Assembly (NCBI RefSeq): GCF_023516715.1
Contig: NZ_JAMGSI010000001.1
Location: forward strand, 620,001 to 684,000
Length of the DNA: 64,000 bases
Reading direction: 5' to 3'
From: Akkermansia massiliensis
GTDB taxonomy: Bacteria > Verrucomicrobiota > Verrucomicrobiia > Verrucomicrobiales > Akkermansiaceae
Both the position numbers and the translations under genes were made by a program. Under the pieces are notes generated by a model. The model was not told the origin of the DNA and did not search any database. It was given only the letters and a program-made list of their open reading frames with translations. Of this stretch, positions 1 through 64,000 are shown piece by piece. The stretch's first letter is position 1; every line of letters starts with the position of its first letter.

Positions 1-1295
1 TGGCCTGCGTGGATTTCCATCCGGCCCATCCCGGTTTTTACCATGATTTCAACTCCCTGTTTCTGGAACGCTACCAGTGGAAGGTTCCGCCGAATACGGG
101 GGGCTACGTGGTGGTTCCCGGTAAAATACGGATAGGCGAGCGCATCACCCTGGCCCGCGTGAAGGACTGGTGGGCGAAGGACAGGAAATACTACCGCTAT
201 TCCTGCAATGCGGACCAGGTGGAGCATGTATTTGTAAACCTGGAAAACAAGGCGGTTGAAATGTTCCGCCGCGGGGAGCTGGACATGATGAACGTCCGCA
301 AGCCGGAAGTGTGGGAAAACAGGCTGGAACTGCCGGAAGTGCACCGGGGCTACATAGACAAGTACAGCCTGGAAGCCGGTTATGCCTGCCCCCCGTACGG
401 CCTGTACCTGAACTGTGCGGACAAGCTTCTGAAAAACCCCGGCATTCGCAGGGGGCTGGCGCATTCCGTGAACATGGGCATGGTGATTGATACCCTGTTC
501 CGCGGGAATATGAGAAGGCTGGGCTCCTACATGGAGGGGTACGGCGATCTGACGCTTCCGCTGAAAGCGCCGGAATACAGCAAGAAAAAAGCCATGGAAC
601 ATTTTGCCCGCGCCGGCTACCGGGAAATGGGGGAGGACGGCGTGCTGAAGAATGAACGGGGGGAACGGCTGGTGGTGGAACTGACCTTCGCGGACTCCTC
701 CACCCTGATGACCAATGTTTGTTCCATCCTACGGCAGGAGGCCCTGAAATGCGGGGTGGACCTGCGCCTGGACCCCCTGACCTATAATGTCTGTTCCCGG
801 AAGGTATTTGAAAAACGGTACCAGGCCGCCCTGTGGGCGTGGCCGCTCCAGACGCCGTTCCCCCGGCTTTATGAAACCTTTGCTTCCGAGCTGGCGTACG
901 ATGCCCGCGGCAACCCCGTGGGCAACACGAACAATATCTTTGCCGTGGCGGACACGGAACTGGATGCGGCCCTGGACGCGGAGCGGAATGCCCCGGATGG
1001 CGCCGCCCTGAAAAAAGCCCTTCAACGCGCCCAAAAGCGCATTCATGAACTCTGCGTCTGGATTCCCGGCTGGCGGGAACCCTACACGTACGTCGCCTGC
1101 TGGCGCTGGATACGCTGGCCGGAATCCCCCACGCGGTTCTGTTCCCCCCGGATTTACAACCCCCTGGAATCCCACTTGTACTGGGTGGATGAAAAAATGA
1201 AGAAGGAAACGCAGGAGGCCCGGCGCCGGGGCGTTCCGTTTGAGGAAAGGCATCAGGTGATACGTGTTGAAAGACCGGATGACGCCGCTCCGTAA
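1..1295 (+). CDS. ABC transporter substrate-binding protein, family 5 (3' part)
   Basis: The reading frame is already open at the window edge (codons for A-C precede the first GTG), so the gene begins upstream and only about 430 C-terminal residues are seen. The order of elements fits extracellular solute-binding protein family 5 (peptide/nickel type): a segment giving a helical 'N-x-G-I-R-R-G-L-A-H-S-V-N' pattern near residue 148 and a 'Y-S-K-K-K-A-M-E-H-F-A-R-A-G-Y' stretch typical of the lower lobe. The likely role is binding an oligopeptide or similar ligand in the periplasm for an ABC importer; no permease or ATPase gene is visible downstream. The ligand cannot be told from the sequence. 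Confidence 0.72.
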   Translation, partial: ACVDFHPAHPGFYHDFNSLFLERYQWKVPPNTGGYVVVPGKIRIGERITLARVKDWWAKDRKYYRYSCNADQVEHVFVNLENKAVEMFRRGELDMMNVRKPEVWENRLELPEVHRGYIDKYSLEAGYACPPYGLYLNCADKLLKNPGIRRGLAHSVNMGMVIDTLFRGNMRRLGSYMEGYGDLTLPLKAPEYSKKKAMEHFARAGYREMGEDGVLKNERGERLVVELTFADSSTLMTNVCSILRQEALKCGVDLRLDPLTYNVCSRKVFEKRYQAALWAWPLQTPFPRLYETFASELAYDARGNPVGNTNNIFAVADTELDAALDAERNAPDGAALKKALQRAQKRIHELCVWIPGWREPYTYVACWRWIRWPESPTRFCSPRIYNPLESHLYWVDEKMKKETQEARRRGVPFEERHQVIRVERPDDAAP

Positions 1296-1394
1296 TAAAA
1301 CCAGCCCGCCGGCTCCTTTTTAAATTGAAAGGAGGCGGTTTTTCATCATAATTCCCCTTATTATTCCCTAGAACCGTTTATTGACTCCATTATC

Positions 1395-3737
1395 ATGAAA
1401 ATATCACTTTTTTCCGCCCTGTTTCTGGCAGGCCACCTTTGCATGGCCGCTCCCATGCCCCTGCCGGAATCCAATGACGGCGCCAAGCATGTCTTCGCCA
1501 CCAACCAGGAAAACTTCCTGATGGACGGAAAGCCCGTCAAAATCATCTCCGGGGAAATGCACTACCCGCGCGTGCCGCGTGAGCACTGGCAGGACAGGTT
1601 CCAGCGCATGAAGGCCATGGGCATGAACACCGTCTGCACCTATCTGTTCTGGAACGTGCATGAACCGGAACCCGGCAAGTGGGACTTCTCCGGCAACCTG
1701 GACTTTGTGGAATTCGTCAAGGAAGCGCAGAAGGCCGGCCTGTGGGTCATCGTGCGTCCGGGCCCTTACGTTTGCGCGGAATGGGAATTCGGCGGGTTCC
1801 CCGGCTGGCTGCTGAAGGATGCGGACCTGAAGGTCCGCTCCCAGGACCCCCGTTTCCTGGAACCGGCCATGGCTTATCTCAAGAAAGTCTGCTCCATGCT
1901 GGAACCGCTGCAGATCACCAAGGGCGGCCCCATCATCATGGCCCAGGTGGAAAATGAATACGGCTCCTACGGCTCCGACAAGGACTACGTGAAAAAACAC
2001 CTGGAAGTCATCCAAAAGGAGCTTCCGGGCGTGGTGCCCTTTACCTCGGACGGCCCGAACGACTGGATGATCAACAACGGCACGCTGCCCGGCATCGTTC
2101 CCGCCATGAACTTCGGCGGCGGAGCCAAGGGCGCCTTTGCCAACCTGGAAAAGCACAAGGGCAAGACTCCCCGCATCAACGGCGAATTCTGGGTAGGCTG
2201 GTTTGACCACTGGGGCAAGCCCAAAAACGGCGGCAGTACGGAAGGCTTCAACCGCGACTTGAAGTGGATGTTGGAAAACAATGTCTCCCCCAACCTTTTC
2301 ATGGCGCACGGGGGCACCTCCTTCGGCTTCATGAACGGGGCGAACTGGGAAGGGGCCTACACGCCGGACGTGACCAATTACGACTACGGCGCGCCCATCT
2401 CTGAAAACGGAACCCTGACGGACCGCTACCGTACCTTCCGCCAGACCATTCAGGACTATTACGGTGATACGTACAAGCTCCCCGAACCGCCCGCGCAGCC
2501 GGAAATGATGGAGCTGCCGCCCATCACGTTCACGGAGAAAGCCGGCATGTTCAACCGGCTCCCGCAGCCTGTCATCCGCAAGGAGCCCGTGCACATGGAA
2601 GCCCTGGGGCAGAGCCTGGGCTTCATCCTGTACCGGACGAAAGTGAACGGCCCGGTGAAGGGAGAGCTGAAAATGAACAACATGCAGGACCGCGCCATCG
2701 TTTACGTGGACGGCAAAAGGCAGGGTGCGGCAGACCGCCGCTACAAGCAGGACGCCTGTGACGTGGTTATTCCCGCGGGCCTCCATACGGTGGATATCTT
2801 TGTGGAAAACATGGGCCGCATCAACTTCGGCGGCCAAATCCAGGGGGAACGCAAGGGAATCCGCGGCCCCATCACGCTGGACGGGAAGAAGCTGGAAAAC
2901 TTCCTCATCTACAACCTCCCGTGCAAGGGCGTGGAGCTTCTGTCCTTCTCCGGCAAGAAGCCGGGCGGCGACCAGCCCGTGTTCCACCGTGGATATTTCA
3001 ACGTCTCCAACCCCAAGGATACCTACCTGGACATGCGGGACGGCTGGAAAAAGGGCGTCGTGTGGGTGAACGGCCACAATCTGGGCCGCTTCTGGTTCAT
3101 CGGTTCCCAGCAGGCGCTTTACTGCCCCGGCGAATACCTGAAACCGGGGAAAAATGAAATCGTGGTGCTGGACGTGGACGGCGGCTCCGGCACGGTGAAA
3201 GGCGTGAAGGAAGCCATTTACGAAGTCAACAGGGACCCTGCCATGGCGGACGTCTTCCGTGTGGGCAAGCCCGTAGCTCCCGCTGCCAGCCAGCTCGTGC
3301 ACAAGGGAACCTTCGCCAAGGGCGCGGACCAGCAGGAAATCAAATTCCGCGCTCCCGTCCAGGCCCGCTACATCGCCCTCGTCAGCAAGAACGCCCATGA
3401 CAACGGCCCGCACGCCGCCATTGCGGAGCTGAATTTCCTGGATGCCTCCGGCAACCTGCTTCCCCGCGAACAGTGGTCCGTGGTCTATGCGGATTCCCAT
3501 GAAACGGCGGGGGAAGCCGCCCAGGCGGGCCTGGTGATGGACAACCAGCCCACCACCTACTGGCACACCAAGTGGCAGGGAGACAACCCCACGCACCCGC
3601 ACATGATCGTGCTGGACCTGGGCAAGGTACAGAAGCTCTCCGGCTTCCGCTACCTGCCGCGCCAGAACCGGGAAAACGGCCGCATCAAGGACTATGAAGT
3701 CTACGCGTCTCCCAAGCCGTTCAAGCCTGTCAAATAG
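1395..3737 (+). CDS. Secreted beta-galactosidase, GH35, with discoidin-like C-terminus
   Basis: 780 residues. A signal peptide occupies about residues 1-19 (M-K-I-S followed by a hydrophobic stretch ending M-A-A). The GH35 catalytic domain runs from about 35 to 360. The general acid/base sits in V-E-N-E-Y-G (E188) and the nucleophile in N-G-E-F-W-V-G-W-F (E264), both in canonical context. The middle holds beta-sandwich domains with the family motif W-V-N-G-H-N-L-G-R-F-W. The last ~140 residues look like an F5/8 type C (discoidin) carbohydrate-binding domain. In a mucin degrader it would remove terminal beta-galactose from host O-glycans outside the cytoplasm. The gene is flanked by its own strong terminator, so it is probably monocistronic. 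Exact linkage preference is not inferable. Confidence 0.93.
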   Translation: MKISLFSALFLAGHLCMAAPMPLPESNDGAKHVFATNQENFLMDGKPVKIISGEMHYPRVPREHWQDRFQRMKAMGMNTVCTYLFWNVHEPEPGKWDFSGNLDFVEFVKEAQKAGLWVIVRPGPYVCAEWEFGGFPGWLLKDADLKVRSQDPRFLEPAMAYLKKVCSMLEPLQITKGGPIIMAQVENEYGSYGSDKDYVKKHLEVIQKELPGVVPFTSDGPNDWMINNGTLPGIVPAMNFGGGAKGAFANLEKHKGKTPRINGEFWVGWFDHWGKPKNGGSTEGFNRDLKWMLENNVSPNLFMAHGGTSFGFMNGANWEGAYTPDVTNYDYGAPISENGTLTDRYRTFRQTIQDYYGDTYKLPEPPAQPEMMELPPITFTEKAGMFNRLPQPVIRKEPVHMEALGQSLGFILYRTKVNGPVKGELKMNNMQDRAIVYVDGKRQGAADRRYKQDACDVVIPAGLHTVDIFVENMGRINFGGQIQGERKGIRGPITLDGKKLENFLIYNLPCKGVELLSFSGKKPGGDQPVFHRGYFNVSNPKDTYLDMRDGWKKGVVWVNGHNLGRFWFIGSQQALYCPGEYLKPGKNEIVVLDVDGGSGTVKGVKEAIYEVNRDPAMADVFRVGKPVAPAASQLVHKGTFAKGADQQEIKFRAPVQARYIALVSKNAHDNGPHAAIAELNFLDASGNLLPREQWSVVYADSHETAGEAAQAGLVMDNQPTTYWHTKWQGDNPTHPHMIVLDLGKVQKLSGFRYLPRQNRENGRIKDYEVYASPKPFKPVK

Positions 3738-3765
3738 GGATTCCCGGAAATCCTGATCTTTCCGG

Positions 3766-3800
3766 GGCCGCTCCATCCTTTGGGATGGAGCGGCCTTTTT
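3766..3800 (+). terminator. Rho-independent terminator after GH35 gene
   Basis: A perfect 13-bp stem (3766-3778 with 3783-3795), four-base loop, then five T residues. It lies 28 bp after the stop codon of the beta-galactosidase gene. Confidence 0.93.
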
Positions 3801-3923
3801 CCTTTTGGAGCACTTTTGGAGGCAACGGAATCTTCACGCGAGCGCGGCATGCGCTGGTTTTAAGAGCACGTGTTTGCTGATGCCTTGGTTACCGCATGGC
3901 ATGCGTCTCCTCCCCCCGGCATG

Positions 3924-3955
3924 AAAAAGGCGGCTCCGTGGTGTACGGAGCCGCC
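3924..3955 (-). terminator. Rho-independent terminator of the outer-membrane barrel gene
   Basis: An 11-bp perfect stem (3929-3939 with 3945-3955) with a five-base loop. Read on the minus strand it is followed by five T residues (3924-3928). It lies just beyond the stop codon of the minus-strand gene at 3987-4589. Confidence 0.92.
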
Positions 3956-3986
3956 GGGAGGCAGTAATGAACTCAATGATTAATTG

Positions 3987-4589
3987 TTAGAAGTTCCAGG
4001 AGAAGCCCAGCTTGATGGTGTGGTAGCCGGGATCACTGTAGCCCTGAATCTGGTAATATTCATAGCCGATCAGGAAGTCAGCGCTCTTGGAGATGCTGAA
4101 CTTGAACCCGGCCTGGGCTGCCCAGGAAAACTTGGTGGTGGAGATGGTGTGGGAACGGCTCCCGTCTTCCAGCCCGTGGATGGTGGTTTTAATGTCTCCG
4201 TACGTGGCGCCCGCCTTGCCGCCCAGATAGAACATCGTGTAATCGCCGATGGGGAGGTTCAGCGTATAACCGGCCATCATCGGAACGTAGGTGGAGCGGA
4301 CGCTGGCGGTATAGGGGCCGCTGATGCCCAGGTCATGCACGCTGGGATGGTGGGAGCCTGCCAGAATGCCGCCGTTCAGGGAAATCTGATGAACAATGCT
4401 GCCGGTTTCAATGTAATTGAAAATGCTCAGATTGCCGCCGGCCACGTTGGGCATGGCATCCTTGGTGGCGATGCCGTAAGCTCCTTCCAGGGACATGCCG
4501 AACTGGCCGTCGTATTTGTCGGCGTGGTAGGCATTGGCGGCGGACACGGAGGCCACAAGGGCCAAACCTAGCAGTATAGTCTTGTTCAT
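3987..4589 (-). CDS. Small outer-membrane beta-barrel protein
   Basis: 200 residues. There is a clear signal peptide (M-N-K-T-I-L-L-G... with cleavage near A-N-A-Y, about residue 20). The mature part alternates aromatic and polar residues in strands such as F-Y-L-G-G-K-A-G and A-A-Q-A-G-F-K-F, and it ends in a C-terminal phenylalanine (G-F-S-W-N-F), the usual signal for insertion by the Bam machinery. An eight-stranded OmpA/OmpW-size barrel is likely, but no family was recognised. The start codon is back to back with the 5' region of the divergent deaminase gene, so the roughly 150 bp between the two true starts must hold both promoters. Confidence 0.75.
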   Translation of the reverse strand: MNKTILLGLALVASVSAANAYHADKYDGQFGMSLEGAYGIATKDAMPNVAGGNLSIFNYIETGSIVHQISLNGGILAGSHHPSVHDLGISGPYTASVRSTYVPMMAGYTLNLPIGDYTMFYLGGKAGATYGDIKTTIHGLEDGSRSHTISTTKFSWAAQAGFKFSISKSADFLIGYEYYQIQGYSDPGYHTIKLGFSWNF

Positions 4590-4736
4590 ATGGGGATAAA
4601 TGGTGAATTTAACTGTGGTTCATTCTTGGCAGTTTTCTCTTTTGAAGTCAAACATGAAATGTCAAATTTGCATGAAATCCCCGGGCACCGGGAGATGAAG
4701 TTGCCAGAACGGGCCCGGTGGGGTACATTCTGCGCC

Positions 4737-6059
4737 ATGGAACAACAAGCGTGTGATTTGCTGGTGACCGCTTCCCGCATGCTGGCGGGCGCGGGGCAGG
4801 CCGGCGCCGCCGGAAATGCGGCCGTCGCCGTCCGGGACGGGAAAATTCTGGAAACGGGGAGTGCCGCAGAGCTGGAAGCCCGGTGGAAGCCCACCGCCCG
4901 CAGGGACCTGGGAAATGTCCTGCTGATGCCGGGGCTGGTCAATGCCCATACGCACGTTCCGATGACCTTCTTGCGCGGCTTTGCGGATGACCTGCCTCTG
5001 ATGGAATGGCTGACCGGGCATATTTTCCCTGTGGAAGCCCGCCTGACGGACAGAATCGTCTCCCTGGGGGCGCGGCTGGGCATGTATGAAATGATGCGGA
5101 CGGGCACGACGGCTTTTGTGGACTCCTATTTGCTGGAAATCAACGTGCTCCGGGAGGCGGAGCGCATGGGAATGCGCTGTGTGGGCGGGGAGGCTCTTTT
5201 TGCGTTTCCCTCTCCGGCGTACGGCGGATGGGATGCGGCGGAAGCCCTGTACCGGGAGCAGGCGGCGCGCTTTGCGGGCCGCGGCAGGGTGCAGGTGGCC
5301 CTGATGCCGCACAGCGTATACACCACCAGTGACGACGTGCTCCGGCGTTCCATGAAGCTGGCGGAGGAACTGGACCTGATGCTGCATATCCATCTGTCCG
5401 AATCCGCCGGAGAAGTGGAGCAGTGCCGCTCCCTGCACGGGGACAGGCGCCCGGTGGCTTATGCCCGGGACATGGGGCTGCTGAATGAACGCACCGTGCT
5501 GGCCCACATGGTGGACGTGACGGATGAGGAACTGGAACTGGTAGCCTCTTCCGGAGCGGCAATCGCCCACAACCCGGTCAGCAATTTGAAACTGGCTTCC
5601 GGCTTCGCCCGCGTGCGGGACATGGCGCGGGCCGGCATTTCCGTCTCCCTGGGAACGGACGGAGCGTGCAGCAACAACAGCCTGGACATGTTTGAAACGA
5701 TGAAGCTGGCCGCCCTTCTTGCCAAGGGATGCAGCGGGGACGCTACCGCGGTGCCCGCCACGCAGGCGCTGAACATGGCCACGGCGGAGGGCGCCCGCAT
5801 CTTCCGGACGCCGGGGCTGGGAACGCTGGCTCCGGGAGCTCCCGCGGACATGATTGCCCTGGACCTGGATGAACCGAACCTCTGCCCGATTTTCAACGAA
5901 GCGTCCCATGCCGTTTATGCCGCTTCCGGCAAGGACTGCGTGTTCACCATGGTGGAAGGGAACATCCTGTACGACCGCGGAACCTACACGGACGGCCTGT
6001 ACGCAGACACCGCCGCGGAAATGCGGGACCTGGTGGAGTGGGTGAAGGGGAAGGAATAA
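4737..6059 (+). CDS. mtaD: MTA/SAH deaminase-type amidohydrolase
   Basis: 440 residues from the ATG at 4737; an in-frame ATG at 4590 exists, but it abuts the divergent gene and adds 49 unconserved residues. Metal-binding amidohydrolase signature: H71-x-H73 in N-A-H-T-H, H219 in L-H-I-H-L-S-E-S, H257 in L-A-H-M and D308 in G-T-D-G-A. The context around D308 (C-S-N-N-S-L-D-M-F-E) is typical of S-adenosylhomocysteine / 5'-methylthioadenosine deaminases (TrzA/AtzA superfamily), which deaminate the adenine ring to inosine products in methionine-salvage-like purine recycling. A cytoplasmic enzyme. Other members of the superfamily deaminate guanine or triazines, so the substrate is inferred. Confidence 0.85.
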   Translation: MEQQACDLLVTASRMLAGAGQAGAAGNAAVAVRDGKILETGSAAELEARWKPTARRDLGNVLLMPGLVNAHTHVPMTFLRGFADDLPLMEWLTGHIFPVEARLTDRIVSLGARLGMYEMMRTGTTAFVDSYLLEINVLREAERMGMRCVGGEALFAFPSPAYGGWDAAEALYREQAARFAGRGRVQVALMPHSVYTTSDDVLRRSMKLAEELDLMLHIHLSESAGEVEQCRSLHGDRRPVAYARDMGLLNERTVLAHMVDVTDEELELVASSGAAIAHNPVSNLKLASGFARVRDMARAGISVSLGTDGACSNNSLDMFETMKLAALLAKGCSGDATAVPATQALNMATAEGARIFRTPGLGTLAPGAPADMIALDLDEPNLCPIFNEASHAVYAASGKDCVFTMVEGNILYDRGTYTDGLYADTAAEMRDLVEWVKGKE

Positions 6060-6065
6060 AGACGG

Positions 6066-6095
6066 AAGACTAAATACAAAAGAGAAAATAGTCTT
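6066..6095 (+). terminator. Weak hairpin after the deaminase gene, containing a repeated motif
   Basis: A 7-bp inverted repeat (6066-6072 with 6089-6095) ends in T residues just after the deaminase stop codon. It could work as a weak terminator. The left 23 bases recur, inverted, at 8414-8436 with two differences (see findings). Confidence 0.4.
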
Positions 6096-6205
6096 TAACA
6101 GGCATTTCCCCTCTATTTAATCTTTTGTCATTGGGGCGCCGTTCAGGCGGCGCATGCTCATATTCCTTCTTTACCCGCAAGGGGGGATGCCTTTATAGTA
6201 ATTTC

Positions 6206-7594
6206 ATGCAATATGATCTCATCGTCATTGGTGGAGGCCCTGCCGGCTATGTGGGCGCCATCCGCGCCGCCCAGCTGGGAAAATCCGTGGTGTGCGTGGA
6301 ACGCGACCGGGTAGGGGGCACCTGTCTGAACTGGGGATGCATCCCCACCAAGGCGCTTCTGAAAAATGCGGAGGCTTACCTGACCGTGACGGCCCGGGCC
6401 AAGGAATTCGGCATGACGGTGGAAGGCGTCAGCGTGGACTGGAGCGAGGTGATCGGCCGTTCCCGCAAGGTCAGCGACCGCCTGGCCGGCGGCGTGGGTT
6501 TCCTGTTTAAGAAAAACAAGGTGGACTCCGTCACGGGGGAAGCCTCCATCACCGCCCCCGGCAAGGTGGAAGTGAAGGCCGCCGACGGAACGACGAGCGT
6601 TCTGGAAGGAAAAAACATCCTGATCAGCACCGGCTGCGTCACCCGCACGGTGCCCAGCCTGCCCCTCAACGGCGCCACCATCATCGGTTCCAAGGAAGCC
6701 ATGGTGCTGGAAAAGCGGCCTGAAAGCATGATCATCATCGGTTCCGGCGCCATTGGCACGGAATTCGCCTACATTTACAACTCCTTCAGCACCAAGGTAA
6801 CGCTCATTGAAGCGCTCCCGCGCATGCTTCCCAATGAAGACGACGATTCCTGCCAGACGCTGGAACGCGCGTTCAAGAAGCAGGGCATCAAGGTCATGAC
6901 GGGAGCCTCCGTGGAATCCGTCACGGAAACCTGCGACGGCAAGGTCAAGGCCAGCGTGAAAAACAGCAAGGGACAGGAAGAGGAAATCACGGCGGACGTC
7001 TGCCTGGTGGCCATCGGCGTGAAGCCGGTCGTTCCCGCCGCTCCCGGCCTGGAGCTGACGGAAAAGGGATTCATCAAGGTGAATGACCGCTACGCCACAT
7101 CCATTCCCGGCGTTTACGCGGCGGGCGACGTGATCGGCGGCGTGCTGCTGGCGCATACGGCCACCTTTGAAGCCGTGCAGGCCGTGGAAGGCATGTTTAA
7201 TCCGGACTACCAGCCCAGGCAGGTCGGCTTCTTCCCAAGCTGCACGTACTGCTACCCGCAGGTGGCTTCCGTGGGTAAAACGGAACGCGCCCTCAAGGAA
7301 GCGGGCGTGGAGTACAAGGTGGGCAAATTCCCCTTCCAGGCCATTGGCAAGGCTGTGGCCGCCGGAGAAACGGACGGCTTCGTGAAAACCCTGTACGGCG
7401 CCAAACACGGCGAACTGCTGGGCGCCCACATCGTGGGGCCGGAAGCCACGGAACTGATTGCCACGCTGGGCGTCGGCATTCAGGCGGAACTGACGGACGA
7501 GGATATTCACGCCACCATCTTTGCCCATCCCACGCTGTCGGAAGCCATCCATGAATCCATGCTGGCTTCCGAGGGAATCGCCATCCACATGTAA
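6206..7594 (+). CDS. lpdA: Dihydrolipoyl dehydrogenase (E3)
   Basis: 462 residues from the ATG at 6206; the longer frame back to 6125 adds sequence unlike the family. The N-terminal FAD-binding Rossmann motif is G-G-G-P-A-G (residues 9-14). The redox-active disulfide is C40-L-N-W-G-C45. The NAD motif G-S-G-A-I-G-T-E-F lies near residue 180, and the C-terminal A-H-P-T-L-S-E carries the catalytic His. E3 reoxidises lipoyl groups of 2-oxo acid dehydrogenase complexes. The E1 and E2 genes of the oxoglutarate complex lie 0.9 kb downstream on the opposite strand, separated by a toxin-antitoxin pair; together they supply a complete OGDH complex. A strong terminator follows. Confidence 0.96.
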   Translation: MQYDLIVIGGGPAGYVGAIRAAQLGKSVVCVERDRVGGTCLNWGCIPTKALLKNAEAYLTVTARAKEFGMTVEGVSVDWSEVIGRSRKVSDRLAGGVGFLFKKNKVDSVTGEASITAPGKVEVKAADGTTSVLEGKNILISTGCVTRTVPSLPLNGATIIGSKEAMVLEKRPESMIIIGSGAIGTEFAYIYNSFSTKVTLIEALPRMLPNEDDDSCQTLERAFKKQGIKVMTGASVESVTETCDGKVKASVKNSKGQEEEITADVCLVAIGVKPVVPAAPGLELTEKGFIKVNDRYATSIPGVYAAGDVIGGVLLAHTATFEAVQAVEGMFNPDYQPRQVGFFPSCTYCYPQVASVGKTERALKEAGVEYKVGKFPFQAIGKAVAAGETDGFVKTLYGAKHGELLGAHIVGPEATELIATLGVGIQAELTDEDIHATIFAHPTLSEAIHESMLASEGIAIHM

Positions 7595-7608
7595 CGGTTT
7601 TCACGGGA

Positions 7609-7634
7609 AGAGCCCCGGAACGGGGCTCTTTTTC
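7609..7634 (+). terminator. Rho-independent terminator after lpdA
   Basis: A perfect 9-bp stem (7609-7617 with 7621-7629), three-base loop and T tract, 14 bp after the lpdA stop codon. It separates lpdA from the following toxin-antitoxin pair. Confidence 0.92.
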
Positions 7635-7647
7635 TCCGTTAAAAAAG

Positions 7648-8055
7648 ATGAACGGTAACCTGCGCTGGAAACAAAGGCTTCAAAACCTGAATAAGGCTTT
7701 TTCCCGGTTGCGCCATGCTTGCGCGTTGCCGGAATACAATGAATTGGAAATGGCCGGACTGGTGCAGACTTATGAATTTACGTTTGAGCTGTGCTGGAAA
7801 ACGTTGAAAGATAAACTGGTCTATGACGGCTACAGCGTTAACAGCCCCCGCGAAGCCATCAGGCAGGCGTTTGGCGCAGGCTTGATAGGCCATATTGATT
7901 GCTGGTTTCAGGCGTTGGAAAGCCGCAATTTGTTTGTACATACTTATGATGATTCCAGCGCGGAAGAGGCGGTTTCCCTGATTAAGGGAAAATTCTTTTC
8001 CATGCTGGCCCCATGTGTGGAAAATCTGAACATGATGGCGGAGAAAGAGGACTGA
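7648..8055 (+). CDS. HEPN-domain protein of a HEPN/MNT toxin-antitoxin pair (HepT/HI0074-like)
   Basis: 135 residues, all-helical, matching the nucleotidyltransferase substrate-binding / HI0074 family of HEPN proteins. It carries the diagnostic R-x4-H-x-Y motif at R93-N-L-F-V-H98-T-Y100, which in known HepT toxins forms the RNase site and whose Tyr is AMPylated by the partner. The downstream gene overlaps it by up to 43 bp and encodes the minimal nucleotidyltransferase, as in classic HEPN/MNT modules. Role inferred from family: an RNA-cleaving growth-arrest toxin kept inactive by modification. It sits alone between lpdA and sucB, which suggests insertion. Confidence 0.88.
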   Translation: MNGNLRWKQRLQNLNKAFSRLRHACALPEYNELEMAGLVQTYEFTFELCWKTLKDKLVYDGYSVNSPREAIRQAFGAGLIGHIDCWFQALESRNLFVHTYDDSSAEEAVSLIKGKFFSMLAPCVENLNMMAEKED

Positions 8056-8363
8056 ACGATGGCCTGACGGCCAAGGTGCGCTCAGGCATCCGGGAAATTC
8101 TTTCACAGACTCCGCAGATTAGGAAAGCCGTTTTATTCGGTTCCCGCGCCCTGGGCACGTGGAAGCCTGCGTCCGATATCGATCTTGCCCTGGAGGGCGA
8201 GGACCTGGATTTGTCCGTCCTTTTGACTCTCCAAGCGCGTCTCACGGAGTTGAACCTGCCTGTGGAGGTAGACTTGATTATTCGTAACAGAATCACCAAT
8301 CCTGATTTGGAGCGTCATATCCATGCTTATGGCAAGGAGTGGTTTTCCCGTTCCATGGAATGA
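8013..8363 (+). CDS. Minimal nucleotidyltransferase antitoxin (MntA-like)
   Basis: 116 residues from the ATG at 8013, which overlaps the HEPN gene. The conserved domain only starts near residue 20, so a non-ATG start around 8052-8078 is also possible. The nucleotidyltransferase signature G-S-x10-D-x-D is present exactly (G43, S44, D55, D57), followed by a third acidic residue in V-E-V-D-L. MntA-type antitoxins of this family AMPylate the Tyr of HepT and so silence the RNase. The gene is co-transcribed with the HEPN gene and ends before a bidirectional terminator. Confidence 0.87.
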   Translation: MCGKSEHDGGERGLNDGLTAKVRSGIREILSQTPQIRKAVLFGSRALGTWKPASDIDLALEGEDLDLSVLLTLQARLTELNLPVEVDLIIRNRITNPDLERHIHAYGKEWFSRSME

Positions 8364-8396
8364 AGGGATTTTGATCCCGGAGAACCCCTGTAAAAC

Positions 8397-8436
8397 AGGA
8401 AAGACATTCAGTCTTTCCTCTTTAGTATTTAGTCTT
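8397..8436. terminator. Bidirectional terminator between the TA pair and sucB
   Basis: A perfect 9-bp stem (8397-8405 with 8411-8419) and a five-base loop. T-rich tracts follow it on both strands, as expected between the convergent TA operon and the sucAB operon. Confidence 0.85.
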
Positions 8437-8450
8437 TTTCTCCCCGGTCC

Positions 8451-9578
8451 TCATAGCTCAAACACCGGATTCTCCACGGCGTTTTTCACCGCAATAAGGA
8501 ACTGCACGGCCTGCTTGCCGTCCACCAGGCGGTGGTCATAGGAAAGGGCCAGGTACATCATGGGCCGGGCGACGATCTGGCCGTCCCGGACCACGGGGCG
8601 TTCCTGAATGGCGTGCATGCCCAGAATGCCGCTCTGGGGCGGGTTCAGAATGGGGGTGGAGAGCAGGGAACCGTAGGTTCCCCCGTTGGAGATAGTGAAG
8701 CAGCCCCCTTGCAGGTCCTGCATGGACAAGCTTCCGCCGCGCACTTTTTCCGCCAGGGCGGCGAGTTCCAGTTCCAGTTCCGGGAGCGTTTTCCGGTCGC
8801 AGTCCCGCAGCACGGGGACCACGAGTCCCTTGTCCGTGCCGATGGCTACGGAAATGTCGTAATACAGGTTTTCCACGATGTCCGTGCCGTCAATTCTGGC
8901 GTTGACCTGGGGCACTTCCTGAAGGGCCTTGACCACCGCCTTGATGAAGAAGCTCATGAAACCAAGCTTGGTGCCGTACCGTTCCCGGTACGCCGCATTG
9001 AATTGTTTGCGGAGCTCCATCACGGCGGACATGTCGCACTCGTTGAAGGTGGTGAGGATGGCCGCCTGGTGCTGGGCCTCCACCAGCCGGGCCGCGATGG
9101 TGCGGCGCAGGGGGCTCATGGGTTTCCTGATGAAACGCGGGGCGGTTTCCTTGTCAGACTTCCCGTTTTTCCCGGCGGGAGGCTGTTCCGGGGCGGACGT
9201 TTCCTTTTCCGGCTTTTGTTCCGGGGATTCGGCCGCAGGAGGAGGGGGGGTGGAAGCGGGTTCCTCCCGTGTTCCCGGCGCTGTGGTTTTCTCCGGTTCC
9301 GGCGGTACGGGAGCCTCTTCCTTTTCCGGTGCGGCTGCGGTTCCGTCAGCGGAAGAAATGCGGCCCAGAGCCGCGCCGATGGGGGCTTCCGCTCCTTCCG
9401 GGACGAGGATTTCCAGCACGCCGCTTTCGTCCGCCTCCAGGTCCGTGGAAACCTTGTCCGTTTCCAGCGTCACCAGGGTGTCGCCTTTGGCTACCGGGTC
9501 GCCGGCATTCTTGTGCCACGCGGCTACGGTGGCGGTGGTGATGGATTCTCCGAAGTTGGGGATCAGGATGTCGCTCAT
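8451..9578 (-). CDS. sucB: 2-oxoglutarate dehydrogenase E2, dihydrolipoyl succinyltransferase
   Basis: 375 residues. The N-terminal lipoyl domain (1-75) carries the lipoylated Lys in E-T-D-K-V-S-T-D (K42). A Pro/Glu/Ala/Lys-rich linker of roughly 85 residues follows. The catalytic domain starts at R-K-P-M-S-P-L-R-R (about 150) and has the acetyltransferase-type motif S-Y-D-H-R-L-V-D-G near the C-terminus. T-F-N-E-C-D-M points to succinyl rather than acetyl transfer. No peripheral subunit-binding domain can be seen between the lipoyl and catalytic domains, and the protein is about 30 residues shorter than E. coli SucB. It starts 15 bp after sucA, so the two are translationally close. Core TCA-cycle enzyme. 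Confidence 0.94.
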
Positions 9579-9593
9579 GGGAGGAAGATGGGT

Positions 9594-12359
9594 TCAGGAT
9601 TGCGCCCGCGGCCCGAAGGCGGTGGCGATGAGTCTTTTTTGCGCGGCGGCGTGCAGGGCCTTGGCGCCCTCCGCAGGGCAGGCCATGGGCGGCCGCCCCG
9701 CATAGCGGAAGGAGGTGGCGAAGAGGCGCCCCAGCCTGTTCCGCAGGTGGCCCCAGGCCCCCATGTTGGAGGGTTCCTCCTGGCACCAGACGAAGTCGCG
9801 CACCTTCTGGTAGGGGGCCAGCAGGTAGGTGAGCTGTTCCTGGGCCAGCGGGTAGATTTGTTCCAGGCGGATAATGATTGTGTCTGAAATATTCCGTTCC
9901 TTCCGGTAGGCGGCCAGGTCATAGTAAACTTTCCCGGTGCAGAAGACGGCGCGCGTTACCTGGTCCGGCGCGGGAGCGTCCGGGTCCGGCAGCACTTCGT
10001 GGAAGCGGGAGGGAACCAGGAATTCCCGGTGCGGGGAGACGGCCTCCGGACGGGAGAGCAGGCTTTTGGGCGTGAAGACGATCAGCGGCTTGTGCACGTT
10101 CTGGTGCACCTGGCGGCGCAGGGCGTGGAAGTATTGGGCCGGGGTGGTGGGGTTGATGACCTGCATGTTGTCGTCCGCGCAGAGCTGGAGATAGCGTTCC
10201 ATGCGGGCGCTGGAGTGTTCCGAGCCCGCCCCTTCATAGCCGTGGGGCAGCAGCAGCACAATGCGGTTTTTCTGGTGCCATTTGGCCTCCGCGGCCGCAA
10301 TGAACTGGTCCACGATGACCTGCGCTCCGTTGGCGAAGTCCCCGAACTGGGCCTCCCACATGACCAGCGCGTCCGGGCTTTCCAGAGCATAGCCGTATTC
10401 AAAGCCCAGCACGGAGGCTTCCGACAGGGAGGAGTTGTAAATGCGGAACGCGGTAGTGCCGTGGTTCAGCTTTTCCAGAGGAGTGTACAGGGAGCCATCA
10501 TTGAAGTCATGCAGGACGGCGTGCCGCTGGGAGAAGGTGCCGCGCTGGCAGTCCTGGCCGGACAGGCGCACGGTGTGGTTTTCCGCGAGCAGGCTGCCCC
10601 AGGCCAGGGCTTCCGCCATGGCCCAGTCCAGCAGTCCGCCTTCCCGGAAGGCCTCCCGGCGGCGGGCCAGGAAGCGTTTTTCCAGCGTGGGGTGGGGCGT
10701 GAAGCCGTCCGGCAGTTCCGTAAGGATATCTCCGATGCGCTGGAACAGCTCCGGGCTGATTCCCGTCCGTACGCTGGTACGCGGGATGGGCGTTTCATCC
10801 GCATCCTGCGCGGTGGCGGGCAGGATGTAGTCCGCGGGGTTTTCCTTCATTTGCAGGTAGGCCTGTTCCATGCCTTCCCAAAGGTCTTTCCGGATGTCCT
10901 GCTCCTGCTGTTCTGTCAATTCCCCGCGCTCTCTGAGCGCCGTTCCGTACAGGGCTGCGGCGGTGGGGCGCGCCTCAATCCGCTTGGTCTGCATGGGCGC
11001 GGTGAAGGCGGCCTGGTCCGTTTCATTGTGGCCCAGGCGGCGGTAGCAGTACATGTCCAGAATGATGTCCCGCCCGAACTTCTGGCGGAACTGGAGCGCG
11101 AATTCCGCCGCCCACACCAGGTCCTCCGGGCTTTCCCCGTTGATGTGCAGGATGGGGGACTGGAGCATCTGCGCCACGTCCGTGGCGTAGCGGGAGGAAC
11201 GGGCCTCGTCCGGTCCGGTGGTGAAGCCGATCTGGTTGTTGATGATGAGGTGCACGGTGCCTCCCGTGCGGTAGCCTTTCAGCAGGGAAAGATTGAGCAC
11301 TTCCGCCACGAGCCCTTGTCCTGCGAAGGCGGCGTCCCCGTGGAGGACGAGCGGCAGCACATGCTTGCGTTCCGCGTCTTCCAGGTTGTGCTGCATGGCC
11401 CTGGCCCTGCCTTCCACCACGGGATACACGGCTTCCAGATGGCTGGGGTTGGAGGAGAGGCGGACGTGAAGGTCGCGGCCGTCCACATGGCGCGTGGTGG
11501 CGTAGCCGAGGTGGTATTTGACGTCGCTCCTGCCAATGGGGGATTCCGGCAGGTAGTCCGGCGTGAATTCTCGGAAGATGGTTTTCAGCGGCTTGTGGAG
11601 GATGTTGGCGAGCACGTTCAGCCTCCCGCGGTGGGCCATGCCCATTTCAATGTGGGAGACGCCGGCGGCGGGGCAGCGCTTGACGATGGCGTCCAGCAGG
11701 ACGATGGCACCCTCCCCCCCTTCCAGGGAGAAGCGTTTTTCCCCAATGAAGCGCTTGCCCAGGAATTCCTCGAACAATTCCGCCTTGCAGAGATGGAAGA
11801 AGGCGTCCCGCCGGACCTCCGGGCCGTAGTCCACGCCGTTCGCCCGGAGCTTGATTTTTTCTTCAATCCAGGAGCGGATTTCCAGATTGTCTATGTGGTG
11901 GTATTCAAACCCGATGGGGCCGCAATAGATTTTTTGCAGGTGGCTGATGATTTCACGGAGGGTGAACGTGCCGCCGTCCATGAAGGTGCCGATGTTGGCG
12001 GGCTGGTCCAGGTCTTCCGGACGGAAGCCCATTTCTTCCAGATTGACCGGGGTGCAGGTCTTGTCCGGAGACGCCAGGGGATTGAAGCGCGCGCACTGGT
12101 GGCCCATGACCCGGTAGGCCCGGATGAGCTGGTTGACGCGCCCCCGGCATTCCGCGCTTTCCGGCGGGACGGTGTAGGGGGAGGCGTCCGTGCAGTTCCC
12201 TGCGTTTGCTTTTTCCTGCGGAGCGTTGCCGCTCCCCAGTTCATAGCCTTCAAACCAGGCGGCCCAGAGAGGGTCTACGGACAGGGGATCGTTTTTCCAT
12301 GATTGGTGGAGCGCCATGATTTCCTCAGGCGGGAGTCTGGAGAAGATGGAGGCGTTCAT
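9594..12359 (-). CDS. sucA: 2-oxoglutarate dehydrogenase E1 (thiamine diphosphate-dependent)
   Basis: 921 residues, close to the usual ~930. The N-terminal E2-binding-like segment (F-S-R-L-P-P-E-E) is short, then R-V-x-G-H-x-x-A-R-F-N-P-L follows. ThDP-domain motifs include H-R-G-R-L-N-V-L, H-G-D-A-A-F-A-G-Q-G and N-N-Q-I-G-F-T-T. The C-terminal half holds W-E-A-Q-F-G-D-F-A-N and L-L-P-H-G-Y-E-G-A-G, diagnostic for OGDH E1. It decarboxylates 2-oxoglutarate and succinylates the E2 lipoyl arm. First gene of a sucA-sucB operon; sucCD lies 47 kb away in this window. The 767-residue antisense frame here is a codon-composition artefact. Confidence 0.97.
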   Translation of the reverse strand: MNASIFSRLPPEEIMALHQSWKNDPLSVDPLWAAWFEGYELGSGNAPQEKANAGNCTDASPYTVPPESAECRGRVNQLIRAYRVMGHQCARFNPLASPDKTCTPVNLEEMGFRPEDLDQPANIGTFMDGGTFTLREIISHLQKIYCGPIGFEYHHIDNLEIRSWIEEKIKLRANGVDYGPEVRRDAFFHLCKAELFEEFLGKRFIGEKRFSLEGGEGAIVLLDAIVKRCPAAGVSHIEMGMAHRGRLNVLANILHKPLKTIFREFTPDYLPESPIGRSDVKYHLGYATTRHVDGRDLHVRLSSNPSHLEAVYPVVEGRARAMQHNLEDAERKHVLPLVLHGDAAFAGQGLVAEVLNLSLLKGYRTGGTVHLIINNQIGFTTGPDEARSSRYATDVAQMLQSPILHINGESPEDLVWAAEFALQFRQKFGRDIILDMYCYRRLGHNETDQAAFTAPMQTKRIEARPTAAALYGTALRERGELTEQQEQDIRKDLWEGMEQAYLQMKENPADYILPATAQDADETPIPRTSVRTGISPELFQRIGDILTELPDGFTPHPTLEKRFLARRREAFREGGLLDWAMAEALAWGSLLAENHTVRLSGQDCQRGTFSQRHAVLHDFNDGSLYTPLEKLNHGTTAFRIYNSSLSEASVLGFEYGYALESPDALVMWEAQFGDFANGAQVIVDQFIAAAEAKWHQKNRIVLLLPHGYEGAGSEHSSARMERYLQLCADDNMQVINPTTPAQYFHALRRQVHQNVHKPLIVFTPKSLLSRPEAVSPHREFLVPSRFHEVLPDPDAPAPDQVTRAVFCTGKVYYDLAAYRKERNISDTIIIRLEQIYPLAQEQLTYLLAPYQKVRDFVWCQEEPSNMGAWGHLRNRLGRLFATSFRYAGRPPMACPAEGAKALHAAAQKRLIATAFGPRAQS

Positions 12360-12425
12360 GCCGAAAGATGGGTTGATACGGGGCTATTCCATGTTCACTA
12401 ATCGCTATTCTCTGCCCGCAGGGCG

Positions 12426-13463
12426 TCAATAGCTGTGTTCGTTGAGCTGGACCTTCCCGCGGAAGACCCAGTAGATGGCGGCGGAGTAGGCCAGGACGAG
12501 CGGCACGCCCAGGATGGCGATGTACGTCATCACGACCAGGCTTTCACGCGTGGAGGAGCCGTTGACGAGCGTCAGGGAGTTCTCCGGGTTGGGCATGGAA
12601 TAGAGCAGGTTGGGGAACATGGCCGCCCCGAAGAGGGCCATCATGCAGCCCATGGTGGAGCAGGAGGCGACGAAGGCCCAGCCCGGACGGTTCCTGTGGA
12701 TGAAGATCCAGATGGCGGTGATGGAAATGACCGCCAGCACCGCGATGCCGTAAATCCAGGGGGAGCGGTGCAGGGCCGCCGCTACGTGCGGCACGTACAG
12801 CAGGGTGGCCGCTCCGTGAAGGATGATCAGGACGGTGAAGATGATGACGCAGGGCCTGAGCAGTTTTTTGATCTGTTCCTGCAGGCTTCCCTGTGTTTTC
12901 ATCAGGAGGTAGATGCCTCCGTGCATGGCGAACAGGGCCACCGTCGTCAGCCCCAGAAGAACGGAGTAGGGGTTCAGCAGGCTGAGGAAGGTTCCGGTGA
13001 AGTTGCCCTGATCGTCCAGCGGAATGCCCTTGGTGACGTTCCCCATGGCTACGCCGATGAGCAGGGCGGCCAGGAGGCTGCTGATGGAAAAGGTGGTGTC
13101 CCACCCCCTGCGCCACCATTTCATGGGCTGCTTGCTCCGGAATTCGATGGAGACGGCGCGGAAGATGAGGGTGAGCAGCAGGAGCATGAAGGCCAGGTAA
13201 AACCCGGAGAAGACGGAGGCGTACACGTACGGGAAGGCGGCGAAGAGGGCGCCGCCCCCCGTGATGAGCCAGACTTCGTTTCCGTCCCATACAGGGCCCA
13301 CGGCGTTTAGCGTGAGCCTTCTGTTTTCATCACCCTTGATGAAAAGCTGAAGGGCTCCGGTGCCCAGGTCAAAGCCGTCCAGAATGGCATATCCGGAGAA
13401 GAGCACGCCGACGAGGATGAACCAGATGATTTGCAGGTCTGTAAGAGTAAGATTGTCCAACAT
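12426..13463 (-). CDS. cydB: Cytochrome bd ubiquinol oxidase subunit II
   Basis: 345 residues with eight or nine predicted membrane helices. It starts with the family pattern L-Q-I-I-W-F-I-L-V-G-V-L-F-S-G-Y-A-I-L-D-G-F-D-L-G-T-G (reported in pieces), which carries the conserved acidic residues of the D-channel region, and has the typical W-D-G-N-E-V-W-L motif near residue 58. Integral inner-membrane partner of CydA. It is read 21 bp after cydA, so the two are one operon. The oxidase has very high oxygen affinity and is expected in an anaerobe living at the oxic mucus edge. Confidence 0.96.
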   Translation of the reverse strand: MLDNLTLTDLQIIWFILVGVLFSGYAILDGFDLGTGALQLFIKGDENRRLTLNAVGPVWDGNEVWLITGGGALFAAFPYVYASVFSGFYLAFMLLLLTLIFRAVSIEFRSKQPMKWWRRGWDTTFSISSLLAALLIGVAMGNVTKGIPLDDQGNFTGTFLSLLNPYSVLLGLTTVALFAMHGGIYLLMKTQGSLQEQIKKLLRPCVIIFTVLIILHGAATLLYVPHVAAALHRSPWIYGIAVLAVISITAIWIFIHRNRPGWAFVASCSTMGCMMALFGAAMFPNLLYSMPNPENSLTLVNGSSTRESLVVMTYIAILGVPLVLAYSAAIYWVFRGKVQLNEHSY

Positions 13464-13484
13464 GGTTTTAAGAGGGGCTGAAGG

Positions 13485-14864
13485 TTAGTCTTTGACGAAG
13501 GGGACCTGGAGCTTGCCTTCCCCGGTGCCGTCGTCTTCGTTTGCTTCCTGGTCCGGACCCTTGTGGATTTTATGGGTGATCTGATAGAGGAAGAGGGCCA
13601 GCAGCAGGGCATAAATGACGAAGAACATGCCCAGGGAGGAAAGGGCTTCCGCCGCGGTGAGGGTGGGGGATACGGCATGTTCCGTTCTCAGGATGCCGTA
13701 CACGATCCATGGCTGGCGCCCCATTTCCGCCACGGCCCAGCCCACCTGGTTGGCTATTTGGGGGCCCAGCACGGAGAAGACGAAGCACCAGAGCAGCCAG
13801 CGCTTCTGGAAGAGCCAGCCTTTTTTCCAGCCCCACAGGCCCACCAGGAACAGGGCCCCCAGGGCGCAGCCGATCAGGATCATGATGTGGAAGGAGTAGA
13901 AGACGGGCAGGATGGGGGGGCGTTCGTCCTGCGGGATGTCGTTCATGCCGGTGATGGTCGTATCCAGGTCATGATGGGTCAGGAAGGTGAGCATGTACGG
14001 GATGGAGATGCCCGTCACTTCATGGGTGGACGGGTTCATCCAGCCGACGAGGTGGAGGGCCAGCGGAGCGCCGGTTTCCATCACGCCTTCCATGGCGGCG
14101 AATTTGGCGGGCTGGTGGATGGAGACTTCACGTGCGCTGGAGTCCCCCGTGATGCCCATGCCCACCACGCCGATGAGGCCGATGACCAGGGCCACCTTGA
14201 AGCTTTTTTCAGCTCCTCCGGTGAAGCGTTTTTTCAGGATGTACCAGGCGGAGACGCTGAGGACGAGCGTGGCCCCCGCCAGCCAGCAGCCGGCCAGCGC
14301 ATGCGTCAGGCGGTCCACGGTGGACGGGTTGAACACCACGTCATAGAAGCTGGTGATATGGGCCTGGATTTTCCCGTTCACTTCCACCAGCTTGTACCCG
14401 GCGGGCGTCTGCATCCAGGAGTTCGCCACAATGATCCAGATGGCGCTGAAATGGGCGCCCAGGGCGACCATGCAGGAGGAGAAGAAGTGCATTTTGGGGC
14501 CCACCTTGTCCCAGCCGAAGAGCAGGATGGCCAGGAAGCCGGATTCCAGGAAGAAGGCGAAGATGCCTTCCGCCGCCAGAGGGCTGCCGAAGATGTCGCC
14601 CACGCAGCGGGAATAGTCAGCCCAGTTGGTGCCGAACTGGAATTCCATCACGATGCCGGAGGCCACGCCCAGGGCGAAGATGATGCCGAATATCTTGGTC
14701 CAGAATTTGGCCTGCTTGTGGTAGAGTTCGTTCTTCGTTTTCAGCCAGAGGCCTTCCAGCGCGACCAGAACCACCCCCAGGCCGATGGTCATCGGCGGGA
14801 AGATGTAGTGGAACATGATCGTAACGGCGAATTGAAGACGGGATAATAAGACCGGATCGTCCAT
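13485..14864 (-). CDS. cydA: Cytochrome bd ubiquinol oxidase subunit I
   Basis: 459 residues, multiple membrane helices. The heme b595/d ligand His is at position 19 (F-H-Y-I-F-P-P), the exact position found in E. coli CydA. The quinol-oxidising region and the C-terminal signature G-W-A-V-A-E-M-G-R-Q-P-W are present. The Q-loop appears to be of the short type. Oxidises quinol and reduces O2 to water at the inner membrane, giving a proton-motive force and scavenging oxygen. A promoter candidate with an upstream inverted repeat precedes the gene. Confidence 0.97.
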   Translation of the reverse strand: MDDPVLLSRLQFAVTIMFHYIFPPMTIGLGVVLVALEGLWLKTKNELYHKQAKFWTKIFGIIFALGVASGIVMEFQFGTNWADYSRCVGDIFGSPLAAEGIFAFFLESGFLAILLFGWDKVGPKMHFFSSCMVALGAHFSAIWIIVANSWMQTPAGYKLVEVNGKIQAHITSFYDVVFNPSTVDRLTHALAGCWLAGATLVLSVSAWYILKKRFTGGAEKSFKVALVIGLIGVVGMGITGDSSAREVSIHQPAKFAAMEGVMETGAPLALHLVGWMNPSTHEVTGISIPYMLTFLTHHDLDTTITGMNDIPQDERPPILPVFYSFHIMILIGCALGALFLVGLWGWKKGWLFQKRWLLWCFVFSVLGPQIANQVGWAVAEMGRQPWIVYGILRTEHAVSPTLTAAEALSSLGMFFVIYALLLALFLYQITHKIHKGPDQEANEDDGTGEGKLQVPFVKD

Positions 14865-14932
14865 GATTGCTTGGGGATGAGTGGATGTTTATGGAACAGG
14901 AGGCCGGCAGCCAAATACCGGTACCTTCATAC

Positions 14933-14962
14933 TTTATACATCCCAAGAGGACCTTTGTTCAA
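14933..14962 (-). promoter_or_regulatory. Candidate sigma70 promoter of cydAB
   Basis: On the minus strand a -35 TTGAAC (14957-14962) and a -10 TATAAA (14933-14938) are 18 bp apart, about 70 bp before the cydA start codon. Pattern-based only. Confidence 0.6.
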
Positions 14963-14985
14963 TTATTTTCCTTTTCCCTGAATAA

Positions 14986-15010
14986 CTTTTTTAGATTGTA
15001 TCTAAAAAAG
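14986..15010. promoter_or_regulatory. Perfect 11-bp inverted repeat between the L,D-transpeptidase gene and the cydAB promoter
   Basis: Arms 14986-14996 and 15000-15010 match perfectly around a three-base centre. The AT-rich arms have the core TTAGAT/ATCTAA. The repeat lies 7 bp beyond the L,D-transpeptidase stop codon and about 24 bp upstream of the candidate cydAB -35. It may be an operator for oxygen- or redox-responsive control of cydAB, or an unusual terminator of the upstream operon; both readings remain open. Confidence 0.5.
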
Positions 15011-15016
15011 AACGGT

Positions 15017-15508
15017 TTAGCACTGAATGAACACGTCCATCCCCTCTTCCGCCAGGGCAAAAAGATCCAGCATGTCGCGGGGGGAAAGGCGGATGCAGCC
15101 ATGGGAGGCCGGGGCGCCCAGCAGGTCCGTATCATTGGTGCCGTGGATGTAGATGTAGCGGCTCCGCGTGTTGGCGTTGTGCGGTTCCAGGCCGTCCAGC
15201 CACAGGATGCGCGTCAGGATAAAGTCCGAATGTTCATCCAGGCTTTCCGGGATGGCGGCGGGGTAGCGGCCTGCCGGAAGGCGTGAGATGAAAATGGTGT
15301 CCTCCGGCTCTCCGTCCCCGATTTTTTGGCAGACGCGGAAATGTCCGGTGGGCGTTTTTCCGGAGCCCTCTTCATGGCCCGTGCCAGCTTTTCCGCTGGA
15401 AACGGGGCACCGGAGCAGGATGTTTCCGGATTCTTCCAGCACCAGCTCCTGGCGGGACAGGTCAATGCGTATGGAAGGGGCGGCCATGGGGGAGGAAAGA
15501 GTTGTCAC
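15017..15508 (-). CDS. L,D-transpeptidase (YkuD domain)
   Basis: 163 residues. The YkuD catalytic motif is present: H-G-T-N then A-S-H-G-C-I-R-L-S, with the nucleophilic Cys in S-H-G-C. The domain fills almost the whole protein. No signal peptide is evident at the N-terminus (M-T-T-L-S-S-P-M-A-A-P), which is odd because these enzymes form or edit 3-3 peptidoglycan cross-links, or attach proteins to the wall, in the periplasm. Either a start further upstream or non-classical export would be needed. It overlaps the phosphatase gene by 4 bp (ATGA) and is the last gene of the operon. Confidence 0.88.
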   Translation of the reverse strand: MTTLSSPMAAPSIRIDLSRQELVLEESGNILLRCPVSSGKAGTGHEEGSGKTPTGHFRVCQKIGDGEPEDTIFISRLPAGRYPAAIPESLDEHSDFILTRILWLDGLEPHNANTRSRYIYIHGTNDTDLLGAPASHGCIRLSPRDMLDLFALAEEGMDVFIQC

Positions 15509-15960
15509 GCTTGCTGTTCCATCCGGGCGATGATGGCCTGGATGGCGGCTGTCAACTGCCGCGCCACGCTGTTGTAGGCAGCCTGACCGCAGCCGATGGG
15601 GTCCGCAATGCTGCGGTTGTCCGTGTAGCAGGTGACCAGCCTGATCTTGTCCGCATGCTCGGGGAAATTGGCAAGCAGGGCGGCCAGGTGGCTCTCCGTC
15701 ATGGCATAGACGTCCGTGGCGTTTTCCATCAGTTCTTCCGTGACGGGGCGGCTTTCATGGCAGGAGAGGTTGACGCCGTGCGCCTGGAGGATGTGGAGCG
15801 TTTCCGGGCTGGCCTCCTGCCCGTGCCATGCGGAAGTTCCCGCGGAACCGGCGCGCCATTCCGGATGATGCGCTGAAAGCTTCCGGAACAGGCCTTCCGC
15901 CATGGGGCTGCGGCAGGTGTTGCCGGTGCAGATGAAAAGGATGTGCTTGCGCTGTGTCAT
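15505..15960 (-). CDS. Low-molecular-weight protein-tyrosine-phosphatase / arsenate-reductase-like
   Basis: 151 residues from the ATG complementary to 15958-15960, which overlaps the upstream CHASE2-like gene by 4 bp; the longer frame to 16158 is a shadow of that gene. P-loop C11-T-G-N-T-C-R17-S fits the C-x5-R-S phosphatase signature, and a D-P-I-G near residue 122 supplies the general acid, with Ile where most LMW-PTPs have an aromatic residue. Bacterial relatives dephosphorylate Wzc-type tyrosine kinases or protein-arginine phosphate. The Wzc-like kinase of this window (30.5 kb) is a possible but unproven substrate. Confidence 0.88.
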   Translation of the reverse strand: MTQRKHILFICTGNTCRSPMAEGLFRKLSAHHPEWRAGSAGTSAWHGQEASPETLHILQAHGVNLSCHESRPVTEELMENATDVYAMTESHLAALLANFPEHADKIRLVTCYTDNRSIADPIGCGQAAYNSVARQLTAAIQAIIARMEQQA

Positions 15961-17426
15961 GAGTCGGGATGTTCTCTTTTGGAATGGTGGGGGATAGGCA
16001 CCTCGTTGGGTTCCTGGTACAGGTTGTCCGGGGGGAGCACGTGCCCGGCTCCATTCCCCTCCGGCGGGGGGGCTCCGGCGTCTTCCTCCTCCTCTTCGTC
16101 CGCATCGCGGGAGGGGGGGGAAAGCCAGGGGAACAGGCAGCCCGCCAGCACTACGCACAGCACCGCCGCCACGGGCGTCATGACGGGGAACCAGGTGTCA
16201 TGGACGGAAAACAGGTACCACGCGATGACCGGGGCCGCCAGGATGCAGAGCCCCCAGATGATGAAACGCCCCCGGCGCTGGAAACGGAGGGCCCAGACTG
16301 CCAGGAGCAGGACGTCCAGCACGATGACCCACTGCACCCATACGGGGGCTACCGGAATCAGGACGGCCGGGGCCGGAGCCAGCGCCCCCATGAGGGTGCG
16401 GATGGTTTGCGCCGCCAGGAGGGCCTGTGCGTCCGGCGTGTCGGAAAGGGCGGACGGTTCGGAAACGAGAACCGCGTCCGCGGAAGAAAGCAGTTTTCTG
16501 ACGGCGGTGGTATCCGGCGGCCGCAGGCCGGACATGACGGGGACGATCACCTCCTTGGTGTCCAGCATGGTGGGGCTGCTGTGTTCCGCCAGAGGAATGC
16601 GGCCGTATTTGTCCAGCGGAACGGAACGCTTGCCGCCCAGGAAAAGGGTGTCGCCCGGAATGATTCTCACGTCGCCGGGTTTCAGGTCCAGCGCGTTCAG
16701 GGCGGCGGCCAGCGGAAGGGTGGGGATGATCTCCTCACCCCAGCGGATGAAAAGCGGCGGAGAAACCCTGTTCTCCGGGGAGGGGGAAAACAGTTCGTTG
16801 TTTTCCACGACGGTTCCCAGGGCGGGGGCTGCCGTGGTCAGTTGCGGAGCTTCCCCCACCAGCCTGTCCGCGCGCGGGAACAGGTCCGTCTTTCCCACGA
16901 TGTTGGCAGCGGGAATAACCAGGCCTTTCCAGTCCGGCGGGAGGGGGGCGTGGCGGGAGGACTCGCTCATCTGCCGTCCCAGCGCCTTGTGGCGGAAGCG
17001 GTCCAGCTCATACCCCACGGCGGCCTTGACGATGCTGTCCGGCTCTTCCTCCCAGGCCATGGGAGCCATCACGTAAACATTCCTGGCCCCCTGCTCGTAC
17101 AGGTGGCGGAACAGCACCGTGTAATCCATGGGATTGGGAGGATAGGCGGCAAAGCTGTTCAGGGAGGATTCCCGGTGCAGGGAAACCACGGGAAGCTGGG
17201 CCGTCTGCCCCTTGTTGAAATAATCGTAAGGCTGGAGGACGATGCTGCTTTCCGCATTCAGACCTTCCGGGCGCACGGTCCGGTACTCTCCTGCCAGGGA
17301 ACGTTCCGCCGCCCGCTCATAACAGAAAATGGTGGGCGGAAGAAACACGTACCCCAGAATCCAGCCCAGCCCCAGGGAAATCTGGAACAGGGACAGCACA
17401 AGCAGGAATCTGGGGGTCAGCGTCAT
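15957..17426 (-). CDS. CHASE2-like membrane protein without an output domain
   Basis: 489 residues. One N-terminal membrane helix (about 8-32) is followed by a ~300-residue extracytoplasmic region and then three or four helices between about 355 and 440. The end is a polar tail rich in Glu/Asp then Pro. The outer region resembles CHASE2 sensor domains (G-D-T-L-F-L-G-G-K-R-S-V-P-L-D-K-Y-G-R-I-P-L in pieces, the usual 'P-L-D-x-x-G-R' signature). CHASE2 is normally joined to a kinase, adenylate cyclase or diguanylate cyclase; none is present. Gene ends overlap on both sides with its operon partners, so a shared envelope-related task with the phosphatase and L,D-transpeptidase is likely. Function unknown. 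Confidence 0.6.
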   Translation of the reverse strand: MTLTPRFLLVLSLFQISLGLGWILGYVFLPPTIFCYERAAERSLAGEYRTVRPEGLNAESSIVLQPYDYFNKGQTAQLPVVSLHRESSLNSFAAYPPNPMDYTVLFRHLYEQGARNVYVMAPMAWEEEPDSIVKAAVGYELDRFRHKALGRQMSESSRHAPLPPDWKGLVIPAANIVGKTDLFPRADRLVGEAPQLTTAAPALGTVVENNELFSPSPENRVSPPLFIRWGEEIIPTLPLAAALNALDLKPGDVRIIPGDTLFLGGKRSVPLDKYGRIPLAEHSSPTMLDTKEVIVPVMSGLRPPDTTAVRKLLSSADAVLVSEPSALSDTPDAQALLAAQTIRTLMGALAPAPAVLIPVAPVWVQWVIVLDVLLLAVWALRFQRRGRFIIWGLCILAAPVIAWYLFSVHDTWFPVMTPVAAVLCVVLAGCLFPWLSPPSRDADEEEEEDAGAPPPEGNGAGHVLPPDNLYQEPNEVPIPHHSKREHPDS

Positions 17427-17444
17427 CAGGAGCAGGGAGAAAGA

Positions 17445-18383
17445 TCATGCTAGCATGGCCGCCAGCGGTTCTGCAAGCGTGGAGCCGGGCAGAAGCTTCC
17501 GCAGGTGTTCCAGCCCGGCGGGAATCTGGGCCAGATACCAGGTTTTTCCCTGGTTGTGGCCGATGTTGGCGTAGGCGCCCAGCATCTGCATGAGCCGTTG
17601 CAGGGCGCAGGCGCGGAAGATGCGGTCATCCAGGGGTTGCCCTGAAATCTTTTCCCACTCCCTGAGCAATTCCTCCGCCTGCTCCGGTTCCAGACGGGCA
17701 TAGCCGTCATAAACCAGGGAGGCTAGGTCATACTCCGGGCGTCCGCCGCGCATGCCCTGGAAATCGATCAGCCAGGTCTTACCCGCGTGGATGTGCACGT
17801 TCTGGGACTGGCTGTCCCGGTGCACGGGGCATTCCGGAAGGGAGGCCAGGAATTGCGCCAGCTCTTCCAGGGCCGGATGGTTCAGGAAGGAATCCGTTTC
17901 CAGCCCCAGGTGGGCCCCCAGCAGGTGTTCCGCAAAATAGGACTGCTCCCAGCGGTACAGGGCTTCGTCAAAGGCGGGCTGGAGGGGGAACTCCTCCGGA
18001 AACGGGCAGGAGTGAAGCAGATGGAGCTGCTCCATGGCCCGGATGTAGCGCAGGCGCAGGGAGGGCCAGGACTCTCCCCGGAAGGCCAGCAGGCTGGCGT
18101 CTCCCAGGTCTTCCACCAGCGCAGCCCCGCAGCCGGCGCCGAGCGGTTCGTAGTCGTAAATCTCCGGCACGTTCACGCCGTGGGCGTGCAGGTGCCGGTC
18201 CGCGGGGATGAAGGAATCATTATCCGCGCGGTCATTGCCCCACCGGATGCCGATGCATGTGCGGGAGCCGAGGCGGATGCGGACGATGGTGCGGCCGGAC
18301 GCGCCCAAAGCCAAGGTATGGAAATCCTCTTCCCGCGGAACGACGTGGAAACTCCGTTGAACCAGGCTGGACAATTCTTTCAT
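17445..18383 (-). CDS. Aminoglycoside phosphotransferase-family kinase (AmgK-like)
   Basis: 312 residues. APH-family catalytic loop H-R-D-S-Q-S-Q-N-V (Asp and Asn) and metal-binding W-L-I-D-F-Q-G-M-R, followed by P-E-Y-D-L-A-S-L-V-Y-D. This is the version found in AmgK-like sugar kinases, which phosphorylate N-acetylmuramate or GlcNAc at the anomeric position during cell-wall recycling. MurU, the usual partner nucleotidyltransferase, is not visible nearby, so the substrate is uncertain. It lies 90 bp after trpB and 18 bp before the CHASE2-like gene on the same strand; cell-wall recycling would suit the operon's L,D-transpeptidase. Confidence 0.72.
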   Translation of the reverse strand: MKELSSLVQRSFHVVPREEDFHTLALGASGRTIVRIRLGSRTCIGIRWGNDRADNDSFIPADRHLHAHGVNVPEIYDYEPLGAGCGAALVEDLGDASLLAFRGESWPSLRLRYIRAMEQLHLLHSCPFPEEFPLQPAFDEALYRWEQSYFAEHLLGAHLGLETDSFLNHPALEELAQFLASLPECPVHRDSQSQNVHIHAGKTWLIDFQGMRGGRPEYDLASLVYDGYARLEPEQAEELLREWEKISGQPLDDRIFRACALQRLMQMLGAYANIGHNQGKTWYLAQIPAGLEHLRKLLPGSTLAEPLAAMLA

Positions 18384-18473
18384 GGAGAGGCGTGGCGGAA
18401 GGGCCTTGCGGAAAGGGGGCGGACGGAGGGCAGGGAAATCCTCCCTCCGCCGGAAACGATGAAGGGGATGAAA

Positions 18474-19709
18474 TCAGGAGGGGAACTGGCGGTCTTCCCC
18501 GTAGCCGTAATGCTCCACGACGTAATCCACATCCTTGTCTCCGCGGCCGGAGCAGTTGACCAGGATAGCGCCTCCTCTGTTTTCCCGGGCCCACTTCATG
18601 GCGTAGGCGATGGCGTGGGAGCTTTCCAGGGCGGGAATAATTCCTTCATAGCGGGAAAGCTTGAAGAAGGCGTCTACGGCTTCCTCATCCGTGGCGGTAA
18701 CGTAATTCACGCGGCCGATGTCGTGCAGGTAGGCGTGTTCCGGACCCACGGAAGGATAATCCAGCCCGCTGGCCACGGAATGGACCGGTCCCGGATTGCC
18801 GTCCTCGTCCTGGAGCATGATGCTCTCGAACCCGTGCAGGACGCCCCTGCTCCCGTAGGAGATGGAGGCGGAATGATCCCCGAGCCTGGGCCCCTTGCCG
18901 AGCGGTTCCACGCCGTAAATATCCAGCGGGTCTCCCAGGAAGGCGGTGAACATGCCCATGGAATTGCTGCCGCCGCCCACGCAGGCGCACACCGCGTCCG
19001 GAAGAAGCCCCGTCATTTCCATGAACTGCTCCCTGGCTTCCACGCCGATGCACATCTGGAAATCGCGCACCATCTGCGGGAAGGGGTGGGGGCCTACCAC
19101 GGAACCGATGCAGTAAATGGAATCCTGATAACTGTTCAGGTAGGAATCAAAGGCGGAATCCACGGCTTCCTTCAGGCTCTGGAGGCCGTGCGTGACGGGC
19201 ACCACCTTGGCGCCCAGGATTTTCATGCGGGTGACGTTGGGGGCCTGCTTGGCAATGTCCACCGCTCCCATGTGAATCTCACACTCCAGGCCGAAGAAGG
19301 CGGCAGCCGTAGCCAGGGCCACGCCATGCTGCCCGGCGCCCGTTTCCGCAATGATGCGTTTCTTGCCCATGTATTTGGCGAGAAGGCCTTCACCCATGCA
19401 GTGGTTGAGCTTGTGGGCGCCCGTATGGTTCAGGTCTTCCCGTTTCAGGTAAATCTGGGAAGTGCCCAGGTGGCGGGAAAGGCGTTCGCAGTGGTAAACC
19501 GGGGTGGGGCGTCCCTGGAACTGCTTGCGGATGCGGCGCAGTTCATTGATGAACTGGGCGGAGTGGGCTATCGTCTGGTAGGCTTCCGTAATTTCTTCAA
19601 AGGCGGGAACAAGCTCGTCCGGCAGGTAAACGCCGCCGTATTCGCCAAAACGGCCCTGGGCGTCCGGAAAATTGCGTAAATAGGTATGGAGATCCATGGT
19701 CTGTTGCAT
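18474..19709 (-). CDS. trpB: Tryptophan synthase beta subunit
   Basis: 411 residues from the ATG complementary to 19707-19709; the next in-frame ATG (19697, M-D-L-H-T) is equally plausible. PLP-binding motif [12 protein letters not shown] with the Schiff-base Lys, then [19 protein letters not shown] and the phosphate loop V-G-G-G-S-N-S. It makes tryptophan from indole (or indoleglycerol phosphate with TrpA) and serine. No trpA or other trp gene is within the window; the downstream genes are envelope-related. The start is only a few bases after the predicted transcription start. Confidence 0.93.
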
Positions 19710-19722
19710 TCGTGACTGCCAG

Positions 19723-19751
19723 TATTTAGCACGATGCCCCAGTTCAGGCAA
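19723..19751 (-). promoter_or_regulatory. Candidate promoter of trpB and the following operon
   Basis: Minus-strand -35 TTGCCT (19746-19751) and -10 TAAATA (19723-19728), 17 bp apart. The 5' leader would be about 5-20 nt, depending on the trpB start used, so a leaderless or near-leaderless mRNA is suggested. Confidence 0.55.
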
Positions 19752-20064
19752 AAACAATCTCCGCAGGAAGCCCTTTTAAAAAAGCGGGGAAGGGAAAAAT
19801 CATCCGCAGGGGGGAGCGGAACGGACCAGTCCGGAAGGCCGGAAATCGGGATGGGACCGGACAGGGATGCCGGGGATGGCCGGTTCATGGGGAATCTCCG
19901 TTTTGAGGCCGTGAAGAACGCGGCCTGCTCCTGCTGCAAGGGAAGGAAGCTCCTCCCTGTTCACCATGCTCCTGAATAAATAGTAAAAAAAGGGCAGGCG
20001 TTGCCGGAGATCCGGCTTCCGGACTTTTTTACCCGGAAAGGAACGGAGGGAAGAAGGCCGGAAA
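19752..20064. other. Intergenic stretch between trpB promoter and MarR gene
   Basis: About 310 bp with no convincing gene. A 55-codon minus-strand frame is present but has no recognisable content. No attenuator-like tandem Trp codons were seen, so there is no sign of classical trp attenuation. Confidence 0.5.
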
Positions 20065-20499
20065 TCAGGCCAGGCGGCGCTTCCTGATGGATTTTCCGGT
20101 ATCGGCAAGCGTCTGCCGTGCGTCGGGGTCCGCTCCGGCCATCAGGGCGGCCAGGTCCCGGACGATATTCTGGCGCATGCGGTCCACCAGGTCGCGCCCT
20201 TCCTGGGTGATGGCGACCATGATTTTGCGGCGGTCCTTGGCCGCGCTCATGCGTTTCAGATAGCCCATCTCCTGAAGTTTGTCCACCATGCCGGTGGCCG
20301 CCGCCGTGGAATGCCCCATCTTCAGGGCAATGCTGGACATGCTCAGGAAGTCCTCGCTGGCCAGGTAGGTCAGCAGGAAAAACTGGGGATAGGAAACCTT
20401 GCCCTCATTCAATTCTGAAGAAAGATTCAGAATGCAGGAACGTTGCGTGAACAGGATGAAATCCGCCAGCTTGTTTGCTTCTTCGGAAATGGAGCTCAT
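20065..20499 (-). CDS. MarR-family transcriptional regulator
   Basis: 144 residues from the ATG complementary to 20497-20499; the ORF extends upstream but the extra residues are not family-like. Winged-helix layout: helices, then S-S-I-A-L-K-M-G-H-S-T-A-A-A-T-G-M-V-D-K-L (recognition helix region, in pieces), then the wing with A-A-K-D-R-R-K-I-M-V-A-I-T, the standard MarR D-R-R motif. A dimeric DNA-binding repressor or activator. It is preceded by a long AT-rich region likely to hold its promoter and perhaps its own operator; target genes are unknown. Confidence 0.88.
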   Translation of the reverse strand: MSSISEEANKLADFILFTQRSCILNLSSELNEGKVSYPQFFLLTYLASEDFLSMSSIALKMGHSTAAATGMVDKLQEMGYLKRMSAAKDRRKIMVAITQEGRDLVDRMRQNIVRDLAALMAGADPDARQTLADTGKSIRKRRLA

Positions 20500-20599
20500 G
20501 GTCGTGGTGAATGTCTGGGGTAGGTTTGGTAACGGTGCCGTCCGGAGGCTTGGCGGCGGTTCAGCCAACCTACCGCCGCCGCCTTCCGCGAGCAAGTCA

Positions 20600-21169
20600 A
20601 AAATATAAATTTTTATTAAAATTTTACATTTGCAGATAATAAGCCTTTTGATGGTATTCCGGATACAATATGTTGAATGTTAATAGAATGATTGTATTTT
20701 GAGGATAGAATGTGAATAACATGTTAAAAATAGTCGTAAGCTGTTGATGAATGAAAGTTTTTTCCGGAACTGCCGGGAAACCGGCATAAATCTGGCATAA
20801 AAGGGCGCGTCAGCATGACAAGCCCGGACAGGAAAGAGGCCTCATGCAAGGGCTCTCCATGGGAAAGGGAGGCCTGTTTCAGAAAAGTTTTATACGGGTG
20901 CGCGCCAGGAAAAACAGGATGCTGCCGCCTTTGGAGGCAGGTCCCGTCATCAGTTCTGGACTGCCGGAGAAGAGAAAAAAGCCGGTTCTACCCCCGGAAA
21001 TTCTTATGGATGCCTGGCGGGCATCGGCAGGCATGGCTCATTGTTGAGTCCGGGCTGCTTTATTTGCTGGACAGGAATGAAGGCAGGGAAACCCCCTTTA
21101 AACGGGCCTGGAAGGGTGCAGAAAGGGAAAGACGGCGGGTTGCCTGCCATGCCGATGAACAAGCGTGTT
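20600..21169. other. Long intergenic region, AT-rich at its left end
   Basis: 570 bp without a gene I can support. Bases 20600-20780 are much more AT-rich than the rest and contain several TTGAAT/TATAAT-like words, which suits promoter function for the MarR gene. The right part is GC-rich and shows only overlapping short frames with no family resemblance. Confidence 0.5.
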
Positions 21170-21673
21170 CTAGATACGTCTGGCGGCGAATGCTTCCCCC
21201 TGGAGGAACCAGTGCATCCCGTCCTCCGTGGCCATGTTTCTCCAATGGAACGTATTTTCCGTAAGTTCGGAAAAAATCCATTTCATCTTTTGCCCGGTAA
21301 TTTCCGTCAGGACAATCCGGCTGCCTTCCTTTCTCGCTTCCAGCCGCGTGGCTTCTCCGGCCACACCGTAAAAAATGTCCCATGTCCGTTGCTGGGGATT
21401 GTAAATTCTGATCGTCGTGCCGTAGGCGGCGTCCGGCCAGGTTTTGATATTCCGGGCCTCCCGGGAAGGGCAGATGAACACATCCTGGACGGCCATGCCT
21501 TCCAGGACCCATGAAAAAATCCATTCCCCTTTCACGTGGCGTTCATGCTCCGTGCCGTGCCCGTCAACCCATTCAATATCCCAGGTTCCGACGAGGGGGC
21601 CGAACCAGTTGTCCTTCTCCGGAATGAGGCTGTTTTTCCCCGGGCTCACCAAGGCTGTTTCAAAATCATTCAT
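21170..21673 (-). CDS. Lipocalin-like hypothetical protein
   Basis: 167 residues from the ATG complementary to 21671-21673 (a start 15 bp upstream is possible). The pattern F-G-P-L-V-G-T-W-D-I-E-W near the N-terminus, alternating strand-forming segments and W-I-F-S-E-L-T-E-N-T-F-H-W-R near the C-terminus are those of small lipocalin/DUF1579-like beta-barrel proteins that bind lipophilic ligands. No signal peptide, so cytoplasmic. It lies 27 bp after the GNAT gene on the same strand and is probably co-transcribed. Function unknown. Confidence 0.62.
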   Translation of the reverse strand: MNDFETALVSPGKNSLIPEKDNWFGPLVGTWDIEWVDGHGTEHERHVKGEWIFSWVLEGMAVQDVFICPSREARNIKTWPDAAYGTTIRIYNPQQRTWDIFYGVAGEATRLEARKEGSRIVLTEITGQKMKWIFSELTENTFHWRNMATEDGMHWFLQGEAFAARRI

Positions 21674-21700
21674 CTTTAATAATTCCATTTAAAAAGTCGG

Positions 21701-22168
21701 TTACACGTCCAGGCGCATTGTCCGGGATGCTGTTGTAAAATGTTCACGCTCGTAAAATCTTCTGCCGCTGCCGTTATTCTCCCATACCATGAGTTCCAGG
21801 TATTCCTGGTTTCGTGATTTTGTCCAGCGTTTGACTTTATCCAAAAGCAGGCGTCCTGTTCCATTCCTCCTGCATCCCCGCATGACGAAAAAGTCTATGA
21901 TGCAGGCATATTTATGAGGAACTACGGAAGGATAGGGAGGTGGCGCGTTTTCTTCAACATGCACGAATCCGATAACGGCATCGTCTCTTTCCGCGATCAT
22001 GATATCGCCGCTGCCGCTTTCAATCACAGGATTCGGGCAATCTCCCGTTTCAGTTGCCGCAACGCAATTTTCCGGTAGCTGGGCAGCATTACAGGCAAAA
22101 AAATCATCGTATAGAGCGCTTGTTTTTTGGACATCCTCCCTTGCAGCCGACCTTATCTTGATGTTCAT
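21701..22168 (-). CDS. GNAT-family N-acetyltransferase
   Basis: 155 residues. N-terminal I-K-I-R-S-A-A-R-E-D-V is the usual GNAT beta1-alpha1 start. The acetyl-CoA pyrophosphate loop is C-R-R-N-G-T-G-R-L-L-L (R/Q-x-x-G-x-G type), preceded by the I-D-F-F-V strand. The C-terminal E-L-M-V-W-E-N-N...F-Y-E-R-E-H-F is the typical end. It transfers an acetyl group from acetyl-CoA to an amine; the substrate cannot be predicted. Probably in an operon with the lipocalin-like gene. Confidence 0.9.
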   Translation of the reverse strand: MNIKIRSAAREDVQKTSALYDDFFACNAAQLPENCVAATETGDCPNPVIESGSGDIMIAERDDAVIGFVHVEENAPPPYPSVVPHKYACIIDFFVMRGCRRNGTGRLLLDKVKRWTKSRNQEYLELMVWENNGSGRRFYEREHFTTASRTMRLDV

Positions 22169-22267
22169 GCGCTCCTGATAGCCGAACTGTTCTGCCGGCC
22201 ATTCTCCGGAAAAGTGTTTTCATGGGGAAAACGTGCCGGAGAATGGCCGGAAAAGTTCCTGAATAAG

Positions 22268-22777
22268 TTAATTGGCGGGGGGAGGGGTAAAGGTGCGGGC
22301 CGCCAGCTCCTTGTCCATGAGCAGCATTCCCTGGCCTTCTCCCTTGATCATGCGCAGTTTGCTGATGATGTCCTTGACGGTTTCTTCCTCTTCCACCTGT
22401 TCACTGACAAACCAGTGCAGGAAAATATCCGTAGCGAAGTCCTTTTCCTCCTTGGAGAGGCGGACCAGGTCATTGATGCGGCGCGTGACCTCCTGTTCGT
22501 GGGACAGCGTTTCTTCAAACATTTCCAGAATGTTGGACCAGCTCGCGGCCGGGGCATCGATGGACAACATGGTAAACTGGCCTCCGCGCGCCAGAAGGAA
22601 ATCGTAAAATTTCAAGGCATGGGCGGTTTCTTCCTGGTACTGGACGCGCATCCAGTGGGCGAACCCCGTCAGGCCGGCGTCCTGCAGGTAGGCGGACATG
22701 GCCAGGTAAAGGTTGGCTGAATACATTTCCCATTTGATTTGCTCATTAAGAGCGGTTGCCATTGTTGTACTGATCAT
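22268..22777 (-). CDS. Ferritin (non-heme, FtnA-type)
   Basis: 169 residues, the normal length. Four-helix ferritin with ferroxidase ligands in N-E-Q-I-K-W-E-M-Y (E), Y-Q-E-E-T-A-H-A (E and H) and the third-helix E-Q-E-V plus E-Q-V-E-E-E of the later helix. It forms a 24-mer shell that oxidises Fe(II) and stores iron, which also protects from Fenton chemistry in an organism that meets oxygen. No heme-binding Met signature of bacterioferritin was noticed. Confidence 0.93.
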   Translation of the reverse strand: MISTTMATALNEQIKWEMYSANLYLAMSAYLQDAGLTGFAHWMRVQYQEETAHALKFYDFLLARGGQFTMLSIDAPAASWSNILEMFEETLSHEQEVTRRINDLVRLSKEEKDFATDIFLHWFVSEQVEEEETVKDIISKLRMIKGEGQGMLLMDKELAARTFTPPPAN

Positions 22778-22810
22778 ATGTAAAATCCTGTTGATTTCCT
22801 TTTCTTCTAC

Positions 22811-22848
22811 AAAACAAAGTCCGCAGAATCAAGATAATCCTGCGGACT
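22811..22848 (-). terminator. Terminator of the Arg/Gly-rich protein gene
   Basis: A perfect 9-bp stem (22818-22826 with 22840-22848), 13-base loop. On the minus strand it is followed by a T-rich tract (22811-22817). It lies 28 bp beyond the stop codon of the minus-strand gene at 22876. Confidence 0.82.
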
Positions 22849-22875
22849 GTATGACGGGGGAATTCGGGAAAGGCG

Positions 22876-24540
22876 TCAGGCTTTTGCGGCAACCGTCTCT
22901 GGAACATTTTCCGCAGGAAGCTCTTCCTCCACGGGAGGGGCGGCTGCTTCCGCAGGCTCGGCTGCCGTGTCAGTTTCTTCAGCGGGTTCCTCCCGGGCTG
23001 CCGGGGCTTCGGAAGAAGGGGTGTCCTCCTTCTGCTCCTGGGGCGCGGCGGCTTCCGCCACCGGCATGTCCGGATCCTTCTCTTCCGGTTTCTGCTTCTC
23101 CTTGGGAGCCTTTTTGGGAGAGGGGGCCTGGGCCGGAACGGCCTTCGGACGGCTGACGGTGTTGTTGGAGAAAACCAGAATGTAGCCCTGTTCGGACAGC
23201 CAGAACAGGTCGCGGACCAGATTCTGCTGTTTTTCCGTAGCCTGGGCCACTTCCTCTTCCGTGGCCTTTTCCGGGTCCGGCACGGGGGCCAGCTCCCTGA
23301 GCATGGCGTCCACGCCCTTGCCCGGATTGTTGGCCGCCCAGGTGGCGATGGACATCAGGGAATCCGAAAGAACGGTGCCTTCTTCCATGGCCTTGGGGCG
23401 TGCCGGGCCGGTGTAATGGTTGCCCTTCCACTTGAAAATGGGCATGTGGTGGCGCGCCAGCCCGTGGCAGAGGTTCGGAATCAGCATGCTGGGATGGCGG
23501 CGCGTGGTGCCGGACAACTGGATCAGGTGCGCCCACAGGCCGGGGGAAAGATGGTTTTTCTTCACGGCTCCGTTGACGAACACCTTGTCCGTGACGTCAT
23601 AGCACTCTTCAAAGTGGTTGGACTCGAAATCCTGTTCCACGGCGGCGGGGGATTCCAGAAGAACCTCGGAGGCGCCTTCGCGGACGGGCTTCCAGGCGGT
23701 GCGCTTGGAAACGGCTTCCTGCCATGCCTGCACGGCTTCCTCGCTCTTGTCCGTCACGATCTTGGAACGGAATGCCTCAAAGGGCATGCTGGCAAACTTG
23801 GTGCGGTGCAGGTTCATCAGGGCGGACTGGTAGCCGTGCCAGTTGACGGGGCCCACCAGTTCATTGTTCAGGGAACACTTGGCAATCGCCTTGAAATCGC
23901 CCTTGGGCGCTTCCACTTCCTGTTCCACGGACTCGTAATACTTGGGCATCCAGGAAGACTGCCAGAGATGCTTGACGGCCTCCTGGCGGGAAATGAAGCA
24001 GGCTCCGTCGCCGTGCTTGCAGTGGTAAAGGTCCGGGCCGTTCTCCTGCTTCATGAACACCAGGTCATAACGGTCGTAGGAACCCATGACCACCTTGGCA
24101 AGGTCCAGCAGGGAAATAGTGCGGCGGTGCTTCTGCACCTCCTGGTGCAGGGCGGCCAGGCCGGAATCCACGGGGCGCAGCTCCACGCGCAGGCCTTCGG
24201 CCGGTTCCGCCATGGGCGGGCGGGGCGCCTGTTCGCGGCGGTCTCCGTCGCGGCGCGGGCGGAAGGAACCGCGGGTGCGGTCTTCCCGGTTGAATCTTCT
24301 TTCACCATTCTGACCGTCAAAACGGCGTTCCCCCCGGGGCTGGCGTCCTTCGCGGCTGTCGCGCCGCGGACGGCGGTCGCCTCCCTGCCTGTCGCCGGAC
24401 CTGCGTTCCGGATAGGACGCGGAACGTTCCTGACGGGCTCCCGGTCTCGCCCAGGCCGGACCGAATTGGAAGTCGGCCAAGCCGGAAAGGTCCGGAATTT
24501 GCTGCTTGGGGTCTGTGGAAGGAGTTTCTTCGGTCATCAT
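22876..24540 (-). CDS. Conserved hypothetical protein with Arg/Gly-rich N-terminus and acidic Ala/Glu/Pro tail
   Basis: 554 residues in three parts. Residues about 33-105 are a disordered tract rich in R, G, D and E with repeated R-R-D/R-G-E-R-R elements, like RNA-binding RGG/arginine-rich regions. Residues about 110-440 look folded, without a family I recognise (conserved-looking W-M-P-K-Y-Y, P-V-N-W-H-G-Y-Q, H-H-M-P-I-F-K-W-K-G-N-H-Y). The tail (about 450-554) is low-complexity Ala/Glu/Pro. No signal peptide. The composition suggests a nucleic-acid- or ribosome-associated cytoplasmic protein. It is monocistronic with its own terminator. Confidence 0.7.
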   Translation of the reverse strand: MMTEETPSTDPKQQIPDLSGLADFQFGPAWARPGARQERSASYPERRSGDRQGGDRRPRRDSREGRQPRGERRFDGQNGERRFNREDRTRGSFRPRRDGDRREQAPRPPMAEPAEGLRVELRPVDSGLAALHQEVQKHRRTISLLDLAKVVMGSYDRYDLVFMKQENGPDLYHCKHGDGACFISRQEAVKHLWQSSWMPKYYESVEQEVEAPKGDFKAIAKCSLNNELVGPVNWHGYQSALMNLHRTKFASMPFEAFRSKIVTDKSEEAVQAWQEAVSKRTAWKPVREGASEVLLESPAAVEQDFESNHFEECYDVTDKVFVNGAVKKNHLSPGLWAHLIQLSGTTRRHPSMLIPNLCHGLARHHMPIFKWKGNHYTGPARPKAMEEGTVLSDSLMSIATWAANNPGKGVDAMLRELAPVPDPEKATEEEVAQATEKQQNLVRDLFWLSEQGYILVFSNNTVSRPKAVPAQAPSPKKAPKEKQKPEEKDPDMPVAEAAAPQEQKEDTPSSEAPAAREEPAEETDTAAEPAEAAAPPVEEELPAENVPETVAAKA

Positions 24541-24694
24541 GTACGGGTTGTTTCAATAGCAACTAAATGAGGTAGATGGCAATCATTTTACGTGCAAACA
24601 GGCCGAAAATTGTTCAAAATGTCATGAAATGCATCTGGAAACGCAAATATTTCCGGTGCATTCTTCCAATCCAACCTTTGTCAAATTCTCTATT

Positions 24695-25156
24695 ATGGAT
24701 AAAATACGTCAACGCCTTTCCGATCTTGGTTACGCCATTTACGATGCGCCCGCGCCCGTGGGTTCCTACGTGCAATGCGTGCGTACGGGCAACCTGCTTC
24801 ACCTCTCCGGCGGCATCTCCGTGAACGGGGAGGACAAATACTTCGGCAAGGTAGGGCAGGACTTGACGGTGGAAGAAGGGCAGGCCGCCGCGCGAGCCGC
24901 CGTTCTGAACCGCCTGGCCGTCATCGTGCAGGCCGTGGGCTCCCTGGAAAAGGTTTCCCGCATTGTGGCCGTGAACGGATTTGTGAATGCCGGCCCGGAT
25001 TTCTACGACCATCCCAAGGTGCTGAACGGCGCGTCCGACCTGCTGGTGGAAGCCTTTGGCGAAATCGGCCGCCACAGCCGCACGGCCGTGGGCGTGTCCG
25101 CCCTGCCGCTCAACGTGGCGGTGGAAATAAGCATGGTTGTGGAAGTCTGCGGCTAG
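24695..25156 (+). CDS. RidA/YjgF/Rid-family protein
   Basis: 153 residues from the ATG at 24695; the in-frame ATG at 24629 adds 22 unlikely residues. The fold is typical of the YjgF/YER057c/UK114 family in its longer form (about 150 residues), with G-N-L-L-H-L-S-G-G near the N-terminus and V-A-V-N-G-F-V-N-A-G-P-D-F in the middle. The C-terminal substrate-site Arg seems to be in R-T-A-V-G-V-S-A-L-P-L-N. RidA proteins hydrolyse reactive enamine/imine intermediates of PLP enzymes; several Rid subgroups do other things. Cytoplasmic. Confidence 0.9.
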   Translation: MDKIRQRLSDLGYAIYDAPAPVGSYVQCVRTGNLLHLSGGISVNGEDKYFGKVGQDLTVEEGQAAARAAVLNRLAVIVQAVGSLEKVSRIVAVNGFVNAGPDFYDHPKVLNGASDLLVEAFGEIGRHSRTAVGVSALPLNVAVEISMVVEVCG

Positions 25157-25227
25157 GGATTTAAAAACCGGAAGGGGATTCGTGCTTGAATCCCCGCGGC
25201 ATTCCTGTAGAGTGCCGTCCGGTCAAT

Positions 25228-25310
25228 GCCCTCGTGGCGGAATGGTAGACGCTGCAGACTTAAAATCTGTTGTCCGCAAGGACGTACCGGTTCGAGTCCG
25301 GTCGGGGGTA
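25228..25310 (+). tRNA. tRNA-Leu (UAA)
   Basis: 83 nt with a complete cloverleaf. The acceptor stem is 25228-25234 with 25303-25309 (two G-U pairs), discriminator A at 25310. The anticodon stem is 25254-25258 with 25266-25270, and the anticodon TAA at 25261-25263 sits in loop CTTAAAA. There is a long class II variable arm and a GTTCGAGTC T-loop. CCA is not encoded. Confidence 0.95.
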
Positions 25311-25342
25311 CTTCGCTGAATAACAATAAATTATGTAGATAA

Positions 25343-25368
25343 AAGGCTCGCTTCTGGCGGGCCTTTTC
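25343..25368 (+). terminator. Terminator after tRNA-Leu
   Basis: A 9-bp stem with one G-U pair (25343-25351 with 25357-25365), five-base loop, then T residues, about 33 bp after the tRNA. Confidence 0.8.
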
Positions 25369-25372
25369 CGTC

Positions 25373-25744
25373 TTCAAGCATACGGAAATTACCGCTTTTA
25401 CTTGTATCTCCGGTCAACAATAGTTACCTGAAGAATGTGTTGAAAGGAGCCTCCCCCAGTACTGCCGGGTGGGGTATTCTCCCTGTTTTGCGATGAAATC
25501 ATCTGGTTTTCCGTAAAAGGCCCCGGGGCATTTATGTTCAAGCGTCCCTTGCAGGATTGTGTAGTGACGCTGTCCGGGGTCCCGGACAGCCGGGCACATG
25601 GAATTTTGGGTAGGAGCCATTTTTTGTTAGAGGTCCGGTGTTGGCCCATTCCTTCTCTTATTGACCAAAAGGTTTTTCCATTTTATATTGGAACCCATTC
25701 CGGGGGTCTCCCTGCCGGGTTTCCGGTACCCATCCCCACACCCT
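25373..25744. other. Intergenic region before the ankyrin gene
   Basis: About 370 bp. Only overlapping short frames on both strands, none with recognisable content. The last 80 bp should contain the promoter of the ankyrin-repeat gene (TTATAT word at 25682). Confidence 0.45.
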
Positions 25745-26668
25745 ATGATGACCATGAATTTGAACAAACTCTCCGTTTGGGCGGTGGGCGCCTGCCTGTG
25801 TGCGGCTTCCATTTCTCACGCCGCTGCCGCTGGAATTGACTCTTACGATGCCGCTTTAAAGAAGGTAAAGGAAGTGAAGGCGGCCCTCGACCCCTTAAAG
25901 TCAAAAAACAGGCTGAAGAACTGGGTGAATCTCGGGTTGCAGCTGGAAGGCTTGAAAAAGGGAAGCGACGTGAATGGCAGGGACGCGATGACCTGGTCTC
26001 CACTCGCCTGGGCGGCGTATGTGGGAGATAAGGAGATTTTTGATTACCTGCTGTCCAAAGGCGCCAACCCCAAGGCTGTGGACCAGTACGGCATTTCCAT
26101 TTTCATGAGAGCCGTGGAAGGGGGCAATATGGACATTGTCAAGTATTTGATGGAAGAATGCAAATATGACGCCAATGAAAAGGACCGGGAATTCGGCACG
26201 ACCGCCCTGATGAGAGCCGCAACGTGCAGGCGCAATGACATTCTTGCCTACTTGATTGACAGGAAAGCCAGCGTGAAAGCCAGGGACAAGGGAGGCCGGA
26301 ATGTGCTGGCGTATGCCGCTGATGGCCGGAATATGGATGGAATGGAAATGCTGGTGGCTAAAGGAGCGGATTTGAATGGCACGGACAAGGAAGGCCACTC
26401 CATTTTGATGAAGGCTTCCGAGCGGGGATGCCTGGATATGGTCAAGTACCTCGTCAAAAAGGGAGCCAAGGTAAAGGGAAAGACCAGGCATGGAAAAACC
26501 GCGCTGATCTATGCCGCGGAGGGCGGTTATCTGGACGTGGCGGGATTTCTGGTGGATCACGGAGCGGACATTAAGGCAAAAAATAAATGGGGTGATACGG
26601 TGCTGGATATCAAAACGGTGGATCCTGCGGTTAAGAACTATTTACATTCAAAGCTTAAAGTGAAATAG
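25745..26668 (+). CDS. Secreted ankyrin-repeat protein
   Basis: 307 residues from the first of three near-adjacent ATGs (25745, 25748, 25754). A signal peptide (L-S-V-W-A-V-G-A-C-L-C-A-A-S-I-S-H-A, cleavage around residue 25-30) is followed by a short linker and six or seven ankyrin repeats, each with the T/S-P-L-x-x-A-A-x-x-G pattern and a loop such as L-L-S-K-G-A-N-P or L-V-D-H-G-A-D-I. Ankyrin repeats are protein-binding scaffolds; the periplasmic or outer location suggests interaction with envelope or host proteins, but no partner is known. It lies only 7 bp before the SanA-like gene and is probably co-transcribed. Confidence 0.88.
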   Translation: MMTMNLNKLSVWAVGACLCAASISHAAAAGIDSYDAALKKVKEVKAALDPLKSKNRLKNWVNLGLQLEGLKKGSDVNGRDAMTWSPLAWAAYVGDKEIFDYLLSKGANPKAVDQYGISIFMRAVEGGNMDIVKYLMEECKYDANEKDREFGTTALMRAATCRRNDILAYLIDRKASVKARDKGGRNVLAYAADGRNMDGMEMLVAKGADLNGTDKEGHSILMKASERGCLDMVKYLVKKGAKVKGKTRHGKTALIYAAEGGYLDVAGFLVDHGADIKAKNKWGDTVLDIKTVDPAVKNYLHSKLKVK

Positions 26669-26675
26669 AGCGTCT

Positions 26676-27398
26676 ATGCTGGCAGGAGCCGTTTATTGGA
26701 TGGGAAAGCATTTGGACCGTGGCTGGAACAGGAAGGGCAGGATAGCCGTTTTCATTTTGAAAGCGGCGGGAGGCGCCTTTCTGGCGCTGGCCTTGTTGTC
26801 GGCGGGAGCGGAGTGGTACATAGCTTCCGCTTCCGGAGGCAGGGTTTTTGAGCATTCCGCGGATGTTCCCGTTCGCGCGCCTGCCCTGGTGCTGGGGTGC
26901 TCCCCTGCGTTCATGGGAGGCCCCAACGGGTATTTCTATAATAGAATGGATACGGCGGCGGAACTTTGGAGGGCCGGGAAGGCGACGGTTTTTGTCGTTT
27001 CCGGGGACAATAGCTCCCACGCCTACAATGAACCGGAATGGATGAAGCAGGCCCTGGTGGAGCGCGGCGTTCCGGAGGACCGGATTGTGTGTGACTTTGC
27101 GGGGCTGCGGACGCTGGATTCCGTCGTGAGGATGAAGGAGGTCTTTGGCGTTTCAACCATGATCGTCGTTTCCCAGGAATTTCACAATGAACGCGCCCTG
27201 GCCATCGCTGCACATGAGGAAATGGACGCGTGGGCCGTCAGCGCCCCGGATGTTCCCAACCGCAGTTCACGCATTAAAAGCTGGTTCAGGGAGCGCGCGG
27301 CGCGCGTATGGATGATGCTGGACTTGTGGCTGTGGGGGCGTGAACCCCGGTTCCTGGGGGAACCCGTGGCAGTGCCGGAAGTAAAAGGGGAAAAATGA
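26676..27398 (+). CDS. SanA/YdcF-family membrane protein (DUF218)
   Basis: 240 residues. One membrane helix at about 24-46, then a DUF218 domain on the outer side. Sequence landmarks match SanA proteins closely: A-L-V-L-G-C-S-P, Y-F-Y-N-R-M-D-T-A-A-E-L, V-V-S-G-D-N-S-S, E-P-E-W-M-K-Q-A-L and F-H-N-E-R-A-L-A. SanA is linked to envelope integrity and vancomycin exclusion at high temperature in enterobacteria; the biochemical activity is not settled. It follows the ankyrin gene closely and ends in a strong terminator. Confidence 0.9.
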   Translation: MLAGAVYWMGKHLDRGWNRKGRIAVFILKAAGGAFLALALLSAGAEWYIASASGGRVFEHSADVPVRAPALVLGCSPAFMGGPNGYFYNRMDTAAELWRAGKATVFVVSGDNSSHAYNEPEWMKQALVERGVPEDRIVCDFAGLRTLDSVVRMKEVFGVSTMIVVSQEFHNERALAIAAHEEMDAWAVSAPDVPNRSSRIKSWFRERAARVWMMLDLWLWGREPRFLGEPVAVPEVKGEK

Positions 27399-27401
27399 TC
27401 A

Positions 27402-27441
27402 ACGCCTCATGCGGCCTGGAGCGTCATGAGGCGTCTTTTTT
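27402..27441 (+). terminator. Terminator after the SanA-like gene
   Basis: A perfect 10-bp stem (27402-27411 with 27425-27434) followed by C and six T residues. It starts 4 bp after the stop codon. Confidence 0.92.
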
Positions 27442-27639
27442 CATGCGGAAGGGCAAACCTGGGGAGTGCCCGTACCTTGGTCCATTAAGACTGGATGAAT
27501 CAATCGTGCCGGTTACGCGGGGAAATCTGCCATGGGGATGGGGAATGGTCCAGAAGGCCTGAGTGAACAATCCGCCACGGAAGGCGGCCGGATGGAAAAT
27601 AAGGTTCGCCGGGATAGCTCCTTGTGGTAACGTGGACGC

Positions 27640-28290
27640 ATGGATGACGCTGGTGAAACGGTCCGTAATGCGCTGCCTCCGCAATGGCTGGAATGGGCGG
27701 TGGAACTTCAGTTTATGGCCCAGGCGGGGATAACGTATGCGAAAGACCCCTATGATCTGGAGCGTTTCCAGCGGTTGAGGGAAATCGCCGCGGAAATCAT
27801 GAGCGCCAAATCCGGGCTGGATATGGGTACGGTCCGGGGGCTGTTTTGCAGTGAGACCGGATTTCAAACGCCGAAAATGGATACCCGCGCGGCTATTTTC
27901 CGGGAAGGTAAAATATTGCTGGTGAAAGAAAAAGGTTCCGGCTTGTGGTCCATGCCGGGCGGCTGGGTGGATGTGAACCAGTCCGTGCGGGATAACACGA
28001 TCAAGGAAGTGCGGGAAGAAGCCGGACTGGAAGTGGAAGCGGTACGGCTGATAGCCCTGCATGACCGCAACAGGCACAACCCTCCCCCCTATGCGTACGG
28101 GGTTTGCAAGGTCTTTGTATTATGTGAAGAAAAGGGCGGCTCCTTCCAGCCCAATCTGGAAACGTCTGAAAGCCGCTGGTTCGGACGGGATGAACTGCCT
28201 CCCATGGCTTTGGAAAAGAACACGCCGGAACAGGCGCTGCTGTGCTTTGATGCGGCGGACGATCCCTGCTGGAATCCCGTGTTTGATTAA
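27640..28290 (+). CDS. Nudix hydrolase with N-terminal helical domain
   Basis: 216 residues. Residues about 1-70 form the helical domain found in one class of Nudix proteins (L-Q-F-M-A-Q-A-G-I-T-Y-A-K-D-P-Y-D-L-E-R-F is its hallmark, in pieces). The Nudix box is at about 107-129: G-G-W-V-D-V-N-Q ... R-E-E-A-G-L. The first Glu of the G-x5-E part is Gln, while the catalytic R-E-x-x-E-E core is intact. It hydrolyses a nucleoside diphosphate linked to some other moiety; ADP-sugar-like substrates are common for this architecture. The ATG at 27640 is the only good start. Confidence 0.88.
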   Translation: MDDAGETVRNALPPQWLEWAVELQFMAQAGITYAKDPYDLERFQRLREIAAEIMSAKSGLDMGTVRGLFCSETGFQTPKMDTRAAIFREGKILLVKEKGSGLWSMPGGWVDVNQSVRDNTIKEVREEAGLEVEAVRLIALHDRNRHNPPPYAYGVCKVFVLCEEKGGSFQPNLETSESRWFGRDELPPMALEKNTPEQALLCFDAADDPCWNPVFD

Positions 28291-28316
28291 AAAAGGGAAC
28301 ATATACGGCAAAATCA

Positions 28317-28344
28317 TTGACTCTTTCCGGGAAAGTGCTATGCC
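28317..28344 (+). promoter_or_regulatory. Candidate promoter upstream of tRNA-Glu
   Basis: -35 TTGACT (28317-28322) and -10-like TATGCC (28339-28344), 16 bp apart, about 48 bp before the tRNA. The -10 is imperfect. Confidence 0.4.
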
Positions 28345-28391
28345 AGTCCCAGCGGCTTGCGAAAAGCGGGCTGTTTTATTCCGGCTGTAAC

Positions 28392-28467
28392 GTTCCCTTC
28401 TTCTAGCGGTCAGGAAGGCCGTCTCTCCAACGGCAAAGGCTCGGTTCAACTCCGGCAGGGAATGCCA
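28392..28467 (+). tRNA. tRNA-Glu (CUC) with encoded CCA
   Basis: A full 73-nt cloverleaf plus CCA. Acceptor 28392-28398 with 28457-28463 (G-U first pair); D-stem 28401-28404 with 28413-28416; D-loop with GG at 28408-28409; anticodon stem 28418-28422 with 28430-28434 (perfect), loop CTCTCCA, anticodon CTC at 28425-28427; T-loop TTCAACT at 28445-28451. The outermost T-stem pair is a C-C mismatch (28440/28456) and there is one T-G pair. Discriminator G 28464, CCA 28465-28467. Assignment to Glu rests on the anticodon and the TCTAG-type D-arm. The mismatch means a slightly worn copy cannot be excluded. Confidence 0.8.
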
Positions 28468-28472
28468 TCCGC

Positions 28473-28500
28473 CCTATGGCATCATAGGAACCGGTTTTTT
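28473..28500 (+). terminator. Terminator after tRNA-Glu
   Basis: A 6-bp stem (28473-28478 with 28483-28488) in a tight loop, followed within seven bases by six T residues, directly after the tRNA CCA end. Confidence 0.6.
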
Positions 28501-28796
28501 GTCTTGATGCCTGTTGCCGGCAATTCATTGTCCGTGAAGATGTGCGCTTTTTGGCGCATGCCCCAGGCGCATTTCTTCGGAATGCCTCCTTTTCCGAAAG
28601 AATTTTCCAGCCCTCGGAAATTCAGGTTTCTTTTTCCTTAATTTTCCTGTTTTTTCATTGCGGTCCTCTTCAATTGCGGCATTTTGAACCCGGAATATTC
28701 TGGTTGTTCCTGTGAGCGTGGAAAGCGGTTTCATTTTTCAGGAATGGCGGCGTTTTTCGCTTTTCCATTTTGTTGTTGTTGCATTCATGAAAAGTG
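28501..28796. other. Left part of the leader region of the polysaccharide locus
   Basis: About 300 bp between the tRNA-Glu terminator and the first palindrome. It is T-rich on the plus strand, with no gene I can support on either strand. Confidence 0.5.
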
Positions 28797-28824
28797 CGGA
28801 TTTCAAATCCGTCGTCAATGACGA
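28797..28824. promoter_or_regulatory. Paired palindromes upstream of the polysaccharide operon (site 1)
   Basis: Two perfect palindromes touch each other: 28797-28811 (7-bp arms, core GGATTT/AAATCC, one-base centre) and 28812-28824 (6-bp arms TCGTCA/TGACGA, one-base centre). Closely related palindromes recur at 28931-28943 and 28972-28988. An AT-rich -10-like TATATAAAT (28865-28873) lies between the two sites. Likely regulator-binding sites or leader-RNA hairpins; no regulator is identifiable. Confidence 0.55.
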
Positions 28825-28930
28825 ATTAATATTTTTTCATGCGGATCAGATACTTGTGGTTGAATATATAAATGGCAGCGCTTCCGCAAGGCGGCGTGAA
28901 AGGAAATTTTAGAATCATGCAAGTTATTTA

Positions 28931-28988
28931 TCATCATTGATGATGAGCGTTTTTCTCCGGAAAGTCAGATGCCGGATTTGAAATCCGG
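28931..28988. promoter_or_regulatory. Paired palindromes upstream of the polysaccharide operon (site 2)
   Basis: Palindrome 28931-28943 (arms TCATCA/TGATGA) and palindrome 28972-28988 (8-bp arms, core GGATTT/AAATCC), 28 bp apart. They repeat the two motif types of site 1, in reverse order. The second ends 18 bp before the ATG of the first operon gene, so it overlaps the probable ribosome-binding region and could also form a translation-blocking hairpin. Confidence 0.55.
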
Positions 28989-29006
28989 TAGTTTGCGCGC
29001 GGAGCC

Positions 29007-29669
29007 ATGTATAAGTTTTTTGGAAAACGCGTATTGGATATTGCCATATCCTTATGGACATTGATAATCGTATCGCCTCTTCTGGCCGTTATATCCATAA
29101 TACTCCTGGTTCATACGCGGAAGTCTCCGTTTTTTTTCCAGACGCGTGTGGGGTACCGCGGGAAATTGTTCAGGGTTTTTAAATTCAAGACCCTGACGGA
29201 TGCCCGTGATTCGGAGGGGCTCCTGCTTCCGGATGACTTGAGGTCTTTTCCGCTGGGAACTTTTTTACGCCGCTATTCCCTGGATGAACTGCCCCAGCTG
29301 GTCAACATTATCAAGGGAGACATGTCCATTGTAGGCCCCCGGCCATGGATTCCGGATCAGCTGGATGTTTTTCCCGGCCGCTGCCGCATGGCGCGCTGTT
29401 CCGTCCGGCCCGGATTGACCGGCATGGCCCAGGTATACGGAAGGAACGGAATCCCGTTCTACAGGCGGTTGTGCTACGACATCGTTTACGCCCGGAATGT
29501 GTCCCTGTTCATGGACGCCAGGATCGTTTTCCAAACCGTTGTCCGGTTGCTGGCCCATAAGGACGTCCGGCAGTGCGAGGACGCTTTCAGGAATATCTCG
29601 GGCAGCATGCTCATCAGGAACGATCTTTCCGTGCCTATGCCTTTTCCGTCCAAGCAGGAAGAATCCTGA
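29007..29669 (+). CDS. Phosphoglycosyl transferase starting polysaccharide synthesis (WcaJ/PglC family)
   Basis: 220 residues. N-terminal membrane helix or re-entrant helix at about 12-35, then the bacterial sugar transferase domain: F-F-F-Q-T-R-V-G-Y-R-G-K, F-K-F-K-T-L, S-L-D-E-L-P-Q-L-V-N-I-I-K-G-D-M-S-I-V-G-P-R-P (in pieces) and V-R-P-G-L-T-G-M-A-Q-V. These are the standard motifs, with the catalytic D-E pair in L-D-E-L. It moves a sugar-1-phosphate onto undecaprenyl phosphate at the inner membrane and so starts each repeat unit. It lacks the long N-terminal membrane part of WbaP/WcaJ. First gene of the operon. Confidence 0.94.
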   Translation: MYKFFGKRVLDIAISLWTLIIVSPLLAVISIILLVHTRKSPFFFQTRVGYRGKLFRVFKFKTLTDARDSEGLLLPDDLRSFPLGTFLRRYSLDELPQLVNIIKGDMSIVGPRPWIPDQLDVFPGRCRMARCSVRPGLTGMAQVYGRNGIPFYRRLCYDIVYARNVSLFMDARIVFQTVVRLLAHKDVRQCEDAFRNISGSMLIRNDLSVPMPFPSKQEES

Positions 29670-29705
29670 TTATTTATCCATTTAAAACCATAACCTTATA
29701 CCTTA

Positions 29706-30503
29706 ATGATGATAAACCGCCCCTCTCTTTTTTCTCCCGGAATTTTCCGGCTGGCCTCCCTGGCTGTCTGCTCCCTGCTGCTGGCCTCCTGCGTCAATCC
29801 GAAAGAGGTTCTCTATATCCAGGACATTACGGGTGAGACCCGGCAGGATATAGTCACCAAATACCAGACGACTATTCAAAAAGACGATCAGCTTTATATT
29901 TCCGTCAGCAGCAAGCAGCCGGAACTGACTACCCCCTTCATCATGGCGGAAATGGGCAATTCCATCTCCAACAACACCGGCAATTCGCGGCCCAAAGGGT
30001 ACCTGGTGGACGACGAGGGATATATTGTCCTGCCGGTCATCGGGAAGATGAAGGCCGCCCGGAAGACGTGTTCCCAGCTTGCCCACGACATTTCCGCAAA
30101 GCTCCGCAACAGTGATTACATCAAGGATGCTTCCGTCAATGTCCAGATCATGAACTTCAAATTTTCCGTTCTGGGAGAGGTGAATAATCCCGGCTCCTAC
30201 CAGGTGGACGGTCAGCGCGTCACCATTTTTGACGCCATCAGCCGGGCGGGAGATTTGAATATCGACGGCAACCGGGACATCGTGCTGATCCGGGAAATGG
30301 AGCGTGACCGGAAGATCGTCAAGCTGGACCTGCGCAGCAAGTCCATTTTCTCCTCTCCTTATTACTATATCCGGCAGAATGATATTATTTATGTCACTCC
30401 GTCAGACCGCAAGATCAACATGAGGAGCGAAAGCGCCCAGTATTACGCCTGGGGCCTTTCGGGCCTGTCCCTGCTTATCGCCGTCATCGCCATCAGCCTG
30501 TAA
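29706..30503 (+). CDS. Polysaccharide export lipoprotein (Wza/SLBB family)
   Basis: 265 residues. Lipoprotein signal with lipobox L-L-A-S-C (C29). Poly_export domain from about 45 (Q-K-D-D-Q-L-Y-I-S-V-S) with G-Y-L-V-D-D-E-G-Y-I-V-L-P-V-I-G, then an SLBB domain (F-S-V-L-G-E-V-N-N-P-G-S-Y). A hydrophobic C-terminal helix (about 245-265, G-L-S-L-L-I-A-V-I-A-I-S-L) forms the outer-membrane helical barrel in Wza or an anchor in shorter homologues. It forms the exit channel for the polymer together with the downstream Wzc-like kinase. Confidence 0.93.
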   Translation: MMINRPSLFSPGIFRLASLAVCSLLLASCVNPKEVLYIQDITGETRQDIVTKYQTTIQKDDQLYISVSSKQPELTTPFIMAEMGNSISNNTGNSRPKGYLVDDEGYIVLPVIGKMKAARKTCSQLAHDISAKLRNSDYIKDASVNVQIMNFKFSVLGEVNNPGSYQVDGQRVTIFDAISRAGDLNIDGNRDIVLIREMERDRKIVKLDLRSKSIFSSPYYYIRQNDIIYVTPSDRKINMRSESAQYYAWGLSGLSLLIAVIAISL

Positions 30504-30527
30504 GACGCTTCATCCTGTTTTCCTTCC

Positions 30528-32864
30528 ATGCCCGTTTCAGTGATACAGCCTGAGGACAACGATATTTTTTCCTTCCGGTTCATTTTTTCCACGGCCAGGA
30601 GGTATTGGCCCTGGATTCTGGCGTGCGCCCTGCTGGGCGCGGGGCTGGCTTATTTCATCTGCGCCCGGCAGGGGTATCTGTACCAGAAGACCGCCCGCAT
30701 CATGCTGAGGGATGACAAGCAGAAGAATGCCCAGGTCTCGGAAATCATTCTTTCCGATCTGGGGTTCAAGCCGGGGGAGGCCAACCTGGCGAACGAGAGC
30801 TATGTGGTCAAGTCCTCGGAGGTGATGAGCCGTGTGGTGAAGGGGCTGGGGCTCGACGTCTCCTACTGGGAAAAGCGGAATATCCGGGAAGTGGATCTTT
30901 ACCATACGACTCCCCTGAAGGCGGAGTTCAGTGAAGAGGTGGCGTTTCAGCCTTGTTCCCTGGCGGTTACTCCGCTGAATGGCCGGGAATTTTCCCTGTC
31001 TTACCGGGCGAAGGAGAGCGGGGAAAACGTTCTGCACGGAAAGTTCGGCGTTCCGCTGAAGCTTCCCTTCGCCACGGTGAATGTATGCCCTACTTCTTAT
31101 TTTTCTTCAGGCAGCATGGGAAGGACCATTTTCGTGGAGCGCGTTTCCGTGAAGGAGGCCACCGACGGAATGCTGGGCCGGCTGAGCGTAACGCGGCCCG
31201 ATTCCAAGGAAAGCAGCCTGCTGGAGCTGACGTTGAGGCTTTCCCATCCGCAAAAGGCGGAAGACGCCCTGAATTATCTTATTGAGGTTTACAATGACCA
31301 TTCCAGGCGGGAGAAGCAAATGGCCGCCTCGCGGGCGGAGGAGTTCATCGTCAAGCGCATTGGAAAGCTTGGCGGCCAGCTCGGCGGCGTGGACAAGCAG
31401 GTGATTGACTACAAGCGCAACAGCCGGATCGTCAAGGATATGGATACGACGCTGGATGCCACGTTCAACAGGGTGCAGGAAATAGGGACGGAACTTTTCT
31501 CCACCAGGACGGAGTTGATCCAGGTGAAGGTGCTCGCCAGGCTGCTGGCGGACCGGAGCCGCCAGCAGGACATGATCCCCGCCAATATAGGCATTCAGGA
31601 TGCGGGAATTGCCAAGCAGATCGAACTTTTCAATGACAATTTCCTCCAGCATAAAAAGTTGTTCGCCAGCGCGGGAAGGCAGAATCCCATGGTTTCCTCG
31701 CTGGCGGAGAACATGAAGGAGATGCGCGAATCCATTGGCCGTTCCATCGCCAATTACTGCAACGCGCTGGAAGTGAGGATGGGTGAACTGGAAAAGGAGC
31801 GGAATGAACTCAACCGGCTTTTGTCGGACATGGCCTCCAAGGATGAAGGCCTGGTCCCTCTTCTCCGGGAGCAGAAGGTCATGGAGGAACTTTACCTGAT
31901 GCTGCTGAAAAAGAGGGAGGAAAACGCCCTGGCTCTGGCCACGACGGAACCAAGCGCCCGCATTCTGGAACCTGCGTTCGGCTCCAATGCTCCCGTAGCG
32001 CCCAAACTGTCCCTGATGACGATGGGCGGCATGGCCGGAGGCGCCTTTGCAAGCCTTTTGGTCCTGCTGGCCGGGAACGCCCTGAATACGAAGGTGCGGG
32101 ATAAGAAGGACCTTGCCGGAGTGACGGACCTGCCGCTGGCAGGGGAACTGCCCCTGCTTTCCGGAAAGGAGCGGAAAAAGCTGCCCCTGGTCGTCACGAA
32201 TGGCCGTTCCTTCATGGAAGAATGCTTTCACATCCTCCGCAACAATGCGGAACTTATGCTGCTGCCCAATCCGGAGGAAGCGCCCCGCGTCCTGTTCCTG
32301 ACGTCCACGAGGGCGGGGGAAGGGAAGACGTTTACGGCCCTGAACCTGGCCGCCGCGTATGCCCAGACCGGGAAAAAAGTCCTTCTCATTGATGGAGACC
32401 TCCGCAAGGCCAGTCTTTCCGCCTTTTACGGAGGGAAGAATACCAGGGGCCTTGTGCACCTGCTGATGAATCCGCAGGCCTCTCCGGATTCCGTCCTGCA
32501 ATCCGGCAAAAGGTTCCCGGGATTTGACCTGGTGACGGCAGGTCCCGTTCCCCCCAATCCCGTCGCGCTGCTGACCCGGGGCCGTTTGGAAGAACTGCTC
32601 CGGTACTGGCGCGCCCGGTATGACCGCATCATTCTGGACGGCTGCCCGTATGAGGCCGTGGCGGATGCCTCCCTCATGGCGCGCCATGCGGACCTGGTCC
32701 TTTATGTCATCAGATGCGGCATGATCGAGAAGCAGTACGTCCCCGCCATCCAGGGGCTGGCGGACAAGGGCGAATTCCGTTCCGGAGCTATTATCCTCAA
32801 TGCGGAGAATTTCAAAAACTCCCGTTTTCATTACTACAACGAATATTCCGAAACTGACGGATAG
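30528..32864 (+). CDS. Wzc-like polysaccharide co-polymerase and tyrosine autokinase
   Basis: 778 residues. Two membrane helices (about 24-43 and 497-517) bracket a Wzz/GNVR periplasmic domain with coiled coil. The C-terminal BY-kinase domain has Walker A T-R-A-G-E-G-K-T (about 594-601), Walker A' L-L-I-D-G-D-L-R-K (about 618-626) and I-I-L-D-G. A Tyr cluster near the end (F-H-Y-Y-N-E-Y, about 768-775) is the autophosphorylation tail. It sets chain length and gates export with the Wza-like protein. The cycle needs a phosphatase; none is in this operon, but an LMW-PTP gene lies at 15.5 kb. Confidence 0.95.
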   Translation: MPVSVIQPEDNDIFSFRFIFSTARRYWPWILACALLGAGLAYFICARQGYLYQKTARIMLRDDKQKNAQVSEIILSDLGFKPGEANLANESYVVKSSEVMSRVVKGLGLDVSYWEKRNIREVDLYHTTPLKAEFSEEVAFQPCSLAVTPLNGREFSLSYRAKESGENVLHGKFGVPLKLPFATVNVCPTSYFSSGSMGRTIFVERVSVKEATDGMLGRLSVTRPDSKESSLLELTLRLSHPQKAEDALNYLIEVYNDHSRREKQMAASRAEEFIVKRIGKLGGQLGGVDKQVIDYKRNSRIVKDMDTTLDATFNRVQEIGTELFSTRTELIQVKVLARLLADRSRQQDMIPANIGIQDAGIAKQIELFNDNFLQHKKLFASAGRQNPMVSSLAENMKEMRESIGRSIANYCNALEVRMGELEKERNELNRLLSDMASKDEGLVPLLREQKVMEELYLMLLKKREENALALATTEPSARILEPAFGSNAPVAPKLSLMTMGGMAGGAFASLLVLLAGNALNTKVRDKKDLAGVTDLPLAGELPLLSGKERKKLPLVVTNGRSFMEECFHILRNNAELMLLPNPEEAPRVLFLTSTRAGEGKTFTALNLAAAYAQTGKKVLLIDGDLRKASLSAFYGGKNTRGLVHLLMNPQASPDSVLQSGKRFPGFDLVTAGPVPPNPVALLTRGRLEELLRYWRARYDRIILDGCPYEAVADASLMARHADLVLYVIRCGMIEKQYVPAIQGLADKGEFRSGAIILNAENFKNSRFHYYNEYSETDG

Positions 32865-32956
32865 CGTCGTTGAACTGTCCTCTGCGTTGATCACTCCCTT
32901 TTCTTCAGCATTAGCCCCATAGCCTTTTTCCCGGTATTTTCTTCTTCCACCGTTTC

Positions 32957-34498
32957 ATGAACACCGTCTCCAGAGTGATAAGGAACACAGGATTCCTGTA
33001 TATGAAAATGGGCGTCACCATGTTCGTTTCCCTGTACGCGACGCGCCTGGTCCTGAATGCCCTGGGAGTGGACGACTTCGGCATTTTCAACATGGTGGCG
33101 GGCGTGATTGCCATGCTGGCTTTTCTCAACGCCAGCATGGCGGCGGCTACCCAGCGCTTCATGAGCTACGCGGAGGGGGAAGGGGACCCGGAGAAGCAGA
33201 AAATCGTGTTTAATATCAGCGTGGTGCTCCATCTTGCCATTGCCGTGATGGTCGGAATCCTGCTGTACGCTGCGGCCCCCATCCTGTTCGGGCATGTTCT
33301 CAATATTCCGGAGGACCGGGTTTTTGCCGCCAGGTGCGTTTACTGGGCCATGATCGCCAGCACCGTGTTCGGCATTCTGGGCGTTCCCTGTGAAGCCATG
33401 CTGAACGCCCATGAAAATATGCTGTATTTCGCCGTCATAGGCGTTCTGGAATCTTTCCTGAAGCTGGGGGCGGCCCTGCTTGTCGTTCATGTGCTGGCGG
33501 ACAAGCTGGTTCTGTACGGGGTGTTGATGGCCGGGATTTCCATCCTTGCCATGACGGCTATGCTTGTTTATTGCCGCAGGAACTATGCGGAGTGCGTGAT
33601 TGCGCCGCGGCGTTACTGGAAACGCGGCGTTTTCCGGGAAATGGGCAGCTTTGCGGGGTGGAATTTCACGGTTTCCGCCAGCAGCATGCTGTCGGAATAC
33701 GGCGTCGGCATCGTCCTGAACCACTTTTTCGGCGTTGCCCTCAATGCGGCGCAGGCCGTCGCCCAGCAGATCAACGGGCAAACCATGGCTTTTTCCGGGA
33801 CCATGCTGAAGGCCCTGAATCCGGTCATTTCAAAAAGCGAGGGGGCGGGCAACCGCGGCCTCATGCTGCGGGCCTCCCTGTCCGGCTGCAAATTCGCCTA
33901 CCTGCTCATGGCGGTTTTCGCCATTCCCCTGATTCTGGAGGCTCCGGGACTCCTGGGCCTCTGGCTTCATTCCGTCCCCGCCTGGGCGGTCCTGTTCTGC
34001 AGGCTCCAGCTTGCCAGAACCTTGCTGGAACAGCTTTTCCTCAGCCTGGGGTCCGCCATTTACGCGGAGGGGAACATCCGCCTGTACACGCTGGTGAAAA
34101 CGGGTTCCGGGATTCTTTTCCTGGGCGCTACCTGGGGATTCTATCGCATGGGATCGCCTCCCTGCATGATGTATGTGGCCGCCATTCTCTTCGTCACCGT
34201 GCCGGGGGGGCTGCTGGCCCTTTCCATCTGCGTACGGCGCCTTGGCCTCAGCCTGCGGGATTTTTCTTTCCAGGTGCTGGCGCCGTGCCTTGTCCCCAGC
34301 GCGGCTACGTTTGCCGCGGGCATCCTCCTGTCCCGGATTGATGCGTCGCTTTCTCCCGTTCCGGTATTGTTCCGCACCTGCTCGCTCCTGGTCGTCTTCC
34401 TCCTTTTCCTCTGGTTTTTTTCTCTGGACGGCAGGGAGCGCGGCACCCTTGTTTTTTTCCTGAAAAGCGCCTGGAGGAAAATTCAGTTTTCCAAATAA
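32957..34498 (+). CDS. Wzx-type lipid-linked oligosaccharide flippase (MATE-like)
   Basis: 513 residues with 12-14 predicted membrane helices. The N-terminus N-T-G-F-L-Y-M-K-M-G-V-T-M-F-V-S-L-Y and the L-N-A-L-G-V-D-D-F-G-I-F-N segment (in pieces) are typical of the polysaccharide biosynthesis/MVF superfamily. It flips undecaprenyl-linked repeat units to the outer leaflet for a Wzy polymerase, so this locus appears to follow the Wzx/Wzy route. A 90-bp gap separates it from the kinase gene; the next gene starts 4 bp after its stop. Confidence 0.9.
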   Translation: MNTVSRVIRNTGFLYMKMGVTMFVSLYATRLVLNALGVDDFGIFNMVAGVIAMLAFLNASMAAATQRFMSYAEGEGDPEKQKIVFNISVVLHLAIAVMVGILLYAAAPILFGHVLNIPEDRVFAARCVYWAMIASTVFGILGVPCEAMLNAHENMLYFAVIGVLESFLKLGAALLVVHVLADKLVLYGVLMAGISILAMTAMLVYCRRNYAECVIAPRRYWKRGVFREMGSFAGWNFTVSASSMLSEYGVGIVLNHFFGVALNAAQAVAQQINGQTMAFSGTMLKALNPVISKSEGAGNRGLMLRASLSGCKFAYLLMAVFAIPLILEAPGLLGLWLHSVPAWAVLFCRLQLARTLLEQLFLSLGSAIYAEGNIRLYTLVKTGSGILFLGATWGFYRMGSPPCMMYVAAILFVTVPGGLLALSICVRRLGLSLRDFSFQVLAPCLVPSAATFAAGILLSRIDASLSPVPVLFRTCSLLVVFLLFLWFFSLDGRERGTLVFFLKSAWRKIQFSK

Positions 34499-34502
34499 TT
34501 CC

Positions 34503-35363
34503 ATGAAATCCTATTCCATTCTCGTCAATACCTGTGATTCCTTTGAAGACTGCTGGGAGCCTTTTTTCAGGCTTTGGTCCCTCTATTGGCCCGATTGCCC
34601 CGCCCGCGTCTACCTGAATACGGAGTACAAGACCTATTCCGGTCCGGAAAAAAACGTCGTTTCCCTGAGGAGCTGCGCAGGCCGCACCATTCCGGGGCGC
34701 GGGAGGGCCACGTGGAGCGAATGCCTGAAATGGGCCCTGGAGGCCATGGAAACGGATACGGTGCTTTACATGCAGGAGGATTACTTCCTGACGGCGCCGG
34801 TGGACGGCGGGGCGGTGGAAAGGTATGCGGAGCAGATGCGCGCCCATCCGGAAATTCCCTGCATCCAGTTGACGCCGGAGGGAATTCCGGCCCGCGAGCC
34901 TTCGCGGTATGAAGGCCTTTTCACCAGTGACCCGGATTATCCCTGGTACGCGTGCTGCCAGGGCTCCCTGTGGCGCAGGGAGGCGCTGCTTTCCCTGTTG
35001 AGGAAGGAAGAATCCGCCTGGAAGTTCGAATGCTTCGGCAGCCGGAGGGCGAAGTATTCCCGCATGGAGTTTTTGACGGTGGACCCCTCCCTGTTTTCCC
35101 GGGAGGGGTACCAGATCATTCCCTACATTTTCACGGGCATCATCCACGGCAAATGGTACGGGCCGGTGGCGGAGCTGTTTGAACGGCACGGCATCTCCAT
35201 GGATTTTTCCAGGAGGGGTTTTTTTGATCCGGAGGAAAAGCCCCCTTGCTCCGCGAGAATCAGGAATGCCGCCAGGAACTGGAAGACGTGGCGCAGCCGG
35301 CTGGAGCTCCGGTCCATGAAGCGCCGCTTCCTTCGGGAGGAGAATGCCTGCGGAGGTAATTAA
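34503..35363 (+). CDS. Probable glycosyltransferase (GT-A-like, unassigned)
   Basis: 286 residues without a signal or clear membrane helix. It begins S-Y-S-I-L-V-N-T-C-D-S-F-E-D-C-W, a nucleotide-sugar-binding-like first strand. L-Y-M-Q-E-D-Y-F-L near residue 95 looks like the acidic metal site of GT-A enzymes (D-x-D replaced by Q-E-D-Y). C-C-Q-G-S-L-W-R-R-E follows as in many polysaccharide-locus transferases. It would add one sugar of the repeat unit on the cytoplasmic side. It overlaps the next gene by 20 bp. Assignment rests on motif resemblance and context. Confidence 0.6.
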   Translation: MKSYSILVNTCDSFEDCWEPFFRLWSLYWPDCPARVYLNTEYKTYSGPEKNVVSLRSCAGRTIPGRGRATWSECLKWALEAMETDTVLYMQEDYFLTAPVDGGAVERYAEQMRAHPEIPCIQLTPEGIPAREPSRYEGLFTSDPDYPWYACCQGSLWRREALLSLLRKEESAWKFECFGSRRAKYSRMEFLTVDPSLFSREGYQIIPYIFTGIIHGKWYGPVAELFERHGISMDFSRRGFFDPEEKPPCSARIRNAARNWKTWRSRLELRSMKRRFLREENACGGN

Positions 35364-36363
35364 ACTTGTCCATGCCATGATTTCACTGACGCACCAGGGT
35401 TTGCATTTGCTGCGCCGCATGTTTGACCGCTGTTCCGGCAGGGAGAAACTGAACCCCCCTTCCTGTGAACTGGACGCGGACGCGGCTTCCGCGATGATTG
35501 AGGACCTTCTCCGCTCCGGCCGTCCCGCCATGGTGGGGCGGTTTGGCTGCACGGAAATGTCCTGCCTGCATAATTATCTGGAAATTGGGAAGGCGGGCAG
35601 GAATCCGCTGGACTACATCACAGGCCGGAGGGACCAGTGGTGGTGGAATAAAAGCATCATGAGGCAGATGAGGGAGTGGTCCGGCTTTTTCCCGGCCGCG
35701 CCGGAGTATCTGGCCCGTTTCTGCGAGCTGATGCTCTGCGACATGAAGGAACTGGATATCCTGGGAAGCTGGCTTCCATATGAACGGGAGGTGATGCCCA
35801 TGATCCGGGACGTTCCCCGCGTGCGCCTGCTGAATCTGGAGCCTTACTGGTCTTCCCGGCCATGGAGCAGGGCCCTGGAGGGAAGGAAGGTGCTGGTGGT
35901 CCATCCTTTCGCGGAAAGCATCACGCTCCAATATGAACGGAACAGGGAAAGGATTTTTGAAAACCCGGAGGTCCTTCCTTCCTTTTCCCTGGAGACGCTG
36001 GCCGCCGTCCAGAGCCTGGGCGCGGGGCCGGACCGTTTTGCCGACTGGTTTGAAGCCCTGGCGTGGATGGAGGGGGAGATGGACCGCCGGGATTACGATG
36101 TCTGCCTCATCGGATGCGGGGCTTACGGCTTTCATCTGGCGGCCCATGCCAAGAGGAGGGGCAGGCAGGCCGTGCATCTCGGCGGGGCTCTTCAACTGCT
36201 GTTCGGCCTGCGGGGCAGGCGCTGGGAAGACCCGGCCTACGGGGCGGATCCCGGCGCTCCCAAATATGATTATTCCCGGCTTTTCAATGACGCGTGGGCT
36301 AGGCCGGGGAGAGAGGAGACGGTAGGCCACGCCAGCCGTGTGGAGGGGGGGTGCTACTGGTGA
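35344..36363 (+). CDS. Probable GT-D-fold glycosyltransferase (DUF1792-like)
   Basis: 339 residues from the ATG at 35344, overlapping the preceding gene; a start at 35377 is also possible. M-V-G-R-F-G-C-T-E-M (about 65) matches the 'R-Y/F-G-x-G-E' type motif of GT-D glycosyltransferases. The C-terminal I-G-C-G-A-Y-G-F-H-L-A-A-H-A-K and V-H-L-G-G-A-L-Q-L-L-F-G are the other landmarks of that group. Cytoplasmic. The family is small, with few characterised members, so donor and acceptor are unknown. Position inside the operon supports a role in building the repeat unit. Confidence 0.62.
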   Translation: MPAEVIKLVHAMISLTHQGLHLLRRMFDRCSGREKLNPPSCELDADAASAMIEDLLRSGRPAMVGRFGCTEMSCLHNYLEIGKAGRNPLDYITGRRDQWWWNKSIMRQMREWSGFFPAAPEYLARFCELMLCDMKELDILGSWLPYEREVMPMIRDVPRVRLLNLEPYWSSRPWSRALEGRKVLVVHPFAESITLQYERNRERIFENPEVLPSFSLETLAAVQSLGAGPDRFADWFEALAWMEGEMDRRDYDVCLIGCGAYGFHLAAHAKRRGRQAVHLGGALQLLFGLRGRRWEDPAYGADPGAPKYDYSRLFNDAWARPGREETVGHASRVEGGCYW

Positions 36364-36368
36364 AGAAC

Positions 36369-37700
36369 ATGAACCCTCCGGAAAAAAGGATGAACGTGCT
36401 CTGGCTGTCCAATATCCTGTTTCCCGAACCGTGCCGGATGCTTGGGCTTCCGGAACCGGTTCTGGGAGGCTGGATGTACGCGGGAGCGCAGGAGCTGATG
36501 AAAGCCGCCCCGGATTTAAAGCTGGCCGCCGTCATGTTTTATCCGGGGCGCACCCTGCGCCGCCTGGACGGGGAGGCCATGACCTATTACCTGGTTCCCG
36601 CCCCTGCGGACATGGGGGGGTACAGGAAGGAACTGGAACCCTGTTTCCGGGAAATCAGGGACATGTTCGGCCCGGACGTGGTCCATATCCACGGTTCCGA
36701 ATATCCGCACTCCCTGGCCTGGGTGCAGGCTTGCGGGGCGGAACGCACGGCCGTTTCCATCCAGGGGCTGTCTTCCGTCTGCGCCGGGTTCTATCTGGGC
36801 GGCATTCCTATCCGGGAACTCGTGAAATCCGTTACCTTCCGCGATCTGCTGCGCCGCGACACGCTTTTTGCCCAGCAGCGGAAAATCAAGGCGCGCGGAA
36901 AATACGAACGGGAGCTGTTCGGCAGGGTGCGCCATGTGATCGGGCGTACCGCCTGGGACCGTTCCCACGCATGGGCCATGAACCCCGCGGCACGGTACCA
37001 TGTTCTCCAGCCCACGCTCAGGGAACCCTTTTACCGTCATGAATGGGATGCCGGAACATGCGAAAAGCATACGGTTTTTCTCAGCCAGTCCCACTACCCC
37101 CTGAAAGGGCTGCACAAAGTGGTGGAGGCTCTTCCCCTGGTCCTGCGGCATTATCCTGACGCCAGGGTGAAGGTGGCCGGACCGGACATCCTGTCAGTCC
37201 CTGCGTGGCGCAGGAACGGCTACGCCCGTTATTTGGGAAACCTGATGGAACGGCTGGGAGTCCGGGACCGTTTTCGTTGGCTGGGACGCCTGGACGCGGA
37301 ACAGATGGGCAGCCAATTCCGGAAGGCGCATGTCTTCGTTTGCCCCTCCATGATTGAAAATGAGTCCAATTCACTGGGGGAAGCCCAGATGGTGGGCACT
37401 CCCTGCATCGCGTCCTATGCCGGGGGGATGATGGATTCCGTGTCCGACGGGGAAACGGGTTTCCTGTACCGGTTTGAAGAGACGGAAATGCTGGCCATGC
37501 TGGTGTGCCGCCTGTTCGGGGACATGGATTTGTGCAGGCGTCTTTCCTTCCGCGGAAGGCAGGCCTCTCTGGAGCGCCATGACCGTTCCGCGAATGCGGA
37601 ACAACTGAAGCGCATCTACGGCAGCATCGCCGGAGAGGCCGGGAACGGGACGGAGGAACATGAAGGAAAGGGAAGGGAGGGGGCCGCATGCAGCAATTGA
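36369..37700 (+). CDS. Glycosyltransferase, GT4 family
   Basis: 443 residues from the ATG at 36369 (6 bp after the previous stop); an ATG at 36390 is an alternative. GT-B fold: N-terminal N-V-L-W-L-S-N-I-L-F-P, and a C-terminal domain with the E-x7-E donor-site motif in P-S-M-I-E-N-E-S-N-S-L-G-E-A-Q-M-V-G-T-P. V-F-L-S-Q-S-H-Y-P-L-K-G-L is the start of the second Rossmann domain. A retaining transferase using a nucleotide sugar. It overlaps the acyltransferase gene by 13 bp. Confidence 0.88.
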   Translation: MNPPEKRMNVLWLSNILFPEPCRMLGLPEPVLGGWMYAGAQELMKAAPDLKLAAVMFYPGRTLRRLDGEAMTYYLVPAPADMGGYRKELEPCFREIRDMFGPDVVHIHGSEYPHSLAWVQACGAERTAVSIQGLSSVCAGFYLGGIPIRELVKSVTFRDLLRRDTLFAQQRKIKARGKYERELFGRVRHVIGRTAWDRSHAWAMNPAARYHVLQPTLREPFYRHEWDAGTCEKHTVFLSQSHYPLKGLHKVVEALPLVLRHYPDARVKVAGPDILSVPAWRRNGYARYLGNLMERLGVRDRFRWLGRLDAEQMGSQFRKAHVFVCPSMIENESNSLGEAQMVGTPCIASYAGGMMDSVSDGETGFLYRFEETEMLAMLVCRLFGDMDLCRRLSFRGRQASLERHDRSANAEQLKRIYGSIAGEAGNGTEEHEGKGREGAACSN

Positions 37701-38362
37701 TTTATCTTGCCAGGAAAGCCGTGCTCCGCTGCTGGGCCGTCTGCCTGCATCCCCTCCACAATTGGTATGCCAGGTGGCTCCTGTATGCCGGCAACGCGGT
37801 TTACGGCCCCGGCCTCTGTTCGTTCGGCATTCCGGACGTCAGGATATCCAGGGGAAGCCGCCGCCGATCCGTGCCGTGCCGCATAGGAAGGGAATTTACC
37901 ATGCGGAACGGCTCCCACGGCGTCTCCCGTTCCTCCCAGCGCTGCCTGATTTCCGTGGACCGGGACGGCGTGCTGCGCATCGGCAACCGGGTGGGCATCA
38001 GCAATACCGTGATTATCTGCACGCAGTCGGTGACGATCGGAGACGATGTAAAGGCCGGATTCGGAGTCCACATCATGGATACGGATTTCCACGCGTTGGA
38101 CCCGGAAGCCAGGCGGGGAGCGGAGGACAGGCTTCTGCGCCGGTCCGCTCCCGTCAGGATTGGGAACAACGTCTTCCTGGGTGCCGGAACCTTCATTTTG
38201 AAAGGCGTTTCCATCGGGGACAACGCCGTCGTGGGAGCACGTTCCGTGGTAACGCGTTCCATCCCTTCCAATGAGGTGTGGGCGGGAAATCCGGCGCGCC
38301 GCATCCGCCGGGCGGAGGAGGGGAAAGCTCCCCAGGTGATGGAAAGGAGCGCGCATGCGTAA
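37688..38362 (+). CDS. Hexapeptide-repeat (LbetaH) acyltransferase
   Basis: 224 residues. Left-handed beta-helix repeats ([LIV]-G-x4) run through I-G-N-R-V-G-I-S-N-T-V, I-G-D-D-V-K-A-G-F-G-V and I-G-N-N-V-F-L-G-A-G, with catalytic-type His in H-I-M-D-T-D-F-H and the family ending W-A-G-N-P-A-R. Likely O-acetylates (or otherwise acylates) a sugar of the repeat unit with acetyl-CoA in the cytoplasm. The N-terminal 60 residues are basic and unlike the usual family start. It overlaps both neighbours, by 13 and 8 bp. Confidence 0.88.
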   Translation: MQQLIYLARKAVLRCWAVCLHPLHNWYARWLLYAGNAVYGPGLCSFGIPDVRISRGSRRRSVPCRIGREFTMRNGSHGVSRSSQRCLISVDRDGVLRIGNRVGISNTVIICTQSVTIGDDVKAGFGVHIMDTDFHALDPEARRGAEDRLLRRSAPVRIGNNVFLGAGTFILKGVSIGDNAVVGARSVVTRSIPSNEVWAGNPARRIRRAEEGKAPQVMERSAHA

Positions 38363-39683
38363 TACGGCCCTTTCATGTCAGGCGAATGGAAGGCCGCCCC
38401 TTGATGGGAAATCCCGCCTTCCTTCAAGCATCCGGGTCGTGCTCCCCTTCATCATCCTGGTGAAGGCCATGATCATGCTGGCCATGTACTCGTCCGCCGC
38501 CGTCCTTCACCCGGTTTGTACGGAACAGGCCATTTCCCTTTCCTCCGCCCTCCTGCTGTCGGTGTCCTTCGTCATCATGCGGAAGTATTTCCGGAGGGAG
38601 GACGCCCCCGTTTATCCCCTCTTTTCCATTTATTTCCTGTGGGTATTCATTTGCTGCCTGCGGGGCGTCTTCGCCGTGGACGGCTACTGGTCCGCGCGGG
38701 CCCTGGTGACGAATGCCCCCACGCTTTTCATCCCCGTGCTGGTTTACGTGTTCAGCCTGCCGGAGGTGACGCGGCAGGTCCTGTCCGTCTGGTTCAAGGT
38801 GTTCATCCCCGTTTTTTTCCTGTTCATGTTCACCCTCAATCCGGACTTTTACGCCTCCCTGCTGAATCCCCTGCTGATGCTGGTGCCGTGGCTGCCCCTG
38901 CTGCCCCGGAAATGGAAGCTGGTGGTGCTGGTCATGGCATGCCTGATGGTGTGCGTCAGCATGGGAGCCAGGAGCCAGATTTTAAAGGCGCTGGTGGCTC
39001 TGTCCCTGCTGGCCGTCTATTGCGGCAGGGATTTGCTCAAGGACTGCTTTTACAGGATGATGCGGCACGCCCTGTTTTTAATTCCCTCCCTCTTTCTCGC
39101 CCTCGGGCTGGGCGGCGTCTTCAATGTCCTGGATGTCGGCTCCTACGCCGGAGCGCCGGGAAATTCCGTGGAGGACGACCTGCTGGCGGATTCCCGCAGC
39201 ATCGTCTTTGAAGAGGTGGCTTCTTCCTCCCTGAAGGACGGCTGCATTTTGCTGGGGCGCACCCCGGCGCAGGGGTATGAAACCAGTTTCCAGATGTCCA
39301 GTGATGAGCGCCAGTCCTACCATGACCAGAAGCGCCGCGCCTGGTGCGAACCCGTCCTCCTCAATATTTTCGCCTGGACGGGGGTGGTTGGGCTCTTCCT
39401 TTACACGGGATTTTACTGGCAGGCCTCCTATCTGGCCATTTACCGCTCCAACAACCGCTGGATGAAATTGCTGGGAGTGTTCGTGGCCTTCCGCTGGCTC
39501 TGGGGATGGCTGGAGGATACCAACTTCAATCTGGATATCATGAACATCTCCCTGTGGATGATGATCGCCATGTGCTATTCCAGCCGCTTCCGGGCCATGA
39601 CGGACGGCGAGCTTCACGAATGGGTGGAAAGCATCTTCCGCCGCCGTTCCTCCAACCCTCTCCCCTCCATACGCATTCCATGA
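38355..39683 (+). CDS. Wzy-like polysaccharide polymerase / O-antigen ligase-like membrane protein
   Basis: 442 residues with about ten predicted membrane helices and a large polar loop (about 265-325) before the final helices. This layout is typical of Wzy/WaaL proteins, and it is the only such protein in a locus that has a Wzx flippase, hence the call. Family sequence identity is always low, so the assignment is by topology and context. Its stop codon overlaps the next gene's start (ATGA at 39680). Confidence 0.7.
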   Translation: MRNTALSCQANGRPPLDGKSRLPSSIRVVLPFIILVKAMIMLAMYSSAAVLHPVCTEQAISLSSALLLSVSFVIMRKYFRREDAPVYPLFSIYFLWVFICCLRGVFAVDGYWSARALVTNAPTLFIPVLVYVFSLPEVTRQVLSVWFKVFIPVFFLFMFTLNPDFYASLLNPLLMLVPWLPLLPRKWKLVVLVMACLMVCVSMGARSQILKALVALSLLAVYCGRDLLKDCFYRMMRHALFLIPSLFLALGLGGVFNVLDVGSYAGAPGNSVEDDLLADSRSIVFEEVASSSLKDGCILLGRTPAQGYETSFQMSSDERQSYHDQKRRAWCEPVLLNIFAWTGVVGLFLYTGFYWQASYLAIYRSNNRWMKLLGVFVAFRWLWGWLEDTNFNLDIMNISLWMMIAMCYSSRFRAMTDGELHEWVESIFRRRSSNPLPSIRIP

Positions 39684-40528
39684 AAACTGATGATACCTCC
39701 GGAAAAAAACTTGCGGTCCTGATGACGTGCCACAACCGCAGGGAAAAAACGTTCCGCTCCCTTGCCGCCCTGTTCTCCGCACTGCCGGAAGCGGAGCTGG
39801 ACGCCTCCGTGCATTTGGTGGATGACGGTTCCTCCGACGGCACCGGAGACGCCGTGCGGCAGGCTTACCCCTCCGTTTCCGTCATCACGGGGGACGGAAC
39901 TCTGTTCTGGAACCGGGGAATGAGGACGGCATGGGAGGACGCCCTGAAGAAGGATGCGGATTTCTACCTGTGGCTGAATGATGATACCGTGCTTCATCCG
40001 TTTGCCGTAAGCCATCTATTGGAAGCCTCCCTCCGGATGGAACACGCCGCCGTCATCTGCGGCTCCACCTGCCATCCCGGCACGGATGAGTGGACTTATG
40101 GAGGCACGGCGGGCGGGAAGCCCGTTATTCCGGATGGAACCCTGAGGGAGTGCGAATTATGCCACGGGAACATTCTGTGGGTGCCGCGGCGGGTGGTGGA
40201 GCGCATAGGCATTCTGGACGGGTTCTACCTGCACGCGCTGGGGGATTACGACTATTCCCGTACGGCGCGCGAACGCGGAATAAAGCTGCGGGTGGCCCCC
40301 GCCTGCCTGGGAACCTGCGAACGGCATGACAAGGCCGTAGCCTGGACGGACCGGAAGGTGCCCCTGGCAGGCAGGCTCCGCAATTTGTATTCCCCGCTGG
40401 GGAATGCCCAGCCCAGGTATTACTTCCACTACGTCCGCAGGCACGACGGCCTGCTGGCCGCGTGCAAGGCCATGATCTGCATGCATGTACGAGTTTTTCT
40501 CCCCTTCTTATGGACAGCAACGAAATAG
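39680..40528 (+). CDS. Glycosyltransferase, GT2 family
   Basis: 282 residues from the ATG at 39680, which overlaps the previous stop codon. GT-A motifs: L-A-V-L-M-T-C-H-N-R at the start, V-D-D-G-S-S-D-G-T, and the metal site W-L-N-D-D-T-V (D-D at about 98-99). The rhamnosyltransferase-like G-D-Y-D-Y-S-R-T-A-R-E-R-G follows. Inverting transferase. It overlaps the following gene by 19 bp. Confidence 0.9.
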   Translation: MKTDDTSGKKLAVLMTCHNRREKTFRSLAALFSALPEAELDASVHLVDDGSSDGTGDAVRQAYPSVSVITGDGTLFWNRGMRTAWEDALKKDADFYLWLNDDTVLHPFAVSHLLEASLRMEHAAVICGSTCHPGTDEWTYGGTAGGKPVIPDGTLRECELCHGNILWVPRRVVERIGILDGFYLHALGDYDYSRTARERGIKLRVAPACLGTCERHDKAVAWTDRKVPLAGRLRNLYSPLGNAQPRYYFHYVRRHDGLLAACKAMICMHVRVFLPFLWTATK

Positions 40529-41370
40529 ACTGGGTGTTCCAGACGGATGACGAAGAGGTGCTGGAGACGTACAGGACCCGTGACAATTACCTCATGGAGC
40601 GCACTCCGGAGGGGGATGATTCGCGGTGCGCCGTTTATTTCAGCAGCAACGACCTGTACTTTCCCAACAACCGCGCCCGGTTCCATGAACGGGTCACCCT
40701 GCGGAATACGTTTGAATGGTTCGGAACCAGGGTTCCGGGCTGCGGAAGGCACATCTTCATCCGGGACGTTTTCAAGCAATGGTACCTGGGCGGCATCAAC
40801 AGCCGCCTGAATTCTCCGGAAAAGGTGCTGAAGTGGCTTGAAAACGAGACGAAAGGCTGCCGGGTAACGATGGTGGGCAGTTCCTCGGGAGGCTATGCCG
40901 CCGTTCTCTTCGGCTCCCTGCTGCATGCGGAACGCGTTTTCTCCTTCAACGGCTATTTTGACCTTGCGCCGGAAACGGAAATGGAAGACGCCGCCAGAAT
41001 CAATCCCCTGCTGGTACGGTACGGGAACGACCCGGAACGGGCGCCTTTTTACCGCCTGGCCCCTTTTCTGCATGCGGAGACCCCCGTTTATTATTTCCAC
41101 TCCCTGTTTTCTCCCATTGACCGCAGGCAAAGGGAGCTTCTGGGCGGCTGCCGGGGAGTGCACGTCATCCCCTTTCATTCCCGCCGCCACGGAATCCCCT
41201 TCCTCAAATGCTGTTTAAGCCGCCTTTTTCGGAGTACCGATGAGGAGCTGCTGGAGCTGTGCGGCTCAATTCAACGGCCCTTGCGGTTTTCCCTGCGGTA
41301 TGCGGGCGTCCGGAAGACGGTTTCCGGCTTCTTCAGGCAAGCGTGGCAATATTACAGGAAAAGGCACTGA
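40510..41370 (+). CDS. Alpha/beta-hydrolase-like protein of the polysaccharide locus
   Basis: 286 residues from the ATG at 40510. The nucleophile elbow is G-S-S-S-G-G-Y-A-A-V-L-F-G (Ser about 125-127), with a possible His in the H-G-I-P-F region (about 235). The same elbow (G-S-S-x-G-G-Y) is seen in Asp2-like and other hydrolases encoded with surface-glycan genes, where they remove or transfer acetyl groups. It has no signal peptide. The substrate could be a glycan intermediate; a true enzyme activity is inferred only. Confidence 0.55.
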   Translation: MDSNEIDWVFQTDDEEVLETYRTRDNYLMERTPEGDDSRCAVYFSSNDLYFPNNRARFHERVTLRNTFEWFGTRVPGCGRHIFIRDVFKQWYLGGINSRLNSPEKVLKWLENETKGCRVTMVGSSSGGYAAVLFGSLLHAERVFSFNGYFDLAPETEMEDAARINPLLVRYGNDPERAPFYRLAPFLHAETPVYYFHSLFSPIDRRQRELLGGCRGVHVIPFHSRRHGIPFLKCCLSRLFRSTDEELLELCGSIQRPLRFSLRYAGVRKTVSGFFRQAWQYYRKRH

Positions 41371-41373
41371 ATC

Positions 41374-42480
41374 ATGAACGGCAACAAACGGAAACTGATG
41401 GTCTTTCATCAATACCTGGCGCCTTACCGCATTGATTTTTTCAATGCGCTGGCCCGGATTGGAGAGATGGAGGTGTTTTTCGAATATGAAAATTCTCCGG
41501 ACCACCACTACAACAGGCCGGAAATGGAAGCCCGCTGCGCGTTCCGCCCCCAATACCTGAACCATGTCCGCGTGGCCGGGCGGCGCGTTCCCTCCGGCCT
41601 TGCGCGCATTCTGCGGCAGGGACAGCCCGATCTGGTGATCGTTCCGGAGTTTTCCATTCTGGCTCTGGAGGTATGCCTGCTGCGCGCGGTCTGCCGCTGG
41701 AAATTCAAAATCGTCAGCATTTGCGATGACAGCATGGACATGATCCGCGGAAATGAATTGTCCCGCATGCATGCGCTGGCGCGGAAGGCGGCGATGCCGG
41801 TGATGGACGATGTGATTCTCCCGGACAGGGAGGCATGCCGCTGGTACCGGGAACATTATGGAAAGGGCGTCTTTTTTCCGATTGTCAGGGATGAACGGGC
41901 ATTCCGGGAACAATGCCGGGAAGCGCTTTCCATGAGCCATTCCATGCAGCGGGAATACGGCCTGCACGGAAAACGGGTGGTCCTGTATGTGGGGCGCCTG
42001 GCCCCGGAGAAGAATCTGGAATGCCTGGTCAGGGCGGCCGCGGCCCTTCCGGAGGACGCCGTTCTGGTAATAGCGGGGTCGGGAAGCCTGGGACCGGAAT
42101 TGCAGGATTTGGCCGTCCGGCTGAAAGTCAGCGCCATTTTTACCGGCTGGCTGGAAGGCGAGCGCCTGGCGGCCTGGTACAATCTGGCCGACGTTTTTGT
42201 CCTGCCCAGCCTGGTGGAACCGTTTGGGGCGGTTGTCAATGATGCGCTGGCCGCCGGGTGCTTCTGCCTGGTTTCCGGGCGCTGCGGCTCCGCCTGCCTG
42301 ATCCGCCGGGGCTGGAACGGGGAATTGTTCGATCCGGAAGATGAAAAGGGGCTGGCCTCTCTTCTCCGGAAAACCTGCCTGGACCGCGGCGGCAGTCCGT
42401 CCCCTCCGCGCCTGAAAGAATGCCTGATGCCTGCGGGATTCCGGGAATACGTCAACCATCTCATGGAACATATTGTATGA
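41374..42480 (+). CDS. Glycosyltransferase, GT4 family
   Basis: 368 residues. GT-B fold: N-terminal [16 protein letters not shown], typical of GT4 enzymes of O-antigen loci. The C-terminal domain has [11 protein letters not shown] and the donor motif [18 protein letters not shown]. Retaining. It starts 3 bp after the previous gene and shares its ATGA with the next start, so translation is coupled on both sides. Confidence 0.9.
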
Positions 42481-43049
42481 TGAATGCTTCCGCCAATGCC
42501 GCCCCGGGCAGGTCCCGGCCCATCCTGTTTCTGCGTTCCCTGGCTAACGGAGTGCGCAGTTTCATACGGTTCCGCCTGCTTCAACGCTGGGTCACCGTGG
42601 AGGGAATGACCAGGATAGGAAGGCATGTGCATCTGAATTCCCCTCACAAACGGATCATTTTCGGGAACAGGGTGCAATTGGGGCCACACTGCCATGTCTC
42701 CTGCGATATACGCTTTGGAAACAGCGTGTTGTGCGCCGCCCGCGTTTCATTCATCGGAAAAAGGGACCATTCCTTTAACAGGCCCGGTTGCGCCATCTGG
42801 GATTCTCCCCGGAATTGGGAGGACGGCATGACGGTCATCGGCAGCGACGTGTGGATTGGGCACGGCGCCGTCATCCTGGGAGGCGTTTGCGTAGGGGACG
42901 GGGCCATTGTAGCGGCAGGCGCCGTCGTGACCGGAGACGTGCCGCCCATGACCGTGGTGGGCGGCAATCCTGCCCGGGTCATCCGCCGCCGCTTTGCCGC
43001 CCCGGAAGAGGAGGAAAGGCACCGGAACTACCTTAATTCCATCAAATAG
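42477..43049 (+). CDS. Hexapeptide-repeat (LbetaH) acyltransferase
   Basis: 190 residues from the ATG at 42477 (a second ATG follows at once at 42480). Left-handed beta-helix repeats: [34 protein letters not shown] and [14 protein letters not shown]; ends [10 protein letters not shown]. This is the usual sugar O-acetyltransferase form. It is the second acyltransferase of the locus, so two different positions of the repeat unit may be modified. Confidence 0.9.
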
Positions 43050-43056
43050 ACAAGCC

Positions 43057-44295
43057 ATGATGCAAATCCTGATTAACGCTTATGCCGTCAACCCGGACTG
43101 GGGCAGCGAACCCGGCATGGGGTGGAACTGGGTCATCCACCTGGCCATGCACTGCAAGGTGCATGTGATTACGGAGGGGGAATGGAGGGAAAACATAGAA
43201 CGGGAGCTCGCCCGCCTTCCCCAGGCCGGCAACATCGTGTTCCATTATCTTCCCGTACCGGAAAAAATTCGCCGGATGTGCTGGGACCAGGGGGACTGGC
43301 GTTTTTACCGCCATTACAAAAAATGGCAGGAACGGGCGCTTGCGCTGGCGCGGCGCATCATGGCGGAAAACCGCATAGACGTCATTCACCAGTTGAACAT
43401 GATAGGCTTCCGGGAGCCGGGGATGCTGTGGAAAATCGGGGGAATTCCCTACATATGGGGACCGGTGGGGGGAATGGAAAATACGCCGGTGGCCTACTTG
43501 CGGGAAAGCGGCTGGGGGCAGGTGGGGAAGACGGCATTGAAAAACGTGATCAATACCGTGCAGGCCAGGTTCCAGCCCAGGGTGCGGAAAGCCATGAAGC
43601 GCGCTGACGCCGTGCTGGCTTCCGTTCAGGGAGTGCGGGAGAAAATGGAACGGTACCATCGCCGGGAAGCGCTGCTGATGAGCGAAACCGGCTGCGCCGC
43701 GCCGAAGGAGAAAGTGCGGAGGGCAACGGACGGCGGACAATTCAGGCTGCTGTGGGCAGGCCGCATGATACCCAGCAAGCAGTTGGCCCTGGCATTACAA
43801 ACCCTCACCCATCTCCGGGATTTGCCGGAGCTGAAGCTGCATATCTGCGGGGGAGGGGAGAGGGGGCGGGGCTACCGGAACCTTGCGGAACGGCTGGGCG
43901 TGGCGGGGCAATGCGTGTGGCACGGCACAGTCTCCAATGAAAAGGTTCAATCACTCATGCGGGAAAGCGACCTCTTTTTCTTTACCAGCATCATGGAAGC
44001 AACCTCAACCGTGCTTGTGGAAGCCCTGATGAACCGCCTGCCCGTGCTCTGCTTTGATACCTGCGGCATGGGAACCATCGTGGATGAAACCGTGGGATGC
44101 AAGATACCCCTGACCCGTCCCGGACGGTCCGCCCGGGACTTTGCGGAACGCATCCGTTTCTTTTTCCATCACAGGGAGGTCCTGCGGGATATGGATGAAG
44201 CGTTTTACGCCAGGCAGAGGGAACTGGACTGGAACCGCAAGGCGGAAAGGATGGCCGGCATTTACCGCGAAGTTTTGAAGGCCCGTCAACATTGA
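43057..44295 (+). CDS. Glycosyltransferase, GT4 family
   Basis: 412 residues from the ATG at 43057; the ORF extends upstream, but only through the preceding gene. N-terminal N-A-Y-A-V-N-P-D-W-G-S-E-P-G-M-G-W-N-W is the signature of GT4 enzymes with a 'G-S-E-P-G' nucleotide loop. C-terminal domain: L-L-W-A-G-R-M-I-P-S-K and F-T-S-I-M-E-A-T-S-T-V-L-V-E-A-L. Retaining transferase adding a sugar to the growing lipid-linked unit. It is separated from the next start by 2 bp. Confidence 0.9.
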   Translation: MMQILINAYAVNPDWGSEPGMGWNWVIHLAMHCKVHVITEGEWRENIERELARLPQAGNIVFHYLPVPEKIRRMCWDQGDWRFYRHYKKWQERALALARRIMAENRIDVIHQLNMIGFREPGMLWKIGGIPYIWGPVGGMENTPVAYLRESGWGQVGKTALKNVINTVQARFQPRVRKAMKRADAVLASVQGVREKMERYHRREALLMSETGCAAPKEKVRRATDGGQFRLLWAGRMIPSKQLALALQTLTHLRDLPELKLHICGGGERGRGYRNLAERLGVAGQCVWHGTVSNEKVQSLMRESDLFFFTSIMEATSTVLVEALMNRLPVLCFDTCGMGTIVDETVGCKIPLTRPGRSARDFAERIRFFFHHREVLRDMDEAFYARQRELDWNRKAERMAGIYREVLKARQH

Positions 44296-44297
44296 CC

Positions 44298-45449
44298 ATG
44301 AGTGAAAACCGTATGGAGACCTATTTCAACATCAGATACGAATTTGACCGTGAACGCGTTTTCCGGCGCATGGACGAAGTGCTCCGTTCCGGGGGCGCCG
44401 GATACATCTGCGTGGCGGACGGCCATGTACTTTCCGAGGTACAGCGCAACCGGGAATACAGGAATGTGCTGAATGGAGCGCTCCTGACCATTTGCGACAG
44501 CGGCTGGGTGCCCGTCTACCTGAAATGGCTGCTGCATGCGGACAGGCCCCAATACTGCGGCGCCCAGATTTTCAGCGACGCCATCGGCATGAAAAAATAC
44601 AGAATGATGTTCCTGGGAGGAAACCGCGAGACGCTGGATGCCCTTCGCCGGACCCTGGAACGGGAAGATCCCCGCGTGAAGCACATGCCTTTTGAGGAAT
44701 TGCCGTTCTGCCCTGTGGATGAATTTGACTACGCGGCTATTGCCGGGAGAATCAATGAATACCTGCCGGACATCGTCTGGGTTTCCCTGGGCGCTCCCAA
44801 GCAGGAAATATTCATGAACAGGCTGTGCCCCCATCTTCAACGGGGGGTTATGGTGGCCGTGGGCGCCGTCTTTAACTTCGCCTCCGGGCGGCATATCAGA
44901 AGGGCCCCTGCCTGGATGGTGGACTGCAGGCTGGAATTTCTCTACCGCATTTTTAATGAACCCCGCAAGCAAATGAAACGCTGCTGGAAAATAATCTCTG
45001 TCCTGCCCTGGATTTTTATCCGTGAAAAACAACGGCAAAAGGCGGCCAGGCCGGCTGCCGCCTCCGGAAGGGAAAGAAAAGCGCCCCCTCTTCCCTGTAC
45101 GCTGGTTTCATGTTTCGGCCGGCTTCCCGGCAACATGGATGACCTGCTGGCTGACTGGGGCAGGGAAGAAGGCAGGAAATTCATCATTGTCAGCGACGAT
45201 GCGAGGTTCTGGAACCTGCCCTTCAACGCCAGCCTGGTGCCGATGGCTTTTTGCGAACTCCAGTCCCTGGTAAGGAAAAAACTGGGAAGACGGCATCAAA
45301 TTAACGTTCCGGAGGACCTCCCGCTGCTTCTGCCGCAATATCCGGTTCTCTTTGAGGACTATGTGGAAGGGAACCGGGAATTGGAAACAATAGCTCTGGA
45401 ATGGGAGGCCGGTTCCTCCCATGCACCGGTTCCCGCCGCTCCGGTTTAA
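44298..45449 (+). CDS. WecG/TagA/CpsF-family glycosyltransferase with an extra C-terminal domain
   Basis: 383 residues from the ATG at 44298. Residues 1 to about 250 are a standard WecG/TagA (GT26) domain: A-D-G-H-V-L-S-E-V-Q, T-I-C-D-S-G-W-V-P-V (usual D-G), M-F-L-G-G-N, V-S-L-G-A-P-K-Q-E and R-A-P-A-W-M. Residues about 270-383 are additional: a basic linker, then T-L-V-S-C-F-G-R-L-P-G-N-M-D-D and a second mixed alpha/beta stretch of about 100 residues with no family I recognise. GT26 enzymes usually transfer ManNAcA, ManNAc or glucose to the second position of a lipid-linked disaccharide. Confidence 0.86.
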   Translation: MSENRMETYFNIRYEFDRERVFRRMDEVLRSGGAGYICVADGHVLSEVQRNREYRNVLNGALLTICDSGWVPVYLKWLLHADRPQYCGAQIFSDAIGMKKYRMMFLGGNRETLDALRRTLEREDPRVKHMPFEELPFCPVDEFDYAAIAGRINEYLPDIVWVSLGAPKQEIFMNRLCPHLQRGVMVAVGAVFNFASGRHIRRAPAWMVDCRLEFLYRIFNEPRKQMKRCWKIISVLPWIFIREKQRQKAARPAAASGRERKAPPLPCTLVSCFGRLPGNMDDLLADWGREEGRKFIIVSDDARFWNLPFNASLVPMAFCELQSLVRKKLGRRHQINVPEDLPLLLPQYPVLFEDYVEGNRELETIALEWEAGSSHAPVPAAPV

Positions 45450-45499
45450 TGCTTACCCCTCTCCATACAGCAACATCCACACCTTAATACATTTCAACG

Positions 45500-46591
45500 A
45501 TGGCTACCAAAATATTCGTCTCCGGTTTTTACGACATCATTCATGCCGGGCATATCCAGTTCTTCCGTGAAGCGCGTTCGCTGGGGGATTTCCTCATCGT
45601 CTCCTTCGCCTCCGGGCAGGTGCTCTGGAAAAGCAAGCGCAGAAAACCATCCATCCCGGACGACCATAAAAAAGTGATTCTGGAAAGCCTGTGTATGGTG
45701 GACAAGGTGGTCTGCGGAGAACATCTGGAGCCGGGAATGGATTTTGAACACGTTTTCCTGAAAGAACGGCCCGATATCCTGGCTGTTACGGAAGATGACT
45801 GTTACGGCGACCTTAAAAGGGAACTGTGCGCAAGAATTGGAGCGCGGTATGTGGTGCTTCCCAAAACGCCTCCCTGTTCCGAACAGATTTCCACCACCCA
45901 GCTGGTGAACAGAATCAAGGCCCCGCTTAGCGTTCCCCTGCGCGTGGACTTTGCGGGGGGCTGGCTGGACGTTCCCAGGCATGCGCGGCAGGGGGCGTAC
46001 ATTGTCAACTGCGCCATCAGTCCGTTTGTATCCCTGGACCACTGGCCCTATGAACTCCGGTCCGGACTGGGAGGCAGCGGAGCCTGGGCCATGCTGCAGG
46101 GCCGGGACCCCGTCCAGTCGGAACTTGCCCTGGGGGTTGGCTGGCAGGATCCGGCCGTGATTGCGGAAACGGGGCTGTGCGTCTGGCGTTCCGGCGCCGT
46201 TCCCGTGCTGGACATCAAGAGCACCGGTGACTTTCTGGCCGGGAAAATGGCGGTCTTCCACACCGGGCATGACCATGATACGCCGGGAATGGCTGACGGG
46301 TGCAGGGACTATGCCCGCATCGCCCAGTCTTCCCTGATTGCCCGCGCCGGAGTGATGGAGCGCAGCATTCATGAACTGGCTGCCGGAGTGGCGCTGTACC
46401 ATAGCGTGCAGCTCCAGGAGGGGATGGCCCCCCTTCCAGCACTGGGGGAGGAGCTGGCGAAGAAATACCTGGGAGGCGGGTTCGGCGGATATGCCCTGTA
46501 CCTGTTCGCTTCCCAGGAGGACAGGGACGGGGCGGTGCGTCTTCATGACGGCATGAGGGCTGTGGAGCCGTATTGCAAAAGCCCCTTCTGA
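45500..46591 (+). CDS. Nucleotidyltransferase-GHMP kinase fusion protein
   Basis: 363 residues. Residues 1-138: a HIGH-superfamily nucleotidyltransferase with H15-A-G-H18 and the second motif I-S-T-T-Q-L-V-N-R, closest in look to RfaE2/TagD-type cytidylyl- or adenylyltransferases. Residues 140-363: a short GHMP-kinase-like domain, with P-L-R-V-D-F-A-G-G-W-L-D-V-P (motif 1), S-G-L-G-G-S-G-A-W-A (ATP loop, about 188-197) and G-G-G-F-G-G-Y-A-L-Y (motif 3, about 330). The kinase part is about 225 residues, versus about 300-330 in free enzymes, with only some 45 residues between motifs 1 and 2. It may phosphorylate and then activate a sugar or heptose to an NDP-sugar for the repeat unit. Confidence 0.75.
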   Translation: MATKIFVSGFYDIIHAGHIQFFREARSLGDFLIVSFASGQVLWKSKRRKPSIPDDHKKVILESLCMVDKVVCGEHLEPGMDFEHVFLKERPDILAVTEDDCYGDLKRELCARIGARYVVLPKTPPCSEQISTTQLVNRIKAPLSVPLRVDFAGGWLDVPRHARQGAYIVNCAISPFVSLDHWPYELRSGLGGSGAWAMLQGRDPVQSELALGVGWQDPAVIAETGLCVWRSGAVPVLDIKSTGDFLAGKMAVFHTGHDHDTPGMADGCRDYARIAQSSLIARAGVMERSIHELAAGVALYHSVQLQEGMAPLPALGEELAKKYLGGGFGGYALYLFASQEDRDGAVRLHDGMRAVEPYCKSPF

Positions 46592-46604
46592 TTCTTTTGC
46601 CGGA

Positions 46605-47747
46605 ATGAAAATGTCCATGGTTGAAGAATACTCTCCGGACACGGAGCCGGAAAAGGCGCAGGCTACCCGTCCGGGGGCCGTTCCCGGGACGCCGCCGAGG
46701 GAATGCTGGCTTGACCTGGGCAGGGTGGTTGGCCTGTTCTTCATCGTCCTTTTTCATGCTGGGGGAAGCGGAGCGGAATTCCCTCTCTTCTTCCAGCGGG
46801 TGCCTTTTCTGTTCATGGCGGCGGCCTACTTTGTGGGACGCAGGAAAATGTTCGACTGGCGTCATTCCCCGTGCAGGTACGTTTTATTTTATCTGGCATG
46901 GAACGGCGCGGCTTTTCTGGAAGCGTTCTTCAGGCATTGGATTTATTTAAGCCTGGGCCATTCAAGCACGTGGGACTGGAGCAGCCTGCCCTGGAAACTG
47001 ACGGGAGTGGGAACCACCTTCCCCTACGACGGCCCCCTGTGGTTCCTGAAATACGTGATGGCGCTGAGCCTGCTCTCTTCGCTTTTATTTGCCCTGGGAA
47101 AAAGGAAGCTGCTGATTCCCGCGACGATAGCCGTTCTCTTCTCCGTAGTGCTGTTTCCGGAGATCAACGCGCTGTTTTCCGACCCTCCCCGGGTTCCGTG
47201 GGCGGACTCCCTGGCTTTTTTCATGCTGGGGTTCTGCCTTTCCTCCCTGACGCTGGGCGAGATTAAGCTGTTCCTGAAAAAAATAAGTTACTTTTCCCTT
47301 CCCGCGTGGGCGGCAATAGCGTGGATGAACCATGGCGGCGTCATCTCCACGGAAACCCTGCACACCATCCCCTGCTGGATTCCGGGGATTCTGGGACTGG
47401 GCTCCCTGTGCGTTCTGCTGGCGGAAAAGACGTTCTTTCGTAAAATCGCTCAGGCATGCGCTCCCCTCTTTTTCTTCATTTATGCCGTCCATTGCCTGAT
47501 CCTTCCCTGGTTGATGCCGCTCCTCTCGAGAATCCTTCCTGAAGAACTTCCTTCTCCCATGATTGCGGCGGTCCTGGTATTTGCGGGAGCATTCTTTCTT
47601 CATCGGCAGGTGGTCCGGCATTACCCCGGCTGGGAATACCTGATCTTTGCCCAAAAGCGGAGAAAGCCGGTGACTGACGGGCAGGAAAAGGAGATAGTTG
47701 CCGCCGCCTTTTCCCGGTCCGCTTCCATCAATGAGCCCCCTCTTTAG
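46605..47747 (+). CDS. Membrane acyltransferase (acyltransferase 3 family)
   Basis: 380 residues with about ten membrane helices. It begins (after a 33-residue polar head) with W-L-D-L-G-R-V-V-G-L-F-F-I-V-L-F-H-A-G, in which the R and H are the conserved catalytic-site residues of the acyltransferase 3 (OafA-like) family; F-L-F-M-A-A-A-Y follows. These proteins O-acetylate glycans at the outer face of the inner membrane. Last gene of the polysaccharide locus. A short GC-rich hairpin followed by a T tract at about 47,738-47,766 may end transcription. Confidence 0.85.
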   Translation: MKMSMVEEYSPDTEPEKAQATRPGAVPGTPPRECWLDLGRVVGLFFIVLFHAGGSGAEFPLFFQRVPFLFMAAAYFVGRRKMFDWRHSPCRYVLFYLAWNGAAFLEAFFRHWIYLSLGHSSTWDWSSLPWKLTGVGTTFPYDGPLWFLKYVMALSLLSSLLFALGKRKLLIPATIAVLFSVVLFPEINALFSDPPRVPWADSLAFFMLGFCLSSLTLGEIKLFLKKISYFSLPAWAAIAWMNHGGVISTETLHTIPCWIPGILGLGSLCVLLAEKTFFRKIAQACAPLFFFIYAVHCLILPWLMPLLSRILPEELPSPMIAAVLVFAGAFFLHRQVVRHYPGWEYLIFAQKRRKPVTDGQEKEIVAAAFSRSASINEPPL

Positions 47748-48188
47748 AGGTCTTCCGATTTTTCTGTGGCTTATATGGGAAAACGGTTTCTCCATGCTTG
47801 AGCCGCCATTATCTTTTCAGATGAACCTCTGTTAACAACCCTTTTCCCATTTCTCCTTTGCCGCGCTCAATATCCCTTCTTCCATGGACAAACCTTTTCT
47901 GGCGGCCCGCTTCATGGCTTCATTCAGAGTGGAGTTTTTATTCGAACGGCAATTTGAGATTCCAATTCCGAAGGGCCTCCGGCACTCGTCAAACGGCGTA
48001 ATGATGCCTGCACGTTCCCGGGCAATCTTTGACGGCAACCCCGTGCGGAACCGCCGCCGTCTGGATGCCAGAAGACATGCCCATTTCAGCCCGGATGATG
48101 GAATGGCCCGGAGGGAGATGAAAGAATATTATTGTTAACAGAGTATTATCAATATACGGCTAAAAATACCCCTTATTGATTTAAAAAA
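47748..48188. other. Region between the polysaccharide locus and the fucosidase gene
   Basis: 440 bp. It contains one small minus-strand frame that looks protein-like (next entry) and, at its right end, an AT-rich stretch (48,128-48,188) likely to hold the fucosidase promoter. Nothing else is recognisable. Confidence 0.5.
47832..48128 (-). pseudogene. Small open frame, possible gene remnant
   Basis: An open frame on the minus strand of 90-odd codons without an ATG in its first part; a TTG at 48,036-48,038 would give 68 residues. The translation (G-I-I-T-P-F-D-E-C-R-R-P-F-G-I-G-I-S, then a helical basic C-terminus K-R-A-A-R-K-G-L-S-M-E-E-G) has protein-like composition and a proper stop. I recognise no family. 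It may be the 3' end of a lost gene or a small protein. Confidence 0.3.
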
Positions 48189-50153
48189 ATGACTGCCTTT
48201 ATTCAACTTCGCGCCCTGTTGCTCTGTGGTTTGCTGGGGTACCCGGCTGTCGCGTGTGGAAAAGGAAAGGAAGGCGTGTCCGTCATGGTTCCGGAACAGG
48301 CTTCCCGCGGAGAGCTGGTGGAGATGGCGGTCAAGGTAAGGCCCTCCGGCCGGCAACTGGATTACCAGCAGCGGGAAATGCTGGGTTTCATCCATTTCGG
48401 CATGAACACGTTTACCGGAGCGGAATGGGGAACCGGAAAGGAGGAGCCTGCAATTTTCAATCCTTCCCGGCTGGACGCCCGTTCCTGGGTAAAAACGTTC
48501 AAGGATGCCGGTGTAACGGGAGTGATCTTTGTAGCGAAGCATCATGACGGATTCTGCATGTGGCCCACCAAATGGACGGATCACAACATTTCCCGTTCTC
48601 CCTACAAGGGAGGAAAAGGAGACCTGGTTCGGGAAGTTTCCGCGGCCTGCCGGGAACTGGACATGAAATTCTGCATCTACCTTTCCCCGTGGGACATGCA
48701 TGAAAAAAGCTTTGGGACGGAAAAGTACAATGATTTCTACGTCAAACAACTGGAAGAGCTGCTGACCAATTACGGCCCTGTTTATCTTCTATGGTTTGAC
48801 GGAGCCGGGGTGGATAGCAAAGTCAATGGGAAACAGACTCCCTTCGACTGGGAGAGGATCTTTAAAAAGGCCAGGGAATTGCAGCCGGACGTTCTGCTTT
48901 CCGGGGCGGCTCCAGATGTCCGGTGGGGAGGAAACGAGATGGGACGCGGACGGGAAACGGAATGGTGCGTCCAGGGGGTTACGGCCTCGTCGCGCCTGTT
49001 TGGCGGAAATGATGTGGGGATTCGGGCTAAAGACAGGAATCTGGGCTCCATTGATAGCCTGGCAGGGAAAAAGCGGCTCGTCTGGTACCCTTCACGTGCA
49101 GGCCTCCCCATACGGAGAGGCTGGTTTTACCATGAACGCGACGACAAAACCATCAAATCTCTTGATTACCTGGTGGACTGTTACTTTTCAACCGTGGGAC
49201 AAAACTCCAACGTTCTTCCCAACCTCTCTCCCAATAAGGAAGGAATCATTCCGGAGGCGGATGCCAGGAGGATGATCCAATTTGGCAGGGTGATTGGAAA
49301 GATGAAAAAAAATGACTTGGCCAGGGGAGCCCGGGCGAAAGCTCTTTCCGGGTGGGCCGGAAATCCGGAATCCGGGCTTTTGTTTGACGGCAGCCCCTTT
49401 ACAGGCTGGGCCACTCCTGATGGCACCACCCGGGCGGAGGTAGAAATCCGATTGTCTGGAAAACAGGAGTTCAACGTCATCAAGCTACAGGAAAATGTTC
49501 GTGATTACGGCCAGCGTGTGGAGCGCTTTGCCGTGGATGCGTGGCTGGACGGCCAGTGGAAACCCTTGGCTGAAAGTACCACCATCGGATTCCGTAAAAT
49601 GATCAGGCTGCCGAAGGCGGTGAAGGCTGATCAATTGAGGATACGCTTCCTGGATTCCCGCAAATCCATTTCATTCAGCAATTTCTCGTTGTATTACCTG
49701 GCTCCTTTCTCAACGGAGGACAACGTGGAAGGCGTCCGGAAACTGAACAGGAAGGAATGGAAAATAACCGTTGCCGGGAAAAACCTTCCCGCGGCCCAGT
49801 TGGAGCGGCTGAAAGACGGGAAAACGGATACTTATGTGGAAGTGGGACTGCCTCCCCAGGGATGCGACATTGTTATTGATACGGGAAAAGTGCAGAAAAT
49901 TGCCGGGTTGATATATACGCCTGTGATGGAGGGAGGGCCGGGCCATATTGAAATGTATGATATCCGCCTCAGCAGGGATGGCAAAACATGGGGAAAGCCG
50001 GTGGCTTCCGGCCGTTTCGGCAATATCGTCAACAACCCGGTGGAACAGGAGGTCAATTTTGTTCCCGTTGAAGCTAGATTCGTCAAATTCAGCGCTAAAA
50101 AGGGTGCCGACGGAGCACGTAAAGCGGCTGTTGCCGAGTTGGATTTGCTTTAA
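48189..50153 (+). CDS. Alpha-L-fucosidase, GH29, with discoidin-like C-terminus
   Basis: 654 residues. The N-terminal signal ends in A-V-A-C-G, which could be a signal-peptidase cleavage site or a lipobox (C23). The GH29 domain starts at G-F-I-H-F-G-M-N-T-F-T; the family landmarks A-K-H-H-D-G-F-C-M-W and the nucleophile-bearing L-L-W-F-D-G-A (D204) are present. Two further domains follow; the last ~140 residues (from about 515) resemble F5/8 type C domains. It removes alpha-linked fucose from mucin glycans, complementing the GH35 enzyme. It is transcribed separately from the polysaccharide operon. Confidence 0.93.
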   Translation: MTAFIQLRALLLCGLLGYPAVACGKGKEGVSVMVPEQASRGELVEMAVKVRPSGRQLDYQQREMLGFIHFGMNTFTGAEWGTGKEEPAIFNPSRLDARSWVKTFKDAGVTGVIFVAKHHDGFCMWPTKWTDHNISRSPYKGGKGDLVREVSAACRELDMKFCIYLSPWDMHEKSFGTEKYNDFYVKQLEELLTNYGPVYLLWFDGAGVDSKVNGKQTPFDWERIFKKARELQPDVLLSGAAPDVRWGGNEMGRGRETEWCVQGVTASSRLFGGNDVGIRAKDRNLGSIDSLAGKKRLVWYPSRAGLPIRRGWFYHERDDKTIKSLDYLVDCYFSTVGQNSNVLPNLSPNKEGIIPEADARRMIQFGRVIGKMKKNDLARGARAKALSGWAGNPESGLLFDGSPFTGWATPDGTTRAEVEIRLSGKQEFNVIKLQENVRDYGQRVERFAVDAWLDGQWKPLAESTTIGFRKMIRLPKAVKADQLRIRFLDSRKSISFSNFSLYYLAPFSTEDNVEGVRKLNRKEWKITVAGKNLPAAQLERLKDGKTDTYVEVGLPPQGCDIVIDTGKVQKIAGLIYTPVMEGGPGHIEMYDIRLSRDGKTWGKPVASGRFGNIVNNPVEQEVNFVPVEARFVKFSAKKGADGARKAAVAELDLL

Positions 50154-50385
50154 TATGGCCTATAAGGGCCTTTCTACGAGGAAAAAGAGGGAAAGGGAAA
50201 CCAGGCAAATGGAAATTTGGTTCTTGCTCCGGTGTGCTTCAACAGGAAGAAGGATGCTAGGTTTCTCCATGAAGCAACCAGGCGGCCCATGTAAAAAGGA
50301 AGCGCCCCAAATGTTTTTCCGCTTACCATGCTTGCATTAACGGCTAACATATCCGCCGGCTCTGCAATCGTGGCGCGTGGGAGGT
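50154..50385. other. Short intergenic region with a possible frameshifted phage segment
   Basis: A weak GGCC-TATAAG-GGCC hairpin plus TTTCT (50,156-50,174) may terminate the fucosidase transcript. From an ATG at 50,328 a 20-codon frame reads into the open frame that begins at 50,386 after a one-base shift, so the start of the decayed phage gene may lie here. Confidence 0.4.
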
Positions 50386-50780
50386 AGGGGCAGGGACACT
50401 TCAACTTCTATAGGAAGATTATCCTGACGGCCGTATTCCCGGACAGGAACGGCTTCGTTCAGTCTCGACGCTTTTCACAGGATGATATTTTCCAGGAACA
50501 GGTAGAAACTTTCAACGAAGTGGTAGCACACGTTGCCGTTTTATCCGATGAATGGAAGGAGCTTCACGTCCGAGTGCGGCTGGATCAGATCATCAGCTCG
50601 CCTTTGGAGGAAAGGGAAATATCTCTGGAATCCAGGGATGCGGTTGCTCTGACCGTGGAAGCAGCCACCGCCCAGGAAGGGAGCGGGTTTTTCACCAGCC
50701 AGAATTTCGGAGTTCACGATGGTGGACGGGATGGCAGTGGCGTTGTTCAGCCACTTCGCAACAAACAACAAGAAATAATC
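50386..50780 (+). pseudogene. 5'-damaged phage-type gene fragment
   Basis: An uninterrupted frame of about 130 codons with no ATG, running in frame into the tail-fibre gene (GTG at 50,520). The translation is well balanced and protein-like (F-N-F-Y-R-K-I-I-L-T-A-V-F-P-D, Q-E-Q-V-E-T-F-N-E-V-V-A-H-V-A-V-L-S-D-E-W in pieces). It looks like the end of a gene next to a tail fibre gene whose 5' part has been lost or frameshifted. No family recognised. Confidence 0.45.
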
Positions 50781-52142
50781 ATGAATAAAATTACTTCTAT
50801 CAACGGAACCCTCATAGCTTCTCTGAATGAACTGAATGAACATGTGGAGAATGGAACTGCCCATGTTACAGAGGAAGAGCGTACTGCATGGAATAATCAA
50901 ACCACGGTCAAGGCCAAGGGGATTCTCATTGCCACCCAGGAAGACCTTGACGAGCATACCGGGAACAAGGCCATCCATGTGACGGAAGACGAACGCGCCG
51001 CGTGGAACGCCAAGGCGGATGCTGCCGCTCTTTCTGCAAAAGCCGACGCGTCTTCCTTCAATGTGCACAAGGATGATGCCGTAGTCCACATAACAGCGAA
51101 AGAACGTGAAACGTGGAACGGCAAGCAGGACAAACTGACAGATGAAGCGGGCAATATGACGCTGGACGGAGGACTAACGGCTCAGGGCGGAACATTTTCC
51201 GATGCGGTTAATGCTAACGGAGGCATCAACATCCCGCTTGCCGCGGGAGCCGTGACTAATACTGCGGCCGTCAACCGGATATATGCTGCCGGGCTTGCCG
51301 CCGTGGCCGAGACATACAACCTGCAGATTTACCTTGATGCCGCGATTACTACCACCACCAATAATGCTGCCGTGACGGAGCGGGTGTCGGGGCAGCTCAT
51401 GAGGGTTACCGTGCCGGCCAGACAGTCGTCATCTGTCAATATGGGCCTGGATCACTCTCTTATAGGCCGCGCCAATTACAGCAAATTTGGCGGATTTACC
51501 CTGCCAGTCCGGATGTCAGCCTATAAAGCCACTATCAAGATAACGCTAGGCATGGGTGACGGACAGGTGTCGGTGAGGACGGATAGAGACGTTGACGATT
51601 ACACTAGGGTGCACACTAGCGCTGAGCACTTTGGCGAGGTGCTGGATGTGACTATATCTGACACAAGAGATTCTGAGTCCAGAGGGTACTGGGTCAGAGT
51701 CAGAGAGATTTATTACTCCCGTTCAGCGGGGAGGAAGTTTGTCAAGACTACGAGGGCATTATTACCCCTTGACGGCAACACAGCCGTGCCCGCATCCATC
51801 AGCGGGCTGGTGTATCACCAGTACCGTGACGGTGGCTGGGATACTGACAATTATGGGACGTTGTGGCTAATGACAGGCGGCTACGATAATCGCTGCTGCA
51901 TACGCATCGCCAATGTGCGGGGCATACATACCTACAACTCGGTAGGATTTAACGCATGCCACCTGGACATCTACAACAGTACAAACGCCACAACTGTGGA
52001 CATAGGCGCTCCGCGCATTATGCAGCGATACATGGACGGTTATAACCCTGCGTATTATGGATTTTCGGCCATCGAGTATAACGCGATCAAGTCCGAGACG
52101 ATAGAGGATTTTATTGATCCGGATACTCAAGATCAAGCCTGA
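50781..52142 (+). CDS. Orphan phage tail-fibre-like protein
   Basis: 453 residues from the ATG at 50,781; the ORF is open further upstream (GTG 50,520), but that part reads as a different protein. Three copies of a unit ending H-V/I-T-x-x-E-R-x-A/T-W-N (about residues 27-36, 60-69 and 97-106) are the short repeats seen in phage tail fibres and collar proteins. A Gly/Ser/Thr/Asn-rich middle and a distal beta-rich domain with many Tyr/Asp (receptor-binding-like) follow. No other virion gene is nearby, so this is a remnant of a prophage or a captured fibre. Codon use is more mixed than in neighbouring core genes. Confidence 0.72.
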   Translation: MNKITSINGTLIASLNELNEHVENGTAHVTEEERTAWNNQTTVKAKGILIATQEDLDEHTGNKAIHVTEDERAAWNAKADAAALSAKADASSFNVHKDDAVVHITAKERETWNGKQDKLTDEAGNMTLDGGLTAQGGTFSDAVNANGGINIPLAAGAVTNTAAVNRIYAAGLAAVAETYNLQIYLDAAITTTTNNAAVTERVSGQLMRVTVPARQSSSVNMGLDHSLIGRANYSKFGGFTLPVRMSAYKATIKITLGMGDGQVSVRTDRDVDDYTRVHTSAEHFGEVLDVTISDTRDSESRGYWVRVREIYYSRSAGRKFVKTTRALLPLDGNTAVPASISGLVYHQYRDGGWDTDNYGTLWLMTGGYDNRCCIRIANVRGIHTYNSVGFNACHLDIYNSTNATTVDIGAPRIMQRYMDGYNPAYYGFSAIEYNAIKSETIEDFIDPDTQDQA

Positions 52143-52209
52143 TACCATGATTGCAGATAGATAGTTACAGCTACAGTTTCCATGTCTCGGAGAGTGGGAC
52201 AAGTTCACG

Positions 52210-52368
52210 ATGACAGCCGTGTACCGGGACGCGGACGGCTACACTCACACTAACCGTTACGCCCAGGACAACATTCTCACCGAAGCCCTCTCCCGCCCAC
52301 CGCAGGAGAGGGCTTCTTTATACCCGCAGTGCACGGCAATTTCCCGCAGTACATTGTTTCCAAAATGA
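52210..52368 (+). pseudogene. Short phage-like open frame after the tail fibre
   Basis: 52 codons from the ATG at 52,210; the frame is open upstream as far as a stop at about 52,158 (L-Q-F-P-C-L-G-E-W-D-K-F-T-M-T-A-V-Y-R-D in pieces). The hydrophilic, Tyr-rich start resembles phage structural fragments, but the terminator hairpin lies inside it, so it is probably only the tail of a lost gene. Confidence 0.35.
52282..52320 (+). terminator. Strong terminator after the phage remnant
   Basis: A perfect 12-bp stem (52,282-52,293 with 52,305-52,316), 11-base loop, T-rich tail. It would stop transcription from the tail-fibre side before it reaches ssrA. Confidence 0.85.
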
Positions 52369-52454
52369 TTTACAGTGTACTACTGTTTGTACTGAAGTTT
52401 TGGATAAATAAAAATCGCAAGTACTGTATTTCAAGCACTTGCGATTAAAATAAA

Positions 52455-52814
52455 TGGTGGAGGCGACGGGAGTCGAACCCGTGTCCTGAAGGCCGTTGAT
52501 GCCGGCATCTCCATGTTCAGACGCATATTGCTGCTTTCGCGGCCGCTTCGTCATGCGCCAACTAGGCAGGCTCGCTAGTTGCCTGTGGAAGTCTCGTGCG
52601 TTGCGCGGCAACCCCGCATTGCACCAGCCTGCTGAATGTTCGTCGTCCCCTCTAGCAGGCGTTGAGGTTCTGACGCGGCTGAACTAATTAGGCAGCCAGA
52701 GCAAGGTCGTTAGACTCTGCATTTATTTTTTTAATCGGCTTTTTAGAAGGCCAGCCGATTAACCTTCACATGCAGCCAGCACCTCAGACTTCCAGTCGAA
52801 ACCATGGCGCCCCC
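52455..52814 (-). ncRNA. ssrA: tmRNA
   Basis: 360 nt, CCA encoded. The tRNA-like ends pair (52,808-52,814 with the seven bases before the discriminator near 52,459-52,465, one G-U pair). The 3' part carries the T-arm GGGTTCGACTCCC. The tag reading frame lies at 52,688-52,720: resume codon GCA, then GAG TCT AAC GAC CTT GCT CTG GCT GCC TAA, i.e. a proteolysis tag ending N-D-L-A-L-A-A. A helix formed by the AATCGGCT and AGCCGATT segments (52,734-52,761) is a pseudoknot-1-type stem. It rescues stalled ribosomes with SmpB. The 3' end faces the phage remnant. Confidence 0.95.
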
Positions 52815-52895
52815 ATATGTATTTACCGGTAGAGACAAAAAATCCCGCCATGGCGTTCAGGCAGGAATTATTTTATTTACCGGTGGTGATGCAAG

Positions 52896-52972
<77 letters not shown>

Positions 52973-53186
52973 TTTGACTTGCGTCGTGTACCGCGTAAGC
53001 GGTGAGAGGAATATAGGTTTTTCTTCGGGAAAGTCAAGATGTTTGTAAGATGATTTGAGAAAAAAATCTCATTTTTTCTCTTCCCGGGAGAGGAGTCCTT
53101 CAAAGACAGGCCGTTGATTCCGGAGCGCAGAAAGAGGGGAAAGGCGTTGCGTCACGGAATGGGCTGTGGCACACTGAACGGAGAAA

Positions 53187-55337
53187 ATGAGCGAGTTCAA
53201 GGTGATCAGGTCGCCGATGGAGGCATTGAAGGAGTACTTCGGCTTTTCCAGTTTGAGGGAGGGACAGGACCGCGTGGTGGCTTCCATCATGGAAGGCCGC
53301 AACGTGCTGGTGGTGATGCCCACCGGGGGAGGGAAATCCCTGTGCTACCAGCTTCCCGCCTTGTGCCGGGACGGGGTCTGCCTGGTGGTCAGCCCGTTGA
53401 TCGCCCTGATGAAAGACCAGGTGGACGCCCTTGCCGCCAGAGGGATTCCCGCCACCATGATCAACAGCTCCCTGAGCTTTCCTGAACAAAGGGAACGCCT
53501 GGCCGGCATGAAGGACGGGGCGTTCAAGCTGGTGTATGTGGCTCCGGAGCGTTTCGGCCATGAGGGGTTCATGCGTGCTCTGGCGGAGGTGGACGTGAAT
53601 ATGGTTGCCGTGGATGAGGCTCACTGCCTGAGCCAGTGGGGGCATGATTTCCGTCCGGATTATTTGAAGCTGGGCAGGGCTATTGAAGCGATGGGGCGCC
53701 CGCAGGTAGCGGCTCTGACCGCCACGGCCACTCCCCGCGTGCGGGAGGATATTCTGGAACATTTGAGGCTGGACGACCCGGTGACGATTGTACGGGGGTT
53801 TGCGCGGGAAAACCTGCATTTCCGCATTACGGCTTGCGATACGCACAAGGACAAGTACAAGAGGCTGTACGAGCTGGTGAAGCGCCATAAGACGGGTATT
53901 ATGTATTGCTCCACCCGCAAAAAGGTGGAGCAGGTCCATGAGGCTCTTTCCGAACTTGGCCTGAACGTGACGGCTTACCACGCGGGCATGACGGATGAGC
54001 AGCGGGAAGAGGCTCAGAACGCCTTCATGAACCGCCATGCGGACATCGTCATTGCCACGAATGCGTTTGGCATGGGCATTGACCGTGCCGACGTCAGGTT
54101 TGTGGCCCATTTTGAGGTTCCCGGCAGTGTGGAGGCCTATTACCAGGAAGCTGGCCGTGCCGGCCGCGACGGGGATGAAGCCTATTGCGAGCTTTTGTTC
54201 AACCACGCGGATTTGCGGACCCAGGAGTTTTTTATTGAGGGGGTGAATCCGGGCGTTCCGCTGATTGTGGAACTGTACGAGTTGTTAAGGAAGCATTGCA
54301 GTGCGGAAACCCACGATGTGGCGTGGTCCATGGAGGAGATGGGGGAACGCCTCAAATGCCGGAATGCCATGCAGGTGGGGGCCGCCCTGTCCGTTCTCAT
54401 GCGCAATGGCGCGATCAGCCGCCATGACGTTCCGGGGCAGCGCGTGAAGCTTACCAGAGTGACGGACCCCGCCGTAAGCGGCTTGAAGATTCCTCTGGAC
54501 GAACAGGCCCTGCGGGAAAAAGAGGTAAGGGACCGGGAAAAACTGAAGGCGGTAACGGAGTTCGCTTATTCCACCGGCTGCCGCCAGCAGTGGATTTTGA
54601 ATTACTTCGGGGAGGAGGATGGCGCCCCGTGCGGCCGCTGCGACCAGTGCCTGACGCTGGGGGTGGAGGAAGGCCAATCGTTGGGCGAGGAGGAAACCAG
54701 GGTTGTCCGGCAGGCGCTGAGCGGGATTGCGCGCGCGTCCGTGCGCATGGCGGACGGTTCCTGGCAGGGAAGGTGGGGCAGGACGAAAATCATCCAGATG
54801 CTCAAGGGGGCGAAGAATCAGGAAATTTTAAAAACTTCCCTGGCCCGGCTGAGTACGTATGGCATCCTTTCCCGGTGGAGCGAGGACGACATCCGCCAGC
54901 TGTTCCGCGCCATGCAGATGGCGGGCCTGACCAAAATGAGCGGAGAAGCGGACCGCCCCCTGATTACCCTGAGCCCGAAAGGTAATGAAGTGATGATGGG
55001 GCGGAAGGAGGCCTCCATGATTTGGCCTCTTGCCCGCAGAGGAAAAGCTTCTGCCCCCTCGGGACAGACTAGGGTGCGCTCCACGGGGGATTTGGCCGCC
55101 CTGGGCGAGTTTGACGAAGATTTGTTTTTGAAATTGAAGGAGCTCAGGAATGAGCTGGCCCGTGAAGCCGGAATTCCGGCTTATGCCGTATTCCACAATT
55201 CCACCCTGGAAGGGTTGGCCAGGCTGAAACCCACCACCCGCCGGGGAGCCATGAACGTCCACGGCATCGGGGAGCAGAAGGCCGCGAAGTATCTGGATGA
55301 TTTTCTGGAAGTGATCGCAGAGCATTGCGAGGTTTAA
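53187..55337 (+). CDS. recQ: ATP-dependent DNA helicase RecQ
   Basis: 716 residues. Motif 0 L-R-E-G-Q, Walker A T-G-G-G-K-S (46-51), DEAH box D-E-A-H-C-L-S-Q-W-G-H-D-F-R-P (about 143-157), motif VI Q-E-A-G-R-A-G-R-D-G. The zinc site C-R-Q-Q-W-I-L-N-Y-F-G ... C-G-R-C-D-Q-C-L (about 465-490) belongs to the RQC region, followed by a winged helix. An HRDC domain ends the protein (about 640-716). 3'-5' helicase for recombination and replication restart. It is close to E. coli RecQ in length plus about 100 residues. No operon partner is visible. Confidence 0.96.
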   Translation: MSEFKVIRSPMEALKEYFGFSSLREGQDRVVASIMEGRNVLVVMPTGGGKSLCYQLPALCRDGVCLVVSPLIALMKDQVDALAARGIPATMINSSLSFPEQRERLAGMKDGAFKLVYVAPERFGHEGFMRALAEVDVNMVAVDEAHCLSQWGHDFRPDYLKLGRAIEAMGRPQVAALTATATPRVREDILEHLRLDDPVTIVRGFARENLHFRITACDTHKDKYKRLYELVKRHKTGIMYCSTRKKVEQVHEALSELGLNVTAYHAGMTDEQREEAQNAFMNRHADIVIATNAFGMGIDRADVRFVAHFEVPGSVEAYYQEAGRAGRDGDEAYCELLFNHADLRTQEFFIEGVNPGVPLIVELYELLRKHCSAETHDVAWSMEEMGERLKCRNAMQVGAALSVLMRNGAISRHDVPGQRVKLTRVTDPAVSGLKIPLDEQALREKEVRDREKLKAVTEFAYSTGCRQQWILNYFGEEDGAPCGRCDQCLTLGVEEGQSLGEEETRVVRQALSGIARASVRMADGSWQGRWGRTKIIQMLKGAKNQEILKTSLARLSTYGILSRWSEDDIRQLFRAMQMAGLTKMSGEADRPLITLSPKGNEVMMGRKEASMIWPLARRGKASAPSGQTRVRSTGDLAALGEFDEDLFLKLKELRNELAREAGIPAYAVFHNSTLEGLARLKPTTRRGAMNVHGIGEQKAAKYLDDFLEVIAEHCEV

Positions 55338-55469
55338 AAAGGTTTTCCGGACCGCTTGCACCATGTCCGCGCCGCCGTGGGGGAACTGATGGCCCTTGTT
55401 TTCCCATGGTCCGGCCGCTGAATGTTCCTGCGGGGTTATATTTGCAGGTGAAAAACGGCTTCCGGTTGA
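55338..55469. other. Start of the recQ-tRNA-Ser intergenic region
   Basis: No gene found in these 130 bp; the minus-strand frame over it is a shadow. The following bases hold a gene remnant (next entry). Confidence 0.4.
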
Positions 55470-55589
55470 TTTTATGTTGGGAGGACGTTTGTCCGTCTCT
55501 TGAATCCGGACGGGAAATTCCAGTGGGAGGTGGCGCTGAAACCCGGTGAAGAAAAGGAACTGACCTGCCAATATGCCTGCCTGGAGTAA
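55470..55589 (+). pseudogene. Possible remnant of a DUF4139-type protein C-terminus
   Basis: An open frame of 39 codons ending in a stop at 55,587-55,589. Its translation F-V-R-L-L-N-P-D-G-K-F-Q-W-E-V-A-L then L-K-P-G-E-E-K-E-L-T-C-Q-Y resembles the conserved C-terminal strand pair of DUF4139 (MuiA-like) proteins (W-x-x-x-L-K-P-G-E-x-K-x-L). It has no start or upstream domain, so it would be the last piece of a deleted gene. Weak evidence. Confidence 0.35.
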
Positions 55590-55612
55590 TTCCTGCCTGT
55601 ACTATTTATGTA

Positions 55613-55641
55613 TTGACTTCATTTTGGGAAGTGTGTAGTTT
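55613..55641 (+). promoter_or_regulatory. Promoter of tRNA-Ser
   Basis: -35 TTGACT (55,613-55,618) and -10 TAGTTT (55,636-55,641), 17 bp apart, 24 bp before the tRNA. Confidence 0.65.
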
Positions 55642-55664
55642 CTTTTCCACACATTACCCAAGAC

Positions 55665-55757
55665 GGAGCGGTGGCTGAGAGGCTGAAAGCACTCCTTTGC
55701 TAAAGGAACGTACTGGCAAAACCGGTACCGAGGGTTCGAATCCCTCCCGCTCCGCCA
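55665..55757 (+). tRNA. tRNA-Ser (GCU)
   Basis: A full class II tRNA with long variable arm and encoded CCA (55,755-55,757). Acceptor 55,665-55,671 with 55,747-55,753; anticodon loop TTGCTAA with anticodon GCT; T-loop GGTTCGAATCC. Confidence 0.96.
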
Positions 55758-55773
55758 AAACATTTTTCTTCTT

Positions 55774-55808
55774 AAGAGTCTGTATTTTAACGATACAGGC
55801 TCTTTTTT
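55774..55808 (+). terminator. Terminator after tRNA-Ser
   Basis: A 12-bp stem with one T-G pair (55,774-55,785 with 55,793-55,804) followed by T residues, 17 bp after the CCA end. Confidence 0.9.
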
Positions 55809-56741
55809 GCTTTTTTGGCAGGTGTTGCAAGAAGAGAGAAAGGATCATTTGCCTTTTAGTCAAATGCCTGGCTGCACTGGTTTAGAAACTGGCAAGGGAG
55901 AGTTGCATGGAGATACAGTTCAGCAAGCTATCTCTGCCGGAGTTCTTCCAGCGTATGAATGGCAAGGCCGGGGAATGAGGTGAGCATGAAAGAAGCCTGA
56001 TTGTTCTGAAATTATTAATGGGGGAGGATTAAAAAATGGCGATGCTGTCCCTTTCCATTATTTGCTGCAGCGAATATGGTTTTTTATTGATTGATTTTCT
56101 CTGTGAAGCTTTTATTAAAAATGGATAATGTATCCTCTTTATGAAAACCATTCTTTTTTATTGTGGGCATTTTACCTTGTCCTCTCTTACGGGAGCGGAA
56201 CACCGTTCCTGTGGTATGGGACAAGCGGAAAAAACAGGGTTGTTCCGGATAGCCCCATTGCACTTTCCATGCAGGGAGAACGGTGGGAGGACCCTGTCTC
56301 CGGATGCTTTGGCCAGTTTTATGTTTAAAAATCAGGGAAAGATTCCTATTTATCTTCTTGACTTTTTTGACGTAGGGAAAGAAAAGCTTTTTTCTCTGAG
56401 AGGGATCATTTGCAATGACGAGGAGAAAAAGTGCTGTATTACATGCCACGTCTCAAGATTGAGTTGTGCCATCCACTGAGGTATGTGGATTTGCTCCTTG
56501 GCGGCATTTACGTTGTATCTTTCCCTTTGCCAAAGCTTATCAAGGATCGATATCCGGAAGGACTTCCTTAAGGGAAATCCTTCCTAACGGGGGAGTATGA
56601 AAATCAATTTGGCCGTAATTGCTTTAAAGGGAAACCAGTTTCCTTCCCGCCGGGTTTACGGTAGGGGAGTAGTCCGTGGCTTTCATGAATTCCCATGCTC
56701 GCTCATCTTGGCACGAAGCGGGCTCTTACCGGGGTTCTCTC
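55809..56741. other. Non-coding, apparently decayed stretch
   Basis: About 930 bp with many short frames on both strands but no family I recognise and no consistent coding signal. It adjoins a clear pseudogene on its right, so it is best read as relics of lost genes. A 25-bp AAGGA...TCCTT hairpin at about 56,557-56,583 is the only structure noticed. Confidence 0.5.
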
Positions 56742-57147
56742 TCAGGGGGGAAAGAGGGTGCATACCGTTTCCCGCACTTCGTCAAGTCATTTGGCACGGA
56801 TGTCCGGAGTGCTGGCTACAAGGATGCAGAACATTTTTCTTTCAAAAACATGCACGCTGCAGAAAGCGAAGATGCAGTCTTTAAAAGCCGGGGCTGTCCC
56901 CACCAGTTAGGATGGATGATGACAATGCCGTCAACTTCCCTGGTTTCCGGCTGATGGAGAGCTGTCCAGGCGTTTTCCCGGGATGTCGCTGACCAGTTCC
57001 ATGTCCGGCCGAACGGGGTTGGAGTGCTCCCGGCAGAGGTCATGAAAGCGGATGGTGTGGCCCTGTTCCTTGAGTACATGTACTGCCGTGGCGGCAATTG
57101 CTGCATTAAAACTGTGCTTGTAGGAATGTCCTAAGATGACGGATATT
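56742..57147 (-). pseudogene. NAD(P)H-dependent flavodoxin-like oxidoreductase pseudogene (KefF/MdaB type)
   Basis: Three frames in succession match one protein family. First V-I-L-G-H-S-Y-K-H-S-F-N-A-A-I-A and E-Q-G-H-T-I-R-F-H-D-L (around 57,040-57,140). Then, in another frame after a shift near 56,960, V-D-G-I-V-I-I-H-P-N-W-W-G-Q-P. Then, in a third frame, F-E-R-K-M-F-C-I-L-V-A-S-T-P-D and L-D-E-V-R-E-T-V, broken by a stop. The stretch normally joining the last two blocks is deleted, and no start codon is in place. The intact family reduces quinones with NAD(P)H and FMN. Clearly non-functional. Confidence 0.8.
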
Positions 57148-57211
57148 TCATGTCCGTTTGTGAATGTTCTTTGTGTGCTTGCGGCAATGCATTGTTTCGG
57201 AAAGAGAGAAG

Positions 57212-58117
57212 TTATTTCTTTTTCTTAAGAAGCCGGTCATGTGCAAGGCGATGCTTTCCTTTGTAGAGAAAGTCAGTTTTATTGTTCCTGCCGACGGTGC
57301 GATCAATCAAATTAGGAATTTCCTCTTTGGTATAGCCGGCTTGAAGAAGGAACTCTTCGACTTTGGAATATTTACCAGGAAAGATGGAAACAAGAATTTC
57401 CATAAAAGATTTTTCCAGGTCTTTAGTTTCGTCTTCGATTACTTGATTTCTAGAGTTAATAAATGATTCACCATCAGCAACTTCGTTGAGAAGATTCCAA
57501 AGCTCTGAAATTTGTTCTTGAGATTCAATATAAATAGTTTTATTTTCTTTTAAGTTTTTAGATTCTCCGTTTGTTTCTTTATATTCCGTGATTCTGTAGG
57601 GATTATGTTCTTTTGATTCTTTGAATTGTTTTAATATTTTTGCATAATAAGGCAAAAATATATGATGGATAATCTGTTTTTTAGAAGATTCTTTCATATC
57701 ATTCGAATCCTTAATAAGTCTTATATATTTATCGAGGAATAGACAAATCTCGGATTTTTGATTGATATCGGCCATTTCATCAATCTCAACTTCCGGTTCG
57801 GTTTTCTGATATGTTTTAAAGGAAAATAACGGAGCTGAGGCGACAAGATAACAATGCCATATTTTGTCGCTCAATTCAGTATTAATATTATTTTGCGTCG
57901 TTAAACCGAAGGTAAATGTATGTTTTTCGGCATTTTTATAAAAGGATTTAAAATGCTGATATTCTAGCAAATCCGAAAGTTTCTGGATAGTGGCAGATGG
58001 TTGTTTAAATTGATCTAAGCAGGCAGGACTTTTCAGAGAAGAATCAGCCATAACAATAGGACACAACGAAATGAGTAGACTAATGATAGATATATACATA
58101 AATGATAGTACTTTCAT
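57212..58117 (-). CDS. AT-rich gene, secreted hypothetical protein (partner of the next gene)
   Basis: 301 residues. A signal peptide (M-K-V-L-S-F-M-Y-I-S-I-I-S-L-L-I-S-L-C-P-I-V-M-A, cleavage near residue 24) precedes a largely helical, charged protein rich in Lys, Glu, Asn and Ile, ending in a basic tail (K-K-K-K). No family recognised. It starts within the last codons of the upstream gene (58,114-58,117, ATGA overlap), so the two are translated together. GC is far below the neighbouring genes, suggesting recent transfer. A domain of unknown function whose partner has Ig-like features; effector, toxin or immunity roles can be guessed but not supported. Confidence 0.72.
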   Translation of the reverse strand: MKVLSFMYISIISLLISLCPIVMADSSLKSPACLDQFKQPSATIQKLSDLLEYQHFKSFYKNAEKHTFTFGLTTQNNINTELSDKIWHCYLVASAPLFSFKTYQKTEPEVEIDEMADINQKSEICLFLDKYIRLIKDSNDMKESSKKQIIHHIFLPYYAKILKQFKESKEHNPYRITEYKETNGESKNLKENKTIYIESQEQISELWNLLNEVADGESFINSRNQVIEDETKDLEKSFMEILVSIFPGKYSKVEEFLLQAGYTKEEIPNLIDRTVGRNNKTDFLYKGKHRLAHDRLLKKKK

Positions 58118-59106
58118 AAAATTTCACCTTCATCAGAGTTTCTTTTAAATTCTAATCCAAATTTTACAATAGTTATAGTTATAGACATTTTTATTGCTTC
58201 TATATTGAATATTTGGTTTGTTTTCCCTAATGAAATGGTATCTTTATTTTCTTCTTTTAAATTAATATATTTTTTACATATCCACCAGAAATTTTGTGGA
58301 TTCACTCCCGACTTGCGAATTGCGTTAAGGTTAACTACTGTATCTCCTGTCTCAGCAACCATGTCATAAAGATTATTTTTATCTCTTATTCTAACAATTT
58401 TATTAACTCCGTGTCCTGTATGTGCTGATGCTAGTACCGGTTTTTTTGAATTATTGTCTCTCTCAGGCCATTCAAGACCTCCGTCTCGCTCAACAGCGTT
58501 AATTTTTTTAAAACTTACATTAGTGGGCAATAAGGTTAATTCAATGAATCCTATGAGACCATACTTTCCTTTCGGGAATTTAATTTTTTTGGTATCAACT
58601 TTATCGTTGCCATCTTCTGTTTCAATTTCTCCACTAAATTTCTTTGCCTCTATCTTTGTAGGAACTTTGATATTAATTGAAATCTTTGCTTCCTTCCCTT
58701 CACTGGTTTGGGCAACAATTTGAACGTTCGTATCTTTTGTTAATGATTTTTTTGCAATTAGACTAATCTTTTGTGATCCTTTTAATAAGTCGGCCTTTGT
58801 TTCTTCGAAGCCGTTTCCTTTAATATTCCAAGTAAGTTCCTTGATGTCGCCTTTAGGTTTTCCAACAAGTAAAAATGTGATTTTTTCTCCGATACCGATA
58901 TCTGTTCTTTTTCGATCTTCTTCCTTATCTAATCCTTTCTTAATATAATAATCTGCTGAACATAATTGTGTTTGAGATTTGATCTTAAGAGAAGCAGAAG
59001 CTTCTTGCTCCGTTTCTTCAAGATCGTCATTATTATCGTTTGCTAATAAATTGTTGCAACTGTACAGAATTCCTAAAAAGCAAACAAGATGAGAGAGATA
59101 TTTCAT
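58114..59106 (-). CDS. AT-rich gene, secreted Ig-like hypothetical protein
   Basis: 330 residues. The N-terminus (M-K-Y-L-S-H-L-V-C-F-L-G-I-L-Y-S-C) could be a lipoprotein signal (C17; Tyr at -2 is unusual) or a plain signal peptide. Residues about 68-165 look like a bacterial Ig-like domain that opens with I-G-I-G-E-K-I-T-F-L-L and has W-N-I-K-G-N-G-F. The C-terminal part (about 190-300) contains L-T-L-L-P-T-N-V-S-F-K-K-I-N-A-V-E-R, which I recall from families encoded beside phage-like contractile or T6SS-related genes, although none is present here. First gene of the pair. Function unknown. Confidence 0.72.
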   Translation of the reverse strand: MKYLSHLVCFLGILYSCNNLLANDNNDDLEETEQEASASLKIKSQTQLCSADYYIKKGLDKEEDRKRTDIGIGEKITFLLVGKPKGDIKELTWNIKGNGFEETKADLLKGSQKISLIAKKSLTKDTNVQIVAQTSEGKEAKISINIKVPTKIEAKKFSGEIETEDGNDKVDTKKIKFPKGKYGLIGFIELTLLPTNVSFKKINAVERDGGLEWPERDNNSKKPVLASAHTGHGVNKIVRIRDKNNLYDMVAETGDTVVNLNAIRKSGVNPQNFWWICKKYINLKEENKDTISLGKTNQIFNIEAIKMSITITIVKFGLEFKRNSDEGEIL

Positions 59107-59340
59107 AAATATGCTAAAATACGTATTTTAAATTGAATCTTTTGTAAAGAAAAATGATTTAATTTTTAATAATGATATTTATTATAATTATTATATAAGT
59201 GAATTTGTAATATGGAAAATACATAATAGGAATGTTTCTGTGCATTACTAGAAAGCTTCTCCTGTTTAGATACCTGAAAGATGTCTGTCTTCTTATATCC
59301 AGGTCCAATCAGCATCATGGGATTGATGCCGTGTCCTTCC
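59107..59340. other. AT-rich upstream region of the secreted pair
   Basis: Very AT-rich DNA, containing on the minus strand a TTTACA word and TA-rich -10-like words about 17 bp apart just before the start at 59,106. It is probably the promoter of the AT-rich operon and marks the edge of the low-GC insert. Confidence 0.5.
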
Positions 59341-59373
59341 AAGAAAAAGCGCCTCCTGAACAGGAGGCGCTTT
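59341..59373 (-). terminator. Terminator of sucCD
   Basis: A perfect 13-bp stem (59,346-59,358 with 59,361-59,373) with a two-base loop. On the minus strand it is followed by TTCTT (59,341-59,345). It lies about 30 bp beyond the sucD stop codon. Confidence 0.92.
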
Positions 59374-59404
59374 AGGATTTGATTGGGAGTGTGTAAATGA
59401 GGGC

Positions 59405-60292
59405 TTACATTCCCTTGTTTTTCATGGCTTCCGCCAGGGCGGCGCCCATCTGGGCGGGCGTCTTGGCCACCACGATGCCGGCTTCCTTCAGGGCTTCCTG
59501 CTTGGCGGCGGCGGTGCCTTTGCCTCCGGCCACGATGGCGCCTGCGTGGCCCATGCGGCGGCCCTTGGGAGCCGTGGCTCCTGCGATGAAGGCGGCGACG
59601 GGCTTTTTGCAGTTGTTCTTGATCCATTCAGCGGCTTCTTCCTCTTCGGAACCGCCGATTTCACCGATCATGATGAAGGCGTCCGTGTTGGGGTCTTCCG
59701 TGAAGAATTGAACGGCCTGCTGCTGGGTCATGCCGTGGACGGGGTCGCCGCCGATGCCGATGCACATGCTCTGGCCCAGGCCCATGTTGGTGACCTGCCA
59801 GACGGCTTCATAGGTGAGCGTGCCGGAACGGGAGACGATGCCGATTCTGCCGGGCTTGAAGATGTAGGCCGGCATGATGCCGATCTTGCAGTTGGCGGCC
59901 GGGTTGACGATGCCGGGGCAGTTCGGGCCGATGAGGGTCACGTCTTTATCCTTCAGGAAGGCTTTCACCTTCTGCATGTCCTGCACCGGGATGCCTTCCG
60001 TGATGCAGACGATGAGCTTCACGCCAGCGTCAGCGGCTTCCATAATGGCGTCCGCGGCGAAGGGCGGCGGCACAAAGATCATGGAGGCGTTGCAGTCCGT
60101 GGCTTTTTTGGCTTCCGCCACGGTGTCGAAGACGGGGACCTTGCCTTCAAAGAGCTGGCCGCCCTTGCCGGGGGTCACGCCGGCGACCACGTTGGTGCCG
60201 AAGTCCATGCAGTTTTTGGCGTGGAACGCGCCGGCGCTGCCGGTGATGCCTTGCACGACCAGGCGGGTGTTCTTGTCAATGAGAGATGTCAT
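59405..60292 (-). CDS. sucD: Succinate-CoA ligase subunit alpha
   Basis: 295 residues. CoA-binding N-terminal domain with [10 protein letters not shown] and G-V-T-P-G-K-G-G; ligase domain with G-P-N-C-P-G-I and the phosphohistidine motif G-H-A-G-A-I-V near residue 247 (His 246 in E. coli numbering). It binds CoA and carries the His phosphorylated during succinyl-CoA to succinate conversion with ATP/GTP production. It pairs with SucC, whose gene lies 21 bp upstream. Core TCA gene. Confidence 0.97.
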
Positions 60293-60313
60293 TGTCGTAA
60301 TAAATAGTGAGGG

Positions 60314-61495
60314 TTATTTGACTGCTGCGACCGCTTTCTGGGCAGCTTCGTCCAGGTTGTCGGCAGGGATGATGGCGATGCCGCTGTCTGCGAGGATTTT
60401 CTTGCCGATTTCCACGTTGGTGCCTTCCAGGCGGACGACGAGCGGGATTTTCATGTCAATGTTTTTCGCCGCGGCCACAATGCCCTGGGCGATGACGTCG
60501 CAGCGCATGATGCCGCCGAAGATGTTGACCAGAAGTGCCTTCACATTCTTGTCGCTGGTGAGGATGCGGAACGCGTTGGTTACCATTTCCTCCGTGGCGG
60601 AGCCGCCCACGTCCAGGAAGTTGGCGGGTTCCCCGCCGTAGTATTTGATGATGTCCATCGTGGCCATGGCCAGCCCAGCGCCGTTTACCATGCAGCCGAT
60701 GTTGCCGTCCAGGCCGATGTAGTTCAGGTCATATTTGCCGGCTTCCACTTCACGGGGGTCTTCTTCCGTTTCATCCCGCATTTCCATGATTTCCGGGTGG
60801 CGGTACAGGGCGTTGTCGTCAAAGTTGAATTTGGCGTCCAGGGCGCACACGCGGTCGTCCGTGGTGACCACGAGGGGGTTGATTTCCACCAGGGAGCAGT
60901 CCAGGGCGGTGAAGAGCTTGTAAACGTTGGTGATGAGCTTGGTGGCCTGGCGGAGCAGGGGGCCGGTCAGGCCCAGGGCCACGGCGATCTTGAGGGCCTG
61001 GAAGGGCAGGATGCCCAAGGCCGGGTCAATGTGTTCGCGGATGATGGCTTCCGGACGGGTGGCGGCTACTTCTTCAATGTCCATGCCGCCTTCCGTGCTG
61101 GCTACGATGACGGGGCATTCACGGGCGCGGTCCTGGAGAATGGCGAAGTAGCATTCCTTCTTCAGGTCCACGGCTTCCGCCACCATGATCTTGCTGACCA
61201 GCTTGCCGGTTTCCCCGGTTTGCTTGGTGACCAGAACCTGGTTGAGCATCTTGCCGGCTACGTCTTCCACTTCCTCCACGGAGTCAACGACGTGCACGCC
61301 GCCCTTGAAGCCGTTTTTGAAGGTGCCTTTGCCACGGCCGCCAGCGTGTACCTGTGCCTTAACTACGTATTGGGAGAGGCCCATGTTCCGGGCTATTTGT
61401 GCTGCTTCCTGGGCGGTAGCGGCGGCAATGCCCTTGGGGGTAGCCACGCCAAAGCGCTCAAAGAGTTGTTTTGCTTGATATTCGTGAATGTTCAT
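60314..61495 (-). CDS. sucC: Succinate-CoA ligase subunit beta
   Basis: 393 residues from the ATG complementary to 61,493-61,495 ([12 protein letters not shown]); the upstream ATG (61,516) adds seven residues not typical of the family. ATP-grasp fold: G-G-R-G-K-G, then L-V-E-I-N-P-L-V and [13 protein letters not shown][10 protein letters not shown] and [11 protein letters not shown] are the remaining landmarks. Supplies the nucleotide site. First gene of the sucCD operon. Confidence 0.97.
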
Positions 61496-61697
61496 GACAG
61501 TGGGCCGTTCGGCCAAATGTTTGCGAAAGAAAAGCTATGCCTGTTTTTTGTGCCGGTCAAGGGAGAATGGTTTGGTCTTTTGATTTTTTGTTCGGGGGAT
61601 TCATGGAGTGCCTTTGGAAATCAAAGAGGACAGAAGGCTTGACTGCATGCTTAAAGATTGTGAAACTTCCTTCTCATTTTTCCGTATTATATCTTTT

Positions 61698-62996
61698 ATG
61701 AAAATTTACCGTCCTTCCGACACCTGCTTTGACGAAATGAAGAGCCGGATGAACCGCCGCGCTCTCCCGGAGGATTCCGTAAGGGATACCGTGAACGCTA
61801 TTATCCAGGACGTTTCCGCGCGCGGGGACGAGGCCCTTTTTGATTATGCCGCCAGGTTTGACAGGGTGCATCTGGATCCTTCCTCCCTGTTCGTGACGGA
61901 GGCGGAGCTGGCGGAGGCGGAAGCCGCCGTGGAGGATTCCGTGAAAGAGGCCATTGCCGTCTCCCTGGCCAACATCCATTATTTTTCAGACCGCAGCCGC
62001 AGGCAGGACTGGTCCGGCGTGAACGCCCAGGGTGTGGAGGTGGCGGAACGCTTCCTTCCGTATGACCGCGTGGGCATTTATATTCCAGGCGGGAAGGCTC
62101 CCCTGGTGTCCACGTCCATCATGACGGGCGGTTTTGCCCAGGCCGCCGGCGTGCGGGAGATTGTGGCCGCTACGCCCTGCGGGCCGGACGGGCGGGTGAA
62201 TCCCGCTCTTTTATATGCATTGAAGGCTTCCGGCGCTACGGAGATTGTCAAGATAGGCGGAGCGCAGGCGATTGCCGCCCTTGCGCTGGGAACGGAGAGC
62301 GTGAAGCCGGTTGAGAAGATTTTCGGCCCCGGCAACCGTTTTGTGGTGGAGGCCAAGCGCCAGCTGGTGGGAGCCGTCGCCATCGACCTGCTCCCCGGAC
62401 CCAGTGAGGTGATGGTGCTGGCGGATGAGACCGCAGACGCGGAGTTCCTGGCCGCCGACCTGCTGGCGCAGGGGGAACACGGTCCGGACAGCGTGGTGGT
62501 GTTCGTTACCACGTCGGAGGCGTTATTGGAACAAGTGGAAGCGGAGGTGGAACGCCAGGCCGCCCTGCTGAGCCGCGGTTCCATCATCCGGGAGGTGCTG
62601 GACAAGCACGCTTACGGTTTTCTGGTTTCCTCCATCCAGGAGGGGGTGGACCTGGTGAACGCCTTCGCTCCGGAGCATCTGGTGCTCGTCACGCGGGATG
62701 AAGACGCCGTACTGGACGGCATCCGCACGGCGGGCGCCATTTATGCCGGCGCTCTTTCCACGGTGGCCTGCGGGGATTTCCTGGCAGGTCCCAGCCACAC
62801 CCTGCCGACCGGCGGGGCCGGCAAGTCGTTTTCCGGCCTGCGGGCGGACCAGTTCCAGCGGCGCACCAGCATGGTGCGGATGAACCGGGACGCCGTGCTC
62901 AAGTCCGCCCCGTACGTGGCGGAGTTCGCCAGAGTGGAGGGGCTGGACGCCCACAACCACTCCCTCCAGGTCCGCGCCGCCCGCGTTGACCGGTAA
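61698..62996 (+). CDS. hisD: Histidinol dehydrogenase
   Basis: 432 residues from the ATG at 61,698; the ORF runs upstream to 61,608, but those 30 residues are not family-like. Landmarks: Y-I-P-G-G-K-A-P-L, V-A-A-T-P, G-A-Q-A-I-A-A-L-A-L-G-T-E-S, F-G-P-G-N, D-L-L-P-G-P-S-E, the zinc-ligand segment L-L-A-Q-G-E-H-G-P-D-S and the catalytic F-A-P-E-H-L. It oxidises L-histidinol to L-histidine with two NAD+. It stands alone, with other his genes not in view. Confidence 0.96.
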   Translation: MKIYRPSDTCFDEMKSRMNRRALPEDSVRDTVNAIIQDVSARGDEALFDYAARFDRVHLDPSSLFVTEAELAEAEAAVEDSVKEAIAVSLANIHYFSDRSRRQDWSGVNAQGVEVAERFLPYDRVGIYIPGGKAPLVSTSIMTGGFAQAAGVREIVAATPCGPDGRVNPALLYALKASGATEIVKIGGAQAIAALALGTESVKPVEKIFGPGNRFVVEAKRQLVGAVAIDLLPGPSEVMVLADETADAEFLAADLLAQGEHGPDSVVVFVTTSEALLEQVEAEVERQAALLSRGSIIREVLDKHAYGFLVSSIQEGVDLVNAFAPEHLVLVTRDEDAVLDGIRTAGAIYAGALSTVACGDFLAGPSHTLPTGGAGKSFSGLRADQFQRRTSMVRMNRDAVLKSAPYVAEFARVEGLDAHNHSLQVRAARVDR

Positions 62997-63017
62997 TTCC
63001 AAACTTCCCCCACCCCC

Positions 63018-63662
63018 ATGAAACGACAGCAAGGAACCAAGGAACGATTGCTGGACGCGGCGGAGTGCCTGTTTGCCGAGCACGGCTATACAGGCACTTC
63101 CTTGCGCATGATTTCCCAGCAGGCATCCGTCAACATCGCCTCCGCCAATTATTATTTTGGCGGCAAGGAAGGGCTTTGGAAGGCGGTCATGATGAAGTAT
63201 GCGCCGCAGGCGCGGGATTTCCGGATTTCCATGATGAATGAGGCCATGGAGAAAGGCACGGTGCGGGCGCTGGCCCACGCCTATGTTTACCCTTCCTTCC
63301 ACGGCCTCCTGCATGTGAAGCTGGAAGAACTGGGCAATTTCCCCCATTACCTGCGCCTGCTGGGCATCTGCCACGTGCAGACTCCGGAGATAGCGGTGGA
63401 GTATATCAAGGAGGTGTATTCCCCCATCCGCCGCCGGTTGCATGACTGCATCCGCACCATGTTTCCGGGCGCTTCCACTTACCAGGTTTTCTGGACGGTG
63501 CTGGCTATTGAAAGCATCATGATCGGCCTGCTGACCCGTTTGCGGATGATTGTGGAGCTGATGGAGAACAACCGGGTTCCCAAGGGCAGCGTGCAGGATT
63601 TGTTTGAGCTGATTGTCCGCCAGGTGGACGGGCTGATCCATTTGTGCGGGCAGCCCTCATAA
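63018..63662 (+). CDS. TetR-family regulator (CerR/DUF1956-type C-terminus)
   Basis: 214 residues. N-terminal TetR HTH: T-K-E-R-L-L-D-A-A-E-C-L-F-A-E-H-G-Y-T-G-T-S-L-R and the recognition helix A-S-V-N-I-A-S-A-N-Y-Y-F-G-G-K-E. The C-terminal ligand-binding part is of the CerR/DUF1956 kind. Probably represses a neighbouring efflux or transport gene. The truncated BASS-type transporter gene begins only 23 bp downstream on the same strand and is a likely partner or co-transcript. Confidence 0.9.
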   Translation: MKRQQGTKERLLDAAECLFAEHGYTGTSLRMISQQASVNIASANYYFGGKEGLWKAVMMKYAPQARDFRISMMNEAMEKGTVRALAHAYVYPSFHGLLHVKLEELGNFPHYLRLLGICHVQTPEIAVEYIKEVYSPIRRRLHDCIRTMFPGASTYQVFWTVLAIESIMIGLLTRLRMIVELMENNRVPKGSVQDLFELIVRQVDGLIHLCGQPS

Positions 63663-63685
63663 CCGTTTTACTGCCTCCGTACCCC

Positions 63686-64000
63686 ATGTTCAAATCCCTC
63701 ATCCGCACGTTTGCCATCGTGGCGGCTTTTATTGCGGGGTACATGATGCCCGGTCTGCACGTCTACAGCTGGACGTTCAAGTGGATGCTGATCGTGATGC
63801 TGTTTGTGACGTTCCTGGGCATCCGCTTCAAGCGGATGAAGCCGGAGCGCGCGCACTGGCTCCTGGTAGGGGCCAACCTGCTGATCGCCCTGGCCGCGTG
63901 GGGCGCGTGCCGCCTCGTTTTCGGAGACGGATACCTGGCGGAGGCCGCTTTCTTCGTGGGCATCATGCCCACGGCCACGGCGGCTCCCGTGGTGATGGGG
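63686..64000 (+). CDS. Bile acid:sodium symporter-like (BASS) transporter, 5' part
   Basis: 105 codons from the ATG at 63,686 to the window edge, with no stop. It has at least three hydrophobic helices (about 7-24, 32-49 and 56-76) and ends in F-F-V-G-I-M-P-T-A-T-A-A-P-V-V-M-G. That P-T-A-T-A-A-P-V stretch is the conserved motif of the BASS/ACR3-like transporter superfamily. The substrate cannot be told. The gene follows the TetR-type regulator directly. Confidence 0.8.
   Translation, partial: MFKSLIRTFAIVAAFIAGYMMPGLHVYSWTFKWMLIVMLFVTFLGIRFKRMKPERAHWLLVGANLLIALAAWGACRLVFGDGYLAEAAFFVGIMPTATAAPVVMG

Follow-up and report, generated by a model that had tools for sequence, protein, structure and literature searches.

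A nucleotidyltransferase fused to a compact GHMP kinase in an exopolysaccharide locus of Akkermansia massiliensis, a putative bifunctional sugar-activating enzyme

Sugar 1-kinases and nucleotidyltransferases are joined on one chain in two described enzymes, HldE and FKP. In HldE (RfaE), an RfaE2-type nucleotidyltransferase is joined to a sugar kinase, which is of the PfkB type and N-terminal. FKP, the L-fucokinase/GDP-fucose pyrophosphorylase of Bacteroides fragilis, is a protein of ~950 aa that combines a nucleotidyltransferase with a C-terminal GHMP kinase; its pyrophosphorylase half is of a different domain kind and carries a beta-helix. Other similar proteins stand alone, including the heptose 7-phosphate kinases HddA/WcbL, which have the GHMP fold, and the nucleotidyltransferases TagD and HldC, which have the HxGH motif. 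The protein described here is a third pairing of this kind, and this third fusion type carries an unusually trimmed kinase. If the function proposed below is true, the fusion would define a sugar donor for the surface glycans of Akkermansia and its relatives. The Akkermansia capsule has been reported to affect association with mucus (PMC13343947).

The window, meaning the whole stretch of 64,000 nucleotides that was analysed (contig NZ_JAMGSI010000001.1, positions 620,001 to 684,000), encodes a 363-aa protein with the kinase placed C-terminally, as in FKP. It consists of an HxGH nucleotidylyltransferase with the RfaE2/HldC/TagD fold, a short linker and a GHMP kinase domain of ~220 aa. The corresponding features, in window positions, are as follows.

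45500..46591, + strand: gene of the 363-aa nucleotidyltransferase-GHMP kinase fusion, stop included (ORF, relatives, AlphaFold model)
45500..45925, + strand: nucleotidylyltransferase domain, residues 1-142 (Pfam CTP_transf_like at 8-136, fold matches)
45542..45553, + strand: HAGH motif, residues 15-18 (H15 and H18 in 118/118 unique sequences)
45887..45898, + strand: ISTT motif, residues 130-133 (from the sequence)
45926..46588, + strand: compact GHMP kinase domain, residues 143-363 (VIA-align fold matches)
45935..45976, + strand: GHMP motif 1, PLRVDFAGGWLDVP, residues 146-159, with R148, W155 and D157 (from the sequence)
46064..46090, + strand: GHMP motif 2 phosphate loop GLGGSGAWA, residues 189-197 (S193 in 118/118)
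46121..46123, + strand: E208, a possible metal-site glutamate (inferred by analogy with FKP E751)
46139..46150, + strand: GWQD, residues 214-217, with Q216 and the proposed catalytic base D217 (motif match to FKP Q761 and D762)
46472..46489, + strand: GHMP motif 3 GGGFGG, residues 325-330 (G325, G327, G329 and G330 in 118/118)

The fusion is real, as judged from the ORF and the modelled folds of both halves. The AlphaFold2 model, built with 37 related sequences, reached a mean pLDDT of 88.7 and a pTM of 0.63, with the relative placing of the two domains unsure. A chance or shadow ORF was ruled out, since the protein is conserved across hundreds of loci; a 416-aa ORF on the opposite strand (45494-46744) was itself taken as a shadow. 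An earlier note on this DNA had described HIGH-type nucleotidyltransferase motifs in the N-terminal half and three GHMP kinase motifs in a short C-terminal half, and all of these are present, the latter within residues 143-363. Its reading of the combination as neither HldE nor FKP also holds, with no PfkB match and no GFPP-type pyrophosphorylase domain. Structure prediction, which it had proposed as a check, gave a model that matches both folds (VIA-align Z ~18 and ~20). The note had further named, as grounds for refuting its reading, a full-length family already in print whose substrate is known; the open-licence PMC literature, the available text of PMC12732313 included, showed neither such a family nor any description of a nucleotidyltransferase-GHMP kinase fusion.

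Among GTDB species genomes, 275 relatives of the fusion were found; the best 80 of these are nearly all from Verrucomicrobiota, are 58-98% identical and all match residues 6-357 or more. In a survey of the phylum, 45 of 288 genomes had a match at E <= 1e-100 (a count of printed rows), and a strong match was present in 22/22 genomes drawn from the genus Akkermansia, including the genome under study. The relatives form three groups that have diverged to ~25% identity and share the same layout: group A, to which the window protein belongs, group B, with proteins of ~380 aa mostly from outside the class Verrucomicrobiia, and group C, with proteins of ~445 aa from two genomes. Conservation and spacing were determined for 118 unique sequences (group A 83, counting the window protein; group B 33; group C 2), after leaving out 12 of 130 loci in which the start-motif regex missed the protein (8 group A, 4 group B) and merging one identical sequence. 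Two loci carry labels from outside the phylum, L083 (Planctomycetota) and L054 (Proteobacteria), and the latter may be misbinned, since its neighbour clusters match Spartobacteria loci. Plasmid searches returned no record covering 80% of the fusion query.

The N-terminal half is recognized by Pfam CTP_transf_like (PF01467) over residues 8-136 (E 3.2e-10, 40.8 bits, cut-off 21), which differs from the pyrophosphorylase domain of FKP. The closest NCBIfam profile is RfaE2 (TIGR02199), whose score of 54 bits is far below the cut-off of 181.5 and sets this half apart from the RfaE2 domain of HldE; the TagD profile (TIGR01518) likewise scores 44.1 bits, below its cut-off of 165.4. The match of the HldE model is limited to residues 5-140, and neither Pfam nor NCBIfam detected a PfkB kinase domain in the fusion protein. 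In VIA-align comparisons, the best match was 3glv (Z 18.1, rmsd 1.6, 119 residues), covering residues 1-124. TagD and HldC followed at Z 17-18, the HldC structure 5xf2 giving Z 16.8 and rmsd 3.1 over 134 residues. TagD and HldC share the fold and the HxGH motif with this half and differ from it in being stand-alone proteins, whereas here the domain is fused to a kinase. Within the ISTT motif, position 131 is S in 82/83 group A proteins and R in 33/33 of group B.

The kinase half is recognized weakly by profiles, and clearly through the longer relative L122 and through structure. No GHMP Pfam match was reported for the window protein, its C-terminal half being without any Pfam model, or for the group A relative L134, and three group B proteins scored 14.2, 17.9 and 19.5 bits, all below the cut-off of 21. 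In L122, the longest relative (group C), the GHMP C-terminal Pfam domain exceeded the cut-off with 37.5 bits. The NCBIfam FKP profile touches residues 145-173 of the fusion weakly (E 0.057). A profile built from 28 relatives gave weak matches to PDB entries, namely mevalonate kinase 2hfs (E 0.00014, profile positions 262-345), FKP (E 0.0088 to 0.031, positions 141-171), WcbL (0.048), 3k85 (0.061, positions 243-344) and 4n3o (0.48). For the L122 kinase the relationship is clear, with E values of 2e-20 to 1e-16 to WcbL, 3k85 and 4n3o and of 4e-10 to FKP. Furthermore, residues 139-360 of the model align by VIA-align with galactokinase 1s4e (Z 20.3, rmsd 2.6, 210 residues), the FKP kinase 9iip (Z 19.3, rmsd 3.3, 219 residues) and WcbL 4usk (Z 19.3, rmsd 2.9, 220 of 345 residues). 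The model of a group B protein (pLDDT 88.4) matches WcbL with Z 22.1 (rmsd 3.1, 238 residues) and the FKP kinase with Z 20.4.

The most distinctive feature of the kinase half is the distance between the motif 1 Arg and the motif 2 Ser. The compact gap that the earlier note had pointed out proved to be exact and general: R148 and S193 are 45 residues apart, as are their counterparts in 83/83 group A proteins, the window protein included, and the distance is 41 residues in 33/33 group B proteins and 51 in 2/2 of group C. In 17 stand-alone kinases of the phylum, by comparison, it is 94-100 residues; 20 such controls were fetched, of which 3 were missed by the regex, and they were classed as HddA-like from their motif and their resemblance to the L122 kinase rather than from a family-model scan. 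The distance is 106 residues in WcbL (R13 to S119; PMC4691232) and 127 in FKP (R592 to S719; PMC11982464). These counts indicate that a stretch of ~50-60 residues between motifs 1 and 2 is lost in all measured members. Recent decay of one kinase was ruled out, the short spacing being constant within each of the three groups. From the Ser to the catalytic Asp there are 24 residues in group A, 42-45 in groups B and C and 44-45 in the 17 controls. This points to a second shortening (motif 2 to D217), which is likely younger than the first because it is confined to group A, the first being common to all measured members.

Human galactokinase has two of its four ATP loops, as well as the adenine-stacking Trp, between motifs 1 and 2: loops L1 (79-85) and L2 (98-105) precede the motif 2 loop L3 (133-140), as do Val129 and Trp106, which stacks on an adenine mimic (PMC8056384). 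The galactokinase of the genome under study has 98 residues from the motif 1 Arg to the first Ser, and a Trp 62 residues after that Arg. This Trp, matched by motif, is presumably the counterpart of human Trp106. With 45 residues in all between the two motifs, a Trp at 62 after the Arg cannot be present in the window protein. The loops on the adenine side of the ATP site, expected between the two motifs, thus appear to be missing, as judged by spacing rather than from a ligand-bound structure. The GHMP ATP pocket named in the earlier note is therefore borne out in part: the phosphate-binding loop is present in the model, and the stretch with the adenine-side loops, again by spacing, is not. With the ATP-holding stretch lost and the catalytic residues kept, the phosphate donor becomes a direct biochemical question.

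Conservation of the remaining residues is strict, H15, H18, R148, W155, D157, S193, Q216 and D217 being invariant in 118/118 unique sequences. An acidic residue lies near the metal position as E208 in 83/83 group A proteins, and in group B it is E (24/33) or D (9/33) ahead of N...GSQD. By alignment and motif match, R148, W155, D157, Q216 and D217 are counterparts of FKP R592, W599, D601, Q761 and D762. In FKP, R592 and D762 serve transfer, W599, D601, Q761 and D762 hold fucose, T602 contacts the C3-OH, and the W599A and D601A variants lower kcat/Km for fucose by more than 3000-fold (PMC11982464). Five of these six FKP side chains are matched by residues that are invariant in the family (118/118). 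The sixth site, T602, differs, with V, Q or I in 117/118 sequences and T in one, and is not kept in the window protein. In a second FKP, D767A retains ~40% activity, so that the matching Asp is not essential (PMC12732313); for this reason, the role of catalytic base is only proposed for D217. Residues R13, D22, S119, Q162 and D163 of WcbL all have counterparts in the window protein as well. The two differ in that HddA/WcbL kinases are stand-alone, with a G at the motif 1 W site, and the window protein is fused, with GGWLD in motif 1 versus GGGTD in HddA/WcbL. The same site is G in 17/17 measured stand-alone kinases of the phylum and W in 118/118 fusions. Because the W, as in FKP, replaces the G of the stand-alone kinases, the sugar pocket predicted from these alignments is fucokinase-like rather than HddA-like, with the T602 contact kept in only 1/118.

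The surroundings of the fusion gene, which the earlier note had taken for a polysaccharide locus, correspond by Pfam matches to an exopolysaccharide locus, with a fucosidase gene beyond its end.

29007..47747, + strand: exopolysaccharide locus holding the fusion gene (Pfam matches)
44292..45449, + strand: WecG/TagA/CpsF glycosyltransferase just upstream of the fusion (PF03808, E 4.9e-34)
46605..47747, + strand: acyltransferase 3 gene just downstream of the fusion (PF01757, E 2e-15)
48189-50153: alpha-L-fucosidase that also has F5/8 domains, 0.4 kb beyond the end of the exopolysaccharide locus (PF01120)

The locus encodes a sugar transferase, Wza-, Wzc- and Wzx-like proteins, glycosyltransferases, the WecG-type glycosyltransferase and the acyltransferase; 3 of the 14 neighbouring ORFs scanned had no Pfam match. 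At 44298-45446, the WecG-type glycosyltransferase also carries a C-terminal DUF6625 stretch (residues 271-358). In L005 and L007, which are close strains, a gene similar to the fucosidase follows the fusion at ~2 kb. The link of the fucosidase to the fusion was judged weak, as GH29 was found in only 4/130 loci, two of them from close strains.

Across the family, a WecG-type glycosyltransferase gene occurs within 1.5 kb on the same strand in 43/91 group A and 1/37 group B loci. For GMD, the counts by the same measure are 35/91 in group A, 3/37 in group B and 0/2 in group C, and 26/72 among group A loci having 2 kb on both sides. Group A and group B loci show this link in different gene orders, and the group A cases represent few independent events, since most of them come from operons that are related to each other. 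A GMD from each of the two contexts was scanned, and each exceeded the curated cut-off; that of the Verrucomicrobiales operons scored 581 bits (cut-off 415), and its FCL fell slightly under, with 458 bits (cut-off 500). A frequent order in Verrucomicrobiales is fcl, gmd, fusion gene, wecG, UDP-glucose dehydrogenase (UGDH), cysC, cysD and cysN, the names UGDH, CysC, CysD and CysN, like MurJ below, having been assigned by eye from the sequence rather than by profile. The run from wecG to cysN adjoins the fusion, for example, from L035:10855 onward. UGDH was counted as a neighbour in 13/91 loci at a 50% identity threshold and in 38/80 in an earlier count; the lower figure probably reflects the threshold. 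The sulfate activation genes inside such a polysaccharide operon may point to sulfated surface glycans.

Additionally, a heptose operon around the fusion was looked for without success. HldE and GmhB (at 30% identity and half coverage) and GmhA were each found in 0/130 loci, with a HAD-type ORF named by eye as the GmhB-like query and with many loci ending at contig ends, so that the fusion family differs from HddA/WcbL in having no heptose genes detected nearby. The genome under study has an HldE-like gene adjoining GmhA, separate from the fusion; its RfaE2 score of 164.5 bits is under the cut-off of 181.5, and its N-terminal half was judged by eye. The genome also has homologues of GMD (64% identity) and FCL (50-54% identity), as compared with the L141 genes. 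The Akkermansia copies of the fusion are not beside gmd or fcl.

Taken with the pocket residues, these data suggest that the fusion is probably a bifunctional enzyme, with a fucokinase-like sugar 1-kinase and a nucleotidyltransferase that together make an NDP-sugar for a surface polysaccharide. We infer the activity of both halves and the order of the two steps. The C-terminal GHMP domain would bind a free, probably fucose-like sugar (L-fucose, D-arabinose or similar) and phosphorylate it at C1, with R148, W155, D157, Q216 and D217 in the roles of their FKP counterparts. The N-terminal HxGH domain would then couple the sugar 1-phosphate to a nucleotide, giving the NDP-sugar and pyrophosphate, and the NDP-sugar would feed the glycosyltransferases of the surface polysaccharide. 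For the donor, three possibilities present themselves: ATP bound chiefly through its phosphates, ATP in a pocket that is completed from elsewhere in the protein, or a non-nucleotide compound.

From the pocket and the neighbours, we consider it possible rather than probable that the activated sugar is L-fucose or a close analogue. Against fucose stand the loci without GMD within 1.5 kb (56/91 in group A, 34/37 in group B and 2/2 in group C), and the closer likeness to the heptokinase WcbL than to FKP of the group C kinase by sequence and of the group B model by fold. Akkermansia lipooligosaccharide has been reported to contain fucose (PMC13135019). That salvage to GDP-fucose is the sole source of fucose was ruled out, because a genome with its own GMD and FCL has no need of salvage for GDP-fucose. 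De novo synthesis of GDP-fucose is probably within reach of this genome, so the product of the fusion may contain another nucleotide or another sugar.

Three other readings were weighed against this proposal. The kinase may instead phosphorylate heptose or heptose 7-phosphate at C1, as HddA/WcbL do, with the nucleotidyltransferase forming ADP-, GDP- or CDP-heptose that GMD/FCL-like enzymes may modify; heptose-type GMD and FCL homologues are known in other bacteria. This would agree with RfaE2 as the closest nucleotidyltransferase profile, even if at 54 bits against a cut-off of 181.5, with the sequence of the longest relative's kinase, nearest to WcbL and 3k85, and with the group B model, nearest to WcbL by fold. 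However, the invariant motif 1 W, where the measured stand-alone kinases have G, the 0/130 loci with GmhA, GmhB or HldE, and the separate HldE-like gene beside GmhA make a heptose activator unlikely. The loss between motifs 1 and 2 bears on the other two readings. As the stretch of ATP loops L1 and L2 and the adenine-stacking Trp is absent, by spacing, in 118/118 sequences, the GHMP half may no longer be a kinase at all, serving as a sugar-binding or regulatory domain or transferring another group, with only the nucleotidyltransferase half catalytic. GHMP folds with other chemistry exist, and ForT, with PRPP, is among the fold matches. On the other side, the three groups retain the phosphate-loop Ser, the motif 1 Arg and the proposed base without exception, which at a divergence to ~25% identity is not as expected of a dead domain, and we regard its loss of kinase function as quite improbable.

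The remaining reading takes the GHMP half to be a kinase whose ATP site has lost its adenine half and which uses a non-nucleotide donor, in its boldest form the pyrophosphate released by its own nucleotidyltransferase half. Free sugar and NTP would then give NDP-sugar and Pi in a closed loop, at one NTP per sugar. Such a donor would be consistent with an ATP site that keeps its phosphate side and lacks its adenine side throughout the family (118/118) and in none of the stand-alone kinases (0/17), and with the pyrophosphate that the nucleotidyltransferase half would make beside the kinase half; in the model, helix 132-140 and strand 145-152 are four residues apart. Nevertheless, binding of ATP through its phosphates would be feasible, as would completion of the pocket by another subunit. 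A single literature search showed no such donor for GHMP kinases, and we know of no GHMP kinase that uses one; we give this reading very little weight beside the proposed fucokinase-like enzyme.

The history of the family was examined in domain trees. Group A contributed 22 rows, of which 4 were chosen and the rest either drawn randomly or taken in from L145-L147; group B contributed 18 random rows and group C 2. The fusions group together in both trees, with branch values of 96/81 for the nucleotidyltransferase and 99/98 for the kinase, and one stand-alone kinase, L212, falls beside them in the kinase tree. A single origin of groups A, B and C is likely from these trees and not proven, because they carry long branches. 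The fusion set of the nucleotidyltransferase tree also contains six stand-alone rows inside the B clade, which correspond to three distinct genes of genus members adjoining their group A fusion. These encode a nucleotidyltransferase of ~140 aa directly after the fusion (L134:1651-2082, likewise in L135 and L136), which may be a B-type fusion minus its kinase.

The genome under study also encodes a 73% identical paralogue of the fusion (G000:C1:479028-480107; L207:9023-10129, minus strand), which is likely a housekeeping copy. It lies directly before a MurJ-like gene, an order repeated in the Akkermansia loci L008-L013. In L025:10001-11078, a relative of the fusion has a broken reading frame, with a stop in the matched span. 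Elsewhere in the window, a tmRNA gene (52455-52814, tag AESNDLALAA) adjoins a tRNA-Arg; a second tmRNA called by ARAGORN, at 52042-52551, overlaps this gene and is doubtful.
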